Assembly (NCBI GenBank): GCA_015060765.1
Contig: SUXW01000008.1
Span: 62,001-126,000, forward strand
Reading direction: 5' to 3'
Origin: Bacteroides sp.
GTDB taxonomy: Bacteria > Bacteroidota > Bacteroidia > Bacteroidales > Bacteroidaceae
DNA: 64,000 nt
The notes beneath the pieces were generated by a model that ran no database searches, was not told where the DNA came from, and saw nothing but the letters and a program-made list of their open reading frames with translations. Shown one piece after another: positions 1 through 64,000 of this stretch (its first letter is position 1; the number at the start of each line of letters is the position of its first letter). Made by a program: the position numbers and the translations under genes.

Positions 1-606
1 AAAATAGCTCAATGCCGGGTGATAAATTATGAAAGCGCTGTCGGCCTGTTGCAACAAGTTGCGGATGTCCCTATCCGTTTGTGCAATGACTTGTTTCAAA
101 CTGTCCGTGCGATACCTATACTCTGTCCGATGGGTACTGTCCAATTCACATAAAGCGGCACATACATTTTCGACTATTACAGTTGCATTTCGGGTGGAGT
201 TCCAAATGTGCGGTTCCACTCCTCCTTCGTGATAATGGTTGCCATGCCGATGTCCTTTTCCTCGGATTAGTTCCACACCTCGTGAGGTGTCGAACACTTT
301 TGTATGGGGAGCATTCGCTTGTAACTTGTCCATCCATGCCTGTTCAAATCCGATGTATCCGATACGCAAATAGGCTTGACTTTTGCTGAGGTCGACCAAT
401 TGTTGTGGTGCAGGGTCGTAGGTCTCGGGACTGCTTCCTTCGGGAACCATACTTACCACTTGGAAATGGTCGCCTGCAATTGCTTCAGTAAAATAGCGGA
501 GTGGTTCCAGCGTAACGGTAATCGTGGCTTTTTCGCTTTGGCGGTTACCGTTACTACAAGCATAGCAAATAATTAGGCAAAAGAAAAAGACAAGTTGTTT
601 CTTCAT
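1..606 (-). CDS. znuA: Zinc ABC transporter substrate-binding lipoprotein (ZnuA/TroA family), truncated by window edge
   Basis: The ATG lies at 604-606 on the minus strand and the frame stays open for 202 codons to the window edge, so the C-terminus is missing. A lipoprotein signal ends at Cys17 (context CYACSNG). It is followed by a ZnuA-like opening (TLEPLRYFTEAIAG) and then a histidine-rich loop (GHRHGNHYHEGG, about residues 118-129). The family metal-ligand motifs EPHIW (His133) and YHPALSYF (His196) are present. Known role of the family: capture of Zn2+ (or Mn2+) in the periplasm and delivery to a membrane permease. The gene starts 10 bp after the ABC ATPase and is surely co-transcribed. 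The permease (ZnuB) is not seen and may lie beyond the edge. The His-rich loop favours zinc; the metal is inferred. Confidence 0.88.
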   Translation of the reverse strand, partial: MKKQLVFFFCLIICYACSNGNRQSEKATITVTLEPLRYFTEAIAGDHFQVVSMVPEGSSPETYDPAPQQLVDLSKSQAYLRIGYIGFEQAWMDKLQANAPHTKVFDTSRGVELIRGKGHRHGNHYHEGGVEPHIWNSTRNATVIVENVCAALCELDSTHRTEYRYRTDSLKQVIAQTDRDIRNLLQQADSAFIIYHPALSYF

Positions 607-616
607 AATTTACATA

Positions 617-1378
617 TTAATGTTCGTGATGGCATTTCAATACCCGATGTGGGAATGTGCCGTGTCCCAACATTTCAATCGGACAACCGAAATGCTCTTC
701 CAACCACTCGGTCGGTAGTTCGGTATGTGGATGATAATGTACGGTTTCGTTCACGCAAGCGATGGTCTTTACATTTTTCAGTACGGTACCGATATCATGA
801 CTTACCAGCACAATGGCCCGTTCCCTATTAATCTCTTCCAGTAAGGAATAGAGTTTGGTCTCGAATCGTTTGTCGATGTAGGTATTCGGTTCATCCAGAA
901 TAACCACTTCGGGATTGGATACTAAAGCACGTCCTAACAGAGTGCGTTGTAACTGTCCTCCGCTTAATTCGCCGATAGCTCTTTCTTCCAATCCTTCCAG
1001 TCCCATGCGGGCAATGATTTGCCGTACTTGTTCGTGGTGTGCCTTGTTGTATCGTTGGAGCAGAGGCTTTTGTTTGCTCAGTCCCGACAGAATGACTTCG
1101 TAAACGGATATGGGAAATTTCCGGTCGATGCTGTTGTATTGCGGCAGGTATCCCATGTTAATGTTGGATACTTCTTTTCCGTTCTTGAAAAAACGGATGT
1201 TTCCCTGCTCGGGCTTGTGTAGCCCCAAAATGCATTTTACAAGCGTGGTCTTTCCTCCTCCGTTCGGTCCGATAATGCCCAGAAAGTCCCGTTCGTATAC
1301 AGTCAGATTCACTTGACTGAGTACGGTCTTGCCTTCGTATGCGGCATTGAGGTTGCTTATTTGGATAATGCTGTTCAT
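617..1378 (-). CDS. znuC: Metal ABC transporter ATP-binding protein (ZnuC-like)
   Basis: This 253-residue ATPase drives metal uptake from the cytoplasmic face of the inner membrane. Visible motifs: Walker A GPNGGGKTT (residues 37-45), Q-loop GYLPQYN, signature LSGGQLQR, Walker B VVILDEP and the H-loop LVSHD. Length fits the ZnuC/MntB group. The start codon overlaps the stop of the upstream methyltransferase gene by 4 bp (ATGA), and the znuA-like gene follows after 10 bp, so translation is probably coupled. The A-loop side and signature look intact, so an active ATPase is expected. Zinc rather than manganese is inferred from the neighbouring His-rich binding protein. Confidence 0.92.
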   Translation of the reverse strand: MNSIIQISNLNAAYEGKTVLSQVNLTVYERDFLGIIGPNGGGKTTLVKCILGLHKPEQGNIRFFKNGKEVSNINMGYLPQYNSIDRKFPISVYEVILSGLSKQKPLLQRYNKAHHEQVRQIIARMGLEGLEERAIGELSGGQLQRTLLGRALVSNPEVVILDEPNTYIDKRFETKLYSLLEEINRERAIVLVSHDIGTVLKNVKTIACVNETVHYHPHTELPTEWLEEHFGCPIEMLGHGTFPHRVLKCHHEH

Positions 1379-2031
1379 TTCTTTGTAGCTCGTAATATTT
1401 CTCTTTTTCCTCCAGGAGGCCCGGGAAGTCGTTCTACTTCAAATCCAGCACTCTGCAACATCCGTCTCACTACACCTTTGGCGCAATAGGTTGTCAGTAT
1501 GCCGCCTTCGTTCAATACCTCATAAAGGTGGTCAAAGAATTTTTGTTCCCACATTTCGGGTTGCTTTTCTGGGGCGAAGGCATCGAAATAAATGATGTCG
1601 TAACCCTTTTCAAAGGTAAAACAAGTGAAATCCCCTTCAATCTTGTGCAAAGTAAACAAGGAGGAAAGTGCTGCGTCCATCTCCCAAGGCGCTTCGTGAA
1701 TGGCAAAATACTGCTCTTCGCTTCCTTGGTTGACAATAGCAGGATAATCCAATTTCCGTATGGTCCCCATATCCAGAGGGTAACGTTCTATACCGGTGTA
1801 ATGTATCTTCCTTCCGGCTTTTTCTGCTTCAAGGAAAGTGAGGAAACAGTTCAGCCCTGTTCCTAAACCTATTTCCAATATCCGAGGATGAGGCACCGAC
1901 GAATGCTTCAGTCCCATATCAATAAAGATATGCTGTGATTCGGTCAAAGCTCCTTTGACTGAATGATAATGTTCATCCAGCTCGGGTACATAGAGCGTAT
2001 AGCTTCCATCGGCAGTCTTTTCAAGTTCCAT
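1375..2031 (-). CDS. mnmD: tRNA (mnm5s2U34)-methyltransferase domain protein, MnmD type
   Basis: A 218-residue class I SAM-dependent methyltransferase. The SAM-binding motif LEIGLGTGLNCFLTF and the acidic motif IIYFDAFAPEKQPEMW are both characteristic of the stand-alone MnmD family (DUF752), as is the C-terminal LPGPPGGKREILRA. In E. coli the equivalent is the N-terminal half of MnmC, which completes 5-methylaminomethyl-2-thiouridine at the tRNA wobble position. Here no FAD-dependent oxidase half is fused, the usual arrangement in Bacteroidetes. It sits 6 bp after the YqaA-like gene and overlaps the ABC ATPase start by 4 bp, so it belongs to the same operon, with no obvious functional link to zinc uptake. 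Confidence 0.88.
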   Translation of the reverse strand: MELEKTADGSYTLYVPELDEHYHSVKGALTESQHIFIDMGLKHSSVPHPRILEIGLGTGLNCFLTFLEAEKAGRKIHYTGIERYPLDMGTIRKLDYPAIVNQGSEEQYFAIHEAPWEMDAALSSLFTLHKIEGDFTCFTFEKGYDIIYFDAFAPEKQPEMWEQKFFDHLYEVLNEGGILTTYCAKGVVRRMLQSAGFEVERLPGPPGGKREILRATKK

Positions 2032-2037
2032 AGGCTA

Positions 2038-2502
2038 TTATATGATTGCAGCCGCTTCCAGTACACCCCATACCAACAGAGCATAGCGGAGTATCTTACC
2101 GATTGTCATGGCCAGTATTACAATCCATATATTGGCGCGCATCATACCCAATACAATGGAAATGGCACTACCCAATATGGGAATAAAGGCGAAGAATGCC
2201 ATCCAGGCACCTCTTCCTTTCACGAATCGTTCAGCTTTTTCTATCTTTTCTTTCTTTACATGAAAATATTTCTCTATCCATACCATGTTTCCCAGATGCC
2301 CCATCCAGTAACAAGTCATTCCCCCTGCTACATTTCCGAGAGTAGCTGCAAGGGTACTCAGGATAGGATCGAGTCCTAAAGGTCCTACGCAAGCAGCAAG
2401 CACGGCTTCGGAACTGAAAGGAATGACACTGCCGGCAACAAACGAACCGATGAACAGTCCCACGTATCCCCAGTCTATCAGAAATTGAAGAATTGCATCC
2501 AT
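2038..2502 (-). CDS. YqaA/DedA-family small membrane protein (VTT domain)
   Basis: A 154-residue protein with several hydrophobic segments. It shows the family features of short YqaA-type VTT proteins: an N-terminal FIGSFVAGSVIPFSSE stretch, a glycine-rich LGNVAGGMTCYWMGH segment, a central basic loop (KKEKIEKAERFVKGRG) and a second motif FIPILGSAISIVLGMMR. DedA-superfamily proteins are inner-membrane proteins linked to lipid carrier recycling or scramblase-like activity and to membrane potential; the substrate of this one is unknown. The gene overlaps the end of the upstream membrane-protein gene by 25 bp (2478-2502) and is followed after 6 bp by mnmD. Confidence 0.85.
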   Translation of the reverse strand: MDAILQFLIDWGYVGLFIGSFVAGSVIPFSSEAVLAACVGPLGLDPILSTLAATLGNVAGGMTCYWMGHLGNMVWIEKYFHVKKEKIEKAERFVKGRGAWMAFFAFIPILGSAISIVLGMMRANIWIVILAMTIGKILRYALLVWGVLEAAAII

Positions 2503-3410
2503 AGATGATAACCGGTTAGAAGAATGATACCCACAAAGGTAACAATGAAAAAGATGCCGGAGAACTTATTTCGTGTTAAAGTAAACAAATGTCCGGTTAA
2601 AAAGGCTGTACAGACAGTCTGTATAGGCAGTAATGCGGACAAATGATGAGGCTGTACCAGCATGAACAGGGTTGTGAAGAATCCTGCATAGATAAGGAAC
2701 AACAGAAAAATGCGGGTACGCGTCTTGTCCTGATAAGATATTTGAAAATAATGAATATGGCTGACTAATTGTAGTGTTGTGGCAACACCCCATGAAATGA
2801 GTGAAAAGAGAGGAATACAACTATAATCTATTGACTGGAATTGGACCAATTCTTGGAGTGGAAGATAGAACAGATCCATCCTCTCGAAAATGAAAGCATA
2901 ACAGAAAAGTATCCAATAGGGAGTGAATATCCCTAAAATTCCTGCCCAAAAACTTTTGGAGTTTAGGGTACAGAATACAACTGATCCAGCATAGAAAATG
3001 GGGGTAAAGAACAATAATTGCGGGAAAACAATACTACCCGCCGACAGAAACAAAAAGCAATGGTAGATGTATCTGGCAGGGTGGGCCGATTCATAACTTT
3101 TGAATAGATGGAATACCGACAGGATAAATGCCAAAGCAGATAAGTTGTGCCACTCAAAAGGATGAAGGAAAGACATGATGGATGTCAGCAACCAAAAGAT
3201 GCAGACGGGTAATGTGGTCCGAGTACGGATGAGGGTGAAAGCAATATTGGTTTCAATAATCATATAACCGGTCAATGCAAACACCAGTAGTGTGAACAGT
3301 TCCCGATAAGAACCAAGGCTTAATATCCATAAAAGTAAACATACAAGGATAACGACGGGAAGGGTAAACCTTCCCGTTGCTACATTTATCTGCAATCTGT
3401 TAATTCTCAT
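2478..3410 (-). CDS. Multi-pass membrane protein of unknown function
   Basis: A 310-residue protein made almost entirely of hydrophobic helices (about eight to ten), beginning MRINRLQINVATGRF and lacking a cleavable signal peptide. I do not recognise conserved catalytic residues. Similar poorly characterised polytopic proteins are common in Bacteroidales. It is the first gene of the five-gene minus-strand run (this gene, yqaA-like, mnmD, znuC, znuA), and a promoter-like element lies 26 bp upstream. Its 3' end overlaps the yqaA-like gene by 25 bp, which argues for co-translation. Function cannot be deduced from sequence; a transport or envelope role is only a guess. Confidence 0.75.
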   Translation of the reverse strand: MRINRLQINVATGRFTLPVVILVCLLLWILSLGSYRELFTLLVFALTGYMIIETNIAFTLIRTRTTLPVCIFWLLTSIMSFLHPFEWHNLSALAFILSVFHLFKSYESAHPARYIYHCFLFLSAGSIVFPQLLFFTPIFYAGSVVFCTLNSKSFWAGILGIFTPYWILFCYAFIFERMDLFYLPLQELVQFQSIDYSCIPLFSLISWGVATTLQLVSHIHYFQISYQDKTRTRIFLLFLIYAGFFTTLFMLVQPHHLSALLPIQTVCTAFLTGHLFTLTRNKFSGIFFIVTFVGIILLTGYHLWMQFFNF

Positions 3411-3435
3411 CTATGCAATACTTTCAGAATAAGTA

Positions 3436-3443
3436 CAAAAGTA
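3436..3443 (-). promoter_or_regulatory. Putative -7 box (TACTTTTG) for the membrane protein-yqaA-mnmD-znuCA operon
   Basis: On the minus strand TACTTTTG matches the Bacteroides -7 consensus TAnnTTTG, 26 bp before the ATG at 3410. TTTG tetramers lie about 23-27 bp further upstream and could serve as the -33 element, though the spacing is slightly longer than usual. Confidence 0.45.
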
Positions 3444-3660
3444 ATGAATTTATGCAGAAGTTCATTCAAACAAAGGTGTAAAAATAATCTTCACATCTGT
3501 CACGGTGGTGTAACTTGCTTATATTCAGTTCGTAGTTGTGAAGGATATTTTTAAACCTTGATTTTAGCAACATTATTCCAAAAATATGGCAATAAATTTG
3601 GAATGTCATTACTCCCGAAAACTATTTGCAGTTTCTGATATAATTGATAGCATATAAAAA

Positions 3661-3732
3661 TCATCCTGAACGAAGGGAAAAATCTGTTGACATTTGTGGA
3701 TGTAACCGGATTCTTCGCTTGGCTCAGGATGA
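3661..3732. repeat. REP-like imperfect inverted repeat downstream of purD
   Basis: The left arm (3661-3685, beginning TCATCCTGAACGAAG) and right arm (3709-3732, ending GGCTCAGGATGA) are imperfect reverse complements around a 23-bp loop. Arms of the form TCATCCTGAgCGAAGcgAAGAATC recur in many bacterial genomes as short dispersed palindromes; identity with such a repeat is from memory. It lies 19 bp past the purD stop and could also act as a transcript-end hairpin. Confidence 0.6.
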
Positions 3733-3750
3733 CAGGTTGGTTTGGTAGGA

Positions 3751-5019
3751 TTACAAATCGAAACCAATATCCGAACGGAAGTATTTCTTTTCGAATGTTA
3801 TCTTCTTGGCGTTGGCAAATGATTGTGCCAAGGCTTCGTCTTTGTTGGCTCCGTAAGAGCTGACGGCTATCACACGACCACCATTGGTTACTACCTGACC
3901 GTCCTTCATGGCGGTACCTGCATGGAATACAATGCTGTTTTCGATGGTATCCAAACCGCTGATGGCATAGCCCTTGTCGTAATGTTCGGGATAACCACCG
4001 GATACGAGCATCACGCATACGGCCGAGCGTTCGTCTATTTCCAAAGTCTTTTCATTCAAGTTGCCGGCAGCTACTCCTTCGAAGAGTTCCACCAGGTCGC
4101 TCTTGATGCGGAGCATCACACTTTCGGTTTCGGGGTCGCCCATGCGGACATTGTATTCAATGACCATCGGTTCACCCTTCACGTTGATGAGGCCGAAGAA
4201 GATAAAGCCTTTATAATCGATGTTTTCGGCGGCCAGACCTTCTACGGTAGGACGGATGATGCGGTCTTCTACTTTCTGCATCCATTCTTTAGTGGCAAAC
4301 GGAACGGGCGATACACTACCCATGCCACCGGTATTCAAGCCTTTGTCGCCTTCGCCAATGCGTTTGTAGTCCTTGGCTTCGGGCAGAATCTTGTAGTTCT
4401 TGCCATCGGTGAGCACGAACACTGAACATTCGATACCGCTCAAGAATTCTTCAATGACTACGGTAGCCGATGCATTGCCAAACATACCGCCCAGCATTTC
4501 CTTCAATTCTTTCTTGGCCTCTTCGAGGGTAGGAAGAATCAATACGCCCTTACCGGCACAAAGACCGTCGGCCTTCAGCACATAAGGAGCTTCGAGGGTT
4601 TCGAGGAAGGCAAAACCTTCTTCCAGATTGTCGGCGGTGATGGTCTTGTATCCGGCTGTTGGGATATTATGGCGTTGCATGAAACCTTTGGCAAATTCCT
4701 TGCTTCCTTCGAGTACGGCACCGGCTTTGGAGGGACCGATCACGGGGATGTTCTTCAAGGCTTCGTCGTTCTTGAAGTAATCGTATACTCCCTTTACCAA
4801 CGGATCTTCCGGACCAACTACTACCATATCGACTTGATTTTCTAAAACAAATGCTTTGATAGCATCAAAATCATCGGCCTTGATAGCTACATTTTCGCCT
4901 GCATTGCTTGTACCGGCATTGCCCGGTGCAATGTATAATTTTTCGATTTTCGGACTTTGGGCAATCTTCCATGCCAAGGCGTGTTCACGTCCGCCTGAAC
5001 CTAAGAGAAGTAATTTCAT
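3751..5019 (-). CDS. purD: Phosphoribosylamine--glycine ligase
   Basis: Catalyses the second step of de novo purine synthesis: 5-phosphoribosylamine + glycine + ATP to GAR. The 422 residues match the normal length. The N-terminal domain starts [18 protein letters not shown]. The ATP-grasp core shows [16 protein letters not shown], and the metal-binding region shows [15 protein letters not shown]. The C-terminal domain is complete through FRSDIGFDL. The gene starts only 8 bp after the DPP-IV-family peptidase stop and is probably the last gene of a three-gene operon (rlmL-like, peptidase, purD). The housekeeping role is certain; the pairing with a peptidase seems to be a transcriptional convenience. 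Confidence 0.97.
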
Positions 5020-5027
5020 TGTTATTT

Positions 5028-7220
5028 TTATTTCTTTAAATAATCTTCAAAATAACGGGTGATACGGGTATACAAATGTACACGGTCGCGACCGAACATG
5101 TTATGACCGTCTCCCGGATAGATAAAATAATCGGGTTGGGTACCGGCATCGATACAAGCACGGAGGAAGCTGATGCTATGCTGAGGTACGCAAACGGGAT
5201 CGTTTGCACCGATAATGATTTGCAGACGTCCCTTCAAGTCACCGGCACGTTGGGTAAGGTCGGCTTTCTTATATCCTTCAGGGTTGCTTTCGGGTGTATC
5301 CATGTAGCGTTCGCCATACATCACTTCGTACATCTTCCAATCTATTACGGGACCACCGGCTACACCCACTTTGAACGTGTCGTTATAGGTAAGCATCAGG
5401 TTGGTAGTCATGAATCCGCCGAAGCTCCATCCATGTACGCCAATGCGGTTCTGGTCTACATAATCCAATGATTTCAGGAGTTCCACACCCTTCATCTGGT
5501 CTTTCATTTCTTCGGTACCCAACTGACGGAAGGTACAGTTCTCGAATTCCAGTCCGCGGTTTTCGCTACCCCGGTTGTCTACGGTCAGCATCACATAGCC
5601 CTGTTGTGCCATGTAGATGTCCCAACCGCCTGCACCGTAGTTGCGTACATCGGTAATCAACTGTGCATGTGGGCCGCCGTATACATAGATAATGGCAGGG
5701 TATTTCTTGTTGGCATCGAAATTCACGGGTTTCACCAAGCGGTAGTACAAATCGGTTTTTCCGTCGGCCGCTTTGATAGTACCAAGAACTATTTCCGGCA
5801 TGTTGTATGCGTCCATCGGGTTGGTAGCCGAAAGCAGTTCGATGCTCTTTCCTTTACCTGTTGTAGGAAGGATGCTGATGTTTCGGGCTACGTTGTGTGA
5901 AGTATAGTTGTCGATAACATACTTACCGCTGGTCGAGAGTTGTGCACGGTGCACTCCTTCGGTTGCACCAATCAAACGGCGCTTTCCGTTTTTCAGGCTG
6001 ACCGCATATACATTGCTCTGCAAAGGCGATTGTTCGGTGCTCATAATGATGATTTCCTGTGCCTTTTCATTAAAGCCGAGAATATCCTGTACCAGCCATT
6101 CCCCCTTGGTTATTTGGGTATACGGAATCATCAGCTGGGTAGGGCCGTAAGTTTCGATGGGGTGCATCATGCCTTGTGCCAAGTCGAACAAATACAAATG
6201 ATTGTATCCGTCTTGCTGACTTTGATAAATGAATTGGTGTTCGTTCCATGGAAGGAAAATTATGGGGTTTTGAGGCTCCACATACTTGTTGTGCTTTTCT
6301 TCGTAAAGCAACGCTTCCTTCTCGCCGGTTACAGCATCGTAACGGAACAATTGCGAATGGTTCTGGTCGCGGTTCAGTTCGATGACATACACCTTTTGTC
6401 CGTCGGGACTCCAACTGATGTTAGTGAAATAACGGTCGGTCGGGTCGCCACCTTTCAGATAGATGGTCTGTTTGGTTTCCGGATTATAGATACCTATCGT
6501 TACCTTATGACTGGTCATCCCTGCCATAGGATACTTGTCGGGTTCCAACGTAGCTACACGGGTAGAGGTGTTTACCTGCGGATAATCGGTCACCATGCTC
6601 TGGTCCATGCGGTAGAACGCAAGGAGTGTACCTTGCGGATTCCAGAATGTACCCTTTTCGATACCGAATTCGTTGCGGTGTACGCTTTGTCCGCAGAGCA
6701 CTCCTTCGGGCTCGTTGGTTACTTGATATCCGTTGACGTATACATTATTCTTCACGGTGCAGGCCATGTTTCCACTCACCGTATTCAGGTCGATGTTGGT
6801 ATAGGGCTCCTTGGGCAAATCATCACGGGTAACCACTTTTCCTGTTTTCCAGTTGTAGACGGCAAAGCGTTGTGCTTTAGGCAACTGTACTTCGGTCTTG
6901 TCGGCCCAAGGATAACTCAGTGTATAGAGTGCGCGTACGGTATTGATACCAGCAGCTTCGAGGGCCTTGTTCAAGGCTTCCAAGGTAAAAAGGGTCGATT
7001 CCTTTCCTGTCTTGGGGTTCACTGCCTTTACCTCTTCCATATTGGGCTTGATGCATACATCCCCCCACCAGGCAAGGCCATGAAGGTTTTCGGGTTGCAA
7101 ATTATAATAGTTGTTGCCGCCCGGCATCAGGTCTTCCAAGGTAAAACTTTTCTTCTCTTGCGCCATAGCGGTAGATGATATTACAAGCAATGATACAATC
7201 AGGTTCAGTATTCTCTTCAT
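5028..7220 (-). CDS. Secreted dipeptidyl peptidase IV-type serine peptidase (family S9)
   Basis: A 730-residue exported peptidase with a signal peptide ending near residue 20 (ISSTAMAQ). The N-terminal part is a DPP-IV-like beta-propeller (residues about 30-480, with [19 protein letters not shown]). The C-terminal alpha/beta hydrolase domain carries the catalytic triad Ser599 (GWSFGG), Asp674 (GANDPV) and His706 (GDGHNMFGR). S9B enzymes remove Xaa-Pro or Xaa-Ala dipeptides from peptides in the periplasm, where they feed peptide use in Bacteroidetes. The gene begins 3 bp after the upstream methyltransferase stop and ends 8 bp before purD. Exact specificity (Pro versus Ala at P1) is not determinable. 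Confidence 0.92.
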
Positions 7221-7223
7221 AAT

Positions 7224-8675
7224 TTATTCGTTGTTGTTTCGTTTGTCTTCAAATTTGCGGGGCTTGTTCTTAAAGTCGCCTGTCTTGCGGTTTTCCCTTT
7301 TACGGTCGCCAAAAGACTTTTTCCCTTCTCGCTTGCCCTCGAATCGTTTCTTTCCTTCGAATTTCTTGTCGCCAAACTTCTTGTCACCGGCTTCTTTCTT
7401 CTCGCCGAATTTCTTCTTTCCGTCGAAATCTTTCTTGAATCCGCGTTTGCTTTCCGGCTTGTCTCCATTCCGACGGGGACGACGGCTTTCTTCCTTGCGT
7501 GGCTTGAATTCCTTACCTTCGTTATCGCTACGGAAAGCCTTGTATTTTCCGTCGAACATCTGATATTTGCGGAACTGGCATTCCAAGGCACCGTTGTAAA
7601 GCGGTGTCTTGATGGAAGGTTTCAGACCTATCTCATCAAAACATTCATCGCGATAGCTCAAAATCCAGGCATCGTTACCTACGAAAGCATGTTTCAGTCG
7701 TTCACCAATCATCTTGTACAATCCAAGCAAATCGTCGGTCGAGATACGTTCGCCATACGGTGGATTGGTGATGATGATGCTCTTTTCCTTCGGTTGCTCA
7801 AACTGTTGGAAAGCCTGTATTTTCAGTTCGATATCCTTGCTCAATCCGGCAGCCTTTACGTTGCGAACGGCAATCTCGTTGGCTTTCGGGTTATTGTCGT
7901 AGCCATAAATCTTATGAGTAAACTCACGTTCGTTGGAATCATCGTTATAGATGGAGTCGAACAAATCCTGATCGAAATCATTCCATTTTTCGAACGCAAA
8001 TTCCTTTCTGAACACACCTGGAGCAATGTTGCGTGCAATTAAAGCCGCTTCGATGGGGATGGTACCCGAACCGCACATCGGGTCAATCAAGTCGCATTCC
8101 CCTTTCCATCCGGTCATCAGAATCATGCCGGCGGCCAGGACTTCGTTCAGTGGAGCTTCTACAGCCTCCTGACGGTAGCCACGGCGGTGGAGCGATTCGC
8201 CCGAACTGTCGAGTGAGAGGGTACATTTGTCTTCGGCCACGTGGATATTGAGCAATACGTCCGGTTTGTTGAGGCGTACAGACGGTCGTTCTCCGGTCTT
8301 GTCACGGAAATAGTCGGCAATGGCATCCTTTACCTTGTATGCCACAAATTTGGAATGGCGGAATTCATTCGAGAACACAACGGAATCTACCGCAAAGCTC
8401 TTGTTGGTATCCAGATATTCTTCCCATTCGATGGCTTTTACATTGTCATAAACTTCATCGGCCGTCTGTGCCTTGAAATGCTTGATGGGTTTCAAGATGC
8501 GGATGGCGGTACGCAGACAGAAATTGGCCTTGTATAGCATTTCTTTGTCTCCGGTAAAGGCCACCATGCGGTTTCCTATCTCTATATTACTGGCACCCAG
8601 CTCCGTCAGTTCCTTAGCCAATACCTCTTCCAGTCCTTGGAAAGTTTTGGCAACCAACTCGAATTCCTGCTTCAT
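7224..8675 (-). CDS. THUMP-domain class I rRNA methyltransferase (RlmL/YcbY-like) with a long basic tail
   Basis: Residues 1-160 contain the N-terminal and THUMP regions. The SAM motif LIDPMCGSGTIPIEAAL is at about 196-212 and the N-methyltransferase motif NPPYGER at 304-310, as in the m2G2445 (RlmL) half of E. coli RlmKL. Residues about 380-483 form a low-complexity, lysine/arginine/glycine-rich extension with repeated KKFG/GKKRFEG units, presumably an RNA-binding tail. Such tails occur on Bacteroidetes RNA proteins but are absent from E. coli RlmL. Likely role: 23S rRNA guanine-N2 methylation in the cytoplasm. It heads the operon with the peptidase and purD. Confidence 0.88.
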   Translation of the reverse strand: MKQEFELVAKTFQGLEEVLAKELTELGASNIEIGNRMVAFTGDKEMLYKANFCLRTAIRILKPIKHFKAQTADEVYDNVKAIEWEEYLDTNKSFAVDSVVFSNEFRHSKFVAYKVKDAIADYFRDKTGERPSVRLNKPDVLLNIHVAEDKCTLSLDSSGESLHRRGYRQEAVEAPLNEVLAAGMILMTGWKGECDLIDPMCGSGTIPIEAALIARNIAPGVFRKEFAFEKWNDFDQDLFDSIYNDDSNEREFTHKIYGYDNNPKANEIAVRNVKAAGLSKDIELKIQAFQQFEQPKEKSIIITNPPYGERISTDDLLGLYKMIGERLKHAFVGNDAWILSYRDECFDEIGLKPSIKTPLYNGALECQFRKYQMFDGKYKAFRSDNEGKEFKPRKEESRRPRRNGDKPESKRGFKKDFDGKKKFGEKKEAGDKKFGDKKFEGKKRFEGKREGKKSFGDRKRENRKTGDFKNKPRKFEDKRNNNE

Positions 8676-8710
8676 TGTAGTCGATAATTACGTAATTTTC
8701 AATTGATGTG

Positions 8711-8718
8711 CAAATGTA
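8711..8718 (-). promoter_or_regulatory. Putative -7 box (TACATTTG) for the rlmL-like operon
   Basis: TACATTTG on the minus strand matches TAnnTTTG and is 35 bp before the ATG at 8675. No good -33 TTTG is visible. Confidence 0.45.
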
Positions 8719-8935
8719 GTGAAAATTCAGTTAATAAAACAGCATTTCCTCCTATAATACTTTTTTCGGTCCTTTTATCCGGATATGACGATATAGCGGG
8801 AGTATTTTGACTTTTCCAATAAAAACGAATCAGGTACCAAGCACCCGAGGCTACGGCGATAATCACTTTCAAAATCAAGTCCCAAGTCGCCTAAGCGGAC
8901 TGACTTGTTGTCGGGTACCAGCGGGCTTATAAAAT

Positions 8936-8992
8936 AAACGGTCGGTTTACGGGGAAGAAACCGTCGGTTTACGGCCGCTAAACGGTCGGTTT
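8936..8992. repeat. Three palindromic direct repeats with exact 22-bp period
   Basis: Units AAACGGTCGGTTT (8936), AAACCGTCGGTTT (8958) and AAACGGTCGGTTT (8980) are spaced exactly 22 bp apart. Units 1 and 2 also share a following ACGG. The middle unit is a perfect 6+1+6 palindrome and the others have one mismatch. A period of two helical turns puts all three on one DNA face, as in iterons or operator arrays. Units are too short and too few for CRISPR. Confidence 0.75.
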
Positions 8993-9013
8993 GTTTTTCT
9001 CTTTCCGTACTGC

Positions 9014-9161
9014 TTCGTCAAGTTCGTCAAGTTCGACGGCTGTTTTATAACTTTTATTTGTGTATTACATATTTTAAATATATTCAATTACAAAATTATA
9101 TATCATTATAATGCATATAAAAAGTTTCGCCAAGTCCGTCGAACTTGACGAACTTGACGAA
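9014..9161. repeat. Perfect 26-bp inverted repeat around a 96-bp AT-rich spacer
   Basis: The left arm 9014-9039 and right arm 9136-9161 are exact reverse complements over 26 bp. Each arm itself contains two tandem copies of the 9-mer TTCGTCAAG (or its complement) plus TTCGACGG. The spacer 9040-9135 is nearly all A/T and includes a minus-strand TAATTTTG that fits a -7 box. As RNA the arms would form a very stable long stem; as DNA they could be recombinase or binding sites. Confidence 0.8.
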
Positions 9162-9198
9162 ATCAACTTTTGCCGGCAATAGATTTTTAAGGCTTTGT

Positions 9199-9346
9199 TT
9201 TGACAGATTTGTCATTTCTGACAGATGTTTTCAAACATTTTAATGGAATTATATGTATAAATACGAATAATTCTATTAATGAAATTTATATATTAAATAC
9301 GATATATTCTTTGAAAACAACTGTCAGAAATGACAAAAATGTCAAA
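9199..9346. repeat. 37-bp inverted repeat (3 mismatches) around a 74-bp AT-rich spacer
   Basis: The left arm 9199-9235 (core TTTGTCATTTCTGACAG) and right arm 9310-9346 (core CTGTCAGAAATGACAAA) are reverse complements with three mismatches over 37 bp. The spacer 9236-9309 is AT-rich with no TAnnTTTG element. It directly follows the first inverted repeat, and both whole structures are 148 bp long. Confidence 0.8.
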
Positions 9347-9515
9347 TGTATGTCTCTCCTTACTTGTGAGTGTATCGAAATAAAGATACCAATTTGCCAC
9401 TTTCCACCCACATTATCAAGCGTTTACACTATTTATCGTGCAGAATCGTGCAGGGCTTTCTTCCGTTTGTAGTATACAGGTAAGTGATGGTATTGCCATT
9501 ACTGAACGTAACTAC

Positions 9516-9529
9516 CTGTGGCAAAGATA
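9516..9529. repeat. Left copy of 14-bp direct repeat bracketing the R-M island (att-like)
   Basis: CTGTGGCAAAGATA here recurs exactly at 12563-12576. On the minus strand, GTATCTTTGC (9521-9530) fits GTANNTTTGC, the core recognised by the CTnDOT integrase IntDOT. The same letters also resemble a -7 promoter box, so the match could be fortuitous. Confidence 0.5.
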
Positions 9530-9730
9530 CAACAAAGAAATGAAAGTGAATGCGAAACAGGGAAAGAATGTTGCCTGTTAGCGATTTAACGGTGTTTGCC
9601 AAGATGTTGCTTTGCCATCAAATGCCAATGAAAAGCCAAGAAATGATAAATTCGTTACTATTCCATTACTTTGAATATTGCTTTCAATTGGTTATATTGG
9701 TTGCTGTAATGGATTGAATAACACCACTTG

Positions 9731-9837
9731 ATGTTCGCAGGAACATGGCAAGGTATGTTTTGAGTAACTCAAAACCTTTCGGGTTACTACCGAAAACCTT
9801 GCACATTCCGCGAATTTCTCCCTCCGAAGTCGGGAGA
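9731..9837. repeat. Four consecutive small palindromes upstream of the R-M genes
   Basis: Four inverted repeats occur in 107 bp: 9731-9746 (ATGTTC/GAACAT), 9758-9774 (TTTTGAGT/ACTCAAAA), 9777-9795 (TTTCGG/CCGAAA) and 9817-9837 (TCTCCC/GGGAGA). They end 47 bp before the putative -7 box. They could be operators or RNA hairpins; no controller (C) protein gene is visible. Confidence 0.55.
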
Positions 9838-9884
9838 TTATGTATTTTAAATGGTAGTTATTCTTCAATTAGAAAGAATTTAAG

Positions 9885-9892
9885 TACTTTTG
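9885..9892 (+). promoter_or_regulatory. Putative -7 box (TACTTTTG) for the R-M operon
   Basis: TACTTTTG fits TAnnTTTG and lies 25 bp before the ATG at 9918. It supports the ATG at 9918 over a TTG at 9903. Confidence 0.5.
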
Positions 9893-9917
9893 CAAAAACT
9901 AATTGATAGAATTCAAT

Positions 9918-10694
9918 ATGGACAAGAAAACATTCATCAAATTGTTGCGTGAAGCAGTTAGTGACCTTGACAGAGCCATCAGCACGGAAGATGGGAATTG
10001 GGTCGTAAAAGGATTCATCGATGTCTATAAGAATATCTACACTATATCTTCTGATACTAAAGTTGTTTCTAAAATTATAGAATTATATATCTTTCCAAAA
10101 ATTTTGGAATTTGCTACCAAAAACGAATTGGAGATAGAGTTGACTAAAGCTCAGAATTATTACCCGGATATTACATTCAAGGATAAAGAAGGTAATCTGT
10201 TCGCTGTAGATTTGAAAAGCAGTTACCGTAAAGATGCAACCCATATCAATGGAATGACGCTTGGAGCTTTCACCGGATACTTCCGTGAAAGACAAAGCCT
10301 GAAAAACATTACTCATCCATACGATGATTATAAGGCTCATATAGTCTTGGGAGTAATTTACGATACTGTTCCTGACATTGACGAACGGAAAACTTATACA
10401 TTGGACCAGTTGGGTGAAATCGTTTCTGTTATCAAGAACTTCCAATTCTTCGTACAGGAGAAATGGCTGATAGCCATAGACAAGCCGGGAAGCGGAAATA
10501 CAAAAAACATTGGTTCTGTTAGCAATATTGAGGATTTATTAAATGGCAACGGAACTTTTGCAGAACTTGGAGAAGATATTTTCAATGACTATTGGATGTA
10601 TTATCTGACTGCTGACATGGCGAAAAAAGCAGAATTGCCCAAACCATATTATAGCAACTTGGCCGATTACAAACAATTCAAGCACATGGACTAA
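9918..10694 (+). CDS. Type II restriction endonuclease, EcoRV family
   Basis: A 258-residue protein clearly similar to R.EcoRV (245 aa) along its length. The shared SDTKVxSxIxEL block supplies Glu55. The PD-(D/E)xK active site is NYYPDITF (Asp84) and AVDLK (Asp98, Lys100), matching EcoRV Asp74/Asp90/Lys92. The DNA-recognition loop GSGNTKNIGS (191-200) keeps the EcoRV GSGNTTNIGS pattern, and a DYWxxY motif is near the C-terminus. The Q-loop counterpart AQNYYPD is also kept, so GATATC cleavage is a reasonable inference. The ATG at 9918 is preferred over the TTG at 9903 because of length and promoter placement. The stop overlaps the methyltransferase ATG by one base (TAATG). Confidence 0.9.
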   Translation: MDKKTFIKLLREAVSDLDRAISTEDGNWVVKGFIDVYKNIYTISSDTKVVSKIIELYIFPKILEFATKNELEIELTKAQNYYPDITFKDKEGNLFAVDLKSSYRKDATHINGMTLGAFTGYFRERQSLKNITHPYDDYKAHIVLGVIYDTVPDIDERKTYTLDQLGEIVSVIKNFQFFVQEKWLIAIDKPGSGNTKNIGSVSNIEDLLNGNGTFAELGEDIFNDYWMYYLTADMAKKAELPKPYYSNLADYKQFKHMD

Positions 10695-11761
10695 TGGCAT
10701 CACAGCTGTCTCTCTTTACAGAATATATACCTACGGTAGCAAAATTTCCTACTACCCGTTACCAAGGCAGTAAGCAGAAATTTGTAGATTGGATATGGGA
10801 TTGCGTTAAGGACATCCCTTTCCATTCGGCATTGGATGCATTCGGGGGTACGGGAAGTGTGTCTTTCCGTCTGAAGGAAGAAGGGAAGCAGGTTACATAC
10901 AACGATATTCTACCGTTCAACCACATCATAGGCAAGGCTTTGATTGAGAATGAAAAGACTTGTTTGGAAGATTTTGAAGTCGATGCATTGTTGAGAAAAG
11001 ATGCGGATATGGAATATCCAAATTTTATAGAACGGACGTTCAAGGACATATATTTCACGGACGAGGAGAATCGTTGGCTGGATGTGGTTTCTGCTAACAT
11101 CCGTCGTATGGAGAATCCTTACAAACAAGCTATTGCTTATTTTGCATTGTTCCAATCATGCATCATCAAGCGTCCTTACAACCTCTTTCACCGGAGAAAC
11201 CTTTATGTAAGATTGCAAGAAGTGGAACGGAGTTTTGGCAACAAGAAAACTTGGGACACTCCGTTTGAGGTACATTTCCGTAAGTTTGTGGAGGAAGCCA
11301 ACAATGCAGTATTCGACAATGGCGAGACTTGTCGTTCCATTAACCGCAACATCTTTGATGTGGAACCTGTCTATGATTTCGTTTACATCGATACTCCGTA
11401 TCTGAATGATAGTGGTATCGGTGTAGATTATGCGGACTTTTATCATTTCTTAAACGGACTCGTTGATTACGACAATTGGGGTACTCGCATAGACTACAAG
11501 AGTAAACATTTAAGGTTGTTTCGCCAACAGAATGTTTGGAACGATTCGAACACCATTCATCAGGCATTCGAGCAACTTTTTACACAATTCCGACATGCTA
11601 CAATGGCAATTTCTTATCGGTCAAACGGTATCCCTACAATCGATGAACTCGTCAAGACATTGGAACAATTGGGTAAAACTGTAAGAATCTACCAAAGTGG
11701 TGATATAAAATATGTATTGAGTACCAAACAATCGAACGAGGTTTTGATTGTGGCAAGTTGA
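10694..11761 (+). CDS. DNA adenine-N6 methyltransferase, cognate to the EcoRV-like enzyme
   Basis: A 355-residue alpha-type adenine methyltransferase of the D12/Dam-like class. The order of motifs is X (TRYQGSKQKF, about 21-30), I (DAFGGTGSVSF, 48-58) and IV (DTPY, 233-236, in place of the usual DPPY). It begins at the last base of the endonuclease stop codon, so the two are translationally linked, as expected of a type II R-M pair. Its job would be to protect the host's own sites from the EcoRV-like enzyme, by inference GATATC. The protein is longer than M.EcoRV (about 300 aa), and D-T-P-Y is an uncommon motif IV variant, so specificity needs direct evidence. Confidence 0.85.
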   Translation: MASQLSLFTEYIPTVAKFPTTRYQGSKQKFVDWIWDCVKDIPFHSALDAFGGTGSVSFRLKEEGKQVTYNDILPFNHIIGKALIENEKTCLEDFEVDALLRKDADMEYPNFIERTFKDIYFTDEENRWLDVVSANIRRMENPYKQAIAYFALFQSCIIKRPYNLFHRRNLYVRLQEVERSFGNKKTWDTPFEVHFRKFVEEANNAVFDNGETCRSINRNIFDVEPVYDFVYIDTPYLNDSGIGVDYADFYHFLNGLVDYDNWGTRIDYKSKHLRLFRQQNVWNDSNTIHQAFEQLFTQFRHATMAISYRSNGIPTIDELVKTLEQLGKTVRIYQSGDIKYVLSTKQSNEVLIVAS

Positions 11762-11850
11762 TTATAATTGGGTGCAAAACCTTAGACCCAATAGTAGTAG
11801 GAGACAAAATATTCATATCAGGTTTTAGAAGAATGTGTAACTAATACAAT

Positions 11851-12381
11851 TGAGATTATACAAGTAATGCCAGCGTTCAGGTAATGTTGTTTCGTAACAG
11901 ATTGGAAGTTTGGAATCCTGGCACATTGCCATATGGATTGACAGTACAGAAATTGCATGGTCCTCATAAATCTTTACCTGCTAATCCGCTACTTGCCGAC
12001 CCAATGTATTGGAATGGTTATATTGAAAAGGTGGGTACAGGAACAGAAGATATTATAAACAAATGTCGCGAATATGGATTAAAGACACCAGAATTCTATC
12101 AAGAAGAAGATTTTAGAGTTGTCATTTGGCGAGTAGACAACGAAGGAATTGATCCAAAGCGTTCCAACGATGATCCAACAGCGTTCCAAAGCGTTCCAAC
12201 GGACGAAGAGAAACTATTAGAGGCAATAAAGGAAACTCCGTCAATTTCAAGAGCAGAACTTTCTAGACGATTAAAAATTAGTGAACGTCAAGTTAGAAAG
12301 ATAACAGACCAATTACGAGAAAAAGGATTATTGATTCGTGAAGGCGGAAACTCAGGGAAATGGGTTATTAATAAGATATAG
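11851..12381 (+). pseudogene. C-terminal remnant of an AAA_4/AlbA_2-type ATP-binding transcriptional regulator
   Basis: An open frame from ATG 11884 gives 165 residues, but recognisable family sequence (DYTSNASVQV) already begins in frame at 11854, right after an in-frame TGA at 11851. The gene is therefore a 5'-truncated relic rather than a complete small protein. The visible parts are the C-terminal region of COG2865-type regulators (LFRNRLEVWNPGTLP, MYWNGYIEKVGTGTEDI) and a winged-HTH tail (ISRAELSRRLKISERQVRKI, 82 nt before the end). Such regulators normally have an N-terminal AlbA_2 domain, absent here. It lies 120 bp after the methyltransferase and is followed by a hairpin terminator. 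Residual DNA-binding activity is possible but unproven. Confidence 0.7.
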
Positions 12382-12386
12382 TTTAA

Positions 12387-12431
12387 AAAGTAGCCAAACT
12401 CTTTTGTTCAATCAAGGAATTTGGCTACTTT
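12387..12431 (+). terminator. Hairpin terminator after the R-M island genes
   Basis: A perfect 12-bp stem AAAGTAGCCAAA (12387-12398) / TTTGGCTACTTT (12420-12431) is followed by TTGTATT, only 6 bp past the remnant gene's stop codon. Confidence 0.7.
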
Positions 12432-12562
12432 TGTATTAAAGTTGTTTGACAAAGCATAACGCAGAAAATTGGTGCAATCTCAAAATTGCCAAATCGTTAC
12501 CAACAACTTTCTACTATAGCATTCGCTATTTGTGTATCAATCAGATACGGAATAATTGATTA

Positions 12563-12576
12563 TCTGTGGCAAAGAT
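12563..12576. repeat. Right copy of 14-bp direct repeat bracketing the R-M island (att-like)
   Basis: Identical to 9516-9529 (CTGTGGCAAAGATA). The distance between copies is 3.05 kb and covers exactly the endonuclease, methyltransferase and broken regulator. A small palindrome GTATC-AATCA-GATAC lies just left of it (12532-12546). Confidence 0.5.
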
Positions 12577-12609
12577 AACACATTCAGTATAAATCACTAT
12601 ACATGGGAT

Positions 12610-13506
12610 TTACCGTTTATGCTGTACAATTCTGGCTCCGGCAGGAACATCTTCTGTTACCCAAATGTTACCTCCTACCGTGGCTCCCTTGCCGATGGTT
12701 ACCCGTCCTAAGATGGTGGCATTGGAATAGACAATGACATCGTCCTCCAGAATAGGGTGGCGGGGGATGCCTTTGATGGGGTTGCCGTTTTCGTCCAACG
12801 GGAAGCTTTTGGCACCAAGAGTTACACCTTGATATAGCTTTACGTTATTGCCGATGATGCAAGTGGCTCCAATGACTACACCCGTACCGTGGTCGATGGT
12901 AAAATGATGACCGATCTGTGCGCCGGGGTGAATGTCGATACCCGTTTCGGAGTGTGCCATTTCTGTAATGATACGGGGGATGAGTGGTACGCCGAGTATC
13001 AGTAGTTCGTGGGCAATACGATAATTGCTGATAGCACGAATGGCGGGATAGCAGCTGATGATTTCACCGAAACAGGTGGCGGCAGGGTCGCCGTAATAGG
13101 CGGCCTCTACATCGGTGGCAAGGATGCGACGTAGTTCGGATAGTTTGGAAATGAACCGGGCGGCCAGTAGGGCTGCGGTTTCCCGACACGGTTCTTCATT
13201 GATTTTTAATCCATTGTTCTCTTGCCCGAAACAGAGGCCTGCCTGAATCTGCTCGATCAAGAGGTTGTAAAGACTTTCCACATTCACTCCAATGTGATAG
13301 GGGATGGTGTGCTTGTTGACGGTGGAATTTCCGAAATAGCCGGGAAACAAGATGGCACGTGCCAGTTCCACAATCTGTCGCAAGGAAGTGGAGGATGGCA
13401 GGGGGGTACCTTCCTTGTGTTGTTGGAACAAACCTTTGTACGACTGGCTGTCGGATAGTTCATCGACGGCTTTTGTCAGGATGTGGGAATAGTCAAATGA
13501 ATTCAT
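12610..13506 (-). CDS. cysE: Serine O-acetyltransferase
   Basis: A 298-residue acetyltransferase that makes O-acetylserine from serine and acetyl-CoA for cysteine synthesis in the cytoplasm. The N-terminal half is helical (ALLAARFISKLSELRRILATD). The C-terminal half is a left-handed beta-helix of hexapeptide repeats (IDIHPGAQIGHHFTIDHGTG, then GVVIGATCIIGNNVKLYQGV and GRVTIGKGATVGGNIWV). The active-site region contains DHGTGVVIG. The length corresponds to the longer EpsC/SatA-like Bacteroidetes form. No sulphur gene flanks it. Its promoter is probably the TATTTTTG box just upstream. Confidence 0.92.
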   Translation of the reverse strand: MNSFDYSHILTKAVDELSDSQSYKGLFQQHKEGTPLPSSTSLRQIVELARAILFPGYFGNSTVNKHTIPYHIGVNVESLYNLLIEQIQAGLCFGQENNGLKINEEPCRETAALLAARFISKLSELRRILATDVEAAYYGDPAATCFGEIISCYPAIRAISNYRIAHELLILGVPLIPRIITEMAHSETGIDIHPGAQIGHHFTIDHGTGVVIGATCIIGNNVKLYQGVTLGAKSFPLDENGNPIKGIPRHPILEDDVIVYSNATILGRVTIGKGATVGGNIWVTEDVPAGARIVQHKR

Positions 13507-13524
13507 AATCGGTTAATTTGCGAA

Positions 13525-13532
13525 CAAAAATA
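13525..13532 (-). promoter_or_regulatory. Putative -7 box (TATTTTTG) for cysE
   Basis: TATTTTTG on the minus strand fits TAnnTTTG and lies 18 bp before the cysE ATG at 13506. Confidence 0.5.
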
Positions 13533-13584
13533 AGGAAATTACCTTTTATTGACAACAAAAGAGATAATAATTGATGCTTTTCTT

Positions 13585-13593
13585 TTATTTTTG
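13585..13593 (+). promoter_or_regulatory. Putative -7 box (TATTTTTG) for the small basic ORF
   Basis: TATTTTTG near 13586-13593 fits TAnnTTTG, so transcription would start only a few bases before the ATG at 13610 and the leader would be very short. It is divergent from cysE. Confidence 0.4.
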
Positions 13594-13609
13594 CATCAAA
13601 ATTGTGGTT

Positions 13610-13735
13610 ATGGCGAATAGTAAGAACCCTTTTGCCTTCAAGGCAAAGCAGAACAAAAAAAAGCCCACCGGGAAAAGGGTGGGCAAATCGAAGCCGGAGA
13701 AAGCAAACAACCAGTTGAACAAGCGGGTGAAATGA
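13610..13735 (+). CDS. Small, highly basic 41-residue protein (hypothetical)
   Basis: ATG at 13610 to TGA at 13733-13735 encodes 41 residues beginning MANSKNPFAFKAKQNKKK and ending NNQLNKRVK, with about 14 Lys/Arg and almost no acidic residues. It could be a nucleic-acid-binding peptide. Support for it being real: a TAnnTTTG box immediately upstream and a sensible codon pattern. Against: it overlaps the intrinsic terminator of the convergent rnr gene, so part of the sequence is constrained for another reason. No family is recognised. Confidence 0.45.
   Translation: MANSKNPFAFKAKQNKKKPTGKRVGKSKPEKANNQLNKRVK
13655..13684 (-). terminator. Intrinsic terminator of rnr
   Basis: On the minus strand a GCCCACC...GGTGGGC stem (13678-13684 with 13663-13669) is followed by an unbroken T-run (13655-13662 read in reverse). 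This is the canonical layout and lies 58 bp past the rnr stop. It sits inside the small plus-strand ORF. Confidence 0.8.
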
Positions 13736-13741
13736 GACGTC

Positions 13742-15886
13742 TCACTCTACCAGTGCAAAATCAAGTTGCTTGCGTTCCAGATTGGCACGGGCCACTTTGA
13801 TGCGGATGGGATCTCCCAAACTGTATTTCTTGTGATAGCGGCGGCCGGTAAGGCAATAGCTCTTTTCATCGAAGTCGTAATAATCGTCATCGAGCTCGCG
13901 CATCGGAATCATACCTTCGCATTTGTTTTCATTGATTTCAACATAGATACCCCATTCGGTAACGCCCGAGATGGTTCCGTCGAATTCTTGTCCTAACCGT
14001 TCTCCCATAAATTCCACTTGTTTGTACTTGATGGAGGCACGCTCGGCGTTGGCGGCAATCTGTTCCATTTCTGAACTGTGGTCGCACATGTCTTCATACT
14101 TGGCCTCCTGGACGGTACGGCCTCCTGCCAGATAGCGGGACAACAAGCGGTGTACCATCATGTCGGGGAAACGACGGATGGGGGAGGTAAAATGGGTATA
14201 ATAATCGAATGCCAATCCGTAGTGTCCGATGTTATGGGTAGAATAGCGGGCTTTCTGCATGGCTTTCAACGAAACCATTTCGATGAGGTTCTGTTCTTTC
14301 TTTCCCCGTACATCGGTCAATAGTTTGTTGAGTGATTTGGATACTTCCGATTTGCTGCCGGTAGTCCGTATCTTGTAGCCGAACCGGTTGACAAACCAGT
14401 TCAGGTTTTCCAGTTTGTCGGGATCGGGAATGTCGTGGATACGATAAGGGAATACTTTGGCCTTCTTGTTCTTGGGCACCTTACCGATGCATTCCGCTAC
14501 GGTGCGGTTGGCCAGAAGCATGAATTCCTCGATCAATTTGTTGGCTTCCTTCGATTCCTTGAAGAATACACTGATGGGACGTCCTGTTTCGTCGATATCG
14601 AAACGTACTTCCACCCGATCGAAATCGACGGCGCCCGATGCCATGCGGTTCTTACGGAGAATCTGTGCCAGTTCGTTCAATTTCAGTATTTCGTCCTTGA
14701 AATCTCCTGTACCTGTTTCGATGATGTCTTGTGCTTCTTCGTAAGTGAAGCGGCGGTCGCTCTTGATGACGGTCTTACGGATGCGGTAGTTCTTCACTTC
14801 CGCTTTGTCGTTCATCTCGAAAATGGCCGAATAGGCCAGTTTCTCTTCATTGGGACGCAACGAGCAGAGCTGGTTGCAGAGACGTTCGGGAAGCATAGGA
14901 ATGGTACGGTCTACCAGATACACGGAAGTGGCTCGTTTTTCGGCTTCCTTGTCGATGATTCCCCCTTCCTTTACATAATGGGTTACGTCGGCAATGTGTA
15001 CACCCACTTCCCACAAGCCCGGTTTAAGGGGACGGATGGAAAGGGCGTCGTCGAAGTCTTTTGCATCTTTCGGGTCGATGGTAAAGGTGGTGATTGTGCG
15101 GAAATCTTCACGTTCGGCATAGTCGGCTTCAGTGATGGTGTCCGAAATTTTGTTGGCTGCATTTTCTACAGCCTGCGGATAGATGTATGGCAATCCGTAT
15201 TCGGCCAGGATGGCATGCATCTCTGTGGTATTGTTTCCCGATGCTCCCAAGACATCGACCACTTGTCCGATAGGGTTTTTGGCATCTTCGGGCCATTCGA
15301 TGATGCGTACCACCGCCTTATCACCGTTCTTACCCCCTTTCAACTTGTCCTTTGGTATGAAGATATCGTTGGCCAATGTACGGCTTTCGGTAAGCAGGAA
15401 GGCATAATACTTGTCTATTTTCAGTGTTCCTACAAACGTATCGTTGGCCCGTTCGATGATTTCTATCACTTCCCCTTCAATGGTACGTCTTTTTCGGGTA
15501 GCGCAAAGGGCTATCTTCACTTTGTCATTGTTCATGGCATGCATGGAGTTGCGCTCGGCAATGTGGATGGGTTCACTTCCATCATCGGGGATGAAACTGT
15601 TGCTTCCATTGCTCTTGCGCTGGAAGATACCGGTCATGATACGGCCTTGTCCTACCAACTTGAATTGTCCTTTTTCGTTTACTTGCAGGTAGCCGTCTTC
15701 CACCATGTCGTTGAGGATGTCCACACAGAGCATTTTAAGTGGATGGGTAGTCAGGTTCAGACTTCGGAAAATCTGTTTGAGCACGAAAAATTCACCGGCT
15801 TTCATTTCGAGAAAGGTAACTAATTTGTCGGCCAATTCACTTTTTTTCATGTGTTTGCCAGCCTTCTTTTCTTTTTTCTTTGACAT
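13742..15886 (-). CDS. rnr: Ribonuclease R
   Basis: A 714-residue 3'-5' exoribonuclease of the RNB family that degrades structured RNA. In order: a lysine-rich N-terminus, a winged-helix region (about 15-80), cold-shock domains (about 85-240) and the RNB catalytic domain with the metal-binding aspartates in IDPKDAKDFDDALS (270-283). The YSTHNIGHYGLAFDYYTHFT block follows, and a C-terminal S1 domain (GTISGVTEWGIYVEI, from about 625) completes it. All expected parts are present and the length is normal. The gene is monocistronic, ended by the terminator at 13655-13684. Confidence 0.96.
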   Translation of the reverse strand: MSKKKEKKAGKHMKKSELADKLVTFLEMKAGEFFVLKQIFRSLNLTTHPLKMLCVDILNDMVEDGYLQVNEKGQFKLVGQGRIMTGIFQRKSNGSNSFIPDDGSEPIHIAERNSMHAMNNDKVKIALCATRKRRTIEGEVIEIIERANDTFVGTLKIDKYYAFLLTESRTLANDIFIPKDKLKGGKNGDKAVVRIIEWPEDAKNPIGQVVDVLGASGNNTTEMHAILAEYGLPYIYPQAVENAANKISDTITEADYAEREDFRTITTFTIDPKDAKDFDDALSIRPLKPGLWEVGVHIADVTHYVKEGGIIDKEAEKRATSVYLVDRTIPMLPERLCNQLCSLRPNEEKLAYSAIFEMNDKAEVKNYRIRKTVIKSDRRFTYEEAQDIIETGTGDFKDEILKLNELAQILRKNRMASGAVDFDRVEVRFDIDETGRPISVFFKESKEANKLIEEFMLLANRTVAECIGKVPKNKKAKVFPYRIHDIPDPDKLENLNWFVNRFGYKIRTTGSKSEVSKSLNKLLTDVRGKKEQNLIEMVSLKAMQKARYSTHNIGHYGLAFDYYTHFTSPIRRFPDMMVHRLLSRYLAGGRTVQEAKYEDMCDHSSEMEQIAANAERASIKYKQVEFMGERLGQEFDGTISGVTEWGIYVEINENKCEGMIPMRELDDDYYDFDEKSYCLTGRRYHKKYSLGDPIRIKVARANLERKQLDFALVE

Positions 15887-16140
15887 AGTGGTATTTGTTT
15901 AATATTACTCATACAAAGAAAACGATTTTTTACTAATGTTGGTTGGATGGGAGTATAAAAAAGTATAATCTGACCAATTTTTTCGGATATATCGGACTAT
16001 TTTACCCCTTATGCAACGATTAACCCAAATAATTCACTTCTTTCACCAATTTTTCTACGTCATTTTACTTATCATTCCTTATTATTGTAACGTCAAACAA
16101 ATGGATCATAATTGAAGGTATTTCATTAAAATAAATTGGA

Positions 16141-17031
16141 ATGATGACGAGAATTGGAATTCTTTGCTTCTTTATAGGTTGGATTATGTGTAGTAGCTGT
16201 ACCGACCAAGCGAATATGGGTTATGTACCTGTAAGTGGAGAAGGGAAGATTTATTATGAAGAGAAGGGAGAAGGTGAACCGTTGATTCTGCTTCACGGTC
16301 ACTCGCTCGATACCCGTATGTGGGATTTGCAATTCGATGAGTTTGCCCGACATTATCGTACCATCCGGATGGACTTCCGCGGTTATGGCCGTTCTTCGAA
16401 GCAAACGGAGACTTTCCAGTTCACTCATTTGGATGACTTGTTGGCGGTAATGGATTATCTCAAGATAGAGAAAGCACATATTGTAGGACTCTCCATGGGG
16501 GCATTTGTAGCAGGCGATATGGTGGCTATGGCGCCCCATCGGATGCTTTCGTGCGTAATGGCCAGTGGGGGTATCCGTTCGGTGCAAGGCCCTTCCGCGC
16601 CGATGGGAGCGGAAGAAAGTGCCCGACGCGACAAGGAAATAGCCGAACTGGAAGCCAAAGGCATTGATGTATATAAACGCGAATGGCTGGAAGCGTTGAT
16701 ATCCGATGGTGGTTCCCGTCGGGAAGAGATGCGGGAACCGTTGTGGCAGATGATTAATGATTGGGATGCCTGGCAACCCCTTCACAAGGAAGTGCGTATG
16801 TTCTGGGCTCGCGAGGCATGGAAACGGTTGGAAGAAACTTGTCCGTCTGTCCCTACCTTGATGCTACGCGGAGACGCCAAGGGCGAAGGGAAGCCTTATT
16901 CGCCTAAAGAATTGAAATACTTGCCGAACGGGACGGCCTTATTACTTCCCGATTGCGGACACATGATGAACATGGAACAACCTGAAACCTTCAACCGGGC
17001 GGTATTGAAATTTTTAGATGGAATAAAATAA
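16141..17031 (+). CDS. Alpha/beta-hydrolase lipoprotein
   Basis: A 296-residue exported hydrolase. The lipobox ends at Cys20 (IMCSSCTDQ), so it is probably anchored in the outer or inner membrane. The fold is shown by the oxyanion HGHS motif (52-55), the nucleophile elbow GLSMGA (Ser118) and the catalytic His274 (DCGHMMNME). The acid residue is probably in the LRGDAKGEG segment. The substrate is unknown; the best description is a carboxylesterase-like enzyme of the AB-hydrolase 1 family. A CE7-like esterase gene follows after 12 bp, so the two are likely co-transcribed and may act on the same esterified glycan. Confidence 0.83.
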   Translation: MMTRIGILCFFIGWIMCSSCTDQANMGYVPVSGEGKIYYEEKGEGEPLILLHGHSLDTRMWDLQFDEFARHYRTIRMDFRGYGRSSKQTETFQFTHLDDLLAVMDYLKIEKAHIVGLSMGAFVAGDMVAMAPHRMLSCVMASGGIRSVQGPSAPMGAEESARRDKEIAELEAKGIDVYKREWLEALISDGGSRREEMREPLWQMINDWDAWQPLHKEVRMFWAREAWKRLEETCPSVPTLMLRGDAKGEGKPYSPKELKYLPNGTALLLPDCGHMMNMEQPETFNRAVLKFLDGIK

Positions 17032-17043
17032 AAGTATATAAAT

Positions 17044-18351
17044 ATGAAAAGAATCAGTTTATTGTTGTGTTGGATAATGTTGCTTTGTATAGGTGCAAAG
17101 GCTGAGAACTATCCGTATAGAAGTGATGTATTGTGGGTAACCGTACCCAATCATGCCGACTGGTTATACAAAACCGGTGAAAAGGCTACCGTAGATATTC
17201 AATTATATCAATATGGTATCCCGCAAGATGGAGTGACTATCAGTTATGAATTGGGGGATGACTTGATGCCGGCCGACGCCAAAGGCGAAGTGGTGTTGAA
17301 GAAAGGAAAGGCCACCATTGCTATGGGAACCATGAAGAAACCGGGATTCCGCGATTGCCGGATGACCGTGAAATTGGGTAATCAGACCTATAAGCACCAT
17401 GTAAAGGTAGGCTTCTCGGTTGACAAGATTCAACCTTACACTAAAATGCCGGCCGATTTCCAGGATTTCTGGAAGAAGAACAAGGAAGAATTGGCTGCTT
17501 TCCCTCTGACCTATACCAAAGAAATGGTGAAGGAGTATTGCACGGACAAGATTGATTGCTACCTCATCAAATTGCCCGTAAACAAGCGCGGTCATGCCGT
17601 ATATGGTTATCTGACTTATCCCAAGAATGCAAAGAAAGGCAGTTGTCCTGTGGTGCTTTGCCCTCCGGGAGCCGGTATCAAGACCATCAAGGAACCCATG
17701 AAGCGCAAGTATTATGCTGAACAAGGATGTATCCGTCTGGAAATAGAAATCCACGGATTGAATCCTACCATGACCACCGAAGAGTTCAAGGATATCAGTA
17801 CGGCCTTTGGTCACGAAAGCAATTACTTGAACATAAACTTGGACAACAAGGATAATTACTACATGAAGCGTGTGTACCTGGCTTGTGTTCGTAGCATCGA
17901 TTTGTTGACTTCCCTGCCCGAGTGGGACGGTAAGAATGTCATAGTACAAGGAGGTAGTCAGGGTGGGGCCTTGGCTTTGGTTACTGCCGGCTTGGACGAA
18001 CGTGTAACCCAGTGTGTGGCCAATCATCCGGCATTAAGCGATATGGCAGGTTTCGAAGCCGGTCGTGCCGACGGGTATCCGCATTTCTCTCGTACGCCGG
18101 GCATGTGTACCCCCGAAAAGGTAAAGACTATGGCCTATTACGATGTAGTGAACTTTGCCCGCTTGGTGAAAGCCGAAACCTACATTACTTGGGGATACAA
18201 CGACGATGTATGTGCACCCACTACCAGCTATGCGGCTTACAACGTGCTTACTTGCCCCAAGGAAGCCCTCATCACGCCCATCAACGAACATTGGACTTCG
18301 GATGTAACCGAGCGTGGCCAATTGGAATGGATTTTGAAACATTTAAAGTAA
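17044..18351 (+). CDS. Secreted acetyl (xylan) esterase, CE7/AXE1-like
   Basis: A 435-residue protein with a cleavable signal peptide (LLCIGAKA, site near residue 20), an N-terminal beta-sandwich-like domain (25-125) and a C-terminal alpha/beta hydrolase. The CE7 nucleophile motif GGSQGG is present (Ser305), with Asp388 in GYNDDVCAP and His416 in NEHWT completing the triad. The usual RGQ oxyanion motif of cephalosporin C deacetylases appears to be replaced around EIHGLNP (235-241). Likely function: removal of acetyl groups from plant or host glycans in the periplasm. It is the second gene of a two-gene unit and is followed by a strong palindromic terminator. Confidence 0.85.
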   Translation: MKRISLLLCWIMLLCIGAKAENYPYRSDVLWVTVPNHADWLYKTGEKATVDIQLYQYGIPQDGVTISYELGDDLMPADAKGEVVLKKGKATIAMGTMKKPGFRDCRMTVKLGNQTYKHHVKVGFSVDKIQPYTKMPADFQDFWKKNKEELAAFPLTYTKEMVKEYCTDKIDCYLIKLPVNKRGHAVYGYLTYPKNAKKGSCPVVLCPPGAGIKTIKEPMKRKYYAEQGCIRLEIEIHGLNPTMTTEEFKDISTAFGHESNYLNINLDNKDNYYMKRVYLACVRSIDLLTSLPEWDGKNVIVQGGSQGGALALVTAGLDERVTQCVANHPALSDMAGFEAGRADGYPHFSRTPGMCTPEKVKTMAYYDVVNFARLVKAETYITWGYNDDVCAPTTSYAAYNVLTCPKEALITPINEHWTSDVTERGQLEWILKHLK

Positions 18352-18360
18352 AGAATTCAT

Positions 18361-18407
18361 AATGATAAAACGATGTTTTACACTCCATAAAACATCGTTT
18401 TATCATT
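18361..18407 (+). terminator. Perfect 20-bp inverted repeat, terminator
   Basis: Arms 18361-18380 and 18388-18407 are exact reverse complements around a 7-nt loop (CACTCCA). The 9-bp position after the esterase stop suggests a terminator. Being A/T-ended on both sides, it could act in both directions. Confidence 0.75.
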
Positions 18408-18511
18408 CATAACTCATCGTTTTACTAAAGCAAACCGAAATATTGAAGGACTCCTACTAAAAATGGTGAAGGTTATTTAGCAAATTTATTTATCAAATGA
18501 CAACTTTCGCG

Positions 18512-18519
18512 TATCTTTG
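18512..18519 (+). promoter_or_regulatory. Putative -7 box (TATCTTTG) for the epimerase gene; decides its start
   Basis: TATCTTTG fits TAnnTTTG and lies 19 bp before the ATG at 18539. Because it lies inside the longer open frame that begins at 18497, it excludes the upstream ATG. Confidence 0.6.
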
Positions 18520-18538
18520 TCGTTTCAAAAATAGATAT

Positions 18539-19564
18539 ATGTCTTTACAAAAGGAAAACAAGAATATACTCGTAACCGGAGCCAGTGGATTCATTGGCAG
18601 CTTCTTGGTAGAAGGAGCGTTGGAGCGAGGAATGCAGGTATGGGCCGGTGTACGCAAAAGCAGTAGCCGGAAGTATTTGCAGGATGACCGTATACAGTTT
18701 GCAGAGTTGGATTTTGCGAATAAGGACAAACTGAAAGAGCAGCTCAGTGTTCATAAGCAGGAACATAGTGGATGGGATGCCGTGATTCATTGTGCCGGAG
18801 TAACCAAATGCAAGAACCGGGAGGATTTTGATAAAGGAAATTATCAGGCAACCGTGAACCTGGTGGAGGTCTTAAAGGAACTCGATATGGTGCCACAACA
18901 TTTCATCTATATCAGTTCACTGAGTATATTCGGTCCTATTCACGAAGATACCTACCAACCTATCAGCGAGGCCGATGAGGCGCAGCCCAATACCGCTTAT
19001 GGAGTAAGCAAACTGAAATCGGAAAAGTATCTTCAGGCTTTGGAAGGGTTCCCGTATGTTATCTATCGCCCGACGGGAGTATATGGACCACGGGAGCGTG
19101 ATTATTTCCTTATGGCCAAGAGCATCAAGCAGCATATCGATTTTGCTCCGGGGTTCAAACGTCAGGATCTGACCTTTATCTATGTAAAGGATTTGGTGCA
19201 GGCGGTGTATCTCTCTATCGAAAAGAATATTACCCGTCGGGCCTATTTTGTAAGTGACGGACAAGTGTATTCGGCCCGTGCGTTTTCGGATTTGATTCAG
19301 AAAGAGTTAGGAAATCCGTGGGTTATCCACATCAAATGTCCGCTAATTGTTTTAAAAGTTGTATCTTTGCTGGCCGAAACCGTTGCCGGTTGGTTGGGAA
19401 AGGCCAGTACGCTGAACGGTGATAAGTATAATATCATGAAACAAAGAAACTGGCAATGCGACATCACTCCGTTGGTTAAGGAATTGGGATACCAACCCGA
19501 ATACTTGCTTGATAGAGGAGTGAAAGAAATCATTGCTTGGTACAAAAAAGAGAAATGGCTTTAG
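18539..19564 (+). CDS. NAD-dependent epimerase/dehydratase (extended SDR)
   Basis: A 341-residue extended short-chain dehydrogenase. The Rossmann motif is TGASGFIG (13-20) and the catalytic Tyr154/Lys158 lie in AYGVSK, with Ser127 in YISSLS. The next gene encodes a membrane PAP2 protein with a 10-bp overlap, so a shared lipid or sugar-lipid pathway is plausible. The substrate cannot be read from sequence; family members act on UDP-sugars or on sterol-like and lipid substrates. An earlier in-frame ATG at 18497 is rejected because the promoter box lies between the two. Confidence 0.85.
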   Translation: MSLQKENKNILVTGASGFIGSFLVEGALERGMQVWAGVRKSSSRKYLQDDRIQFAELDFANKDKLKEQLSVHKQEHSGWDAVIHCAGVTKCKNREDFDKGNYQATVNLVEVLKELDMVPQHFIYISSLSIFGPIHEDTYQPISEADEAQPNTAYGVSKLKSEKYLQALEGFPYVIYRPTGVYGPRERDYFLMAKSIKQHIDFAPGFKRQDLTFIYVKDLVQAVYLSIEKNITRRAYFVSDGQVYSARAFSDLIQKELGNPWVIHIKCPLIVLKVVSLLAETVAGWLGKASTLNGDKYNIMKQRNWQCDITPLVKELGYQPEYLLDRGVKEIIAWYKKEKWL

Positions 19565-20532
19565 ATTGGTTCAAACGAGTAGAAGACTCGAAAGGATTGT
19601 TTGCGGTAGAAAGCATCAGTTTGATATACAATGCAATTACCACCTTGTTGATTGTGTGTCTGTATTCGCAGATGGACCACCCCGGCAGAATGTTGCTGGA
19701 GCGGGTGGGCATTGTTGTCATAACCTTTGCACTGATAGGGGTATATCGTAAATATCCTTGTCGGTTGTCGGCTTTCGTACGTATGGTGGTACAGATGTCT
19801 TTCTTGGCTTATTGGTATCCCGATACGTTTGAGTTCAACCGCCTTTTCCCTAACCTTGACCATCTGTTTGCTTCGGTGGAACAATGGATGTTTACTTGCC
19901 AACCTTCGGTGGAATTTATGAAGATTTGTCCGGGCATGTGGTTCAGCGAGCCGTTCAATTTAGGTTATTTTGCCTATTATCCCATGATAGCCATTGTAGC
20001 CATTTATTATTTTATATTCCGCTTTGAATGGTTTGAAAAGGTATCGTTTGTATTGGTCACTTCGTTCTTTATCTATTATTTGATCTATATTTTTGTACCG
20101 GTTGCCGGTCCTCAGTTCTATTTCCCAGCCATTGGTATGGACAATGTTGCGGTAGGGAATTTCCTTTCCATCGGCGATTACTTTAACCATAATGCCATCC
20201 TTCTTCCCGGTCCCGATGCGCACCAAGGTTTCTTTTATAGTTTGGTAGAAGCTTCGCAGGAAGTGGGTGAGCGACCTACCGCCGCTTTCCCCAGTTCGCA
20301 TGTGGGAATCTCTACCATCTGTATGATTATGGCTTGGCGTGTAAACCGCAAATTGAGCTATTTGATGGCTCCGTTCTATGTGCTTTTGTGTTGTGCCACA
20401 GTCTACATCCAAGCCCATTACTTGATTGATGTTTTTGCCGGTTGGATTTCGGCTATTGGCATTTATCTGGTCTCTACATGGATGTATAAGCGTTGGTTTG
20501 CATCCAGTGTATTCCGTACGGTGTTGGGATAA
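19555..20532 (+). CDS. PAP2-superfamily integral membrane protein with sphingolipid-synthase-like motif
   Basis: A 325-residue protein with about six transmembrane helices. The PAP2 core is present as FPSSH (245-249), a variant of PSGH, and HYLIDVFAG (288-296). The latter fits the second-histidine motif H-[YFWH]-x2-D-[VLI]-x2-[GA] described for inositol-phosphorylceramide and related sphingolipid synthases. The SR residues typical of soluble-substrate PAP2 phosphatases are not seen. Likely role: transfer or removal of a phospho-head group on a membrane lipid; since Bacteroidales make sphingolipids, a ceramide head-group enzyme is a reasonable inference. The ATG at 19555 is preferred to the TTG at 19537. 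It overlaps the epimerase by 10 bp. Confidence 0.72.
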   Translation: MALDWFKRVEDSKGLFAVESISLIYNAITTLLIVCLYSQMDHPGRMLLERVGIVVITFALIGVYRKYPCRLSAFVRMVVQMSFLAYWYPDTFEFNRLFPNLDHLFASVEQWMFTCQPSVEFMKICPGMWFSEPFNLGYFAYYPMIAIVAIYYFIFRFEWFEKVSFVLVTSFFIYYLIYIFVPVAGPQFYFPAIGMDNVAVGNFLSIGDYFNHNAILLPGPDAHQGFFYSLVEASQEVGERPTAAFPSSHVGISTICMIMAWRVNRKLSYLMAPFYVLLCCATVYIQAHYLIDVFAGWISAIGIYLVSTWMYKRWFASSVFRTVLG

Positions 20533-20617
20533 AATTGAAAAAATGAGGTGTCTTTGCAACGTTTTCCTTGTTGCCTGCGTCTAATGATATAGAAAAATCT
20601 CAAAAAACTATATTGTT

Positions 20618-21472
20618 ATGAATACGTTGTTATTGGCGGTGGTGATGACCGCATCTACATTGACTTCTTGTGTGGTTATGCAGGAAGGTGTTGTTCCCAG
20701 TGATAATTATGAAACCAAGCAGGTGGAAGTAGGTAGTTTTGATGGTATCTCGGCTTTTGCTTCCATTGATGTAACTTACACCCAGAAGCAGGGTACCCCT
20801 CACGTTGAGATTTATGCTCCCGACAATTTGATGGAATACGTGAAAGTGAATGTAAAGAATGGAATATTGCAGGTAGGTTTCCAGTCGGAAGAAGGTAAGG
20901 GCATCAACATCAAGGGTAATCACAAAACGGAGGTACGTGTAACGGCTCCGGCGGTCCATGCGTTTCGTGCATCCAGTAGTGGTGACATCATAATGAAGAA
21001 CGGATTGAGGACTACAGGAAAGGTGATCGTACAGTCGGCCAGTAGTGGAGACATTGAAGGAGGGGATGTGGCGTGCGATGGTTTGTTGATCCAAGCCTCG
21101 AGTAGTGGTGATATCTCTTTGGGAAAAATAGAATGTCACGCTCTGGAAACCGATGCCAGCAGTTCCGGTGATGTAGAAATAGAGCACCTCGTTGCAAGCG
21201 AAATGTTGGCAAGAGCCAGTTCGGCTGGTGATATAACAATAAATGGCGGCTCTTGCGTAGATGTCCGTCTTGAGGCAGCCAGCAGTGGGGATGTTGAGGC
21301 TAAGGAATTGAAAGCCGACCATGTGACTGCCCTTGCTAGCAGTGCTGGTGACATATCCTGCTATCCGGTGGAATCATTGAAGGCTAAAGTTTCCAGTGGA
21401 GGTAATGTAGGCTATCGGGGTAATCCGAAGTCCATTGATTCTTCCAAGAAAGGAGTGCATAAACTGAATTAG
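20618..21472 (+). CDS. DUF2807 (head GIN domain) lipoprotein with SSGD repeats
   Basis: A 284-residue exported protein with a lipobox at Cys18 (STLTSCVV). It carries the DUF2807 start (VEVGSFDGISAFASIDVTYT). A ladder of ASSSGDI-type motifs then recurs every 18-20 residues (SSGDIIM, SSGDIEG, SSGDISL, SSGDVEI, SAGDITI, SSGDVEA, SAGDISC, SGGNVGY), which builds a right-handed beta-helix. Family members occur widely in Bacteroidetes, and the adhesin-like annotation is not experimentally secure. It stands alone on the plus strand and converges with dus, with 3 bp between the stop codons. A TGTCTTTG sequence about 70 bp upstream is a near match to a -7 box. Confidence 0.85.
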   Translation: MNTLLLAVVMTASTLTSCVVMQEGVVPSDNYETKQVEVGSFDGISAFASIDVTYTQKQGTPHVEIYAPDNLMEYVKVNVKNGILQVGFQSEEGKGINIKGNHKTEVRVTAPAVHAFRASSSGDIIMKNGLRTTGKVIVQSASSGDIEGGDVACDGLLIQASSSGDISLGKIECHALETDASSSGDVEIEHLVASEMLARASSAGDITINGGSCVDVRLEAASSGDVEAKELKADHVTALASSAGDISCYPVESLKAKVSSGGNVGYRGNPKSIDSSKKGVHKLN

Positions 21473-21475
21473 ACT

Positions 21476-22459
21476 TTATATAGCGTAGTGCCCTTTGATG
21501 TAGTCCAGGATGCTGAAGAGTTCCTTTACCGTCTCGGCTCTCAACATGGCAATGCGCGTCTCCTTGAAATTGGGGATTCCCTTGAACAGTGGGGATGCGG
21601 CCAAATGGCGGCGTACATGAAGTATCCCGCGACGTTCGTCCAATAGTTCTACACTGTCCAACACTTCCTGGCGAAGGACATTCATCTTCCAGTCGAATGA
21701 CAAAGGTGGAAGTTCTTCGCCGGTTTGTAGGTAATGCTTCACTTCCTTGAATATCCATGGGCGACCGAAACTGGCACGTCCTATCATGATTCCATCCACA
21801 CCGTATTGGTCGAAACATTCTTTGGCGCGTTGAGGGGAGGTAACATCTCCATTACCGATAATGGGGATGTGGATACGGGGATTTTTCTTGATGTCGCCAA
21901 TCAGTGTCCAGTCGGCTACTCCTGTATACATCTGTGCACGAGTCCTTCCGTGAACAGTCAATGCTTCAATACCACAATCCTGCAATTGTTCCGCCAAGTC
22001 GACAATAATCCGATGGTCGTGGTCCCATCCCAAACGGGTCTTTACGGTAACGGGAATCTTTACAGCATCAACCACCGCTTTGGTGATTTCAAGCATTAGC
22101 GGTATATTCTGTAGCATACCGGCACCGGCACCTTTACCGGCAACTCGCTTTACCGGGCAACCGAAATTGATGTCCAATATATCGGGTTTGGCTTCTTCTA
22201 CAATCTTGGCTGCTTCTACCATGGTAGGCACATCTTTGCCGTAGATTTGGATAGCCACGGGACGTTCCTGCTCGTCGATGTTCAGCTTGGCCATGGTCTT
22301 GTTGACCGAACGGATCAAGGCATCGGCCGATACAAATTCGGTATATACCATATCTGCACCGAAACGTTTGCACATCAGTCGGAAGGCCGGGTCGGTCACA
22401 TCCTCCATAGGTGCCAATACGATAGGCTGATTGCCTAAATCTATATTTCTGATTTTCAT
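21476..22459 (-). CDS. dus: tRNA-dihydrouridine synthase
   Basis: A 327-residue FMN enzyme that reduces uridine to dihydrouridine in the tRNA D-loop. It shows the N-terminal PIVLAPMEDVTDPAFR, the catalytic Cys101 in INFGCPVKRVAGKGAGA, the LTVHGRTRAQMYTG motif and the FMN-phosphate-binding IGNGDVTS and GVDGIMIGRASFGRPW. The DusB-like subgroup fits best. The start is placed at ATG 22459 (MKIRNIDLG); a longer frame to 22543 would run through the divergent promoter region. Its -7 box is probably at 22480-22487. Confidence 0.94.
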   Translation of the reverse strand: MKIRNIDLGNQPIVLAPMEDVTDPAFRLMCKRFGADMVYTEFVSADALIRSVNKTMAKLNIDEQERPVAIQIYGKDVPTMVEAAKIVEEAKPDILDINFGCPVKRVAGKGAGAGMLQNIPLMLEITKAVVDAVKIPVTVKTRLGWDHDHRIIVDLAEQLQDCGIEALTVHGRTRAQMYTGVADWTLIGDIKKNPRIHIPIIGNGDVTSPQRAKECFDQYGVDGIMIGRASFGRPWIFKEVKHYLQTGEELPPLSFDWKMNVLRQEVLDSVELLDERRGILHVRRHLAASPLFKGIPNFKETRIAMLRAETVKELFSILDYIKGHYAI

Positions 22460-22479
22460 ATTTGTCTGTATTTTCACTG

Positions 22480-22508
22480 CAAAAATACGGAAAAAAGTTC
22501 TACCTTTG
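22480..22508. promoter_or_regulatory. Divergent promoter pair for dus (minus) and the U32 gene (plus)
   Basis: TATTTTTG on the minus strand (22480-22487) and TACCTTTG on the plus strand (22501-22508) are back-to-back -7 boxes. They set the starts at 22459 and 22533 and rule out the longer overlapping frames. Confidence 0.6.
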
Positions 22509-22532
22509 CATATTACTACAAACAAAACCTTT

Positions 22533-23789
22533 ATGTACAGCATAAAAGACTTCGAAATAATGGCTCCTGTAGGCTCGCGTGAGTCGTTGGCAGCTGCTAT
22601 TCAGGCAGGGGCGGATTCCATCTATTTTGGTATAGAAAGTTTGAACATGCGTGCCCGTTCGGCAAGTACTTTTACCATCAATGATTTGCGTGAAATAGCA
22701 CAGATATGCGATGAACATGGAATCAAAAGCTATCTCACCATCAACACTATTATATACGATGAAGACATTGCTTTGATGCGTACCATTGTGGATGCCGCCA
22801 AAGAAGCGGGTATCAGTGCGGTCATTGCGGCGGATGTGGCGGTGATGTCGTATTGTAACGAAGTGGGTCAGGAAGTACATCTTTCTACTCAATTGAATAT
22901 CAGCAATGCCGAAACCTTGAAGTTCTATGCCCGTTTTGCCGATGTAGTGGTATTGGCCCGCGAATTGAAGCTTACTCAAGTGCGTGAAATATACGATGTG
23001 ATTCAGAAGGAACAGATTCGGGGACCGAAGGGTGAGCTTATCCGCATTGAAATGTTCTGTCACGGTGCACTCTGTATGGCGGTATCGGGCAAGTGTTATC
23101 TCAGTTTGCACGAGATGAATGCTTCGGCCAACCGAGGTGCTTGTATGCAGATTTGTCGAAGAGCCTATGAAGTGCGCGACAAGGATAGTGAAATAGAACT
23201 TGAAGTGGATAATAAATACATCATGTCGCCCAAGGATTTGAAGACCATTCATTTCATGGACGAGATGATGGAAGCCGGTGTGCGGGTATTCAAGATAGAA
23301 GGTCGTGCCCGTGGTCCTGAATATGTTCGTACGGTGGTGGAATGTTACAAAGAAGCCATCCGTTCTTACTTGGAAGGTACCTTTACCGATGAGAAGAAGG
23401 AAGCTTGGGACATCCGTCTGAAGACCGTCTTTAATCGAGGATTCTGGAACGGTTATTATTTGGGCCAACGTTTGGGCGAATGGAGCCGTAACTATGGTTC
23501 GGAAGCAACGGAACGCAAGGTGTATGTTGGTAAGGGTGTCCGTTATTTCTCCAACATTGGTGTAGCGGAGTTCTTGGTAGAAGCAGCCGAAATGAAGGTG
23601 GGCGACAAATTGTTGATTACCGGCCCTACTACCGGTGCCCTTTTCCTGACATTGGAAGAAGCGCGTGTCGACCTTAAGCCTGTGGATGTCGTAAAGAAAG
23701 GTCAGCGGGTATCGTTCAAGGTATCCGAAAAGATTCGTCCCAGTGACAAACTTTATAAACTTGTCTCTCCCGAAGAATTGAAGAAATAG
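22533..23789 (+). CDS. Peptidase U32-family protein (tRNA hydroxylation protein TrhP-like)
   Basis: A 418-residue protein. The U32 signature is fully present: [19 protein letters not shown] with its conserved cysteines, followed by [15 protein letters not shown], i.e. the four-Cys iron-sulphur-type cluster set. The N-terminus [19 protein letters not shown] and length match YegQ/TrhP, which promotes prephenate-dependent formation of 5-hydroxyuridine at tRNA position 34. The older 'collagenase-like protease' label is probably wrong for this subgroup. The start at 22533 follows the -7 box by 24 bp; the open frame extends 34 codons further upstream but that would cross the promoters. It ends 22 bp before the histidine kinase. 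Confidence 0.85.
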
Positions 23790-23811
23790 TAAAACTAAAA
23801 ATAAGAATAGG

Positions 23812-26511
23812 ATGAAGATTTGGGTTAAAATAATGATGATGTTTTTTCTGCTAGTCACTTGTGCAAGCAAGACACATGCAGAGGAGAAGACGCTTGGCGC
23901 AGAAAAGGATTACGTATTGATTTTAAATTCCTACACCAACTATTATTATTTCAGTGAGCGTATTATCGAACCGATTTCCCATTTAGGTGATGTGCATGTA
24001 TATGTGGAGCACATGGGAATGATTATGATAGACAATCAAGAAAAACTGACCGAATTAAAGGAACGTTTGTTTACTTCGTATGCCAACGTGCCCAAATTGG
24101 TGGTGATGATTGGGGCAGAATCGATGGTGGTATTGGATGATATCAAGGAACATTGGGGCGATGTACCCATTGTGGCTTGTATGGATGTAGACTACATTGT
24201 GCCTGAAGAATCGTATGTCATGAAGCGCCCAGTGATTCCTTCCGAGCGTTTGGAACTTAATAAATTGGTGCCGGAATATAACCTCACTCTGTTACAATGT
24301 CCGGTGTATGTGGAAAACAACATCGACATCATGCATCAGATGATACCACAGATGAATAGGATGTTGCTTATTGGCGATAACTCGTTCATCAACATGCAGT
24401 ATCGTGAAAAGGCGGCCGAATACATTCACGACCATTATCCTCATACTACCTTTGAATATTTGTCGGCCGAAGAAATGGGGTTGGAACAATTGATGGCGGT
24501 ATTAGGTCAGGTAGACCAACGAACTACCGGAGTATTGTTCTCGTCTTGGTTGTCGGCTGATATCCTCTCGAAGAACATTGCCTTGATGGCCAATTCGTAT
24601 ATGGTGATTGCATCCACTCCTCCTCCTTTGTTTGTGTTGAGACACATCCAGATAGCCGAAGACAATAGTGTAGTGGGTGGATATGTACTCGATTATGAGC
24701 GATTTGGTAAAACCATGTTGGGAGTAGTCAATAAGGTGATGAATGGTACACCGGCTCGCGATGTTCCCTTCCTGCTCGAACCGTATGCGGCTCCATTCTT
24801 TAATTATGCAGTATTGGAAAAGAAGAATCTGCATCCCGAATTATGTCCTGAAGGAACGGTGTTTTATCATCAACCTCCTACCTTTTACGAACGTTACAAT
24901 CGGGTAATATGGGGAATAGGTGTTTTTATTTTGGTTGCTATTTTGGTGGTGGTTTTACTACGCATGCAAATGGCACTGAAGATGAAGGAACTTTCGGAAA
25001 GAAAGCAAAAGATTAAACAAGAGTATGCCGATTTGTTCCATCACATGCCTATCGGTTATGTAAAGGCATTGGTCATAAAGAATGAGAAAGGAGAGGTGAT
25101 AGACTTTTCGTATGAGAAAGCAAACAACCAGTTCCAATTGAATTTCCATGACCATGAAAACGGAGAACTGATGTCGGCTTGGAATACGGAGTTCCTGAAA
25201 CAGTTGTTGAAAATCTACCACTCCGATATCAAGCCTAACAAGATTGTAACATTCCCCTTCTATTTCAAGGATTTGGATGCTTGTTTCAATTTCTACGTAG
25301 GGGCAGCAGCCGAGGAAGAACACATCAATATCTTCAGTATTGATACGACCGAACTTTATCGGGTACAACAAGACTTGATTACGGCCAAGGAACAGGCAGA
25401 AGAATCCAACCGCTTGAAGTCGGCCTTCCTGGCTAATATGAGTCACGAAATTCGTACTCCGTTGAATGCCATTGTGGGATTCTCGAACATCCTTTCGGCA
25501 TCGGAATCACCCGAAGAGTCACAAGAATACATCAACATTATCGAAAACAACAACGCCTTGTTGTTGCAATTGATTGGAGATATTCTGGATATTTCGAAGA
25601 TTGAAGCCGGTACGTTGGAATTTATCTATTCGGATATTGACCTGAATGTAGTGATGGGTGAAATAGAGAGTGCTACACGGATGCGTATGCAAAACAAGGA
25701 AGTGAAATTAGTGTTTGCACCCGGATTGCCCGTTTGTCGCATCCATACAGAGAAGAACCGTTTGTCGCAGGTTATTATCAACATGCTGAACAATGCCATG
25801 AAGTTTACCAAGGAAGGTGAAATCCGTTTTGGGTATGAACTTCAAGGAGAAATGTTGTACTTCTATGTAAAAGACACCGGTTGCGGTATTCCGGCCGATA
25901 AGGTAGGCGAAGTATTCAACCGCTTTGTCAAATTGAACAAGTTTGTACAGGGAACCGGTTTGGGCTTGGCTATTTGTCAGACCATTATTCATCGTATGGG
26001 AGGTAAGATCGGTGTGGAATCGGAAGAGGGCAAGGGCTCTAAATTCTGGTTTACCATTCCTTGTACTCCTGTTGTAGAAGAGGTGGCAGAAGTGACAGAA
26101 GAGGATGACAAGCAACCTTTGAAGTTGAACTTGAATGAACAACTCACCATCTTGATTGCGGAAGACAACCCGAGCAACTACAAGCTTTTGAACACCATTT
26201 TGAAGGACGAATACAAGTTGATTCATGCCTGGAATGGAAAAGAAGCCGTAGAAAAGTTCAAGGAACACAAGCCGCATTTGGTATTGATGGATATCAACAT
26301 GCCCGAAATGAATGGTTACGAGGCAACGGCCGAAATCCGTAAGTTCGATTCAACCACACCGATTATTGCGGTAACCGCCTTTGCCTATGCTTCGGATGAA
26401 CAGAAAGTGATGGAAAACGGTTTCAATGGCTATATGTCAAAACCGATTAATGCCAAACAAATGCGTACAAAAATTGCTGAGATAGTAAGCAAGCATATTC
26501 TATTTATGTAA
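23812..26511 (+). CDS. Hybrid sensor histidine kinase with periplasmic ABC-type sensing domain
   Basis: An 899-residue membrane kinase. A signal peptide or first helix (1-23) is followed by a periplasmic region of about 330 residues resembling ABC-type substrate-binding sensors ([18 protein letters not shown]). One TM helix is at about 365-384, then a PAS-like segment (about 400-520). The HisKA domain has His545 in SHEIRTPLN, and the HATPase has [11 protein letters not shown] and [12 protein letters not shown]-terminal receiver carries Asp827 in [13 protein letters not shown]. There is no HTH output domain, so the phosphoryl group must leave for another protein (HPt or response regulator) that is not nearby. 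A strong terminator follows. Confidence 0.9.
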
Positions 26512-26513
26512 AA

Positions 26514-26556
26514 AGAAATAAGTGGGTAAGTTCAAGACACTTACCCACTTATTTCT
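26514..26556 (+). terminator. Intrinsic terminator after the hybrid kinase
   Basis: A perfect 17-bp stem (26514-26530 with 26540-26556, core TAAGTGGGTAAG) with a 9-nt loop starts 3 bp after the stop codon. It lies between convergent genes and could also end the HigBA transcript. Confidence 0.8.
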
Positions 26557-26578
26557 TAATGATTTAAATTGAAAGCAA

Positions 26579-26941
26579 TTAAAGCCTCAACATGGCTGCT
26601 GGTTGAATGTCCAGAACCCTACAAAGGATACTGGCTATTCTTAAAGTAGGTTCGGATCGACCAGAAATGTAGTCACTGATACGTGAGGGACTTACACCCA
26701 CTTCCATTGCCAATTGCTTTTGGGTTATTCCTTTTTCCTCCAAAGATAGCTCTAATAATTCGGCGACTGTTGGCTTTTCTATTGGATAATGTTCTTTCTC
26801 GTATGCTATGACAATATCGGACATCATGGTTAATTCAATGGCATGTTTGTCATTGAGCGGAGTGTCTTCCTTTACTAAAGGAAGTAGTTCTTCTACTCTT
26901 TCCAATGCAAATTGATATTGTTCTTCTGTTATTCTATTCAT
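26579..26941 (-). CDS. higA: HigA-type antitoxin, XRE-family HTH
   Basis: A 120-residue protein starting MNRITEEQYQFALERVEELL. The C-terminal half is a helix-turn-helix (LEEKGITQKQLAMEVGVSPS, then RISDYISGRSEPTLR) of the type found in HigA antitoxins. It would neutralise the preceding HigB-like toxin and repress the shared promoter. The ATG at 26941 lies 10 bp after the toxin stop; upstream in-frame ATGs (26980, 27040) overlap the toxin and are less likely. The toxin-first gene order is characteristic of higBA. Confidence 0.87.
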   Translation of the reverse strand: MNRITEEQYQFALERVEELLPLVKEDTPLNDKHAIELTMMSDIVIAYEKEHYPIEKPTVAELLELSLEEKGITQKQLAMEVGVSPSRISDYISGRSEPTLRIASILCRVLDIQPAAMLRL

Positions 26942-26951
26942 AATATCCTTT

Positions 26952-27251
26952 TTATATTGTTGAACAATCGATTTGGTCATACTGTTTATGAGTTCCGACA
27001 AACCGGACAAATATATAGCCAATAGTAAATTTGATAACAACCACTAACCGATAGTTGTTTCCTTTGATATTGAATACATAGTGTTGATTCCCAATATAAT
27101 CAGTGGTGGGAAAGTCTCGTTTTATTTCAGAAAGGTTTTTCCAGTCGGCCTTTTCCGTTATATCATACCACCGCTCAAGAGCCACCCGTGAATCTTCATA
27201 TCCTTTGGTCTCATAAAATTCCTTAAGCTTCTTATGGGATACAATCCTCAT
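26952..27251 (-). CDS. higB: HigB-like mRNA interferase toxin
   Basis: A 99-residue RelE/HigB-superfamily protein. It shows RVALERWYDITEKADWKN, the central NQHYVFNIKGNNYRLVVVI and the C-terminal IFVRFVGTHKQYDQID, all typical of the HigB (COG4680) group that cleaves mRNA on the ribosome. The gene is first in a two-gene toxin-antitoxin operon, with a -7 box 18 bp upstream. Confidence 0.88.
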   Translation of the reverse strand: MRIVSHKKLKEFYETKGYEDSRVALERWYDITEKADWKNLSEIKRDFPTTDYIGNQHYVFNIKGNNYRLVVVIKFTIGYIFVRFVGTHKQYDQIDCSTI

Positions 27252-27269
27252 ATCTATATGTTTTTGCTA

Positions 27270-27277
27270 CAAAGGTA
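27270..27277 (-). promoter_or_regulatory. Putative -7 box (TACCTTTG) for higBA
   Basis: TACCTTTG on the minus strand fits TAnnTTTG and lies 18 bp before the higB ATG at 27251. HigA would be expected to bind here. Confidence 0.5.
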
Positions 27278-27371
27278 TAAATAAATATTGGATTCCAAAA
27301 TATATTTGCACTTTTGTTTTGATTTTCAAAATTAAGTTAATCTGTTTTTCGTCTTCTTATACCCTTATTCC

Positions 27372-27986
27372 TTACTTTTTTGTAGTAATTTCAATGACCG
27401 AATTGCCATCCGCTTTATTAACATTCATGGAAGCGATTTTAGTGGGATCGAGATTGTCTACCATTTGTTTATTTACCCTTTTTCCATCGATGAAATAGGT
27501 AATGTCGCTTCCAGATTTATTGTTTTTAGTAATGACCATTATTACACCATTTAGGCCTTTTTCGCCATACGATTCTGCCACTTTGGATCCAGGTTTGTAG
27601 ACATTTACAGAAGCTATAGATTCAGGTTTTATTTCCTTGAAATCCAATGATACCGTTTCCTTTCCATCAATAATTATCAGGGCTTTGGTTTTATTCGAGC
27701 TATCACCTTCAAGTTTTATGCTGCTAATTCCTTCATTCGCTTCTGTTGTTTGCAGTATATTCGTAGGCTTATTGGTATAGATAATATGCGTCTTTTCCAC
27801 TGTCTTTCCTACATTTTTATAAGCAATAATGTACTTCGAAATGGTCTTTCCTTCTAATTGTGTACCGTTGAAGTTTTTCACTACTTGTTTGTCGATGATA
27901 TATTTTTGAATCGTATCCAGTTTTACTTCTGTTGATTGTGCATTCAGCACCAACGTGCAAAATGCAGATAAAAGAATTGTTTTCAT
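27372..27986 (-). CDS. Small secreted protein with TonB-receptor plug-like segments
   Basis: A 204-residue protein with a signal peptide (LSAFCTLVLNAQ, about 1-17). Two segments resemble the plug domain of TonB-dependent receptors: PESIASVNVYKPGSKVAESY with GEKGLNGVIMVITK, and a second shorter copy near the C-terminus (DLDPTKIASMNVNKADG). No beta-barrel follows, so it is not a transporter. Periplasmic location is expected. It is the last gene of the ECF sigma operon, 16 bp after the anti-sigma-like gene, and may sense or transmit an envelope signal. The function is inferred only from domain resemblance and context. Confidence 0.65.
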   Translation of the reverse strand: MKTILLSAFCTLVLNAQSTEVKLDTIQKYIIDKQVVKNFNGTQLEGKTISKYIIAYKNVGKTVEKTHIIYTNKPTNILQTTEANEGISSIKLEGDSSNKTKALIIIDGKETVSLDFKEIKPESIASVNVYKPGSKVAESYGEKGLNGVIMVITKNNKSGSDITYFIDGKRVNKQMVDNLDPTKIASMNVNKADGNSVIEITTKK

Positions 27987-28002
27987 AATGATTGTTGTTA
28001 AG

Positions 28003-28527
28003 TTAATTAATTGCTAATAAAGAAATTGTTTCTCTGTCCTTACTCATAATGAAAGTTTTGACTGAACCATCTTGTAATTCGGCTTTTAGTAGGATATATT
28101 CGTCAATAGGAGTAGCTGTTAGAGAGAATATTCCCTCTATTTCAAGGTTCATCATTTGTTGCAACTTTTGTGCTACTTCTACTGTTTTGAAGGGAGATTG
28201 TGGGGCGGACGGAGAGTATAAGGTAAAGAATAAAGCTAATGTGGCAGCTATGCCACTTGCCCATGCTATCCACCGAACACGTATTGATTGGGAAGTATGC
28301 TTTGCCTCACGAATGATGCGATCGAATTCTTCTATCCCTTCATTCGAAAGGAGAGGTACATTGCATCTTTCCAACAATATCATCTGAGCTATGGCGGTTT
28401 CATCCTCATCGACTTTATTGCATGCGTAATAGTAGGCCAGCAAGTTTTCCTCATCAGATGATGTTTCGGCATTCAAATATCCGGAAATCAATTCTTTACG
28501 TATTTCCTTGTTCATAACATCTTTCAT
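28003..28527 (-). CDS. Single-pass membrane protein, probable anti-sigma factor
   Basis: A 174-residue protein with an acidic N-terminal cytosolic region (EIRKELISGYLNAETSSDEE), one predicted TM helix (about 84-104, VRWIAWASGIAATLALFFTLY region) and a periplasmic tail. This layout and its place two genes after an ECF sigma gene point to an anti-sigma factor, though no FecR or ZAS signature is clear. ATG at 28527 gives MKDVMNKE; the second Met is an alternative. The target would be the sigma factor encoded at 29715-30230. Moderately confident in the class, not in the mechanism. Confidence 0.6.
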   Translation of the reverse strand: MKDVMNKEIRKELISGYLNAETSSDEENLLAYYYACNKVDEDETAIAQMILLERCNVPLLSNEGIEEFDRIIREAKHTSQSIRVRWIAWASGIAATLALFFTLYSPSAPQSPFKTVEVAQKLQQMMNLEIEGIFSLTATPIDEYILLKAELQDGSVKTFIMSKDRETISLLAIN

Positions 28528-28551
28528 AATTGTATGTTTTAAAAGGAGTTA

Positions 28552-29718
28552 TTACTTTATAAACTTTTCCATTTTTTTGAGTAACTGATCTTTACCATAA
28601 CCACTCCAAGAAGCGATAATTTTTCCTTTTGGAGAAATAAGGACATAATGAGGAATACCCCGAACACCATATTTAAGATAGAGACCAGAGGTTTCTTTTC
28701 TATCATTCCAATTGTACCAAGTCATTTGATGCTTGGCGGAGGCTTCTTTCCATATGCTTTCTACATCCGAACTAAGACTTACAATAGATAATTTATCTTT
28801 GTACTTTTCCTGTACTTCCTTCATCTCAGGAATCGACATAATGCATGGGCCACAACCACTGCTCCAAAAATCGAGTAGAATGTATTTCCCTTTCAACTCG
28901 GCTAAATAGTGAAGTTTTCCTTCCAGGTCATAAAGGTTAGCATCAATCATTTTGTCACCAGGATTTACTTTACTTCTTGATGAAAGGTTGATTGCTATTT
29001 TTTTTCCTATGGGAGTGGCTTTCTGTTCTTTTGTCAACCTATTGAAGTAAGCCAATGTTTCGTTGTGATAAGGAAATCCGGCAGTATATCTATACGCCAC
29101 ACTTAAATCATACAATTTATCCATCCACACAGTACTGATGGGCGTGTCTTTCATGACTTCAATAAATGCTTTATACATCTCATTATGTGCTTCCCTTAAA
29201 ATAATCAATAAGCTGTCGGTCATTTGTCGAGCTATTTTACGTTCTTTCTTGGTCGCTTTAGAGGATTCTATCACTTTAAACCATTCGTTTCTTTCTTGAT
29301 TTATTCTTTCTTGTTTATAGTACGATAGGTTTGCAGCGGCATTAAAACTGTTATCTTCTTTTTGTTCTTTCAAATTACTTTCAATATTCCAATCAAAAAT
29401 ATATAGGCTGTCTCCTTGAATATTAATCTGTAAGCCAGATGATACATAAATATGTCTTATCATGCCTGAACATTTTTTCCCCCATAAGAATGCTTCTAAT
29501 TTCTCCACCTCCTTATCTGTTTGGGCATTTACTGTGAATTTACCGTTTACAATTGTATCTTGAGCAATGGTAATAAGTACACGTCCGACACTTCTAGTAA
29601 GATGAAAGATGCTTCCATCCTCCACATTTGCAACCGTTCCCCTAATGGTGAATTCTTTTTGCGCGTATAGGTTCAAAGCTATAAAATGTAATAGAGTGAT
29701 GATAAATGCTTTTTTCAT
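28552..29718 (-). CDS. Periplasmic TlpA-like thiol:disulfide protein with DUF4369-like N-terminus
   Basis: A 388-residue exported protein with a signal peptide ending near NLYAQ (residue 20). An N-terminal beta-rich domain (22-110) and a helical linker (115-240) precede the thioredoxin-fold domain, which has the redox motif CGPC (289-292, in FWSSGCGPC) and a cis-proline motif GIPH near 361. Such proteins reduce or isomerise disulfides in the periplasm. The gene overlaps the upstream ECF sigma gene by 4 bp and is followed by the anti-sigma-like gene, an arrangement that suggests envelope redox control. Confidence 0.87.
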   Translation of the reverse strand: MKKAFIITLLHFIALNLYAQKEFTIRGTVANVEDGSIFHLTRSVGRVLITIAQDTIVNGKFTVNAQTDKEVEKLEAFLWGKKCSGMIRHIYVSSGLQINIQGDSLYIFDWNIESNLKEQKEDNSFNAAANLSYYKQERINQERNEWFKVIESSKATKKERKIARQMTDSLLIILREAHNEMYKAFIEVMKDTPISTVWMDKLYDLSVAYRYTAGFPYHNETLAYFNRLTKEQKATPIGKKIAINLSSRSKVNPGDKMIDANLYDLEGKLHYLAELKGKYILLDFWSSGCGPCIMSIPEMKEVQEKYKDKLSIVSLSSDVESIWKEASAKHQMTWYNWNDRKETSGLYLKYGVRGIPHYVLISPKGKIIASWSGYGKDQLLKKMEKFIK

Positions 29719-30230
29719 AATTGTTTCTTTATTAATTCCAACATTTTTTTTCTGGCTGACGAGAGGGTAGACTTGATGCTTGTCTTTGGTTTTCTAGTCA
29801 GCTGAGCTATCTCGTCGAGCGACATTTCCCGATCGTTTCGTAGGTATAGATATTTTCTTTGCGTATCGGTTAGCGAACGATAGATGCTTCTTTTAATGGT
29901 TCTCAAGTCTTCATTGTCTGTCAGAACCGTTGCTTCCGTACCACCTATATAATTGTCGTGCATTAATGAATAGCTATTTAAATGCACTTTTCGGTAATGT
30001 GAGATACAGATATTTTTAATTATTTTGACAGAGAATGATTCTATATCCTTTATTGGATGGTTTTGTTCTGCAAGTTCCCATAGAGTCAAAAAGGTTTCTT
30101 GAACAATGTCTTCGGCTTCTATATCGCCTTCTATAGCTATAAATTTTCTTGCTATAGAAAGTAGTTTCGGCCTTATTTTCTTGGTCAATATGTCGAATTC
30201 TTCTTTTTTCATACTTTTGATTGTTCTCAT
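29715..30230 (-). CDS. ECF RNA polymerase sigma factor
   Basis: A 171-residue sigma-70 family protein. Region 2 is represented by IEAEDIVQETFLTLWELAEQ and the -10-binding FSVKIIKNICISHYRK. Region 4 has the helix-turn-helix SLDEIAQLTRKPKTSIKSTL. This is the first gene of an operon encoding a TlpA-like protein, a probable anti-sigma factor and a small plug-like protein, not the usual SusCD pair. Two starts are possible (30230 or Met at 30212). Confidence 0.9.
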   Translation of the reverse strand: MRTIKSMKKEEFDILTKKIRPKLLSIARKFIAIEGDIEAEDIVQETFLTLWELAEQNHPIKDIESFSVKIIKNICISHYRKVHLNSYSLMHDNYIGGTEATVLTDNEDLRTIKRSIYRSLTDTQRKYLYLRNDREMSLDEIAQLTRKPKTSIKSTLSSARKKMLELIKKQL

Positions 30231-30540
30231 CTATAAGTCGCAGAAACTTGTTAAAAGTAAAAATAAAAGTTCAATAAATTGTCGATATATACTTTGATTG
30301 CTCTATTCCGTTTTCATTTTAGTCGATTTTCATTTCCTAAATAAGACCAAAATTTTTTGGTCAGTTATTATAATTTTCAAAGAAGCAGAAACAACCTTTA
30401 CAAGTTTTACAGACCTATAACTAGCTCTAATTACTTCAAAATACGAACTTAACGATATTCAAATAAAAATAGGTTAGGAGATAATTATTTGAAAGAAAAC
30501 CTTTATTTTTGTTGTGTCTTTTACATTTTAGTAGAAATAT
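30231..30540. other. Divergent intergenic region between the ECF operon and the DUF2461 gene
   Basis: These 310 AT-rich bp must carry the promoter of the ECF operon (no clear TAnnTTTG box seen) and that of the DUF2461 gene. A plus-strand TATTTTTG at 30504-30511 lies 29 bp before the ATG at 30541. No coding potential was seen. Confidence 0.55.
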
Positions 30541-31224
30541 ATGAAAGCAATCATCATATATCTCCGTCAGTTGCAATGCAACAATAACCGCGAATGGTTC
30601 AATGCTCATAAGGAAGAGTTCTTGAAGCACCAGGCGCGTTTCCATGAGTTGGTAGACGAGGTTATTAAGGAAATTTCGGTGTTCGATGCCGATGTGGCCG
30701 GACTTACCGCTAAGGATTGTACTTATCGCATTTATCGGGATGTGCGCTTTTCTTCCGACAAAAGTCCGTACAAATGCCATTTCGGAGCCTTTATTGCCAA
30801 AGGAGGAAAGAAGGCGGGCAATGCCGGATATTATTTCCACATCAGTACGGGAGGTGGCGAGGAGTATCCTTATTGCCACATGTTGGCCGCAGGCGATTAT
30901 TGTTACAAGCCCGAAGTAATGAAAATTCTTCGCGAAGACATTGTGAATGGTGAAGGCGATTTTGATGCGGTAGTGAAGCAAGCCGATGCTTCCTTTACTT
31001 TGGATAATGATGGTGCCTTGAAGCGGAACCCCAAAGGCTTCCCTGCCGATGCACCTTATTCGGAATACATCCGGTTGAAGTATTTTTGCTTGACCGCCAT
31101 TCCCGATGACGAGTTTTGGGAAGGAGAGGACTTGGCCAAGCGCATTGCCTCCAAGTTTGTTACCACCAAACCTTTCCTGGATTATATCAATCGTGCCATT
31201 GACTTTGAAAGGGAGGAAGAATAG
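30541..31224 (+). CDS. DUF2461 family protein
   Basis: A 227-residue cytosolic protein matching the DUF2461 (TIGR02453) family. It opens with a family-typical LRQLQCNNNREWFNAHKEEF, followed by the basic core DCTYRIYRDVRFSSDKSPYK and later GGYYFHISTGG-type residues. Members are widespread in bacteria and fungi with no established biochemical role. It has its own -7 box at 30504-30511 and is followed by a secreted FGE-like/sialidase-like gene 59 bp downstream. Confidence 0.88.
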   Translation: MKAIIIYLRQLQCNNNREWFNAHKEEFLKHQARFHELVDEVIKEISVFDADVAGLTAKDCTYRIYRDVRFSSDKSPYKCHFGAFIAKGGKKAGNAGYYFHISTGGGEEYPYCHMLAAGDYCYKPEVMKILREDIVNGEGDFDAVVKQADASFTLDNDGALKRNPKGFPADAPYSEYIRLKYFCLTAIPDDEFWEGEDLAKRIASKFVTTKPFLDYINRAIDFEREEE

Positions 31225-31283
31225 TACGACGTTTTACAAAGCATAAAAGGCTTTATTAGTTTTATTTACATTTCGTATTGTAT

Positions 31284-33263
31284 ATGATGAGAAATCTGTT
31301 TGCTTTTTTAGTGTTAGTATGTATAACACCCATTGTTTCCGCGCAATCTATTCCGATGGTAGAAATCCCTTCGGGAAGTTTCTATATGGGTTCTCTCGGG
31401 TTGGAGGAAAACTATGACGAAGCCCCCATGCATCGGGTGCATATCAGTCGGCCTTTCTTGATGAGCCGTACGGAAATCACCAATGCGCAATACGAAGAAT
31501 TCTGTCCCGAACACAAGGAATTGCGGGGTAAATATGGTTTTTCTACCGATGATGATGAACCGGTGGTATTGGTGAGTCACGATGAGGCCATGGCCTTTTG
31601 CCGATGGCTATCAGCCAAGGAAGGGAAAACCTATCGCCTTCCTACCGAGGCCGAATGGGAATATGCTTGCAGAGCCGGCACCATGTGGAAGTTCTACATG
31701 GACGACAAGTTGCCTGCTGTTTATCATCGCAATCAGGAAATCGTATCCGAACTGAAACCCGTAAAACTGAATGTGGCACAAACGCCTGCCAATCCGTGGG
31801 GTTTGTACGACATGTGCGGGAATGTAGAGGAATGGTGCTTGGATTGGTACGGGCCTTATGTGGATGGCGAACAGACGGATCCGGTAGGTTATGCCGAGGG
31901 TATGTGTCGGGTAACTCGTGGAGGAAGCCACAATACTCCTACCGACTATCTGCGTTGTAGCAACCGGTTGGCTATGTTACCGGGCGATAAAAGTGTGATG
32001 ATAGGTTTCCGAATTGTACAGGCGGAATACCCTTCTACTGCTCCTTTGCAAAGAGAAGTGGTGTCTGAATCTATCCAGCAAAAACCATGGAAATGGGAAA
32101 CCGTATCGAAAGACCAACCGATATTCCATGCTCCACAAGTATTTGTCAAAGAACCTTTGGAAGGTAGCAAGACGCCTTTCTATCCGCATAACCACCAACC
32201 GGCCATCACATGGTGTGAGAATGGTGACTTGTTGGCCATTTGGTTCTCTACTAAAGAAGAGAAAGGTCGCGAAATGATTGTACTAACTTCCCGTCTCAAA
32301 GCCGGTAGCAACAAATGGGAAGAAGCCAAGCTTTTCTATCATGTACCTGACCGCAACCTGACGGGCTCGGCTCTTTATCACGATGGGAAAGGTACACTTT
32401 ACCATATTAATGGGGTGGAACAAGCCGGACGTTGGCGTAATCTGATGCTGACGCTTCGTACCAGTACCGACAACGGACAGACATGGACCCAGCCTCGTAT
32501 CATTGCTCCCGAACACACCATGCGCCATCAAGTCATTGCCGGCACCTTCGTGACTCGTGAGGGATGGATGATTCAGCCTTGCGATGCTACTCCTTCGGCT
32601 TCGGGAGGTACGGCTATTCATATCAGCAAAGATAAGGGACAAACGTGGACAGACCCTTGGGACGGTCGGCCTTCAGAGTATGTACAAGGGGGAAAAGGAA
32701 CCACTATTGCCGGTATTCATGCCGGAGTGGTACAACTGAAAGACGGTCGCCTGATGGCTTTGGGTCGCAAGAACAACATCAAGGATAAGGACGGACGCGA
32801 GCGTATGCCAATGAGTATATCCGATGATATGGGTAAGACATGGACCTATTCGGCCTCGGAATTCCCGCCATTGGAAGGTCATCAACGCCTGGTGCTCACC
32901 CGTTTGAATGAAGGTCCGCTGCTTTTTGTATCGTTTACCGACCATCCCTATCGTACTCCAGCGAGTGAACGTGGCTTGCTCTTTACCGATAAGGATGGGA
33001 AAACCTTCCGTGGATATGGACTTTATGCTGCCCTCTCCTTCGACGAAGGAAAGACTTGGCCGGTAAAGCGACTGATAACCGATGGAGAATACCGTTTGCT
33101 GAATGGTGGAGCATGGACCCAATTCTTTGAGATGGATGCCACTCATGCCGAGCCTCGTGGTTATTTGGCTTGCACTCAAACGCCCGACAACATGATTCAT
33201 CTCATCTCAAGTAGATTGCACTATCGGTTTAATTTGGCTTGGTTGATGGGGAAATCCAAGTAA
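31284..33263 (+). CDS. Secreted fusion: formylglycine-generating-enzyme-like (SUMF1) domain plus BNR/sialidase-like propeller
   Basis: A 659-residue exported protein with a signal peptide ending at VSAQ (about residue 19). Residues about 22-250 form an FGE-sulfatase (SUMF1) fold: MVEIPSGSFYMGS, EITNAQYEEF, YRLPTEAEWEYACRAGT, GLYDMCGNVEEWC and VTRGGSHNTP. The paired active-site cysteines of true FGE are not in their expected place after RGGS. Residues about 270-655 are sialidase-like, with four Asp-box motifs (STDNGQTWT, SKDKGQTWT, SDDMGKTWT, SFDEGKTWP). The protein may bind or cut a sialylated or sulfated glycan, but an active neuraminidase is not proven. The ATG at 31284 is chosen over the TTG at 31278. 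Confidence 0.82.
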   Translation: MMRNLFAFLVLVCITPIVSAQSIPMVEIPSGSFYMGSLGLEENYDEAPMHRVHISRPFLMSRTEITNAQYEEFCPEHKELRGKYGFSTDDDEPVVLVSHDEAMAFCRWLSAKEGKTYRLPTEAEWEYACRAGTMWKFYMDDKLPAVYHRNQEIVSELKPVKLNVAQTPANPWGLYDMCGNVEEWCLDWYGPYVDGEQTDPVGYAEGMCRVTRGGSHNTPTDYLRCSNRLAMLPGDKSVMIGFRIVQAEYPSTAPLQREVVSESIQQKPWKWETVSKDQPIFHAPQVFVKEPLEGSKTPFYPHNHQPAITWCENGDLLAIWFSTKEEKGREMIVLTSRLKAGSNKWEEAKLFYHVPDRNLTGSALYHDGKGTLYHINGVEQAGRWRNLMLTLRTSTDNGQTWTQPRIIAPEHTMRHQVIAGTFVTREGWMIQPCDATPSASGGTAIHISKDKGQTWTDPWDGRPSEYVQGGKGTTIAGIHAGVVQLKDGRLMALGRKNNIKDKDGRERMPMSISDDMGKTWTYSASEFPPLEGHQRLVLTRLNEGPLLFVSFTDHPYRTPASERGLLFTDKDGKTFRGYGLYAALSFDEGKTWPVKRLITDGEYRLLNGGAWTQFFEMDATHAEPRGYLACTQTPDNMIHLISSRLHYRFNLAWLMGKSK

Positions 33264-33275
33264 AGGTTATGCTTA

Positions 33276-33365
33276 TACTCTCATCAGCGTGTGAGAGTAC
33301 AAGCGTAGGTTTATGAAAGTAGTCTCGTTGGAGGGTGAGACTACTCTCGTTGTATTATGAGAGTA
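33276..33365 (+). repeat. Three tandem similar hairpins downstream of the sialidase-like gene
   Basis: Hairpins at 33276-33299 (TACTCTCA/TGAGAGTA), 33319-33344 (GTAGTCTC/GAGACTAC) and 33342-33365 (TACTCTC/GAGAGTA) share related stems. The 5' arm of the third can also pair with the 3' arm of the first. The second and third overlap by 3 nt and so compete. The cluster starts 13 bp after the stop and may act as a terminator or mRNA-end protector. Confidence 0.6.
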
Positions 33366-33531
33366 TATGGTCAGGGTTGTTTACTTTAATTTGTGTCTTT
33401 CCCCACTTTATTTTTCTTTAGATATAACTTGCCATATTCGGAAAATATTTACTTTTGAAGAAATAATATTCTTATTAGAGCGTTGCATTGTTAAAAAGAA
33501 AACGTATCTTTGCGAATGTCCGGCTGGAGAA

Positions 33532-33747
33532 ATGGTCGGGTATATAAGAAAGCGTTTTTTGCTTTATCCTAACATCGAAATCGCCAATTTCAAGGAAAGG
33601 GATAGAGACAATAGCAACGCTCATTCTGTATTTATGTATATAATGTTAAAGGGACAGTTTATGTTGTACCCCGATGCGTTGTATATATTCCAGTGTGAGA
33701 ATATTGTTTCTTTTGCTCATTTTTCCGAGGCGTTTGGCGATGCCTGA
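33532..33747 (+). CDS. Doubtful 71-residue ORF with its own promoter box
   Basis: From ATG 33532 the frame encodes 71 residues beginning MVGYIRKRFLLYPNIEIANF and ending AHFSEAFGDA. A TATCTTTG -7 box lies at 33505-33512, 19 bp before the ATG, the same spacing as for the epimerase gene. The open frame extends further upstream (to 33367) but that extension is before the promoter. Two related pieces (FLLYPN, FMLYPDA) hint at an internal repeat. No family is recognised. It could be a relic of a longer gene. Confidence 0.3.
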   Translation: MVGYIRKRFLLYPNIEIANFKERDRDNSNAHSVFMYIMLKGQFMLYPDALYIFQCENIVSFAHFSEAFGDA

Positions 33748-33788
33748 TGTTGGTGAGCAGAACAAGTCTCACATTTTCTTTTTATAGT

Positions 33789-33796
33789 TACTTTTG
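33789..33796 (+). promoter_or_regulatory. Putative -7 box (TACTTTTG) for the 4-TM protein
   Basis: TACTTTTG fits TAnnTTTG and is 49 bp before the ATG at 33846. Confidence 0.4.
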
Positions 33797-33845
33797 TTTA
33801 ACTGCTGACTTTGGGGACTTATAGGCGATTATTAGATTATGAGTC

Positions 33846-34346
33846 ATGAGTGAAGTTAGCGATTATGACAAAGCAATTTCTGCTTATCAATTTCAAGTAG
33901 AGAGATACCATACTTGGATGAATTACTATTCATTATTCCATGGTGCTTTATTAGTGGCATTGTATTCGTTAATAAACGAAAAGGAGTGCTATTGTAATAA
34001 TAATTATCTGTCTCTAATTATATGTCTATTAGGATATATCGCTAGTTTATGTTGGCTTGGAACTGTTATAGGTAATGCAAAATGGATAAAAAGGTGGTTA
34101 GATGTCATAAAAGAGTATGAAAAAGAAAATGACAAGTTTTCTATTTATATAAAATCAGGAAAAGATATTGAAAAAGAAAATACATTTCTATCTACTCAAA
34201 AGATAATGATCTTTTTTGTTTCTTTTGTATGTCTATCATGGATAGTTTCAGCTAGTATTTTAAATCTTTATTCACTTATTTTTATTGTTGCAATTTTTGC
34301 TTTAGTTATATACATTTATGAATGTACTTCGTGGATCCACTCTTAA
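33846..34346 (+). CDS. Four-helix membrane protein, unknown (possibly RipA-like)
   Basis: A 166-residue protein with four predicted TM helices (about 26-43, 55-76, 118-139, 142-160) and a polar middle segment (80-115, KWIKRWLDVIKEYEKENDKF). The N-terminus SDYDKAISAYQFQVERYHTW is conserved-looking and resembles small integral membrane proteins annotated RipA-like or SLATT-like, but I cannot assign it securely. The coding region is very AT-rich with many ATA/TTA codons, unlike flanking housekeeping genes, which suggests acquired DNA. It is followed 33 bp later by the LRR protein with equally AT-rich codon use. Confidence 0.65.
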   Translation: MSEVSDYDKAISAYQFQVERYHTWMNYYSLFHGALLVALYSLINEKECYCNNNYLSLIICLLGYIASLCWLGTVIGNAKWIKRWLDVIKEYEKENDKFSIYIKSGKDIEKENTFLSTQKIMIFFVSFVCLSWIVSASILNLYSLIFIVAIFALVIYIYECTSWIHS

Positions 34347-34379
34347 ACATTAAACAAACGTTTTAATCAAATTTTACAT

Positions 34380-35213
34380 ATGAAAAGAATTTACTTGTTT
34401 CTTCTATTAGCATGTTTCTCAATCTTTGCTAATGCTTATGATTTTTGTATAGATGGAATTTATTATAACATTGTTTCCATTCAAAATAGAACTGTTGAAG
34501 TGACTGATGCAAACCAAAGACATCCTACAGATATGAGCGGCCAGCCTTCTTCTTATAATATATCAACAATATCTATACCATCTACGGTTACATATAAAGG
34601 GAAAGCTTTTAGAGTAATAGGAATAGGAATAGAAGCATTTTATCACTCTTCTGTATCCGAAGTAAAATTACCCGAAGGATTAGAATATATAGGACCTGGT
34701 GCATTTAGCAATATAGGATTTTTTAAAGTAAATTTACCTAGTACTTTGAAAATTATAAAATTTGAAGCCTTTAAGAATGATAGAGTAGTTACATTTTCTA
34801 TTCCGAAATCAGTAAGAACTATTGAAGCAAAAGCTCTTCCACAAGCTATGCGTATTTCAATAGAAGATGGTTCTACCCCTATAGAATTTTATGCTTTCAG
34901 TAATTTGAATGCAAATGAAATTTATATAGGAAGAACTTTTATAATAGATGGTCCACCTTTTGAGTATGTGGAATTTGCTGATTTTGTTACAATTACAATT
35001 GGACGATTTGTAAAAAATATAACTCATCTGTTTTATTGTGATTTACCTAAAAAAACAAAAATAATAGTAAAGAATCCCATACCTCCTCAACTTGCGCCTT
35101 TACAATCAAAAGAAATTATGATGAATTGTATTGTTGAAGTTCCAAATTCTTCACTACAAGTGTATCAAAATGCACAAGGATGGAGAGATTTCTTAAATTT
35201 AGAAGGAAAATAA
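34380..35213 (+). CDS. Secreted BspA-type leucine-rich repeat protein
   Basis: A 277-residue protein with a signal peptide (LLACFSIFANA, site near 19). Repeats of the LRR_5/BspA type follow: FRVIGIGIEAFYHSSVSEVK, LPEGLEYIGPGAFSN and LPSTLKIIKFEAF, with strands about every 23 residues. Such proteins are surface or periplasmic binding proteins, sometimes adhesins, in Bacteroidetes. No C-terminal sorting domain is seen. Codon use is AT-rich, as in the preceding 4-TM gene, so the two probably arrived together. Confidence 0.78.
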   Translation: MKRIYLFLLLACFSIFANAYDFCIDGIYYNIVSIQNRTVEVTDANQRHPTDMSGQPSSYNISTISIPSTVTYKGKAFRVIGIGIEAFYHSSVSEVKLPEGLEYIGPGAFSNIGFFKVNLPSTLKIIKFEAFKNDRVVTFSIPKSVRTIEAKALPQAMRISIEDGSTPIEFYAFSNLNANEIYIGRTFIIDGPPFEYVEFADFVTITIGRFVKNITHLFYCDLPKKTKIIVKNPIPPQLAPLQSKEIMMNCIVEVPNSSLQVYQNAQGWRDFLNLEGK

Positions 35214-35287
35214 ACTTCTTCAATGATGGTAATTTGAGTTTACGATAAATATCTACTACAAAGGAATATATCTATTACCCGTTGGCG

Positions 35288-35361
35288 GAGGTCGTAAATT
35301 AAACTGTGTCAGCAAAGGAAAGTATTGTAAACTTTTCCAACACAGTTAAATTTACGACCTC
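35288..35361. repeat. 74-bp MITE-like inverted repeat
   Basis: Arms 35288-35309 and 35340-35361 are 22-bp reverse complements with one mismatch (GAGGTCGTAAATT outer part, AACTGTGT inner part). The interior (GGAAAGT...ACTTTTCC) extends the fold, so the whole element is one long hairpin. It may be a miniature transposon relic, or a terminator for the LRR gene. Confidence 0.6.
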
Positions 35362-35363
35362 TC

Positions 35364-35398
35364 AGTTTACAAGTTTATGGACTACAAACTTGTGAACT
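35364..35398. repeat. Second hairpin adjacent to the MITE-like element
   Basis: 13-bp arms AGTTTACAAGTTT (35364-35376) and AAACTTGTGAACT (35386-35398) pair with one mismatch around a 9-nt loop. Confidence 0.5.
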
Positions 35399-35608
35399 CT
35401 ACTTAAACTATTGAAATATTTGTATTTATACTAACCAAATAGGCGCTTTTGTTCAATACAAAAACCGAATGCCTATAACGGATTTTTGTTCCCTACCTCG
35501 CATATTCCATATCATCGGCAGCAATGAAAGAGATTTGCCACAATAATTTTAATAATAGAGAAACTTTTATTATATTCGCCATGGAATAACAACTAATATA
35601 ATTATACA

Positions 35609-36010
35609 ATGGTAAAACAAAACACAATAAAACTTTTTGAAGAAAAGAAGATACGCACTTTATGGGATAGCGAGACCGAAGAGTGGTATTTTTCTGTAGT
35701 GGATGTAGTGGCTGTTTTGACAGATAGTGAAAATCCAAGAAGGTATTGGAGTGATTTAAAGCGAAAATTAGTGAAGGAGGGAAGTCAGTTGTACGAAGAA
35801 ATCGTACAACTAAAAATGCTTTCATCAGATGGGAAATATTATAAAACCGATGTAGCAACTGCTCAGCAACTTTTTCGTCTTATCCAATCCATTCCATCAC
35901 CAAAGGCAGAACCTTTCAAATTATGGATGGCGCAAGTAGCGGCGGAACGACTTGAGCAGATACAAGACCCTGAACTCTCCATCGAACAAGCAATGGAGGA
36001 TTATTATTAA
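35609..36010 (+). pseudogene. Truncated Bro-N (phage antirepressor-type) protein
   Basis: 133 residues with a clear Bro-N domain: LWDSETEEWYFSVVDVVAVL, PRRYWSDLKRKL, YYKTDVATAQQLFRLIQSIP and EPFKLWMAQVAAERLEQIQ. Full-length Bacteroidales relatives run on for roughly another 100-150 residues after the DPELSIEQAM segment, whereas this frame stops at once (EDYY then TAA) and the next codons include further stops. It is probably a decayed DNA-binding gene. Bro-N proteins are typical of phages and mobile elements, which fits the AT-rich accessory pocket around it. The short form could still fold and bind DNA. Confidence 0.7.
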
Positions 36011-36155
36011 ATAATAGAAGCGAAGAAGAGTACGATTGAAAAAATGTCAGATGATTGGTTCAATACTGAAAACTAATAGGATTTATAGATTCATTTATTT
36101 CCCTTGAATAAGAAAACTTTTAGAGGAACAAGGAGTAAGACCCAAGAAAAACTTG

Positions 36156-36163
36156 TATCTTTG
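36156..36163 (+). promoter_or_regulatory. Putative -7 box (TATCTTTG) for argS
   Basis: TATCTTTG fits TAnnTTTG and lies 34 bp before the argS ATG at 36198. Confidence 0.5.
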
Positions 36164-36197
36164 CAACTCAATAACAAATAAGTACTTATAGCGCATT

Positions 36198-38018
36198 ATG
36201 AATATTGAACAGAAACTGACCGCAACAATCATTGCGGCATTGAATACACTCTATGGTCAGGAAGTACCCGAAAAGATGGTACAGCTGCAGAAGACCAAGA
36301 AGGAATTCGAAGGTCATTTGACCCTCGTGGTGTTCCCGTTCTTGAAGATGAGTAAGAAGGGACCCGAACAGACCGCACAAGAAATTGGGGAATATTTGAA
36401 GCAGAATGCTTCCGAATTGGTGTCGGCCTATAATGCAGTGAAGGGTTTCTTGAACCTGATCATTGCATCGGATTGCTGGATTGAACTTCTCAATAGCATT
36501 CATGCGGATGCAGAATATGGTATCACTAAAGCTACAGAAGATTCTCCGTTGGTGATGATTGAATATTCTTCACCAAACACCAACAAGCCACTCCACTTGG
36601 GACACGTCCGCAACAACCTCCTCGGTTGGGCATTGGCCAATGTAATGGCTGCTAATGGTAACAAGGTGGTAAAGACCAACATTGTGAACGACCGCGGTAT
36701 CCACATCTGTAAGTCGATGTTGGCCTGGTTGAAATACGGTAATGGAGAAACTCCTGAATCGAGCGGTAAGAAGGGCGACCACCTCATCGGTGATTATTAT
36801 GTAGCTTTCGACAAGCACTATAAGGCTGAAGTGAAGGAACTGATGGCTCAATACCAGGCAGAAGGTCTCGGTGAAGAAGAAGCCAAGGCAAAGGCAGAAG
36901 CCAATTCTCCATTGATGCTCGAAGCCCGTGAAATGCTCCGCAAGTGGGAAGCAAACGACCCGGAAGTACGTGGCCTTTGGGAAAAGATGAACAACTGGGT
37001 ATATGCTGGTTTCGATGAAACATATGCTCAGATGGGTGTAGGTTTCGACAAGATTTATTATGAATCGCAGACTTATCTTGAAGGTAAGGAAAAAGTAATG
37101 GAAGGTTTGGATAAGGGATTCTTCTTCCGCAAGGAGGATAACTCTGTTTGGGCTGACTTGACTGCTGAAGGACTTGATCATAAGCTTTTGCTGCGCGGTG
37201 ATGGTACATCGGTGTATATGACTCAGGATATCGGTACGGCTAAGCTTCGTTTCCAGGATTTCCCTATCGACAAGATGATTTATGTGGTAGGTAACGAACA
37301 GAACTATCACTTCCAAGTACTTTCTATTCTCCTTGACAAACTCGGTTTCGAATGGGGTAAGGGATTGGTACATTTCTCATACGGTATGGTGGAATTACCG
37401 GAAGGTAAGATGAAGAGCCGTGAAGGTACTGTAGTAGATGCCGATGATTTGATGGCTGCCATGATTGAAACCGCTAAGGAAACTTCAGCAGAACTTGGCA
37501 AGCTCGATGGCTTGACACAAGAAGAAGCAGACAACATCGCCCGCATCGTGGGTCTCGGTGCTTTGAAGTACTTCATCTTGAAGGTAGATGCCCGTAAGAA
37601 CATGACGTTTAATCCGAAGGAATCCATCGACTTCAACGGAAATACAGGTCCGTTTATCCAATATACTTATGCCCGTATCCAGTCAGTGCTTCGTAAGGCA
37701 GCCGAACAAGGTATTGAAATCCCAATTGTAATTCCTGCAGGTCTTGAATTGAGTGCCAAGGAAGAAGGCTTGATTCAGATGTTGGCCGATTTCAAGAATA
37801 CCGTGAAGCAAGCCGGTACTGATTATAATCCATCGGTTATTGCCAATTATGCGTACGATTTGGTGAAGGAATACAATCAGTTCTATCATGACTTCAGCAT
37901 CTTGCGCGAAGAAAACGAGGCTATTAAGGTGTTCCGTTTGGCTTTGAGTCAGAATGTAGGAAAGATTGTGAAGCTCGCTATGGGCTTGTTGGGAATTGAA
38001 GTTCCTGAACGCATGTAA
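36198..38018 (+). CDS. argS: Arginyl-tRNA synthetase
   Basis: A 606-residue class I aminoacyl-tRNA synthetase that charges tRNA-Arg. It begins with the Add-1 domain (1-100). The HIGH-type motif SPNTNKPLHLGHVRNN (about 124-139) and the KMSK-type MKSREGTVVDADD loop are present. The C-terminal DALR anticodon-binding domain (FIQYTYARIQSVLRKAAEQG onward) ends with GLLGIEVPERM, as is usual. Length and order are normal. An RNase H gene follows within about 30 bp. Confidence 0.97.
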   Translation: MNIEQKLTATIIAALNTLYGQEVPEKMVQLQKTKKEFEGHLTLVVFPFLKMSKKGPEQTAQEIGEYLKQNASELVSAYNAVKGFLNLIIASDCWIELLNSIHADAEYGITKATEDSPLVMIEYSSPNTNKPLHLGHVRNNLLGWALANVMAANGNKVVKTNIVNDRGIHICKSMLAWLKYGNGETPESSGKKGDHLIGDYYVAFDKHYKAEVKELMAQYQAEGLGEEEAKAKAEANSPLMLEAREMLRKWEANDPEVRGLWEKMNNWVYAGFDETYAQMGVGFDKIYYESQTYLEGKEKVMEGLDKGFFFRKEDNSVWADLTAEGLDHKLLLRGDGTSVYMTQDIGTAKLRFQDFPIDKMIYVVGNEQNYHFQVLSILLDKLGFEWGKGLVHFSYGMVELPEGKMKSREGTVVDADDLMAAMIETAKETSAELGKLDGLTQEEADNIARIVGLGALKYFILKVDARKNMTFNPKESIDFNGNTGPFIQYTYARIQSVLRKAAEQGIEIPIVIPAGLELSAKEEGLIQMLADFKNTVKQAGTDYNPSVIANYAYDLVKEYNQFYHDFSILREENEAIKVFRLALSQNVGKIVKLAMGLLGIEVPERM

Positions 38019-38045
38019 CCAGCCCATGTGCTGGACATAATTCCT

Positions 38046-38681
38046 ATGCAGATGGGAAAGAAACAAAAATATTATGTAGTATGGAAAGGTGTCAGTCCAG
38101 GAATCTATGATTCTTGGACTGATTGCCAACTACAGACCAAAGGTTACGATGGGGCTCAATATAAATCTTTCGATACCCGCGAAGAAGCTGAACGTGCTTT
38201 TTCCTCCTCTCCTTATGAATACATCGGTAAGAATGCTTCTAAAAAAGTTGATGCTCTCAAACAATTACCCGATAACTTCGATATGAATTGTGTGGCGGTA
38301 GATGCCGCTTGTAGCGGTAATCCCGGTCGGATGGAGTATCGCGGTGTCTATCTGCTTACAGGACAGGAGATTTTTCATTTCGGTCCCGTATATGGCACTA
38401 ATAACATCGGTGAGTTTCTGGCCATTGTTCATGCTTTGGCACTGATGAAGCAAAAGGGCATTTGTATGACCATCTATTCCGATAGTCGGAATGCTTTGGC
38501 TTGGGTGAAGCAGAAGAAGTGCAAGACCAAATTGGAGCGTTCTTCAAAAACCGAAAAAATCTTTCAAATGATAGAACGGGCCGAAACTTGGCTCGAAACC
38601 CATACATATTCCGATATTCCTTTGTTGAAGTGGGAGACTAACTTATGGGGGGAAGTACCGGCTGATTTCGGAAGGAAATAA
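38046..38681 (+). CDS. rnhA: Ribonuclease H with N-terminal hybrid-binding (viroplasmin) domain
   Basis: About 211 residues. The N-terminal HBD/Cauli_VI domain is KYYVVWKGVSPGIYDSW with YKSFDTREEAERAF. The RNase HI core has its acidic residues in VDAACSGNPG, NIGEFLAIVHAL and IYSDSRNALAWVK. The final part reads WGEVPADFGRK. The enzyme removes RNA from RNA-DNA hybrids. The best start is one of the ATGs at 38046 or 38052; the frame is open back to 38028, too close to the argS stop. It is likely co-transcribed with argS. Confidence 0.9.
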   Translation: MQMGKKQKYYVVWKGVSPGIYDSWTDCQLQTKGYDGAQYKSFDTREEAERAFSSSPYEYIGKNASKKVDALKQLPDNFDMNCVAVDAACSGNPGRMEYRGVYLLTGQEIFHFGPVYGTNNIGEFLAIVHALALMKQKGICMTIYSDSRNALAWVKQKKCKTKLERSSKTEKIFQMIERAETWLETHTYSDIPLLKWETNLWGEVPADFGRK

Positions 38682-38752
38682 CTTCTTTAGCCAATTTATG
38701 GTCAATTTCAACAAAAACGGATGAAAACTGCTATAAATTGGAAAAGAACACC

Positions 38753-38760
38753 TAAATTTG
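38753..38760 (+). promoter_or_regulatory. Putative -7 box (TAAATTTG) for the envelope cluster plus arm
   Basis: TAAATTTG fits TAnnTTTG and lies 26 bp before the ATG at 38787. It probably drives the genes through 44815. Confidence 0.45.
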
Positions 38761-38786
38761 TGTGAAATAATGGATATGTTTCTATC

Positions 38787-40610
38787 ATGAAAAAGAGACT
38801 CGTTTATATTATAGGATATTTCTTGCTCGTGCTTCTGTTGTTCATTTCCCAAAAGCCGTTGTTTATGTGCTACAACGGAGCTGCGGAGAAAGGAATGGGC
38901 TTGAGCGACTATGGGCAAGTAATTCTCCATGGAGCTAGTTTGGACGCTACTACAGCCGGATATTTGGTTGCTTTTCCTTTTTTGTTGGTACTGGCAAGTA
39001 TTTGGTTGAAGAAATTTCCGTTGAGAAGAATCTTAACTCCTTATTATGTTTTGGTATCTCTTCTTATTTCCATTGTATTTGTAGTGGACATGTCGCTCTA
39101 TGCCTTTTGGGGATTCAAACTCGACGCTTCTGTTTTTCTGTATTTGGATTCGCCCCAAGAAGCCATGGCCAGTGTCTCTACAGGTTTTATCTTGCTTCGG
39201 ATAGTTGCCATCCTGATTTTGGCAGCTTGCTACATTGGGTTGATGCTGAAAGTTACACCGAAGCGTCTGGATGCCGTGTCGAAGAAGGTGGTAAGCACGA
39301 TGTTGATGTTGTTGTTGGGCGGTGTACTGTTTATTGTCATAAGAGGAGGAGTAAGAGAATCGACAGCCAATGTGGGACAGGTTTATTTCAGTAATGATCA
39401 ATTCTTGAATCATTCAGCAGTGAATCCAGATTTCAGTTTGTTGTCTTCTATGGGCAAGTCGAAAAATTTTGCTTCAGAATTCAATTTCTTCAGTGAAGAA
39501 AAAAGGAAGGATTTGTTCCAAGGACTTTATTCCGTAGAAGATGGAGATAGTATCGTGAGCGTGCTGAATACTAAACGGCCAAATATTCTGATTATTTTGT
39601 TGGAAGGTATGGGTGGAGTTTTTGTGGAACCGTTGGGCGGGTTACCAGATGTAACTCCAAACTTGAACCGTTTATCGGAAGAAGGAGTGTTTTTTACCCA
39701 ATGCTATGCCAATAGTTACCGGACCGACCGAGGAGTGGTATGTGCATTGAGTGGATATTTAGGATTGCCTACTGCTTCGGTCATGAAACTTCCGACCAAG
39801 AGTCGGACACTTCCTGCTATCTCCGAAGAACTGGCTAAGGTCGGCTATGCCACCGATTTTATATATGGAGGTGATATAAACTTCACCAACATGAAAAGCT
39901 ATTTATTGAGCAAAGGGTATCAGAAATTGACGGCAGATACAGATTTCTCGTTGACCGAACAGGCAAGCAATGCTTGGGGAGTGAATGATGACATTACCTT
40001 TGAATATCTGTATCAGCAGTTGAAAGACCGGGAGGGAGGTCCATGGATGACCACTTTTCTTACTTTGAGCAGTCATGAACCTTTTGAAGTGCCTTATAAT
40101 CGTTTGGAAGAACAGATTCCAAATGCTTTTGCCTTTACAGACGATTGCTTGGGTAAATTTATTGATAAATTGAAACAGACACCGATGTGGAAAGACCTAT
40201 TGGTTATCTGTGTACCCGATCATGGTTCCCGTTATCCTAAGGAATATGTAGACAAAGGAGGAGAATTTTCGCATATCCCTATGTTATGGTTAGGAGGTGC
40301 GGTAGGCCGCGTACTTGAAGTGAATGAAATCATGAATCAGACTGACTTGGCGGCTACGTTGCTGGGACAATTGGGGCTAGATCATTCCATGTTCACGTTC
40401 AGCCGAAATGTACTGGGTAGTAATTATACTTACCCTTTTGCTTTTCATTGTTACGGAGGAGGCTTTGCTTTCCGTGATAGTACGGGGGTAAGCGTATATG
40501 ATACCAAAGCCGACCGAGTGTCTTATGAAGAACCTGCTGTAAGTGCGGAACGGATTGAAAAGGGAAAGGCTATATTGCAAAGTGTTTATGATGATTTGGG
40601 AAACCGGTAA
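38787..40610 (+). CDS. LtaS-like membrane phosphotransferase/sulfatase-fold protein
   Basis: A 607-residue protein with about five N-terminal TM helices (1-200) and a large periplasmic alkaline-phosphatase/sulfatase-fold domain. The core begins PNILIILLEGMGG, then has the nucleophile Thr313 in SYRTDRGVV; LSSHEPFEVP and VPDHGSRYP supply metal ligands. This layout is shared with lipoteichoic acid synthase and with phosphoglycerol and phosphoethanolamine transferases. In a Gram-negative, likely products are phosphoglycerol or phosphoethanolamine groups on LOS or other envelope glycans. It is followed after 15 bp by a TagB/TagF-like gene, which favours a polyol-phosphate donor. Substrate is inferred only. 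Confidence 0.83.
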   Translation: MKKRLVYIIGYFLLVLLLFISQKPLFMCYNGAAEKGMGLSDYGQVILHGASLDATTAGYLVAFPFLLVLASIWLKKFPLRRILTPYYVLVSLLISIVFVVDMSLYAFWGFKLDASVFLYLDSPQEAMASVSTGFILLRIVAILILAACYIGLMLKVTPKRLDAVSKKVVSTMLMLLLGGVLFIVIRGGVRESTANVGQVYFSNDQFLNHSAVNPDFSLLSSMGKSKNFASEFNFFSEEKRKDLFQGLYSVEDGDSIVSVLNTKRPNILIILLEGMGGVFVEPLGGLPDVTPNLNRLSEEGVFFTQCYANSYRTDRGVVCALSGYLGLPTASVMKLPTKSRTLPAISEELAKVGYATDFIYGGDINFTNMKSYLLSKGYQKLTADTDFSLTEQASNAWGVNDDITFEYLYQQLKDREGGPWMTTFLTLSSHEPFEVPYNRLEEQIPNAFAFTDDCLGKFIDKLKQTPMWKDLLVICVPDHGSRYPKEYVDKGGEFSHIPMLWLGGAVGRVLEVNEIMNQTDLAATLLGQLGLDHSMFTFSRNVLGSNYTYPFAFHCYGGGFAFRDSTGVSVYDTKADRVSYEEPAVSAERIEKGKAILQSVYDDLGNR

Positions 40611-40625
40611 TTAAAAAGTAGAGCC

Positions 40626-41675
40626 ATGCGTATTGTATTGTTTTGTGAAAATAAGTATGCTGTCGATATCTTACAGCCTATTCAGGTAGAAGCTTTGGCG
40701 GAAGGTGGAAATGAGGTGTTGTGGTATGTTCATCGGAAAAAGATTCCCGATTTTCCGTTGAAGAATGAAACCAACTGGACTAACAATATGCAGGAGGTAT
40801 ATGACTTTTCACCGGAGGCTATCTTTGTACCCGGCAATATTGTACCGTATTATCTACCGGGAGTGAAGATTCAAATATTCCACGGTTATGCAGGTGAGAA
40901 GAAGGGACATTGGGTGATACGTCATTATTTCGACACTTATTTCACGCAAGGACCTTTCTTTACTGAAGGATTCCGAAAACTGGCAGCAATTCATCGGGAT
41001 TTTGAGGTGCTAGAAACAGGATGGCCTCGACAGGATTGGGTAAAGGCAAATCTTCATACCTTTGATGAGGAACGAAAAAGGTTGTTGGAGAAATCCGGAA
41101 GAAAGCATTTGGTACTATATGCGCCTACTTTTTCTCCTTCTCTCACGTCCCTGCCTATCATGAAGGATGCATTGGTGGAACTGACACGCAAAAGGGATGT
41201 CTTGGTGGTTGTCAAACTGCATCCGCTTACCCGTCAGGAATGGGTAGACGAATACAGACAATTGGCTGGGGAACATGAATATATTCTTTGGATGGACGAT
41301 TTTTCGGTGGCCAAGTATCAGTTGATGGCCGATGTGATGATCAGTGATACTTCATCTACCATCTATGAGTTTCTACTGAAAGACAAGCCGGTAATCACTT
41401 ACCGTGCTTCGGCGGGCAAGATTTATTGGAAGAATATAGAAGATACGGATGAACTTTGCACTGCCTTTGATGAGGTTCTACAAGATGGAGAAGGAACTCG
41501 CCTGCGGCAATGGGTGATTGACAATTATGATCCATATTTGGACGGTAAGGTGGCTCATCGAATGCTCGAAGGGGCAAGGGATTACATTCGCCGTCATGGG
41601 GTGCCGCGCAAACGTCAATTGAATCTTTGGAGGAAATATACAAGTATCAAGACTTTTGGTTGGATTCGGAAATAA
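40626..41675 (+). CDS. CDP-glycerol glycerophosphotransferase-like enzyme (TagB/TagF family)
   Basis: A 349-residue protein of the TagB/TagF (Glyphos_transf) fold without a large N-terminal extension. Family motifs include QIFHGYAGEKKGHW (catalytic His region), LYAPTFSPS, VVVKLHPLTRQEW, and the donor-site MISDTSSTIYEFLLKDKPVI. Such enzymes transfer glycerol- or ribitol-phosphate from a CDP-polyol to a glycan acceptor at the cytoplasmic membrane face. The following gene encodes a cytidylyltransferase of the matching type. A true poly-polyol-phosphate chain is not proven; a single decoration is equally possible. Confidence 0.83.
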   Translation: MRIVLFCENKYAVDILQPIQVEALAEGGNEVLWYVHRKKIPDFPLKNETNWTNNMQEVYDFSPEAIFVPGNIVPYYLPGVKIQIFHGYAGEKKGHWVIRHYFDTYFTQGPFFTEGFRKLAAIHRDFEVLETGWPRQDWVKANLHTFDEERKRLLEKSGRKHLVLYAPTFSPSLTSLPIMKDALVELTRKRDVLVVVKLHPLTRQEWVDEYRQLAGEHEYILWMDDFSVAKYQLMADVMISDTSSTIYEFLLKDKPVITYRASAGKIYWKNIEDTDELCTAFDEVLQDGEGTRLRQWVIDNYDPYLDGKVAHRMLEGARDYIRRHGVPRKRQLNLWRKYTSIKTFGWIRK

Positions 41676-41683
41676 GGAAGTGT

Positions 41684-43030
41684 ATGAAGAAGGTTATTAC
41701 ATATGGAACTTATGATTTGTTGCACGAGGGGCATGTCAACCTTTTGCGTAGGGCCAAAGCGTTGGGCGATTATCTGATTGTGGGGGTAACCAACGATAAC
41801 TTTGACCGAGAAAGGGGTAAATTGAATGTACGGAACAATGTGCTGGAAAGGGTGGAAGCCGTTAAGGCTTTAGGTATTGCCGACCAGATTATTATAGAAG
41901 ACTATGTGGGACAGAAGATAGATGACATTCAGAAATATGGAGTGGACATCTTTACGGTAGGGTCGGATTGGACCGGTCATTTCGATTATCTCAATGAATA
42001 TTGTAAAGTGGTTTACCTTCCTCGTACAGAAGGGATCTCTTCGACACTGCTCAGGAATGAATCTCAGCATGTCATTAAATTGGGGATGGTTGGTTTGGGA
42101 CGTATTGCCAGTCGTTTTGTCTTGGAAACGGCATACGTCAGTGGAATAGATATTGTAACGGTTTATGATAATAATCCGGAGATTTCTGGACGGTTTGTAC
42201 GCGAAACGGGTATCTCTGATGTCAGTTGGAATTTTGATGATTTATTGAAGAAAGTGGATGCGGTGTATATAGCCACTCCTCATTTGTCTCATTATGAGTA
42301 TGCCAAGAAAGCACTATCGGGTGGAAAGCATGTGTTGTGTGAGACTCCATTGGTGTTGGAAACTGCCCAAGCTGAAGAATTGTATGCGTTAGCCAAAAAG
42401 AACCGGTTGGTTTTAATGGAAGCTAATAAGACGGCACATTGTCCTGCTTTCAATCATTTGATGGTGATGATAAAGAGTGGTGTAATCGGGGAAGTGGTGG
42501 ATGTGGAAGCTTCTCTTTCCAAATTGTTGGCCGACAAGAGTCTTCGAGAATTCGATAAAAAACAGGCCGGAGGGTCGATGTACGAATTGGCTTCTTATCC
42601 CTTGTTGCCAATTATCAAGTTGTTGGGTACTGACTATCAAGATTTCCGTATCTATTCTCGAATGTCGGGTGGCATAGATGTATTTACGAAAGGGGTGTTG
42701 TCTTATCCCAATGCGGTTTGTTCGTTTAAGCTTGGATTAGGAGTAAAAACCGAAGGAAACCTGATTATATCGGGTACTAAGGGATATGCCTATGTTCCTT
42801 CTCCTTGGTGGAAAACAGATTATTTTGAACTTCGATACGAAGACCAAAACGAGAATAAGAAATTTTTCTATAAATGGGATGGTGCTGGATTGCGATATGA
42901 AATACAGGAATTTGTTTCCTGCATCTATAATGGACGGATTAATTCAGTCCGTTTACGCCCTGTGGAAAGTATTGCCATGGCAAGGATTATGCAACAGTTT
43001 ACAGAACGTGTAAATTTGGTGGAAATATGA
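41684..43030 (+). CDS. Fusion of glycerol-3-phosphate cytidylyltransferase (TagD-like) and Gfo/Idh/MocA-type domain
   Basis: A 448-residue two-domain protein. Residues 1-130 are a GCT-type nucleotidyltransferase with HxGH (HEGH, 14-17), TYGTYDLLHEGH at the start and the RTEGISSTLLRNE motif. Residues about 134-448 are a Gfo/Idh/MocA Rossmann oxidoreductase (GMVGLGRIAS, AVYIATPHLSH), but the usual EKP catalytic motif reads ETP (Glu220-Thr221-Pro222). Likely product: a CDP-polyol. The second domain may make or bind the polyol precursor. ATG 41684 is preferred to the ATG at 41627, which lies inside the upstream gene. It overlaps the next gene by 4 bp. Confidence 0.82.
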   Translation: MKKVITYGTYDLLHEGHVNLLRRAKALGDYLIVGVTNDNFDRERGKLNVRNNVLERVEAVKALGIADQIIIEDYVGQKIDDIQKYGVDIFTVGSDWTGHFDYLNEYCKVVYLPRTEGISSTLLRNESQHVIKLGMVGLGRIASRFVLETAYVSGIDIVTVYDNNPEISGRFVRETGISDVSWNFDDLLKKVDAVYIATPHLSHYEYAKKALSGGKHVLCETPLVLETAQAEELYALAKKNRLVLMEANKTAHCPAFNHLMVMIKSGVIGEVVDVEASLSKLLADKSLREFDKKQAGGSMYELASYPLLPIIKLLGTDYQDFRIYSRMSGGIDVFTKGVLSYPNAVCSFKLGLGVKTEGNLIISGTKGYAYVPSPWWKTDYFELRYEDQNENKKFFYKWDGAGLRYEIQEFVSCIYNGRINSVRLRPVESIAMARIMQQFTERVNLVEI

Positions 43031-43746
43031 AATATGCGATTGTTACGGGTGCAACGAAAGGCATTGGATTGGGAATTGCCCGGATGTTGTTGGACGAAGG
43101 GTATTTTGTGACTCTTACTTATGCTCATGATGAGAATGCTGCTACTTTGTGTAGGGAGCAATTATCGGAATGGACTGGCTCTTTCGAAATTCTGAAGGTT
43201 GACCAAGCAGACAAGGAGGCGATGAAGGTTTTTGCCCAAGAGATGAGGATGAAGCCATCTATCGATTGTTTGGTATGCAACACGGGGACAACCTTGCGCA
43301 AGAGTTTGTCGGAAACTACAGACGAGGATTGGGAACGGGTGATGCAAGTGAATGTGAATAGTAATGTTTATTTGGTACGCGATCTGTTTGACAAGTTTTC
43401 GATGGATTCCAGAATCGTCTTTATTGGTTCCTTGATGGCTATCAGGCCACATGCTACTTCTTTGGCCTATGGAGTTACCAAAGCTGCGCTTCATGCATTG
43501 GCCTTGAACTTAGTGAAATGTTTTGAAGGTACAGGGACAACGGTCAATGTTATTGCGCCAGGTTTTGTAGAAACGGAATGGCAAAAGGATAAACCGCAGG
43601 AAATAAGGGAGAATATTTATAAGAAGACGGCTATCAAACGGTTTGCATCAATCGATGAAATAGCCGATGCGGTGCGTTTCTGCATCCGCAACTCTTTTGT
43701 CAATGGTAGTGTGATTGAAATAAGTGGCGGGTATAGTTTTAAATGA
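43027..43746 (+). CDS. Short-chain dehydrogenase/reductase (FabG-like)
   Basis: A 239-residue classical SDR. The NAD(P) motif TGATKGIG (8-15) is clear and the catalytic Ser135, Tyr148 and Lys152 are in GSLMAI and AYGVTK. The C-terminal SGGYSFK is typical of the 3-oxoacyl reductase-like group, but the position between a CDP-polyol enzyme and a glycosyltransferase argues for a polyol or sugar dehydrogenase. ATGA overlap with the upstream fusion gene suggests translational coupling. It could supply a reduced polyol phosphate or ketose for CDP-activation. Confidence 0.86.
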   Translation: MKYAIVTGATKGIGLGIARMLLDEGYFVTLTYAHDENAATLCREQLSEWTGSFEILKVDQADKEAMKVFAQEMRMKPSIDCLVCNTGTTLRKSLSETTDEDWERVMQVNVNSNVYLVRDLFDKFSMDSRIVFIGSLMAIRPHATSLAYGVTKAALHALALNLVKCFEGTGTTVNVIAPGFVETEWQKDKPQEIRENIYKKTAIKRFASIDEIADAVRFCIRNSFVNGSVIEISGGYSFK

Positions 43747-43753
43747 AACATTT

Positions 43754-44815
43754 ATGAAGAAGATAAACAAAATATTGATTATCCGTTTCCGACAAATGGG
43801 GGATGCCATATTGACTACCGCTTTGTGTAGTACAATGAAACGTAGTTTCCCGGATGCGGAAATTCATTTGGTCTTGAATGCGGGTCTTGTTCCTGCTTTG
43901 GAAGGGCATCCCGATATTGATCGCATTATTCCTTTCAGAAAGGAGGACAATAAACCGTTTGGGGCATATTTGAAAAAAGTGTGGAAGGTGGTACACGATG
44001 AGCGCTATGATGTGATTGTTGATATGCGTGCTACGGTGCGGACATTGTTATTCTCCTTGTTTTCTCTTCATACACCTTATCGTATTGGACGGAAGAAAGG
44101 GTATGCCGGATTCTTGTTGAATCATCAGGTAGATGTGTATGACAAGAAGCTGAAGGGGGATATGGTGCAACGCAATTTGCTGTATGCTACCTTTTTAGAG
44201 AAGGAAGCTCCCATTCAGTATACTAAAGATTTCAAGTTGTATTTGAAAAAAGGTGAGAAGGAAGAGTTTCGACGTTATATGGAACAAGAAGGTATTGATT
44301 TTACTCGTCCTGTCATGTTGGTGGGAGTTACGACCAAACTCCCTCACAAGAAGTGGGAGGAAGGAATGATGAAACAAGTGATTCAACGGATTCTAGAACG
44401 CTATAAGAATTTACAGTTAATATTTAATTACGCACCGGGGGCTGAAGAAGCGGATGCAAGGCGGATGTTTGAAGCATTGGGTAGACCAACTGCTGTGAAG
44501 ATAGAAGTACAAGCTCGTTCTCTGCGTCAGTTGATGGCATTATGTAGCAACTGTTCGTTTTATTTTGGCAATGAAGGTGGTGCTCGTCACATGGTGCAGG
44601 CTTTGGGCATACCTTCGTATTCCATTTACTCACCTAAGGTAAACAAATCCATTTGGCTCCCTTCCAATGAAGTACTGGCAGAAGGAATCTGTCCAGATGA
44701 TGTGCTCCCTTCCAATGAAACAGAAGGAATGGATTATTGGGAACATTTCGGCCTGATAACTCCGAAGGTGGTATGCAGCAAATTGTTTCCGCTCCTCGAC
44801 AACTATTTGTCATAG
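43754..44815 (+). CDS. Glycosyltransferase family 9 (heptosyltransferase-like)
   Basis: A 353-residue GT9 with the N-terminal KINKILIIRFRQMGDAIL and acceptor-side signatures. The C-terminal SNCSFYFGNEGGARHMVQAL is the family donor-binding region (equivalent to the D-S-G-x-x-H motif, here NEGGARH). GT9 enzymes add heptose or related sugars to the LPS inner core on the cytoplasmic face. The ATG at 43754 follows the SDR stop by 7 bp; an earlier start at 43724 would run inside the SDR. Converges with the GT2 gene, overlapping its stop by 6 bp. Confidence 0.87.
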   Translation: MKKINKILIIRFRQMGDAILTTALCSTMKRSFPDAEIHLVLNAGLVPALEGHPDIDRIIPFRKEDNKPFGAYLKKVWKVVHDERYDVIVDMRATVRTLLFSLFSLHTPYRIGRKKGYAGFLLNHQVDVYDKKLKGDMVQRNLLYATFLEKEAPIQYTKDFKLYLKKGEKEEFRRYMEQEGIDFTRPVMLVGVTTKLPHKKWEEGMMKQVIQRILERYKNLQLIFNYAPGAEEADARRMFEALGRPTAVKIEVQARSLRQLMALCSNCSFYFGNEGGARHMVQALGIPSYSIYSPKVNKSIWLPSNEVLAEGICPDDVLPSNETEGMDYWEHFGLITPKVVCSKLFPLLDNYLS

Positions 44816-45604
44816 GTATTGGTCTACCCCTTTTTGAGCTCTGGTCCGATGTTCAGACAGGGTATTGTTGAGTATGGAACGGTTCTTTTGAGCGTTTTCC
44901 GTACTTTTTTCAGGATGGTAGAGATGAACGGCCGGAGCCAACAGCTTGGCGTTTTTGCGCTTGAGACCGGTATTGAACAAGCGTTGTACAAATTCGGAAT
45001 CCTCGAATCCCCATCCTTCGAAGACTTCTTCGAATCCGTTGACTTGGATGAAGTCTGTTTTCCAGAAAGCCATGTGGCAGCTGCGAGCATTCTTCAGTCC
45101 GTCGTGCCCTTTGATGAGGGGGTGTAGGAAGGGAATTCGCAACATAACCAACCGTCTGCTCAATCCCGAAGAAAAGAAATGGAAAGCGGAATTACCTTCT
45201 TTGATATGGGATAAAGTGGCTTGTTTCTTTAATCGGGCTCTACTGCCGGTGACAAACTGTCCTTCTTTCATTAGGGAAAGATGATCTTGAATGAAGTGGG
45301 ATGTAACGACTATATCTCCGTCGATGATGATGATATAGGGAGCAGTGGAACGGGCAATAGCCATGTTCCTGGATTTTGCTACCCTAAAACCTTCGTCGGG
45401 AATCCATGAATGGATGACGGGTATGGGGAAACTTTTTTGATACCGCTCAATCAGTTGGGCTGTCTCTTGTGTGGAGCCGTCGTCGGCTATAATCACTTCT
45501 TTAGGATATATGGTTTGCTTATTGATACTATCCAAGACCAACCCCAGGAAATCGGGGTTGTTATAGGTTGTTATGATTAATGATACTTGTTCTGAAATTT
45601 TCAT
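44810..45604 (-). CDS. Glycosyltransferase family 2
   Basis: A 264-residue GT-A enzyme. It shows SLIITTYNNPDFLGLVLDSI, VIIADDGSTQETAQLI and the DxD-type IIIIDGDIV. The C-terminal QVNGFEEVFEGWGFEDSEFV is the galactosyltransferase-like second domain found in chondroitin-type GT2 proteins. The sugar is unknown. It is the last gene of the minus arm, after the LpxL-like gene by 11 bp, so an LOS sugar addition is likely. Confidence 0.88.
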   Translation of the reverse strand: MKISEQVSLIITTYNNPDFLGLVLDSINKQTIYPKEVIIADDGSTQETAQLIERYQKSFPIPVIHSWIPDEGFRVAKSRNMAIARSTAPYIIIIDGDIVVTSHFIQDHLSLMKEGQFVTGSRARLKKQATLSHIKEGNSAFHFFSSGLSRRLVMLRIPFLHPLIKGHDGLKNARSCHMAFWKTDFIQVNGFEEVFEGWGFEDSEFVQRLFNTGLKRKNAKLLAPAVHLYHPEKSTENAQKNRSILNNTLSEHRTRAQKGVDQYL

Positions 45605-45615
45605 GTGCAGGGTCT

Positions 45616-46524
45616 TTATGAGTTCTGTTGTCTTCTAATCCATTCTTCCTTAGTACGTTTCCAACGTTTATGGCTCCATAACCAATATGATGGATTGTCT
45701 GATATCATTTTCTCCAATAGCTGGGTGTAAAGGTCGGTTAGTTCATAGTCGGGAACAGATTTCGCTTGCTCTGCTAATTGCTTGAATTCGCAATGGTAAT
45801 ACCCTCTTCTCAAACGCTTTACATCAGCATAATAGATAAGAGCATCTACTTGCTTGCCTATCCGTTCTGTTCCGATAAATACGGGTGTCTCTCTGTGGAA
45901 GAAAGGTGTCCAGTGGTGGATACTGTTCCATTTGGGGGCTTGGTCGGAGATGAAACCGATAATGGTCTTCTGTTTGCTTCGCTTGAGTTCGATAATACGG
46001 CGAAGTGTTTCTTTCATGGCAATACATTCACCTCCAAATTGGTTGCGCAGGCGCAGGAAAAGGCGGTCCATTGCTTTGTTGTATAGCGGATGATAAATTT
46101 GTCCACACAATACATCTTCGGGTACCCAATAAGGAAGGGAGGCAATCCATTCCCAATTGCAGTAATGGCCTAAATAGACGAAACAGAAAGTCTTGTCTTC
46201 TGCTGCCATCTTTTGGACAATCTCTTCTATCCCCCCAAAGGCCATCCGTCTTTTCAATTGCTTTTTCGACATGGAAAGGAGTTTGATGGTTTCCATGATA
46301 TAATCGCAGAAGAAATGATAAAATTTCTTTTCTATCTGCACAATTTCTTTCTTGTCTTTTTCGGGAAAGGAATTGTTAAGGTTAGTTCGTACCACTTTCC
46401 TTCTATAACGGAAAAGGTAATAGAGGGGGTAGTATAACAAATCGGAAAATACATACAAGATGCATAGTGGTAACAATGAAAGCAGGTACCACATGCTGAA
46501 TAGAATATAATACATGATTCTCAT
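45616..46524 (-). CDS. LpxL/HtrB-like lipid A acyltransferase
   Basis: A 302-residue membrane-associated acyltransferase with an N-terminal hydrophobic helix (MYYILFSMWYLLSLLPLCIL) and the active-site motif GHYCNWEW (HxxxxE/D type). Later motifs GFISDQAPKWNS and TPVFIGTERIGK match the lauroyl/myristoyl acyltransferase family. It adds a secondary acyl chain to lipid A. ATG 46524 overlaps the kinase stop by 4 bp (ATGA); the frame is open further upstream to 46779 but that would overlap the kinase gene by 256 bp and lacks the helix. The operon context supports lipid A work. Confidence 0.88.
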   Translation of the reverse strand: MRIMYYILFSMWYLLSLLPLCILYVFSDLLYYPLYYLFRYRRKVVRTNLNNSFPEKDKKEIVQIEKKFYHFFCDYIMETIKLLSMSKKQLKRRMAFGGIEEIVQKMAAEDKTFCFVYLGHYCNWEWIASLPYWVPEDVLCGQIYHPLYNKAMDRLFLRLRNQFGGECIAMKETLRRIIELKRSKQKTIIGFISDQAPKWNSIHHWTPFFHRETPVFIGTERIGKQVDALIYYADVKRLRRGYYHCEFKQLAEQAKSVPDYELTDLYTQLLEKMISDNPSYWLWSHKRWKRTKEEWIRRQQNS

Positions 46525-47276
46525 TTTCGGTCTTTTTTGATTCCTAATAATGCTTGGAGGCGCCGTTTCTTTTGCACCTTCGATTCGAATGCTGATAAAT
46601 AGCGGAAAACAAGTGAGGTACATTCCTTTTCGGACCATTCTCTTGCTCGGGCATATTTTCTGACAACATAGTCCATCAAGGCTTTGTTGTGGGTGAGCCG
46701 TTTTAAATTGTCCATGCATTCCTGCATGGAGGGAGTGGGGGTAAAACGGGAACGATTGGTATCTATTAGGGTGAAACAATACTTTCCGTCTGCTACGCGA
46801 TAGAGTACGTTGTTCAGGTTGATGTCTCCGTGTAGAATGCCTTTTTGATGAAGGTTGGCCAACAACAAGGAAAGATGGTCGGCCAATTCCTGGTCGAAAT
46901 CCTCTCTATTCAATATGGGAAGTAAAGGTTTGTCATCACATGCGGTCGAAACGAAGTAACCGTCGGAAAACAGACCGTGTATCTTAATTTCGATATAAGC
47001 TATTTCGTGGGGAGTTTGGAAACCTCGTTCGCGGAAAATTCCGGCATACAAATAGGCGCGTTCAGCTTTGCTCTTTTTAAAGAATGTATAGGCAATGCGT
47101 TGGATGAGGTTGGGACGTTTGAACTTCTTTACAATCAGAATTTCTTTTCCCAATTGGAAACGTTTTACCTTGTTACGCTTGTCGTAAAGCATTTCACCTT
47201 CCCGAGAGTATATGTGCGGAAGGCTTCGGATGAACTCCGTCAGACTTGCGTAATGGGGATGGACAACTACCTTCAT
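46521..47276 (-). CDS. LPS core kinase, Kdo-kinase/InaA-like
   Basis: A 251-residue protein kinase-like enzyme. The ATP-site lysine lies in EILIVKKFKR, the catalytic loop is HGDINLNNVLYR and the metal-binding motif is TLIDTNRSRF. This is the RfaP/KdkA/InaA family that phosphorylates heptose or Kdo in the inner core. Bacteroides LOS is known to carry phosphorylated Kdo, so a Kdo kinase is the best inference. It overlaps the GT9 gene by 4 bp upstream and the LpxL-like gene by 4 bp downstream, an unusually tight block of three. Confidence 0.85.
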   Translation of the reverse strand: MKVVVHPHYASLTEFIRSLPHIYSREGEMLYDKRNKVKRFQLGKEILIVKKFKRPNLIQRIAYTFFKKSKAERAYLYAGIFRERGFQTPHEIAYIEIKIHGLFSDGYFVSTACDDKPLLPILNREDFDQELADHLSLLLANLHQKGILHGDINLNNVLYRVADGKYCFTLIDTNRSRFTPTPSMQECMDNLKRLTHNKALMDYVVRKYARAREWSEKECTSLVFRYLSAFESKVQKKRRLQALLGIKKDRK

Positions 47277-48304
47277 GGAAGGACTTTTTCAATGTGTTCA
47301 ACAATCATTTTTGGGGTAATGCTCTGTAGACAAGCATAATCGTTACGGAAGCAGGGCTTGTTACCGAAGATGGAACAAGGACGGCAGGGTAGATCCACTT
47401 GTATGGCATTGCTTTCATTTTGTTTCCAACCCATGAAACCGGCATAAGGATGGGTGGCTCCCCATATGGATACTACTGGGATACCTACCATTGAGGCTAT
47501 ATGCATATTGCTGGAATCCATGCTCAGCATAACATCCAATTGGCTTATCAATGCTAACTCGGTGTCCCAATTCAGTTTGCTGGCAATGCAGATAGTGGAG
47601 GGAAATTGCTTTTCCCAATTTGACAGTATATCGGTTTCCTTTTTACCGCCTCCAAACAAGAATAGTTTCAAGTCGCTTTTCCGGGATAAGATACCGAGCA
47701 CTTCCTTCATCTTTTCTAATGGGTAGATTTTGCCTTTATGCGTGGCAAAGGGTGCAATACCTATCCAAATGTCTTTCCCCTTTTCACCCGTTAATGGTAG
47801 AAGGGAAGAGATGTCTCCTTTCTGGTTGCCATAGATAGAGGTGAACTCGAGTCGGATAGGAAAGCCTAATTGTTCCAGTACGTGTGCGTATCTTTGGAAA
47901 GAGGATTTTAGCTGCACCAAGGTTTTACCCTGTTGTCTTATTAAAGCCTTTTTCTCTCTTCTTCCTTTGTTGATATGGGCTACTTTCTTACCTTCCAGTC
48001 TAAAGAGGGTTCTTAGATACATGGTACGAAGTACATCGTGGAAGTCGACAATGTAGTCAAAATGGCATGCTCTTAATTCTTTGTACAATCTGTTTAATCC
48101 GCCGAATCCTTTGTGCCTTTCTTTTTCGTCCATTCCCCAAAACGATACATTTTCGGGCATATACCCGAAAAATGCAGACATACCCTTTCTACTCAAAACC
48201 GTGATATGGTGTTGAGGGTATTGTACGGCCAGGGAATGGATGACTGGAATTGTCATGGCTACATCACCGATGGCCGATAGCCGGATGACTAAAATCTTTG
48301 CCAT
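47273..48304 (-). CDS. Glycosyltransferase family 9 (heptosyltransferase-like), second copy
   Basis: A 343-residue GT9 starting ILVIRLSAIGDVAMTIPVIH. The C-terminal donor-site motif is LSMDSSNMHIASMVGIPVVS followed by SIWGATHPYAG, so this copy keeps the classical D-S-x-x-M/H pattern better than the copy at 43754. It also shows the ending-side cysteines of LPS heptosyltransferases (RPCSIFGNKPC). Likely role: first or second core heptose or similar sugar. Gene order DUF4254, GT9, kinase, LpxL-like, GT2 makes a compact LOS operon. Confidence 0.89.
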   Translation of the reverse strand: MAKILVIRLSAIGDVAMTIPVIHSLAVQYPQHHITVLSRKGMSAFFGYMPENVSFWGMDEKERHKGFGGLNRLYKELRACHFDYIVDFHDVLRTMYLRTLFRLEGKKVAHINKGRREKKALIRQQGKTLVQLKSSFQRYAHVLEQLGFPIRLEFTSIYGNQKGDISSLLPLTGEKGKDIWIGIAPFATHKGKIYPLEKMKEVLGILSRKSDLKLFLFGGGKKETDILSNWEKQFPSTICIASKLNWDTELALISQLDVMLSMDSSNMHIASMVGIPVVSIWGATHPYAGFMGWKQNESNAIQVDLPCRPCSIFGNKPCFRNDYACLQSITPKMIVEHIEKVLP

Positions 48305-48315
48305 GGCAAGGCCAT

Positions 48316-48921
48316 TTATTTTTTACCGTAGAGGACTGGATTTAAGTTAGGATCGTTGTACATTTTCATTTGTTTGTACACCTTCATGTACTTACGTCCT
48401 GCCTCGATATCTTCTATCAATTGGTCGATGGCGGAAGAAAGGTCCTTTTGCTGCTCAAGCAATACGTTCAGTTTGTTTTCGCATTGGGCGTGATGCTCCG
48501 GAGTTGTGTCCGTACGTTCCACTTCCTGACGCATGTGGTATATCTTCAGAGCTAAGATAGATAATCGGTCGATGGCCCAAGCCGGACTTTCTGTATTGAT
48601 AGTGGCGTCTGTCTGCACCTTTACATCCTTGTATTTGTCGAGGAAATAGCTGTCGATTAGTTCAACTAAATCGGTACGGTCTTGATTGGACTTATCGATG
48701 CGACGCTTTAAAGTCAGTGCTTCTACTGGGTCAATGTTCGGGTCGCGGATAATGTCTTCGAAATGCCATTGTACGGTATCAATCCAGTTCTTCAAATACA
48801 GATAATATTCGATGCTTCTCAATTCATAAGGGTTGTTGATAGGAGTATCTACATTGTCAGTCTTATGATAGTCGTTGATGACCTGTACAAAAATGGGATT
48901 GCAAAGTTCAGTAAATGTCAT
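48316..48921 (-). CDS. DUF4254 protein
   Basis: A 201-residue soluble, helical protein of the DUF4254 family (ELRSIEYYLYLKNWIDTVQW, ALTLKRRIDKSNQDRTDLVE). The family is Bacteroidetes-typical, is found beside LPS glycosyltransferases and has no known biochemical activity. It is the first gene of the minus arm, 11 bp before the GT9. The promoter TAGATTTG is at 48950-48957, 28 bp upstream. Function is inferred only from its neighbours. Confidence 0.85.
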   Translation of the reverse strand: MTFTELCNPIFVQVINDYHKTDNVDTPINNPYELRSIEYYLYLKNWIDTVQWHFEDIIRDPNIDPVEALTLKRRIDKSNQDRTDLVELIDSYFLDKYKDVKVQTDATINTESPAWAIDRLSILALKIYHMRQEVERTDTTPEHHAQCENKLNVLLEQQKDLSSAIDQLIEDIEAGRKYMKVYKQMKMYNDPNLNPVLYGKK

Positions 48922-48949
48922 AATCTTTTCTTTGAAATTATTTAATTTA

Positions 48950-48957
48950 CAAATCTA
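48950..48957 (-). promoter_or_regulatory. Putative -7 box (TAGATTTG) for the LOS minus arm
   Basis: TAGATTTG on the minus strand fits TAnnTTTG, 28 bp before the DUF4254 start at 48921. Confidence 0.45.
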
Positions 48958-49001
48958 TGTAAAGTTTTCCATTTGACCAACTATTATTTATGAAAAGTAT
49001 C

Positions 49002-49009
49002 TATCTTTG
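49002..49009 (+). promoter_or_regulatory. Putative -7 box (TATCTTTG) for pdxB; supports the start at 49033
   Basis: TATCTTTG ends at 49009, which is also where a longer open frame begins, so the ATG at 49033 (MKVIVDDKIPYI) is the real start. Confidence 0.55.
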
Positions 49010-49032
49010 TGGACACAGAAGAGTATTCAGTT

Positions 49033-50058
49033 ATGAAAGTGATAGTAGACGACAAGATTCCGTACATCCGTATGGCGATGAACCGTGTGGCCGATGAAGT
49101 GGTGTATCTGCCGGGTGATGCTTTTACACAGGAAACCGTCAGAGATGCTGATGCGCTGATAGTCCGCACTCGTACCCGTTGTGATCGTAGTTTGCTCGAA
49201 GGAAGTAAAGTGAAGTTTATTGCGACAGCTACCATTGGTTACGATCATATTGATACGACCTATTGTGCAGAAGCTGGGATTGCATGGGCCAATTGCCCCG
49301 GATGTAATGCCGGTTCGGTCGAGCAGTATGTGCATAGCGTGTTGCTTCTTTTGAAACGGGAAAAAGGATTGGATTTGAAGGAGGCCACCATCGGAATTGT
49401 TGGGGTAGGTCATGTGGGAAGTCGCGTAGCCCGAATGTCAAAGAAATTGGGTATGAAGGTTTTGTTGAACGATCCTCCTCGGACCGACAAAGGAGAAGAG
49501 GGGTTTGTAGATTTGCAGACCATCGCTCGTGAATGTGATATCGTTACGTTTCATACACCTTTATATAATGAAGGGCTTTACAAAACTTCTCATTTGGCGG
49601 ATGAAGACTTTCTTTTCTCTTTGAAGAAAACTCCGTTCCTCATTAATTCTAGTCGAGGTGAAGTCGTGGATACCACTTCTCTATTGGCTGCTTTGGCTGC
49701 TGGAAAAGTTAGGGGTGCTATAATCGACACGTGGGAGTACGAACCTCGTATCAGTCGGGAATTGATGGAAGTGGCCTACATTGCTACACCTCACATTGCC
49801 GGCTATTCAGCCGACGGCAAAGCTAATGCTACCCGTATGTCGCTTGAAGCTCTTTGCCATTTCTTTCATATCAATACAGAATTTGAGATTCTTCCTCCTC
49901 CTTTACCGTTTATGGAGTATTCAACGGATGAAGAAGAAGCCTTTTTACAGTTGTATAATCCTCTTCGCGACAGCGAATGGTTGAAAGCATCTCCTGAATG
50001 GTTTGAGTGGTTCAGAGGGAACTACCCTTTAAGAAGGGAGTCTATAACAATCGGATAA
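49033..50058 (+). CDS. pdxB: Erythronate-4-phosphate dehydrogenase
   Basis: A 341-residue D-2-hydroxyacid dehydrogenase in the DXP-dependent branch of pyridoxal phosphate synthesis. It begins KVIVDDKIPYIRMAMNRVAD, has the NAD-binding IGIVGVGHVGSRVA, the substrate-side RTRTRCDRSLLEGS and ATATIGYDHIDTTYC, and the catalytic-loop INSSRGEVVD. The C-terminal dimerisation domain of PdxB appears present but short. The 3' end overlaps the convergent purN by 37 bp. Confidence 0.92.
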   Translation: MKVIVDDKIPYIRMAMNRVADEVVYLPGDAFTQETVRDADALIVRTRTRCDRSLLEGSKVKFIATATIGYDHIDTTYCAEAGIAWANCPGCNAGSVEQYVHSVLLLLKREKGLDLKEATIGIVGVGHVGSRVARMSKKLGMKVLLNDPPRTDKGEEGFVDLQTIARECDIVTFHTPLYNEGLYKTSHLADEDFLFSLKKTPFLINSSRGEVVDTTSLLAALAAGKVRGAIIDTWEYEPRISRELMEVAYIATPHIAGYSADGKANATRMSLEALCHFFHINTEFEILPPPLPFMEYSTDEEEAFLQLYNPLRDSEWLKASPEWFEWFRGNYPLRRESITIG

Positions 50059-50585
50059 TGTTCGTATTCCAATTGATGTACACGTGAGGCCAAAGTCTCG
50101 GGCGTGTCAGTAGGGAGTACGGGGCATTTCACCTGAAGAATCACATCTCCTTCATCATAATGCTCGTCGATGTAATGGATAGTGATGCCACTTTCTGTTT
50201 CTTGAGCTGCCAATACGGCTTCGTGTACGTGAATGCCATACATGCCTTTCCCACCATATTTAGGAAGTAGGGATGGATGGATATTTACGATTTTGTTTGG
50301 ATATTCATGCAATAATTCCTCAGGAATACGTAAAAGAAATCCTGCCAATACGATGAAGTCTATTTCATATTGTCTCATAAGTTTACTTACTTTCCCTTCT
50401 TTGAAAGCTTGAGAGGGAACGATTTCTACAGGAAGTCTCAGCTTTTCAGCACGTTTGATGACACCCGCATTCTCTTTATTTGTTAGGACCACTCCAATTT
50501 CTATCGTTTCGTTGTCTACAAAATAGTGTGCAATTCGTTCGGCATTAGTGCCTTCTCCTGATGCAAAAATAGCTAACTTCTTCAT
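50022..50585 (-). CDS. purN: Phosphoribosylglycinamide formyltransferase
   Basis: A 187-residue enzyme that formylates GAR in purine synthesis using 10-formyl-THF. It shows the N-terminal LAIFASGEGTNAERIAHYF, FIVLAGFLLRIPEELLHEYP, NIHPSLLPKYGGKGMYG and GITIHYIDEHYDEGDVI. The catalytic Asn, His and Asp are in NIHPSLL and the DEGDVI region. ATG 50585 (MKKLAIFASG) is chosen; an ATG further out at 50627 is not the family start. Its 3' end overlaps pdxB. Confidence 0.94.
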   Translation of the reverse strand: MKKLAIFASGEGTNAERIAHYFVDNETIEIGVVLTNKENAGVIKRAEKLRLPVEIVPSQAFKEGKVSKLMRQYEIDFIVLAGFLLRIPEELLHEYPNKIVNIHPSLLPKYGGKGMYGIHVHEAVLAAQETESGITIHYIDEHYDEGDVILQVKCPVLPTDTPETLASRVHQLEYEHYPIVIDSLLKG

Positions 50586-50737
50586 ATTTTTACGCTTTTG
50601 GTGCACATAAATTAAAAAAATGTGCAAAAAACTGCATTTATTTGCTTGAATATTTGCTCAACTTAAGAAATATTTATTCCTTTGCAACCGCAAAGAAAAA
50701 TAAAATTATTCAATTAATAAACTAAAAAATTAAAGTT

Positions 50738-50974
50738 ATGTCTGAAATTCAAGAAAGAGTAAAAGCTATTATCGTTGATAAATTGGGTGTAGAAGAATCA
50801 GAAGTTACAATGGAAGCAAGCTTCACTAACGATTTGGGAGCTGACTCATTGGATACTGTAGAATTGATTATGGAATTCGAAAAGGAATTCGGTATCTCAA
50901 TTCCAGACGATCAAGCTGAAAAGATTGGTACTGTAGGTGATGCAGTTGCTTATATTGAAAAAGCTAACGCATAA
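50738..50974 (+). CDS. acpP: Acyl carrier protein
   Basis: A 78-residue acidic protein with the phosphopantetheine-attachment motif [12 protein letters not shown] (Ser37) and normal ACP length. It carries acyl chains in type II fatty acid synthesis. It is followed by fabF after 19 bp and then rnc, a conserved Bacteroidetes order. A TTCCTTTG near 50683 is close to a -7 box. Confidence 0.97.
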
Positions 50975-50993
50975 TATTTTCCTTATATTATAA

Positions 50994-52259
50994 ATGGAAT
51001 TAAAGAGAGTAGTAGTAACAGGTCTTGGTGCTCTTACTCCCGTAGGCAATACTGTTGCCGAAACTTGGGAAAACCTGGTGAAAGGGGTAAGCGGAGCAGG
51101 ACCTATTACTCATTTTGATGCGTCCAAATTCAAGACTCAATTTGCTTGTGAAGTGAAGAACTTCAATGCGGCCGAATTCATTGACCGTAAGGAAGCACGT
51201 AAGATGGACTTGTATGCGCAATATGCCATCGTTGCAGCCAAGGAAGCGATTGCGGATTCTGCAATGGATCTTGAACAAGTGGACAAAAACAAGATTGGTG
51301 TAATTTTTGGTGTAGGTATTGGCGGTATCCGTACTTTCGAAGAAGAAATGATAGGATATGCCGGTACAAAGGATACCATTGGACCGAAGTTCAATCCGTT
51401 CTTTATTCCTAAGATGATTGCTGATATTGCTTCAGGTCATATCTCTATCATGTATGGTTTCCATGGGCCTAACTTCACCACAACATCTGCATGTGCTTCA
51501 TCGTCCAATGCTATAGCCGATGCGTTTAACTATATCCGTTTGGGTAAGGCGAATGTCATTGTAGCTGGTGGAGCCGAAGCGGCTATCTCTCCTGGAGGGG
51601 TAGGTGGTTTCAATGCCATGCATGCTTTGTCAACTCGCAATGACGACCCTACTCACGCTTCACGTCCGTTTAGTGCATCGCGCGACGGTTTTATTATGGC
51701 AGAAGGAGCCGGTTGCTTGATTCTTGAAGAATTGGAACATGCCAAAGCACGTGGTGCCAAGATTTATGCTGAACTTGTTGGTGCAGGACTTTCTGCTGAT
51801 GCCCATCACTTGACTGCTTCCCATCCAGAAGGATTGGGTGCTAAGTTGGTGATGCTGAATGCCCTTGAAGATGCTGGAATGAATCCGGAAGATATTGATT
51901 ACATCAATGTTCACGGTACTTCTACTCCGGTAGGTGATGTTTCTGAAGTGAAGGCTATCAAGGAAGTGTTTGGTGATCATGCCTATAAACTCAATATCAG
52001 TTCTACTAAATCTATGACAGGGCACTTGTTGGGTGCTGCTGGTGCAGTAGAAGCATTGGTCAGTGTTTTGGCTGTGAAGAATGACATTGTTCCTCCAACA
52101 ATCAACCACGAAGAAGGTGATAACGATGAAAATATTGATTACAACCTGAATTTCACTTTTGGTACAGCCCAGAAGCGCGAAATACGTGCAGCATTGAGCA
52201 ATACCTTTGGTTTCGGTGGACACAATGCATGTGTAATTATGAAAAAATACGCTGAATAA
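50994..52259 (+). CDS. fabF: Beta-ketoacyl-ACP synthase II
   Basis: A 421-residue condensing enzyme that elongates acyl-ACP with malonyl-ACP. The catalytic Cys lies in TTSACASSSNAIADAF, and the His pair in INVHGTSTPVGD and KSMTGHLLGAAGAVEAL. The C-terminal NTFGFGGHNACVIMK is standard. It is located between acpP and rnc in one probable transcript. Confidence 0.97.
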   Translation: MELKRVVVTGLGALTPVGNTVAETWENLVKGVSGAGPITHFDASKFKTQFACEVKNFNAAEFIDRKEARKMDLYAQYAIVAAKEAIADSAMDLEQVDKNKIGVIFGVGIGGIRTFEEEMIGYAGTKDTIGPKFNPFFIPKMIADIASGHISIMYGFHGPNFTTTSACASSSNAIADAFNYIRLGKANVIVAGGAEAAISPGGVGGFNAMHALSTRNDDPTHASRPFSASRDGFIMAEGAGCLILEELEHAKARGAKIYAELVGAGLSADAHHLTASHPEGLGAKLVMLNALEDAGMNPEDIDYINVHGTSTPVGDVSEVKAIKEVFGDHAYKLNISSTKSMTGHLLGAAGAVEALVSVLAVKNDIVPPTINHEEGDNDENIDYNLNFTFGTAQKREIRAALSNTFGFGGHNACVIMKKYAE

Positions 52260-52261
52260 TC

Positions 52262-53179
52262 GTGTTTGGAAATACTTTAGATAAGATAAGACTTCTTTTC
52301 CGTAAGGATAAGGAGTCTTATTTTCGTTTTTATGAGATATTGGGATTCTATCCGCATGATATCCGAATTTATGAGCAAGCTTTGCTACATAAATCTTCTT
52401 CTATTAAATTGGAAAAAGGACACTTGCTGAATAATGAACGATTGGAATTCTTGGGAGATGCTGTACTCGATACTGTGATAGCCGATATTCTTTATCGGAA
52501 ATTCGATGGAAAGCGAGAAGGATTCTTGACCAATACTCGATCGAAAATTGTTTCTCGGGAGACTTTGAACCGCGTGGCTTCAGAAATTGGCTTGTTACAA
52601 TTGATCAAGTTCAGTACTCGCCAGTCAGCTCATAATAATTATATGGGTGGTAATGCGTTCGAGGCTCTGATTGGTGCTATCTATTTGGATAGAGGGTATT
52701 ATGGTTGTAAGCATTTCTTAGAACATCGCATTATCGGGAAATACATTGATATTGACCGGATTTCTCGAAAGGAAGTGAATTTCAAATCGAAGCTGATTGA
52801 ATGGAGTCAGAAGAACCGGATGGAGATTTCTTTCGAGCTATTGAATCAGGCGTATGATAGTTTTAATAGTCCTACGTTTGAGTCGGAAGTGATGATAGAA
52901 GGTCTACATGCAGGGAAGGGTATGGGATACTCCAAGAAGGAATCCCAGCAGATAGCGGCTCAAGAATCCATGAAGTTAATTAAAAAAGACACTGCTTTTA
53001 TGGAGAAAGTTTTTGCTGCTAAAGCCTTGCGTGAAGGCGACGACGAGAAGGTAACGGTTTATTCGGAAAAGGCTGAACCAGTTGATGTTTCAGTAGAAAA
53101 AACGGTCAAGGAAGAATTAAAAATCTTCGATGACCGTGAATCCATTATCAATGCTGCAGAAGAGGCCGCTTATTCTTAA
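52262..53179 (+). CDS. rnc: Ribonuclease III
   Basis: A 305-residue double-strand-specific endoribonuclease. The signature NERLEFLGDAVLD is present, with the GNAFEALIGAIYLDRGY segment, followed by a dsRNA-binding domain (about 170-240) and a C-terminal acidic tail. The start is GTG at 52262, only 2 bp after the fabF stop; the tail from about 250 is longer than in E. coli (226 aa) and may be flexible. The 3' end overlaps the convergent CE15 gene by 4 bp. Confidence 0.94.
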   Translation: MFGNTLDKIRLLFRKDKESYFRFYEILGFYPHDIRIYEQALLHKSSSIKLEKGHLLNNERLEFLGDAVLDTVIADILYRKFDGKREGFLTNTRSKIVSRETLNRVASEIGLLQLIKFSTRQSAHNNYMGGNAFEALIGAIYLDRGYYGCKHFLEHRIIGKYIDIDRISRKEVNFKSKLIEWSQKNRMEISFELLNQAYDSFNSPTFESEVMIEGLHAGKGMGYSKKESQQIAAQESMKLIKKDTAFMEKVFAAKALREGDDEKVTVYSEKAEPVDVSVEKTVKEELKIFDDRESIINAAEEAAYS

Positions 53180-54387
53180 TCAGCCCAAGGCATCCATTTC
53201 ATATAGTTTACATCCTTAAACATTTCTGCTTTGGTGATGTGTGTATTCACTTCCATCTTTCCAAGCAGGAACTTGTCTAGGAATGCTTCTATTTCTGGAT
53301 ATTGACTTTGAGGTACCATGCAGTGCATATGTCCGCCTTCTATGGAAAATCCCATGCGGTCTTCTATGCCAAATGTTTCCCACACTTTGCGTGCTGCTTG
53401 ACAAGATACATAACCGGATTCGTCTGCTAACCATTCATAGTCGGTGTTGCCTAAAACCAACAATGCGCGTGGAGCAATCAAAGCAGTCAGTTGGTGATGA
53501 TCGATAGGTAATTTGCTGACGTTCTCTTCGGCAAATTGTTTCATACTTTCTAGAAACCAGGCATAATTGGTTCGTCCCAATGTTTCTACATTCCCTAAAG
53601 TTTCGGATACGCGCCAAGCTGCTGCACCTCCTCCACCGGGCTCTTGTGCAATGACCAATGCAATTCTTTCGTCGAATGCACCACCAAACAATGCCATCTT
53701 GCCAGCAAACGAACAACCAGTAATGGCCAGATGGGATAGGTCAATGCGCGATTGTTCACCGATAATTTCCAAACCGTCTATCAAGCGGCTGATACCCCAT
53801 GGCCATGCACTATAAGCACCCATTGTCACATGTTCAGGATATAGCCGATTGATTGGTTCATTGCCTCGTTTTTGGGTGTGCGACATGACTTGCATGAAGT
53901 TGAATCCAATCATGGCTATGTTTCTTTTCTCGAACAGTTCGCGTGGCATGGAACCGGAAGGGAAACCGATGCCGATAACAGCAGGAAAAGGACCTTCTCC
54001 TTTTGGGTAGATGATGGGAGCGGAGATGGTGAGTGTCTGTCCTTTTTCGTGGACTGTGACAAACAAAGTATCATTAGCTAAACTGGCTTCGATGCTATCT
54101 CTCGAAACGGCAGGCTTAGGACCTAATTCGTAATGTTGTAGTTGTTGTATAATTTCTGCTCTACGATATTTCCAATCTTCAAAATCGGTTAATCTCCCTT
54201 TTCCATCAGCCCAAGCTAATGGGTCTGGCAACGTTTTTATTTCGGGCAGTTGTTCCAAGGAAGGCAATTCTATCGGAACATTATCTGTTACCGTATTTTC
54301 CTGACTGTAGACTAAAGGAATCTGTTTGGGACCACAGCCTATAAGGCTCATGGCCACTCCCATAATGGCACAATAAACTGTTTTCAT
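53176..54387 (-). CDS. Glucuronoyl esterase-like lipoprotein (CE15)
   Basis: A 403-residue exported protein. A lipoprotein signal ends at Cys18 (SLIGCGPK) and the rest is an alpha/beta hydrolase of the CE15 family. Catalytic residues: Ser226 in GCSFAGKMAL, Glu249 in AQEPGGGG and His353 in GGHMH. The Ser-to-Glu spacing (23) matches fungal CE15 enzymes. CE15 cleaves ester links between glucuronoyl units of xylan and lignin, but bacterial members have wider specificity. The start at ATG 54387 is chosen because it gives the lipobox; the open frame to 54459 overlaps pfkA. Confidence 0.87.
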   Translation of the reverse strand: MKTVYCAIMGVAMSLIGCGPKQIPLVYSQENTVTDNVPIELPSLEQLPEIKTLPDPLAWADGKGRLTDFEDWKYRRAEIIQQLQHYELGPKPAVSRDSIEASLANDTLFVTVHEKGQTLTISAPIIYPKGEGPFPAVIGIGFPSGSMPRELFEKRNIAMIGFNFMQVMSHTQKRGNEPINRLYPEHVTMGAYSAWPWGISRLIDGLEIIGEQSRIDLSHLAITGCSFAGKMALFGGAFDERIALVIAQEPGGGGAAAWRVSETLGNVETLGRTNYAWFLESMKQFAEENVSKLPIDHHQLTALIAPRALLVLGNTDYEWLADESGYVSCQAARKVWETFGIEDRMGFSIEGGHMHCMVPQSQYPEIEAFLDKFLLGKMEVNTHITKAEMFKDVNYMKWMPWAD

Positions 54388-54421
54388 AGTTGTAAAATGT
54401 ATGTAAAATGATTTAGTTGAA

Positions 54422-55429
54422 TTATCCGAAACATATACCCATCCGTTTTCCTTGTACAATTAGATCATTGTTTTCGTTGATGAGTTTCAGCTTGCCAGCC
54501 ACTTCCGTTAATGGAATGGAGCCTATTTTGTCACCTTGCAGTGCAACCATTCTTCCAAACAAACCGTTGGCTATTAACTCGGTAGCATGACCTCCCATGC
54601 GGGTAGCCAAATTGCGGTCGAATGCTGTGGGTGAACCACCTCTCTGGATATATCCCAATACCGTTTCTCTAGTTTCGATACCGGTTTCGTATTCTATTTC
54701 TTGAGCTATGTATTCAGCAGCTTTTTTCCCGTCAATGGTCTGTATACCTTCTGCTACTACAACAATGGAGTAGGTTTTTCCTTTTTTCAATCGTTCTATA
54801 ATGGTGTTGCCAATATTATGGATATTGTAAGGTATTTCGGGGATAAGAATGACATCTCCTCCTCCAGCCATACCAGAATGTAAGGCTATCCATCCGGCTT
54901 TGTGCCCCATGACTTCGATGACCATTACTCGTTGGTGTGAACTGGCAGTGGAGTGCAGCCGGTCTATAGCTTCTGTTGCGATGGTAACGGCAGAGTCGAA
55001 GCCGAATGAAATATCGGTTCCCCAAATGTCATTATCTATGGTTTTGGGGATAGATACTACATTTACTCCCGCTTGTGTCAGCTTGTTGGCTGTCTTTTGG
55101 GTACCGTTTCCTCCGATGCATACCACACAATCCAATTGTAAGTCTTGTATATTCTTCAAGATGAGGGCCGGTTTGTCGATGGATGCAGAAGAACGTTTTT
55201 TGAAAGGCTTTTCTCGAGAGGTTCCCAAAATAGTTCCTCCCAAATTCAGTAAACCACTCAGCTCTTTGTTGGTAAGCGGTACGATGTCATTGTCTATTAG
55301 TCCTCTAAATCCACTTCGTATGCCGTATACTTCCATTCCATAATGATTGATGGCTGTTTTGCAAACTCCTCTTATCGTGGCATTTATACCTGGACAATCA
55401 CCACCTGATGTTAAAATTCCTATTTTCAT
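54422..55429 (-). CDS. pfkA: 6-phosphofructokinase
   Basis: A 335-residue group A PFK. It begins TSGGDCPGINATIRGV and has the TIDND catalytic motif (130-134) and the fructose-6-P loop MGHKAGWIALHSG. The E. coli Asp103 position is Asn108 (GGNG), the Gly104 position is Gly109 and the Gly124 position is Lys129 (PKTIDND). Gly at 104 normally indicates ATP, while Lys at 124 occurs in PPi enzymes and in some ATP ones, so the phosphoryl donor is uncertain. It may be co-transcribed with the CE15 gene (34 bp downstream). Confidence 0.9.
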   Translation of the reverse strand: MKIGILTSGGDCPGINATIRGVCKTAINHYGMEVYGIRSGFRGLIDNDIVPLTNKELSGLLNLGGTILGTSREKPFKKRSSASIDKPALILKNIQDLQLDCVVCIGGNGTQKTANKLTQAGVNVVSIPKTIDNDIWGTDISFGFDSAVTIATEAIDRLHSTASSHQRVMVIEVMGHKAGWIALHSGMAGGGDVILIPEIPYNIHNIGNTIIERLKKGKTYSIVVVAEGIQTIDGKKAAEYIAQEIEYETGIETRETVLGYIQRGGSPTAFDRNLATRMGGHATELIANGLFGRMVALQGDKIGSIPLTEVAGKLKLINENNDLIVQGKRMGICFG

Positions 55430-55544
55430 GATCTATTTTTCTTGTTATCCTCCAATAATTGCCGTAAAGATAAGAAAAAGATAAAAGTAATATAGAAAAG
55501 TTTAAAAAAAAGATTCATATATTCTCTTTTCAAACAGAAAAGGT

Positions 55545-55552
55545 TAATTTTG
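55545..55552 (+). promoter_or_regulatory. Putative -7 box (TAATTTTG) for the GH3-family gene
   Basis: TAATTTTG fits TAnnTTTG and is 30 bp before the chosen ATG at 55583, against the upstream ATG at 55550, which lies within the element. Confidence 0.55.
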
Positions 55553-55582
55553 CACCTTAATTGTAAGAAAGATGGATTGACC

Positions 55583-57088
55583 ATGAATACTACAAAGATA
55601 ATAGGTGCTCTATTCAAATCTCGTCAGAAGGCATTGGAATCTTATGATTCTCAGGCTGAAGCCATTCAAAATGCGGTTTTACGCAAATTGGTGGACAGAG
55701 CTGCAGGTACGGAATGGGGCTTGAAATATGATTATGGACATATTAGGGATTATCGGGACTACCAACGTGTTCCTATACAGACCTATGAAGAGATAAAAGG
55801 ATATGTAGACCGCATGCGACATGGGGAAAAAAATGTCCTTTGGCCGGGTCAGGTGGTATGGTATGCGAAGTCGTCGGGTACTACCAATGATAAAAGTAAG
55901 TTCATCCCTGTCAGCAAAGAAGGCCTCCAACGGGTGCATTATGCTGGAGGGCGTGATTCGGTGACTTTGTATTTGAAAAATAATCCTGACAGTCGTTTGT
56001 TCTCTGGAAGAGCTTTGATATTGGGTGGAAGTCATGCTTCCAATTACAATCTAAAGCATAGTTTGGTAGGTGATTTGTCGGCTATTCTCATTGAGAATAT
56101 CAATCCGTTGGTGAACCTCATTCGGGTACCCAAGAAAGAAATAGCTCTGTTGGGTGATTTCGAAGAAAAAATGGAGAAAATTGCTCAAGTTGCCAAGGAT
56201 AAGGATATCACTAATATATCAGGAGTGCCTTCTTGGATGTTGGCTGTCATCAAACGGGTGATGGAATTGAAAGGAGTGGACAATCTCTCCGAGGTATGGC
56301 CCAATTTGGAAGTATTTTTTCATGGTGGAGTGGCCTTTACGCCCTACCGTGAACAATACAAGCAAATTATACGTAGTAATCGTATGCATTATATGGAAAC
56401 ATACAATGCTAGCGAGGGCTTCTTTGGTATTCAAAGTGATCCGTCCGATCCGTCCATGTTGTTGATGATAGATTATGATATCTTCTACGAGTTTATTCCC
56501 ATGGATGAATTTGATTCCCCCCATCCGCATATTATCCCTTTGAGCGGTGTGGAATTGAACAAAAACTATGCCATGGTTATTAGTACATCGTGTGGATTAT
56601 GGCGTTATATTATCGGTGATACAGTAAAGTTCACTTCGAAGCATCCTTACAAGTTTATCATTACTGGTCGTACCAAACATTTTATCAATGCTTTTGGTGA
56701 AGAACTGATGGTGGATAATGCTGAACAAGGATTGGCCAAAGCTTGTCAGGCTACCGGCGCACAAGTAGCGGAATACACGGCTGCTCCGGTTTTTATGGAT
56801 GCCGATGCCAAGTGTCGTCATCAATGGTTGATAGAGTTTGCTGTACAGCCCGATTCCTTGCAAAAATTCGCAGAGATTCTAGATAAATCTCTACAGGAAA
56901 TCAATTCGGATTACGAAGCTAAACGCTATAAGAACATAACTTTGCAACCGCTTGAAATAGTAGAGGCTCGTCCTCATCTTTTCCACGATTGGTTGAAAGG
57001 AAAAGGTAAATTAGGCGGTCAGCATAAGGTACCTCGATTGAGCAATACGCGTGACTATATTGATGAATTGTTAAGTTTGAACCAATAA
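55583..57088 (+). CDS. GH3 auxin-responsive-promoter family protein (acyl-acid--amine ligase-like)
   Basis: A 501-residue adenylate-forming-superfamily protein. GH3 features include the ATP-binding VVWYAKSSGTTNDKSKFIPV, the HYMETYNASEGFFG motif, SCGLWRYIIGDTVKF and ITGRTKHFINAFGEELM. Bacterial GH3 proteins are common in Bacteroidetes; the acyl substrate and amine partner are unknown here. It lies 2 bp before a lipoprotein gene, so the three genes to 59828 probably form one unit. It is a soluble cytosolic protein by sequence. Confidence 0.87.
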   Translation: MNTTKIIGALFKSRQKALESYDSQAEAIQNAVLRKLVDRAAGTEWGLKYDYGHIRDYRDYQRVPIQTYEEIKGYVDRMRHGEKNVLWPGQVVWYAKSSGTTNDKSKFIPVSKEGLQRVHYAGGRDSVTLYLKNNPDSRLFSGRALILGGSHASNYNLKHSLVGDLSAILIENINPLVNLIRVPKKEIALLGDFEEKMEKIAQVAKDKDITNISGVPSWMLAVIKRVMELKGVDNLSEVWPNLEVFFHGGVAFTPYREQYKQIIRSNRMHYMETYNASEGFFGIQSDPSDPSMLLMIDYDIFYEFIPMDEFDSPHPHIIPLSGVELNKNYAMVISTSCGLWRYIIGDTVKFTSKHPYKFIITGRTKHFINAFGEELMVDNAEQGLAKACQATGAQVAEYTAAPVFMDADAKCRHQWLIEFAVQPDSLQKFAEILDKSLQEINSDYEAKRYKNITLQPLEIVEARPHLFHDWLKGKGKLGGQHKVPRLSNTRDYIDELLSLNQ

Positions 57089-57090
57089 GA

Positions 57091-59016
57091 ATGAACTGGA
57101 AGAGACATAGATTACCTTTGATACTGATGTTGGTTATAGTGGCTTATTCTTGCGCTAGCATCGGTAACCCTGATGGTGGTCCATACGATGAGGAACCTCC
57201 AAAGTTTGTGGGCGGTATACCGTCTATGCGTGCGGTTAACAATACCCGCCAAAAAATCGAACTGGAGTTCAATGAATTCATCAAATTGGAAAAACCTTCA
57301 GAAAAGGTTATTTTCTCTCCTCCTCAGATGGAACAACCGGAACTGAAGGTGGTGGGAAAGAAGGTAGTAATTGAATTGTTGGATACGTTGAAGGATTCTA
57401 CGACTTATACTATTGACTTCTCAGATGCCATTGTTGATAATAATGAAGGAAATCCCATGGGAAATTTTTCCTATTCATTTTCTACCGGATCCAGTATTGA
57501 TACCATGGAGGTGGCAGGTACTGTATTGCAAGCCTCCGATTTGGAACCCATCAAAGGTATTCAGGTTGGATTGCATAAGGTGTTGGAAGATAGTGCTTTT
57601 ACTACTAGTGCATTCGACCGCGTGTCGCGTACCGATAGCCGTGGGTATTTTTCTATCCGAGGAGTAGCACCAGGTAAATACCGTATTTATGCTCTGAAGG
57701 ATGGTAATCAGAACTATTTATATGATTCCAAGACCGAGATGATTGCGTTCAGTGATTCCATCATTATTCCTAGTATGATGCCGGCTACTCGTCAGGATAC
57801 CGTATGGAAAGATACGCTTACCATCGATACTATCAAAACGGTAAATTACACTCGATACCTTCCTGATAGCCTGATCTTGAGGGCTTTCAAGGAAGAGAAT
57901 GACCGTCAGTACCTTACACGTAGCCAGCGTGATAAGGAAAACCATTTTATTCTTACTTTTAGTGCCAAGGCTGATACACTTCCAATCATCAGAGGACTGA
58001 ATTTTGATGATAAGGATGCTTTTGTTATTGAAACGACACCGCGTAATGACTCCATATGTTATTGGATCAAGGATTCGCTGGTTTATCAGATGGATACATT
58101 AGCTATCCAACTTGATTATCTATATACAGATACGCTCAACCAATTGGTTCCCAAAACAGATACTTTGTATTTGGCTAACAAACTGACTAGAGCGCAAAAA
58201 GAAAAACTGCAGAAAGAAGAAGACGAGAAGAAGGAGAAGGAACGCAAAAAACGAGAAAAGAAAGGGCTAGAACCCGAGAAAGAACCGACGAAATTCTTGA
58301 ATATGAAAGTGGAAGCTTCCAATTCGTTTGATATTTACAATAATGTCGTTCTTTCTTTTGATGAACCGGTGGCATCTATCGATACATCGGCCATTCACAT
58401 GGAAGTGAAGGTTGATACGTTGTGGCAGCCCGAACCTTTCATGTTGGTGGAAGATTCAGTGACACCTCGTACTTACGAAATATTAGCCCAGTGGCAACCT
58501 GAAAAGGAATACCAGCTCACGATAGACTCGGCGGCCATTGTGGGCTTGTATGGATTGCATACCAACAAAGTACAACAAACCATGAAGGTCAAGAAATTGG
58601 AAGAATATGGTACATTGTTGCTAAATGTCATTGGTGCTGATTCTTCTTCAATAGTTGAACTACTTGACAATTCCGGCAAGGTCCTTCGTCAACAACCAGT
58701 TACGCCGGAAGGTACGGCTGACTTCTATTTCTTGAATCCTGGAACGAAATATTACATTCGTATGCTGAACGACCGCAATGGTAATGGTATTTGGGATACG
58801 GGGAATTTTGCTTTGGATATCCAGCCCGAAGAGGTGTATTATTTCCCAAAAGTATGGGAAATGAAAGCCAATTTCGAATTTGAGGAAACTTGGAACATAC
58901 ATGAAGTTCCGTTGGATAGACAGAAACTGGATGAGATAAAGAAACAGAAACCCGAAACACAGAAGAAAATCAAGGATCGTAACAAGGAACGTGCCAAAAA
59001 ATTAGGAAGACAATGA
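57091..59016 (+). CDS. Ig-like (SbsA/BIG-type) domain lipoprotein with charged middle region
   Basis: A 641-residue protein with a lipobox at Cys21 (VAYSCASIG). An N-terminal Ig-like segment (IELEFNEFIKLEKPSEKVIF, about 52-130) is followed by a carboxypeptidase-regulatory-like fold (RGVAPGKYRIYALKDGNQNY). A strongly charged K/E-rich stretch (about 365-395, KEKLQKEEDEKKEKERKK) links to a second set of beta domains. The C-terminus is Lys/Arg rich (EIKKQKPETQKKIKDRNKER). It probably faces the periplasm or surface and has an envelope or assembly role. Its 3' end overlaps the next gene by 4 bp. Confidence 0.75.
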   Translation: MNWKRHRLPLILMLVIVAYSCASIGNPDGGPYDEEPPKFVGGIPSMRAVNNTRQKIELEFNEFIKLEKPSEKVIFSPPQMEQPELKVVGKKVVIELLDTLKDSTTYTIDFSDAIVDNNEGNPMGNFSYSFSTGSSIDTMEVAGTVLQASDLEPIKGIQVGLHKVLEDSAFTTSAFDRVSRTDSRGYFSIRGVAPGKYRIYALKDGNQNYLYDSKTEMIAFSDSIIIPSMMPATRQDTVWKDTLTIDTIKTVNYTRYLPDSLILRAFKEENDRQYLTRSQRDKENHFILTFSAKADTLPIIRGLNFDDKDAFVIETTPRNDSICYWIKDSLVYQMDTLAIQLDYLYTDTLNQLVPKTDTLYLANKLTRAQKEKLQKEEDEKKEKERKKREKKGLEPEKEPTKFLNMKVEASNSFDIYNNVVLSFDEPVASIDTSAIHMEVKVDTLWQPEPFMLVEDSVTPRTYEILAQWQPEKEYQLTIDSAAIVGLYGLHTNKVQQTMKVKKLEEYGTLLLNVIGADSSSIVELLDNSGKVLRQQPVTPEGTADFYFLNPGTKYYIRMLNDRNGNGIWDTGNFALDIQPEEVYYFPKVWEMKANFEFEETWNIHEVPLDRQKLDEIKKQKPETQKKIKDRNKERAKKLGRQ

Positions 59017-59828
59017 AAAAACTGATTGTGTTGATAGGGTATATATGTTGGGCAGTAATAGGCTATGCACAGTGTACTGCTGCTAATGAGGCTATCCAAG
59101 TGGGTGAACGGCTTACTTACGAACTGAAATTCAATTGGAAATTTATTTGGGTTAATGCCGGTGAAGCAAAAATGAATCTAACGGCGACTACTTATCAGGG
59201 TAAACCTTGTTATAAGACAGAATTATTATGTGTTAGTAATTCCAAAGTCGACTTCTTTTTTAAAATGAGAGATACGCTTACTTGCATCACTACTGAACAA
59301 CTGCAGCCGCTCTATTTTCGCAAGGGAGCTGAAGAAGGTAGTCGCTATACAGTAGACGAAGTGAAATTTGGTTATCGGGGTAACCAATGTGTGGTAGACC
59401 AACACCGTTGGCGCAAGGACCGTAATCCGTATCACCTTGAAGAGGTGAGTGATGAATGTGTGTTCGATATGCTCAGTATTCTATTGCAAGCACGTTCTTA
59501 CAATCCGGCCGATTACAAAGTAGGAGACAAGATTCTATTCCCTATGGCTACCGGTAAACGAGTAGAGGAACAGACTCTTATTTATCGTGGAAAGAAAAAT
59601 TTCGAAGCAGAAGACGATACTAAATATCGTTGTCTAGTGTTTTCATTGGTAGAATACGATAAAAAAGGAAAGGAAAAGGAAGTCATCACGTTTTATGTAA
59701 CAGATGACAAGAATCACTTGCCGGTTCGTTTGGATTTATTCTTGAATTTCGGCTCAGCCAAAGCATTTCTAAAGACCGTAAAGGGTAATCGTCATCCCCT
59801 TACTTCCATCATTAGCAAGAAAAAGTAA
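59013..59828 (+). CDS. DUF3108 secreted protein
   Basis: A 271-residue exported protein with a signal peptide (WAVIGYAQ, site near 20). The DUF3108 core reads YELKFNWKFIWVNAGEAKMN, ITTEQLQPLYFRKGAEEGSR and later EKEVITFYVTDDKNHLPVRL, a beta-rich fold. Function is unknown. It overlaps the upstream lipoprotein stop by 4 bp. The stop is adjacent to the convergent gene at 59829, with no gap. Confidence 0.83.
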   Translation: MKKLIVLIGYICWAVIGYAQCTAANEAIQVGERLTYELKFNWKFIWVNAGEAKMNLTATTYQGKPCYKTELLCVSNSKVDFFFKMRDTLTCITTEQLQPLYFRKGAEEGSRYTVDEVKFGYRGNQCVVDQHRWRKDRNPYHLEEVSDECVFDMLSILLQARSYNPADYKVGDKILFPMATGKRVEEQTLIYRGKKNFEAEDDTKYRCLVFSLVEYDKKGKEKEVITFYVTDDKNHLPVRLDLFLNFGSAKAFLKTVKGNRHPLTSIISKKK

Positions 59829-60662
59829 TCAGTCGTCAAACAGTCTTGCTTGTCGCGATATAATGTGAAGTTTAGTTTTCTTTTGGAGAGCCTTCAAAAT
59901 GTCTTCTCCACCTTTGCTCATTACTTTGCACAGTGAAAACTTGGGGCCGGTCATTTCTTTGATTCGGATTTCACCAATTTTCTTTCCCATCAAATTTCCG
60001 TTGATGGTTGTTTCTGCAATGACATCGAAACGTTGTCCTTCCGTTATGGGATCATTGTATCCTAAATTGATGTAAACCGATTTCGCTTTTCTGCCATTAT
60101 CCGTCACCAGTTCCACAATAGTTCCATGTACTTTGAAATATTGTTCAATGAAAGTACGCATTTTGTAGGGTATGTTGATGAGTGCATTCTTCAATGCGTT
60201 GTATTGACTGGCCTCCCTCCCAGATGAGGAACCGTTCTCTTCGTAGTTTCGGCTGAAGATTGTGGTTCCATCACTAGTTCGTACCAATTGGATGCTTAGA
60301 ATGAATTCCTCCTTGTAACTGTTTTCTCGGCTGTGAAACTGCTTTTGTGGAGATATTCCGTCGTCGGTAGCTTCACGATTTAATAATCTCCCCTGTAGCA
60401 GATATTGTGCACGGTACCGCAGTGCATTCTCTATGGGAGCATATGTTTCTTCAGTGGGAGGGATAGTCAGTGCATCGACAATACTTACTCGGTTAGTCTT
60501 TATAATTCCGTTTATGACGGATGCCCTTATTTGTGCCAAAACGTTAGTTGGTACCTTAATGTCGCTGTTAAAATCGTCTACAAACACCGTTTGTTTCTGT
60601 GCATATATGGCAGCCGAAAAACAAAGCATGATACACGATAATAGAATATAATGTATTTTCAT
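59829..60662 (-). CDS. Secreted CsgG/FlgT-like protein, unknown role
   Basis: A 277-residue exported protein with a signal peptide ending IYAQ (near 22). An N-terminal half resembles CsgG-type domains (FVDDFNSDIKVPTNVLAQIR, YRAQYLLQGRLL, SIQLVRTSDGTTIFSRNY). The C-terminal segment (AKSVYINLGYNDPITEGQRF, DVIAETTINGNLMGKKIGEI) resembles the FlgT C-terminal fold. Possible envelope biogenesis factor; no amyloid genes are nearby, so curli is unlikely. The start is ATG 60662; the ORF is open to 60806 but that would enter the FKBP operon terminator. Assignment is tentative. Confidence 0.6.
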   Translation of the reverse strand: MKIHYILLSCIMLCFSAAIYAQKQTVFVDDFNSDIKVPTNVLAQIRASVINGIIKTNRVSIVDALTIPPTEETYAPIENALRYRAQYLLQGRLLNREATDDGISPQKQFHSRENSYKEEFILSIQLVRTSDGTTIFSRNYEENGSSSGREASQYNALKNALINIPYKMRTFIEQYFKVHGTIVELVTDNGRKAKSVYINLGYNDPITEGQRFDVIAETTINGNLMGKKIGEIRIKEMTGPKFSLCKVMSKGGEDILKALQKKTKLHIISRQARLFDD

Positions 60663-60764
60663 GGTTTCAAAAGTGATGGTTTTTGATGCGAATGTAGATA
60701 TATTGTTTTTTATTCGCAACATTTTTTTTGTTAAATAGTCATATAGGACACACATAAAGAAAAA

Positions 60765-60803
60765 GATGAGACTGCTATCGTTACTAATGATAGCAGTCTC
60801 ATC
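60765..60803 (-). terminator. Intrinsic terminator of the FKBP operon
   Basis: A perfect 15-bp stem (60765-60779 with 60789-60803, GATGAGACTGCTATC / GATAGCAGTCTCATC), with a T-rich run in minus-strand direction just after it (CTTTTTC). It lies 65 bp beyond the first FKBP-family stop. Confidence 0.8.
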
Positions 60804-60868
60804 CATTATTTGATAGTAGTCTTGAATATTTGACTACTTATCTTTTGATCTAAAAATAAGTAAGTTGA

Positions 60869-61732
60869 TTACTTTTCAATATCCAACAATTCCACTTCGA
60901 AAATCAAAGTAGAGAAAGGCTTGATTTGTCCAGCATTGCGTGGGCCGTAAGCCAAATCTTGTGGAATATAAAGTTCCCACTTAGAACCTACAGGCATCAT
61001 GGTCAAAGCTTCTGTCCAACCTTTGATTACTTGGTCAGCACGGAAAGAAGCTGGAGCATTGCGCTTGTAAGAACTGTCGAATTCTGTACCGTCAATCAAA
61101 GTACCCTTATAGTTTACCTTAACAGTAGAGGAATCTGTGGGAACAGCACCCTTACCTTCCTTGATAATTTTGTACTGCAAACCGCTAGCTGTAGTCTGTA
61201 CACCTTCTTTAGCCTTGTTTTCTTCCAAGAACTTTTCACCGGCAGCCTTGTTGTCGGCATATTTTTCTTCTAAAGCCTTAGCCTTAATGATTTCTTCGTG
61301 AGCTGTAGCGTAAGCAGTAGCTTCATCCATCATTGTTTGGTCGTAATTGCTCTTTACTGCAGCAAGGAAACCGGCCAAATAATTATTCTTGTCCAATGTA
61401 ACAGAATCGTTACCAAAAATCTGTTGACTGATACCTTTGAACATTTGGTTGCTTACTTGCTGACCGATTTGAATACCTGCCATGTAAGCATTGTCTTTAT
61501 CACTGGTCATGTTCATACCTGCAACAATACCCTTTACGAAATCGGCTACGTGTGCAGAATCTACACCCAACTGATTCATGGCGTATTGTTCCAAACCTTG
61601 AGTCATAGTGATACCCTTCATGTACGACAAGGAGTCGAGTTCGCTCTTTAAATTTGCCTTAGGTGCTTGAGCTGTACAAGAAGCTAAGCCGGCAGCAGCA
61701 ATGATTGCTGCAAAGAATGATAATTTTTTCAT
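60869..61732 (-). CDS. FKBP-type peptidyl-prolyl isomerase lipoprotein
   Basis: A 287-residue protein with a lipobox (AAGLASC, Cys at about 18), an FKBP_N dimerisation helical region (about 40-165) and an FKBP_C domain (about 185-287). The active-site features are VKVNYKGTLIDGTEFDSSY, VIKGWTEAL and YGPRNAGQIKPFSTLIFEVEL. It catalyses proline isomerisation and likely chaperones exported proteins. ATG 61732 is chosen for the signal peptide. The gene lies 16 bp after a shorter FKBP gene. Confidence 0.9.
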   Translation of the reverse strand: MKKLSFFAAIIAAAGLASCTAQAPKANLKSELDSLSYMKGITMTQGLEQYAMNQLGVDSAHVADFVKGIVAGMNMTSDKDNAYMAGIQIGQQVSNQMFKGISQQIFGNDSVTLDKNNYLAGFLAAVKSNYDQTMMDEATAYATAHEEIIKAKALEEKYADNKAAGEKFLEENKAKEGVQTTASGLQYKIIKEGKGAVPTDSSTVKVNYKGTLIDGTEFDSSYKRNAPASFRADQVIKGWTEALTMMPVGSKWELYIPQDLAYGPRNAGQIKPFSTLIFEVELLDIEK

Positions 61733-61748
61733 TTGCTTGTTACTTTTA

Positions 61749-62333
61749 TTATAATACTTCAATTAATTCTACTTCAAAAATCAAGGTGCTGTGGGGAGGA
61801 ATCAGCTCACCTGCTTGTTGTGCACCGTATCCTAATTCCGATGGGATGAAGAGCCTCCATTTAGCTCCCTCACTCATCAGTTGTAAAGCTTCTACCCAAC
61901 CTCTGATTACTTGGTTTACACCGAATACTGCAGGTTGCCCACGTTTGATGGAACTGTCGAATAGCGTGCCGTCAATCAGTGTTCCTTCGTAATGGCATTT
62001 CACCTTGTCGGTAGCATTTGGCTTTTTGCCAGTACCTTCATTGATTACTTGGTATTGCAAGCCGCTGGGCAGAGTAATCACACCTTCCTTCTTAGCATTT
62101 TCTTCAAGGAATGCCTTGCCTTTTTCAATGTTCTCGGCATTCATTTTAGCTTCCAACTCTTCAAAATACTTGTTTACAATTTCTCTGGCTTCGTTGTGTG
62201 TAATGGCAGTCTCGTTGCCATTCAATACATCGGCTACTGCCTGTGCAAAATCTTCCACATTCAGACCGTGGGCCCCCATACTCATTAGGTTTTGACCGAT
62301 TCCCAAGCCGATGGCATAACTGAATTTATCCAT
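61749..62333 (-). CDS. FKBP-type peptidyl-prolyl isomerase, short form
   Basis: A 194-residue protein without a signal peptide. The FKBP_N-like helical part is at 1-80 and the FKBP_C domain at about 85-194 (VKCHYEGTLIDGTLFDSSIK, VIRGWVEALQL, YGAQQAGELIPPHSTLIFEV). It resembles E. coli FklB. It is the first gene of the two-isomerase unit and is probably cytosolic. A TAACTTTG box lies upstream on the minus strand (62374-62381). Confidence 0.9.
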   Translation of the reverse strand: MDKFSYAIGLGIGQNLMSMGAHGLNVEDFAQAVADVLNGNETAITHNEAREIVNKYFEELEAKMNAENIEKGKAFLEENAKKEGVITLPSGLQYQVINEGTGKKPNATDKVKCHYEGTLIDGTLFDSSIKRGQPAVFGVNQVIRGWVEALQLMSEGAKWRLFIPSELGYGAQQAGELIPPHSTLIFEVELIEVL

Positions 62334-62373
62334 AATAAATGATTCTTTTTTCTTAAAAAAATGATAAAGTGCA

Positions 62374-62381
62374 CAAAGTTA
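62374..62381 (-). promoter_or_regulatory. Putative -7 box (TAACTTTG) for the FKBP operon
   Basis: TAACTTTG on the minus strand fits TAnnTTTG and lies 40 bp before the ATG at 62333. Confidence 0.45.
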
Positions 62382-62426
62382 GGTGTTTTCTTTGAATGAA
62401 CTTGCTTTTGATTCCCTAAAATTTCT

Positions 62427-62434
62427 TATTTTTG
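62427..62434 (+). promoter_or_regulatory. Putative -7 box (TATTTTTG) for the sirtuin gene; supports start at 62464
   Basis: TATTTTTG fits TAnnTTTG and lies 29 bp before the ATG at 62464. The open frame upstream to 62383 precedes the box and is not coding. Confidence 0.55.
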
Positions 62435-62463
62435 TAAGTATTGTATATGGGAAGGAGGAGAAA

Positions 62464-63162
62464 ATGAAGAATTTAGTAATATTGACAGGGGCTGGTATGA
62501 GTGCCGAAAGCGGAATCAGTACGTTTCGTGATGCTGGAGGCTTGTGGAATAAATATCCGGTAGAACAAGTGGCTACTCCCGAAGGGTATGCGGCCAATCC
62601 ACAGTTGGTGACTGATTTCTATAATGAGAGAAGGAAACAGTTGCTGACAGTAAAACCCAATCGAGGACATGAACTGTTGGCCGAAATGGAACAGTTTTAC
62701 GATGTGACTGTGATTACACAGAATGTGGATAATTTGCATGAGCGTGCGGGTAGTTCCCGGGTTATTCATCTGCATGGAGAGCTGACTAAGGTTACATCGA
62801 GTTGGCAACCCAATAACCCTAATTATATAAAGGAGTTGAAACCGGAAGAATATGAGGTGAAGATAGGGGATGTGGCAGCCGACGGCTCGCAGTTGCGTCC
62901 GTTTATCGTATGGTTTGGTGAAGCTGTACCAATGATAGAAACAGCTATTGATTATTGCGAACAGGCTGATGTGTTCTTGATTATCGGTACATCGCTGAAT
63001 GTATATCCGGCAGCCGGATTGCTTAATTATGTGCCGGCTCATGTTCCTGTATATTTGATTGATCCTAAACAGGTTCCCATAGCTTCCGGTCGCCCGGTAC
63101 ATGTCATCCAGAAAGGAGCTTCGGAAGGTATGGGGGAATTGAAACGATTGCTTGTTGAGTGA
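62464..63162 (+). CDS. cobB: NAD-dependent protein deacylase (sirtuin, CobB-like)
   Basis: A 232-residue SIR2-family enzyme. The motifs are TGAGMSAESGISTFRDAGG (8-26), TQNVDNLHERAGS and VIHLHGEL, with the catalytic His104. Tyr53 and Arg56 (YNER) match the YxxR motif that recognises succinyl and related acyl groups in Sirt5-type enzymes. The four zinc-binding cysteines of most sirtuins are absent from the segment that follows HGEL (TKVTSSWQPNNPN). This lack occurs in some bacterial sirtuins. Likely function: removal of acyl groups from lysines. It is followed by the rubredoxin gene. Confidence 0.9.
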   Translation: MKNLVILTGAGMSAESGISTFRDAGGLWNKYPVEQVATPEGYAANPQLVTDFYNERRKQLLTVKPNRGHELLAEMEQFYDVTVITQNVDNLHERAGSSRVIHLHGELTKVTSSWQPNNPNYIKELKPEEYEVKIGDVAADGSQLRPFIVWFGEAVPMIETAIDYCEQADVFLIIGTSLNVYPAAGLLNYVPAHVPVYLIDPKQVPIASGRPVHVIQKGASEGMGELKRLLVE

Positions 63163-63214
63163 ACCAATCATTCATATTCATTGTTAAAATATAGGACCAT
63201 TAAAACAAATGAAT

Positions 63215-63379
63215 ATGAAAAAGTATGTATGTACAATTTGCGGTTGGGTGTACGACCCTGAAAAGGGTGATCCTGATGGCGGTATTTTGCCGGGCACTCC
63301 GTTTGATGAAATTCCATACGATTGGGTTTGCCCCTTGTGTGGTGTAGGTAAGGACGATTTTGAAGTGCAGGAAGAATGA
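63215..63379 (+). CDS. Rubredoxin
   Basis: A 54-residue iron protein found by reading the sequence. It reads [18 protein letters not shown] at the start, ending ...[16 protein letters not shown], so the four iron-binding cysteines are in two CxxC motifs (Cys6, Cys9, Cys39, Cys42). Rubredoxins carry electrons, often for oxygen or superoxide defence in anaerobes. An ATG at 63209 would add two residues (MN). The gene is 52 bp after the sirtuin stop and the two may share a transcript. Confidence 0.93.
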
Positions 63380-63442
63380 CTGACCGAATTAATCTTTTGC
63401 TTTGCTTGATTGTTTAACCTAAAAGCTGATTTTTAGCATGTA

Positions 63443-63486
63443 AAATGTATTCGTTTAATCTTTTTAAGGTTAAGACGAATACATTA
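63443..63486. terminator. Imperfect hairpin between rubredoxin and the convergent regulator
   Basis: The arms (AATGTATTCGTTTAA and TTAAGACGAATACATT, one bulge) form a stem of about 14 bp. It overlaps the stop codon of the regulator gene and probably ends both converging transcripts. Confidence 0.6.
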
Positions 63487-64000
63487 CATTTCTCCCTTTT
63501 GGTAGTTGGAGGGTGAGATTCCAAACTGCTGTTTGAAACACTTGCTGAAATAAAGGGGATCATTAAATCCTAACCGATAAGCGACTTCGGTTATTGTAAT
63601 TTCTTTATTGGCAGTTAAAAGTTCTGTAGCCTTTTTCAGGCGGACTACTCGCAAATATTCTACGGGTGACAGTCCTGTTACTCCTTTAACTTTGGAGTAA
63701 AATCCGGTTTTACTGATTCTCATAAGTGATGCGAATTCTTCGATGGAGAAATCGGAACGACTTATGTTTTCTTCTAATATGGTAGTCATTCTTGTAAAGA
63801 AATCCTTATCCTTCTGAGTAAAACACATGGTTTCGTGTTGTGTTTCGGGCGTTTTCGAAAATTTTTCGCGCAGTTTGTCACGCTGTTCTATTAACTTATA
63901 GATACGTGTCAATAGATATTTGATGCTGAAAGGTTTGGATATGTATGCATCAGCACCATTTTTGATGCCTTCCAATTGATTCTCCGGTGAACTAAGTGCT
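63484..64000 (-). CDS. C-terminal part of a response regulator/AraC-type protein (hybrid two-component system), truncated by window edge
   Basis: The visible part encodes about 172 residues. It contains the end of a receiver domain (GADAYISKPFSIKYLLTRI) and a C-terminal AraC-type double helix-turn-helix (IEEFASLMRISKTGFYSKVK and ITEVAYRLGFNDPLYFSKCF). The open frame continues to the window end, and the first visible codons read SSPENQLEGI. In Bacteroides this pairing is typical of hybrid two-component systems that switch on glycan-use genes. The sensor and kinase domains lie beyond the edge, and the target genes are not visible. Confidence 0.87.
   Translation of the reverse strand, partial: ALSSPENQLEGIKNGADAYISKPFSIKYLLTRIYKLIEQRDKLREKFSKTPETQHETMCFTQKDKDFFTRMTTILEENISRSDFSIEEFASLMRISKTGFYSKVKGVTGLSPVEYLRVVRLKKATELLTANKEITITEVAYRLGFNDPLYFSKCFKQQFGISPSNYQKGEM

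Follow-up and report, generated by a model that had tools for sequence, protein, structure and literature searches.

A candidate TagB-FUS-SDR cassette for a CDP-activated alcohol in a Bacteroides LOS-core locus

Does a run of teichoic-acid-type genes beside a Bacteroides LOS-core operon encode a pathway that decorates the core with an alcohol phosphate and, if so, which genes take part and which alcohol is used? The phosphate charge of the core bears on immune recognition. Bacteroides-type LOS/LPS is described as being among the most abundant gut molecules (PMC5850320), and teichoic-acid-like polymers are already known from Gram-negative capsules (PMC5974469, PMC8262930). We have analysed this locus in a 64,000-nucleotide stretch of Bacteroides sp. 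DNA, hereafter the window, together with related loci in other genomes.

Gene content and limits of the cassette

Five genes lie on the plus strand: a membrane protein that has the sulfatase fold and resembles LtaS/OpgB (38787..40610; PF00884, 112.5 bits); a TagB/TarL-like protein of 349 aa, the predicted CDP-alcohol phosphotransferase (TagB; 40626..41675; PF04464 Glyphos_transf); a fusion of a TagD-type cytidylyltransferase and a Gfo/Idh domain (FUS; 41684..43030; PF01467, 64.1 bits; PF01408, 83.7 bits); an SDR, a predicted carbonyl reductase whose homologues lie at position +1 of FUS (43027..43746); and a GT9 heptosyltransferase-like protein (43754..44815; PF01075, 49.8 bits). They converge with a minus-strand LOS-core run (44810-48921) comprising a GT2 glycosyltransferase (44810..45604; assigned with Pfam/NCBIfam), an LpxL-like lipid A acyltransferase (45616..46527; PF03279), a Kdo-kinase-like protein (46521..47276; PF06293), a second GT9 heptosyltransferase-like protein (47273..48304; Pfam/NCBIfam) and a DUF4254 protein, a marker of LOS-core loci (48316..48921; PF14063). 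Open reading frames and Pfam/NCBIfam searches confirmed the domains, gene order and strands of the initial annotation. The FUS start is most likely ATG 41684, the start of most homologues (MKKVITYGTYDL), and not 41627; for the first GT9 we preferred, by judgement, ATG 43754 to GTG 43724. Intergenic distances of 15 bp (LtaS-TagB), 8 bp (TagB-FUS) and -4 bp (FUS-SDR) make a single transcription unit plausible. A foreign origin by composition was rejected, as the GC content of the five genes (41.6-43.6%) is that of the window (42.2%). Scans for promoters (21 sites against 23.0 in shuffled sequences) and for terminator-like sites (13 against 8.7) were not used.

The initial annotation had counted all five genes as one module; the gene-order comparison does not bear this out for the first and the last, neither of which belongs to the recurring cassette. 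The closest solved sequences to the LtaS-like protein are VP1736 (3lxq) and then LtaP/LtaS, and it scores 37.1 bits against a cut-off of 970 for the NCBIfam LtaS equivalog, so that the fold family is all they have in common. By homology, this protein would draw on phospholipid head groups and not on CDP donors. Its gene is present in 29 of the 40 relatives compared and, for the genus, in 20 of 24 genomes, whereas TagB occurs in 4 of 60, and on this ground it was rejected as a member of the pathway; in three loci of genus relatives (L147, L149, L150) it adjoins an RNase H gene, with no TagB in the stretches examined there. The GT9 gene was rejected because it lies apart from the cassette in two further genus members (L175, L177). 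We consequently judge the cassette proper to be TagB-FUS-SDR, 40626-43746.

The transferase and its association with LOS-core genes

TagB, the one PF04464 protein of the genome, matches that family with 74.4 bits (cut-off 22.1), the alignment covering profile positions 154-361 of 367 only. Its nearest solved transferase is TarL (E 1.9e-8), and it falls below the NCBIfam equivalog cut-offs for TarL (31.7 bits against 1000), TarF (25.7 against 550) and TarB (20.2 against 500). A close homologue was present in 22 of 201 genomes; 11 more, with a weak relative only (~30% identity), were excluded. All 22 hold a FUS-type cassette, 19 of them near TagB and three elsewhere. Within the genus the four TagB-bearing genomes are all less than 90% complete, and none of the 37 more complete genomes has the gene.

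A Kdo-kinase-like or DUF4254 gene lies within 8 kb of TagB in 11 of the 22 genomes, and none within that distance in the other 11. In the genus, the cassette or TagB stands in a LOS locus in the window and in three other genomes (G262, G242, G205), and FUS-SDR lies within the core run in L175 and L177. The association with the LOS core thus recurs, in line with the initial annotation. In 18 of the 22 genomes, however, the same transferase family is accompanied by an aminotransferase cassette, so that the term polyol suits the SDR type only. In the TagB tree the proteins from SDR-type genomes form one group (support 100/98) with one exception; the L155 TagB falls outside this clade, and L101, only distantly related, sits at the end of a very long branch. 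The tree label 'SDR+FUS trans' (L146, L151, L153, L155) is our own and was checked afterwards.

The fusion protein and its exchangeable partner

FUS comprises a cytidylyltransferase (about residues 1-126) and a Gfo/Idh domain (about 130-440). The solved sequences nearest to the N-domain are TarD and TagD, and TIGR01518 (TagD/TarD) is the best family, with a score (116.7 bits) that falls short of the cut-off (165.4). The equivalents of HxGH, Arg113 and Lys46 are kept in 102 of 102 FUS, and Lys44 of TagD is Arg in the same 102. The motif given as RTxGISTT in PMC8262930 appears as RTxG[IV]SST in most FUS that have lost the Gfo/Idh lysine discussed below; the G of the second motif is often replaced in the clade that keeps it. 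The RYVDEV(I) motif is missing, Gly-x-[AV]-D standing where RYVD would be. Because FUS lies below the cut-off and lacks one motif of glycerol-3-phosphate cytidylyltransferases (GCT), it is atypical as such an enzyme, and plain teichoic-type CDP-glycerol is weakened as its product.

The window FUS has the Gfo/Idh fold, with a PF01408 score above the cut-off, and the GxG nucleotide-binding motif (GLGRIA). It reads ETP, with Thr at position 221, in place of EKP, whose lysine we take to be the catalytic residue of the Gfo/Idh/MocA family. This lysine is intact in 36 of 110 FUS and lost in 74. An SDR or aminotransferase gene adjoins 64 of the 74 lysine-less FUS but only one of the 36 EKP proteins (35 without), the exception being L125, with an aminotransferase. 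The SDR and aminotransferase profiles derive from neighbours of FUS in Bacteroidaceae loci, a bias towards partners of that kind; even at a laxer limit (E 1e-6), EKP-type FUS were partnerless within four genes save L125. Fisher's test on lysine loss and partner gives p = 2e-17 and takes no account of kinship; on a quick FUS tree the lysine state changes twice, approximately one loss event, and a test on independent pairs gives p = 1, the tree result being the one that we take as fair. The counts are therefore not independent statistics, and the link may reflect shared descent. The partner gene itself was exchanged repeatedly on the tree: two SDR types, a class-I and a class-V aminotransferase occur in the slot adjoining FUS. 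Ten lysine-less FUS showed no SDR or aminotransferase partner, and the genome of one of these (G053) held no window-type SDR at E 1e-40. Four loci (L121, L136, L138, L141) carry, besides an EKP FUS, a second, stand-alone EKP Gfo/Idh. A phosphonate (AEP) route for the class-V aminotransferase was rejected, the matches to PhnW models all being far under the cut-offs.

In the window the cytidylyltransferase adjoins a putative NAD(P)-dependent reductase, with a 4 bp overlap. The SDR contains GxxxGIG and S...YGVTK, and no PDB sequence matched it at 1e-30. A loose pattern for the SDR active site matched 21 of 21 proteins in both SDR groups, with at least two wrong stretches in the second, and was used for the window protein only.

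The FUS family, which carries no specific name, is widespread, its records extending from the Bacteroidales as far as the Lachnospiraceae and the Actinobacteria; our named set is a sample of 80 from at least 573 relatives. Four duplicate FUS were each counted once. Eight loci (L052, L058, L070, L075, L094, L114, L135, L142) were added after the picking of open reading frames had missed FUS, and for these the partner window was 4.5 kb instead of four genes and duplicates are possible. An 843-aa neighbour of FUS in L122 had no Pfam match, and a PDB search brought up no noteworthy hit.

A possible pathway, its rivals and known systems

Together, this evidence makes it probable that TagB-FUS-SDR activates a small alcohol with CDP, glycerol for instance, and adds it as a phosphate decoration. 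In the scheme that we infer, from its reactions and carbon skeleton to its acceptor and direction of evolution, a small phosphorylated ketone, at best guess dihydroxyacetone phosphate, would be reduced by the SDR either before or after linkage to CMP by the FUS N-domain. This would give a CDP-alditol, perhaps CDP-glycerol with a stereochemistry possibly unlike that of the housekeeping glycerol-3-phosphate pool, from which TagB would pass the alditol phosphate on to a sugar of the core. Where a single gene suffices, the redox step would fall to the Gfo/Idh domain of the fusion; in the window lineage this domain would have lost its lysine, and the step would have gone over to an exchangeable gene of its own, here that of the SDR and in relatives that of an aminotransferase, whose action may lead to an amino-alcohol phosphate, for example serinol phosphate. 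A cytoplasmic cassette placing alditol phosphate on the LOS core is the best explanation as a whole, and we give it an even chance. Use of a CDP-alcohol donor on LOS is likely; reduction by the SDR is slightly favoured, and glycerol as the alditol is a candidate on which we would not quite rely. Of the polyol-phosphate module first proposed, what stands at the level of sequence is an enzyme of the CDP-alditol donor type and a transferase of the CDP-dependent type in a LOS-core locus; a typical GCT does not, nor does polyol beyond the SDR type.

A point against this scheme is that glycerol-3-phosphate is already available to the cell, so that plain CDP-glycerol would need no reduction. FUS might then be an ordinary glycerol-3-phosphate cytidylyltransferase, with Gfo/Idh and SDR serving another step, as its best family, its nearest solved relatives and the presence of a glycerophosphodiesterase near FUS (L128) or fused to a neighbouring Gfo/Idh (L136) would suggest; we consider this unlikely in view of the missed cut-off, the fixed differences from TagD and the SDR or aminotransferase adjoining most lysine-less FUS. 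Those same differences leave room for another acceptor, and a longer alditol (erythritol, ribitol, arabinitol or hexitol, with a ketose phosphate as the ketone and the scheme otherwise unchanged) would agree with TarL, a ribitol-phosphate polymerase, being the nearest solved transferase and with the pairing of cytidylyltransferase and reductase described for CDP-ribitol and CDP-glucitol pathways (PMC10918830). Its standing is lower still, since the N-domain is TagD-like and not IspD-like as in the pathways so described, and the HisC-like and class-V partners suit, indirectly, small keto phosphates.

Equally doubtful is a capsule or other surface glycan as the acceptor, the LOS-locus position being incidental. 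LicD or Glyphos-type transferases occur within four genes of 76 of 102 FUS, most copies standing amid other glycan genes, and FUS-SDR lies ~77 kb from TagB in G205; the placement in LOS loci and the core genes near TagB in half of the 22 genomes speak for LOS. We regard as improbable an active Gfo/Idh domain that oxidises CDP-glycerol before reduction with inversion by the SDR or amination by an aminotransferase: the EKP clade has 59 conserved positions, and the SDR group does share its majority residue at 54 of them, including GxG and Lys249, but the EKP lysine itself is lost in most FUS, and one clade also lacks the GxG glycine and yet adjoins an aminotransferase. There is, finally, a slim chance that an amino-alcohol phosphate, either phosphoethanolamine or serinol phosphate, is what the window cassette transfers, in the manner proposed for its relatives. 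Its TagB is of the family found in aminotransferase loci, and phosphoethanolamine is reported from a Bacteroidota core (PMC3342949), but an SDR takes the place of the aminotransferase.

Returning to the alditol-phosphate scheme, we tentatively extend it, with less confidence than in the cassette itself, to a switchable LOS-core phosphodiester in Bacteroidaceae. TagB (or LicD in its stead) would be supplied by cassettes that can replace one another, each of them starting from the common keto phosphate and either reducing or transaminating it, the exchange of one gene flipping the decoration between anionic and zwitterionic, and FUS would be a new CDP-alcohol synthase family whose disarmed reductase domain is kept as a substrate-binding platform. 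If so, the content of one gene slot would predict alditol or amino-alcohol phosphate on a strain, the swap of one gene in relatives would turn the decoration into an amine, and the FUS family would gain a testable function. A literature search lying largely outside subscription journals found no cytidylyltransferase-Gfo/Idh fusion and no CDP-alditol step in Bacteroides LOS.

The known systems resemble the cassette in parts. FUS shares with TagD/TarD (1coz, 2b7l) the N-domain fold and the CTP-binding motifs HxGH and RTxG[IV]S, and differs in Arg for Lys44, absence of RYVDEV, SST for STT, the fused Gfo/Idh domain and its score below the curated cut-off. As described in PMC10918830, HS5.18/HS5.17 of C. 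jejuni produce CDP-6-fructose and, through an SDR, reduce it to CDP-6-glucitol; in this system, and in TarIJ/Bcs1 for CDP-ribitol, a cytidylyltransferase adjoins a reductase as in the window. The HS:5 reductase is of SDR type like ours, but of PF01370, and the cytidylyltransferases of these pathways are of IspD type (PF01128), whereas the window has a TagD type with a disarmed Gfo/Idh fused and an exchangeable SDR or aminotransferase. Cps3D/Cps7D, TagF-like capsule polymerases of A. pleuropneumoniae, provide a Gram-negative precedent for PF04464-type transfer from a CDP-alditol (PMC8262930), from which TagB differs in its 349 aa, its match to the C-terminal part of the profile only, its LOS-core locus and the lack of any sign of a polymer. 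The aminotransferases of the relatives recall, by description, Cj1437 of C. jejuni, which converts DHAP to serinol-P by transamination, a three-carbon keto phosphate again serving a surface glycan, although there it serves amide formation with no CDP donor (PMC11800397). Similar in setting, again by description, is the B. thetaiotaomicron LOS cluster BT3362-BT3380, like the window a core cluster with heptosyltransferase-like and LPS-kinase genes; in the part of PMC5850320 that describes it a CDP-alditol cassette is absent, and four 'tailoring' genes stand without an assigned function.

Composition and gene neighbourhood of the cassette

The five plus-strand and five convergent minus-strand genes proposed in the initial annotation are real, and their naming is right in substance. 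The gene for the TagD-type cytidylyltransferase fused to a Gfo/Idh domain (hereafter the fusion), which ends at 43030, should most likely be called from 41684, the start shared by most homologues, and the start of the plus-strand GT9 should likewise move, to the more probable 43754. Intergenic spacing is 15 bp between the LtaS-like gene (38787-40610, plus strand) and TagB (a PF04464 TagB/TarL-like transferase, 40626-41675), 8 bp between TagB and the fusion, and -4 bp between the fusion and the SDR gene (a predicted carbonyl reductase, 43027-43746). The source genome, a 2.89 Mb draft that is 84% complete, encodes one PF04464 protein, two LicD proteins and two TagD-model matches, each within a fusion protein; the second fusion (L032) lies on contig C1, adjoining a LicD gene. 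Elsewhere in the window, a long ORF (31278-33263) appeared by eye to be a fusion whose N-terminal part resembles a formylglycine enzyme and whose C-terminal part resembles a sialidase.

Of the proposed five-gene module, TagB, the fusion and the SDR recur together, but the LtaS-like gene is also found in relatives without TagB; it occurs in 20 of 24 genomes of the genus and in 29 of 40 relatives. It adjoins an RNase H gene at three loci (L147, L149 and L150) with no TagB within the fetched stretch, and at L146, where TagB is present, RNase H is one gene away. In a survey of 60 genomes of the genus, TagB was found in four and the fusion in eight, including all four with TagB; this co-occurrence would have a chance probability of about 1e-4 if genomes were independent, but they are not. 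In G262, DUF4254 and GT9 genes are convergent to an LpxL-like gene followed by TagB, fusion and SDR. In G242, the fusion and SDR sit inside the core run (the window's own lies at 44810-48921), flanked by its kinase-like gene and its GT9; that contig ends with a 103-aa piece of TagB, and a full copy begins another. These distributions, together with the gene orders of G262 and G242, define the recurring cassette as TagB, fusion and SDR. Another member of the genus, G214, instead has class-I aminotransferase, NTP transferase and LicD genes in the place after the LtaS-like gene. A second, divergent membrane protein of the LtaS/sulfatase fold, of about 640-660 aa, was seen near the first in genus relatives (L146:6272-8251, L175:9472-11397 and L176:2812-4803; 21-26% to the window's LtaS-like protein).

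Close TagB homologues (E < 1e-100) occur in 22 of 201 family genomes. Within 7 kb of TagB, ten of the 22 carry a class-V aminotransferase and a 160-169-aa TagD-like protein, three a class-I aminotransferase and an NTP-transferase protein, five a class-V aminotransferase and the fusion, and one, the window, the SDR and the fusion; the remaining three (G101, G200 and G067) have a fusion with adjoining SDR elsewhere in the genome, as does G205. A kinase-like or DUF4254 gene lies within 8 kb of TagB in 11 of the 22 and is absent there in the other 11. On the TagB tree, the SDR-type genomes (the window, L068, L146, L151 and L153) form one clade with support 100/98, and L155 falls outside it. Residues invariant over 27 rows include His86-Gly87, Lys92, His199-Pro200, Asp241 and Ser243, which we take to be the donor-site motifs of PF04464.

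The fusion family and its Gfo/Idh domain

The N-terminal 126 residues of the fusion are nearest to TarD and TagD, whereas for the remainder the nearest are Gfo/Idh proteins, 3e9m and dimeric dihydrodiol dehydrogenase among them. Full-length fusions (E < 1e-100) were found in 32 of the 201 family genomes. A scan of genome contigs gave at least 573 relatives, and the best 80 of these, many from metagenome bins, bear record names from Bacteroidales, Lachnospiraceae, Oscillospiraceae, Paenibacillus, Actinobacteria, Akkermansia, Treponema, Selenomonas and Fibrobacter; one annotated member is named 'adenylyltransferase/cytidyltransferase family protein'. All 102 distinct fusions differ from TagD at Lys44 (Arg), Arg63 (Gly) and Thr117 (Ser), numbered by hand count on the TarD/TagD alignment. 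Three unannotated faecal 'Bacteriophage sp.' contigs of 6-10 kb (MT836586.1, MT837899.1 and MT837690.1) encode near full-length fusions at 50-62% identity, and are perhaps misfiled pieces of bacterial genomes.

Gfo/Idh enzymes rely on a lysine within an EKP motif. This lysine is present in 34 of the 102 fusions and absent from 68, the window's included, where position 221 is Thr. When 59 positions, each kept in at least 33 of the 34 EKP sequences, were taken as the conserved set, the 40 SDR-type fusions were changed at five in most copies, and only Lys221 was lost in all 40; clade B, from aminotransferase loci, was changed at 17, the GxG glycine included. The ratio of mean identity in the nucleotide-binding half to that in the C-terminal half is 0.98 for the EKP clade but lower for the lysine-less groups (SDR group 0.79, clade B 0.76, the remaining aminotransferase group 0.81), and the C-terminal half is consequently under the stronger constraint. 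Our reading is that the domain in the window serves as a binding platform whose redox activity is weak or absent, but it retains GxG and Lys249 and could still be active.

Lysine loss and exchange of the partner gene

Within four genes of the fusion, SDRs or aminotransferases of the profiled kinds are lacking at 33 EKP loci and present at one (L125), and they are present at 59 lysine-less loci and lacking at nine. Eight loci missed by ORF picking comprise two with EKP and no partner, five lysine-less with a class-V aminotransferase, and one with neither. Among the first nine partnerless lysine-less loci, L040 and L099 run into a contig end (L099 retains an aminotransferase fragment), the aminotransferase of L100 lies farther away, and L032 is the second copy in the window's own genome; L073, L074, L108 and L110 stand as exceptions, and no window-type SDR was detected at E 1e-40 in G053, apparently the genome of L110. 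In L145, the last of the nine, the fusion reads ENP and is followed by a stand-alone Gfo/Idh gene with EKP, but L121, L136, L138 and L141 have EKP in both proteins. Since lysine loss requires two changes on the fusion tree, with p = 1 by the independent-pairs test, its association with partners is about one event, and counting loci is no proof.

The partners comprise two SDR types and two aminotransferases, one of class I and HisC-like, the other of class V and PhnW/AGT-like; all score below, or far below, named-family cut-offs. SDR types occupy slot +1 from the fusion in 34/66 loci and +2 in 5/64, and aminotransferases -1 in 13/67 and +1 in 5/66, with at most one partner at any other position. 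The starred branches of a quick tree force a minimum of nine changes for the SDR, ten for the second SDR type and five for the class-V enzyme, showing repeated exchange of the partner across the fusion tree. That unrelated carbonyl-reducing or carbonyl-aminating enzymes swap in one slot points to a carbonyl intermediate common to both kinds of locus, which is our core inference.

Other genes were seen beside the fusion. At L122 (Paenibacillus), an 843-aa protein without Pfam match (7457-9988) lies directly 5' of it, genes of similar size precede it in L128 and L134, and two genes past it L122 encodes a 768-aa fusion of NTP-transferase and SHMT-like domains (12274-14580), with LicD in the cluster. 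At L136, it is directly followed by an EKP-intact Gfo/Idh domain fused to a glycerophosphodiester phosphodiesterase domain (11344-13152).

Proposed pathway and its precedents

In the most likely scheme, the starting compound would be a keto phosphate, with DHAP as a first guess; the SDR would reduce it and the N-terminal domain of the fusion would transfer CMP, in either order, and TagB would then put the alditol phosphate onto a core sugar in the cytoplasm, ahead of LOS export. The fusion also occurs in a cultured type strain, Ruminococcus albus 7, where a glycan cluster on plasmid pRUMAL01 (L174) reads LicD, class-V aminotransferase, fusion (of the type with a decayed Gfo/Idh domain), LicD, GNAT acetyltransferase, LicD; as a guess, these LicD and GNAT surroundings would suit an N-acylated amine.

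Among the papers listed by searches of an open-access library, none reported the fusion family or its lysine loss, the exchange of partners, or a cassette of this kind for the LOS of Bacteroides. Parts of the scheme are already known: a CDP-alditol made by cytidylyltransferase and reductase (PMC10918830), and TagF-like enzymes in Gram-negatives (PMC8262930; PMC5974469). Both halves of the precedent come from C. jejuni, where Cj1437 produces (S)-serinol-P from DHAP by transamination (PMC11800397), and HS5.18/HS5.17 make CDP-6-fructose, which is then reduced by an SDR to CDP-6-glucitol (PMC10918830). A phosphodiester-decorated core is likewise known in Bacteroidota: in Capnocytophaga canimorsus, Kdo and mannose carry phosphoethanolamine, for which the paper cites unpublished work in part (PMC3342949).
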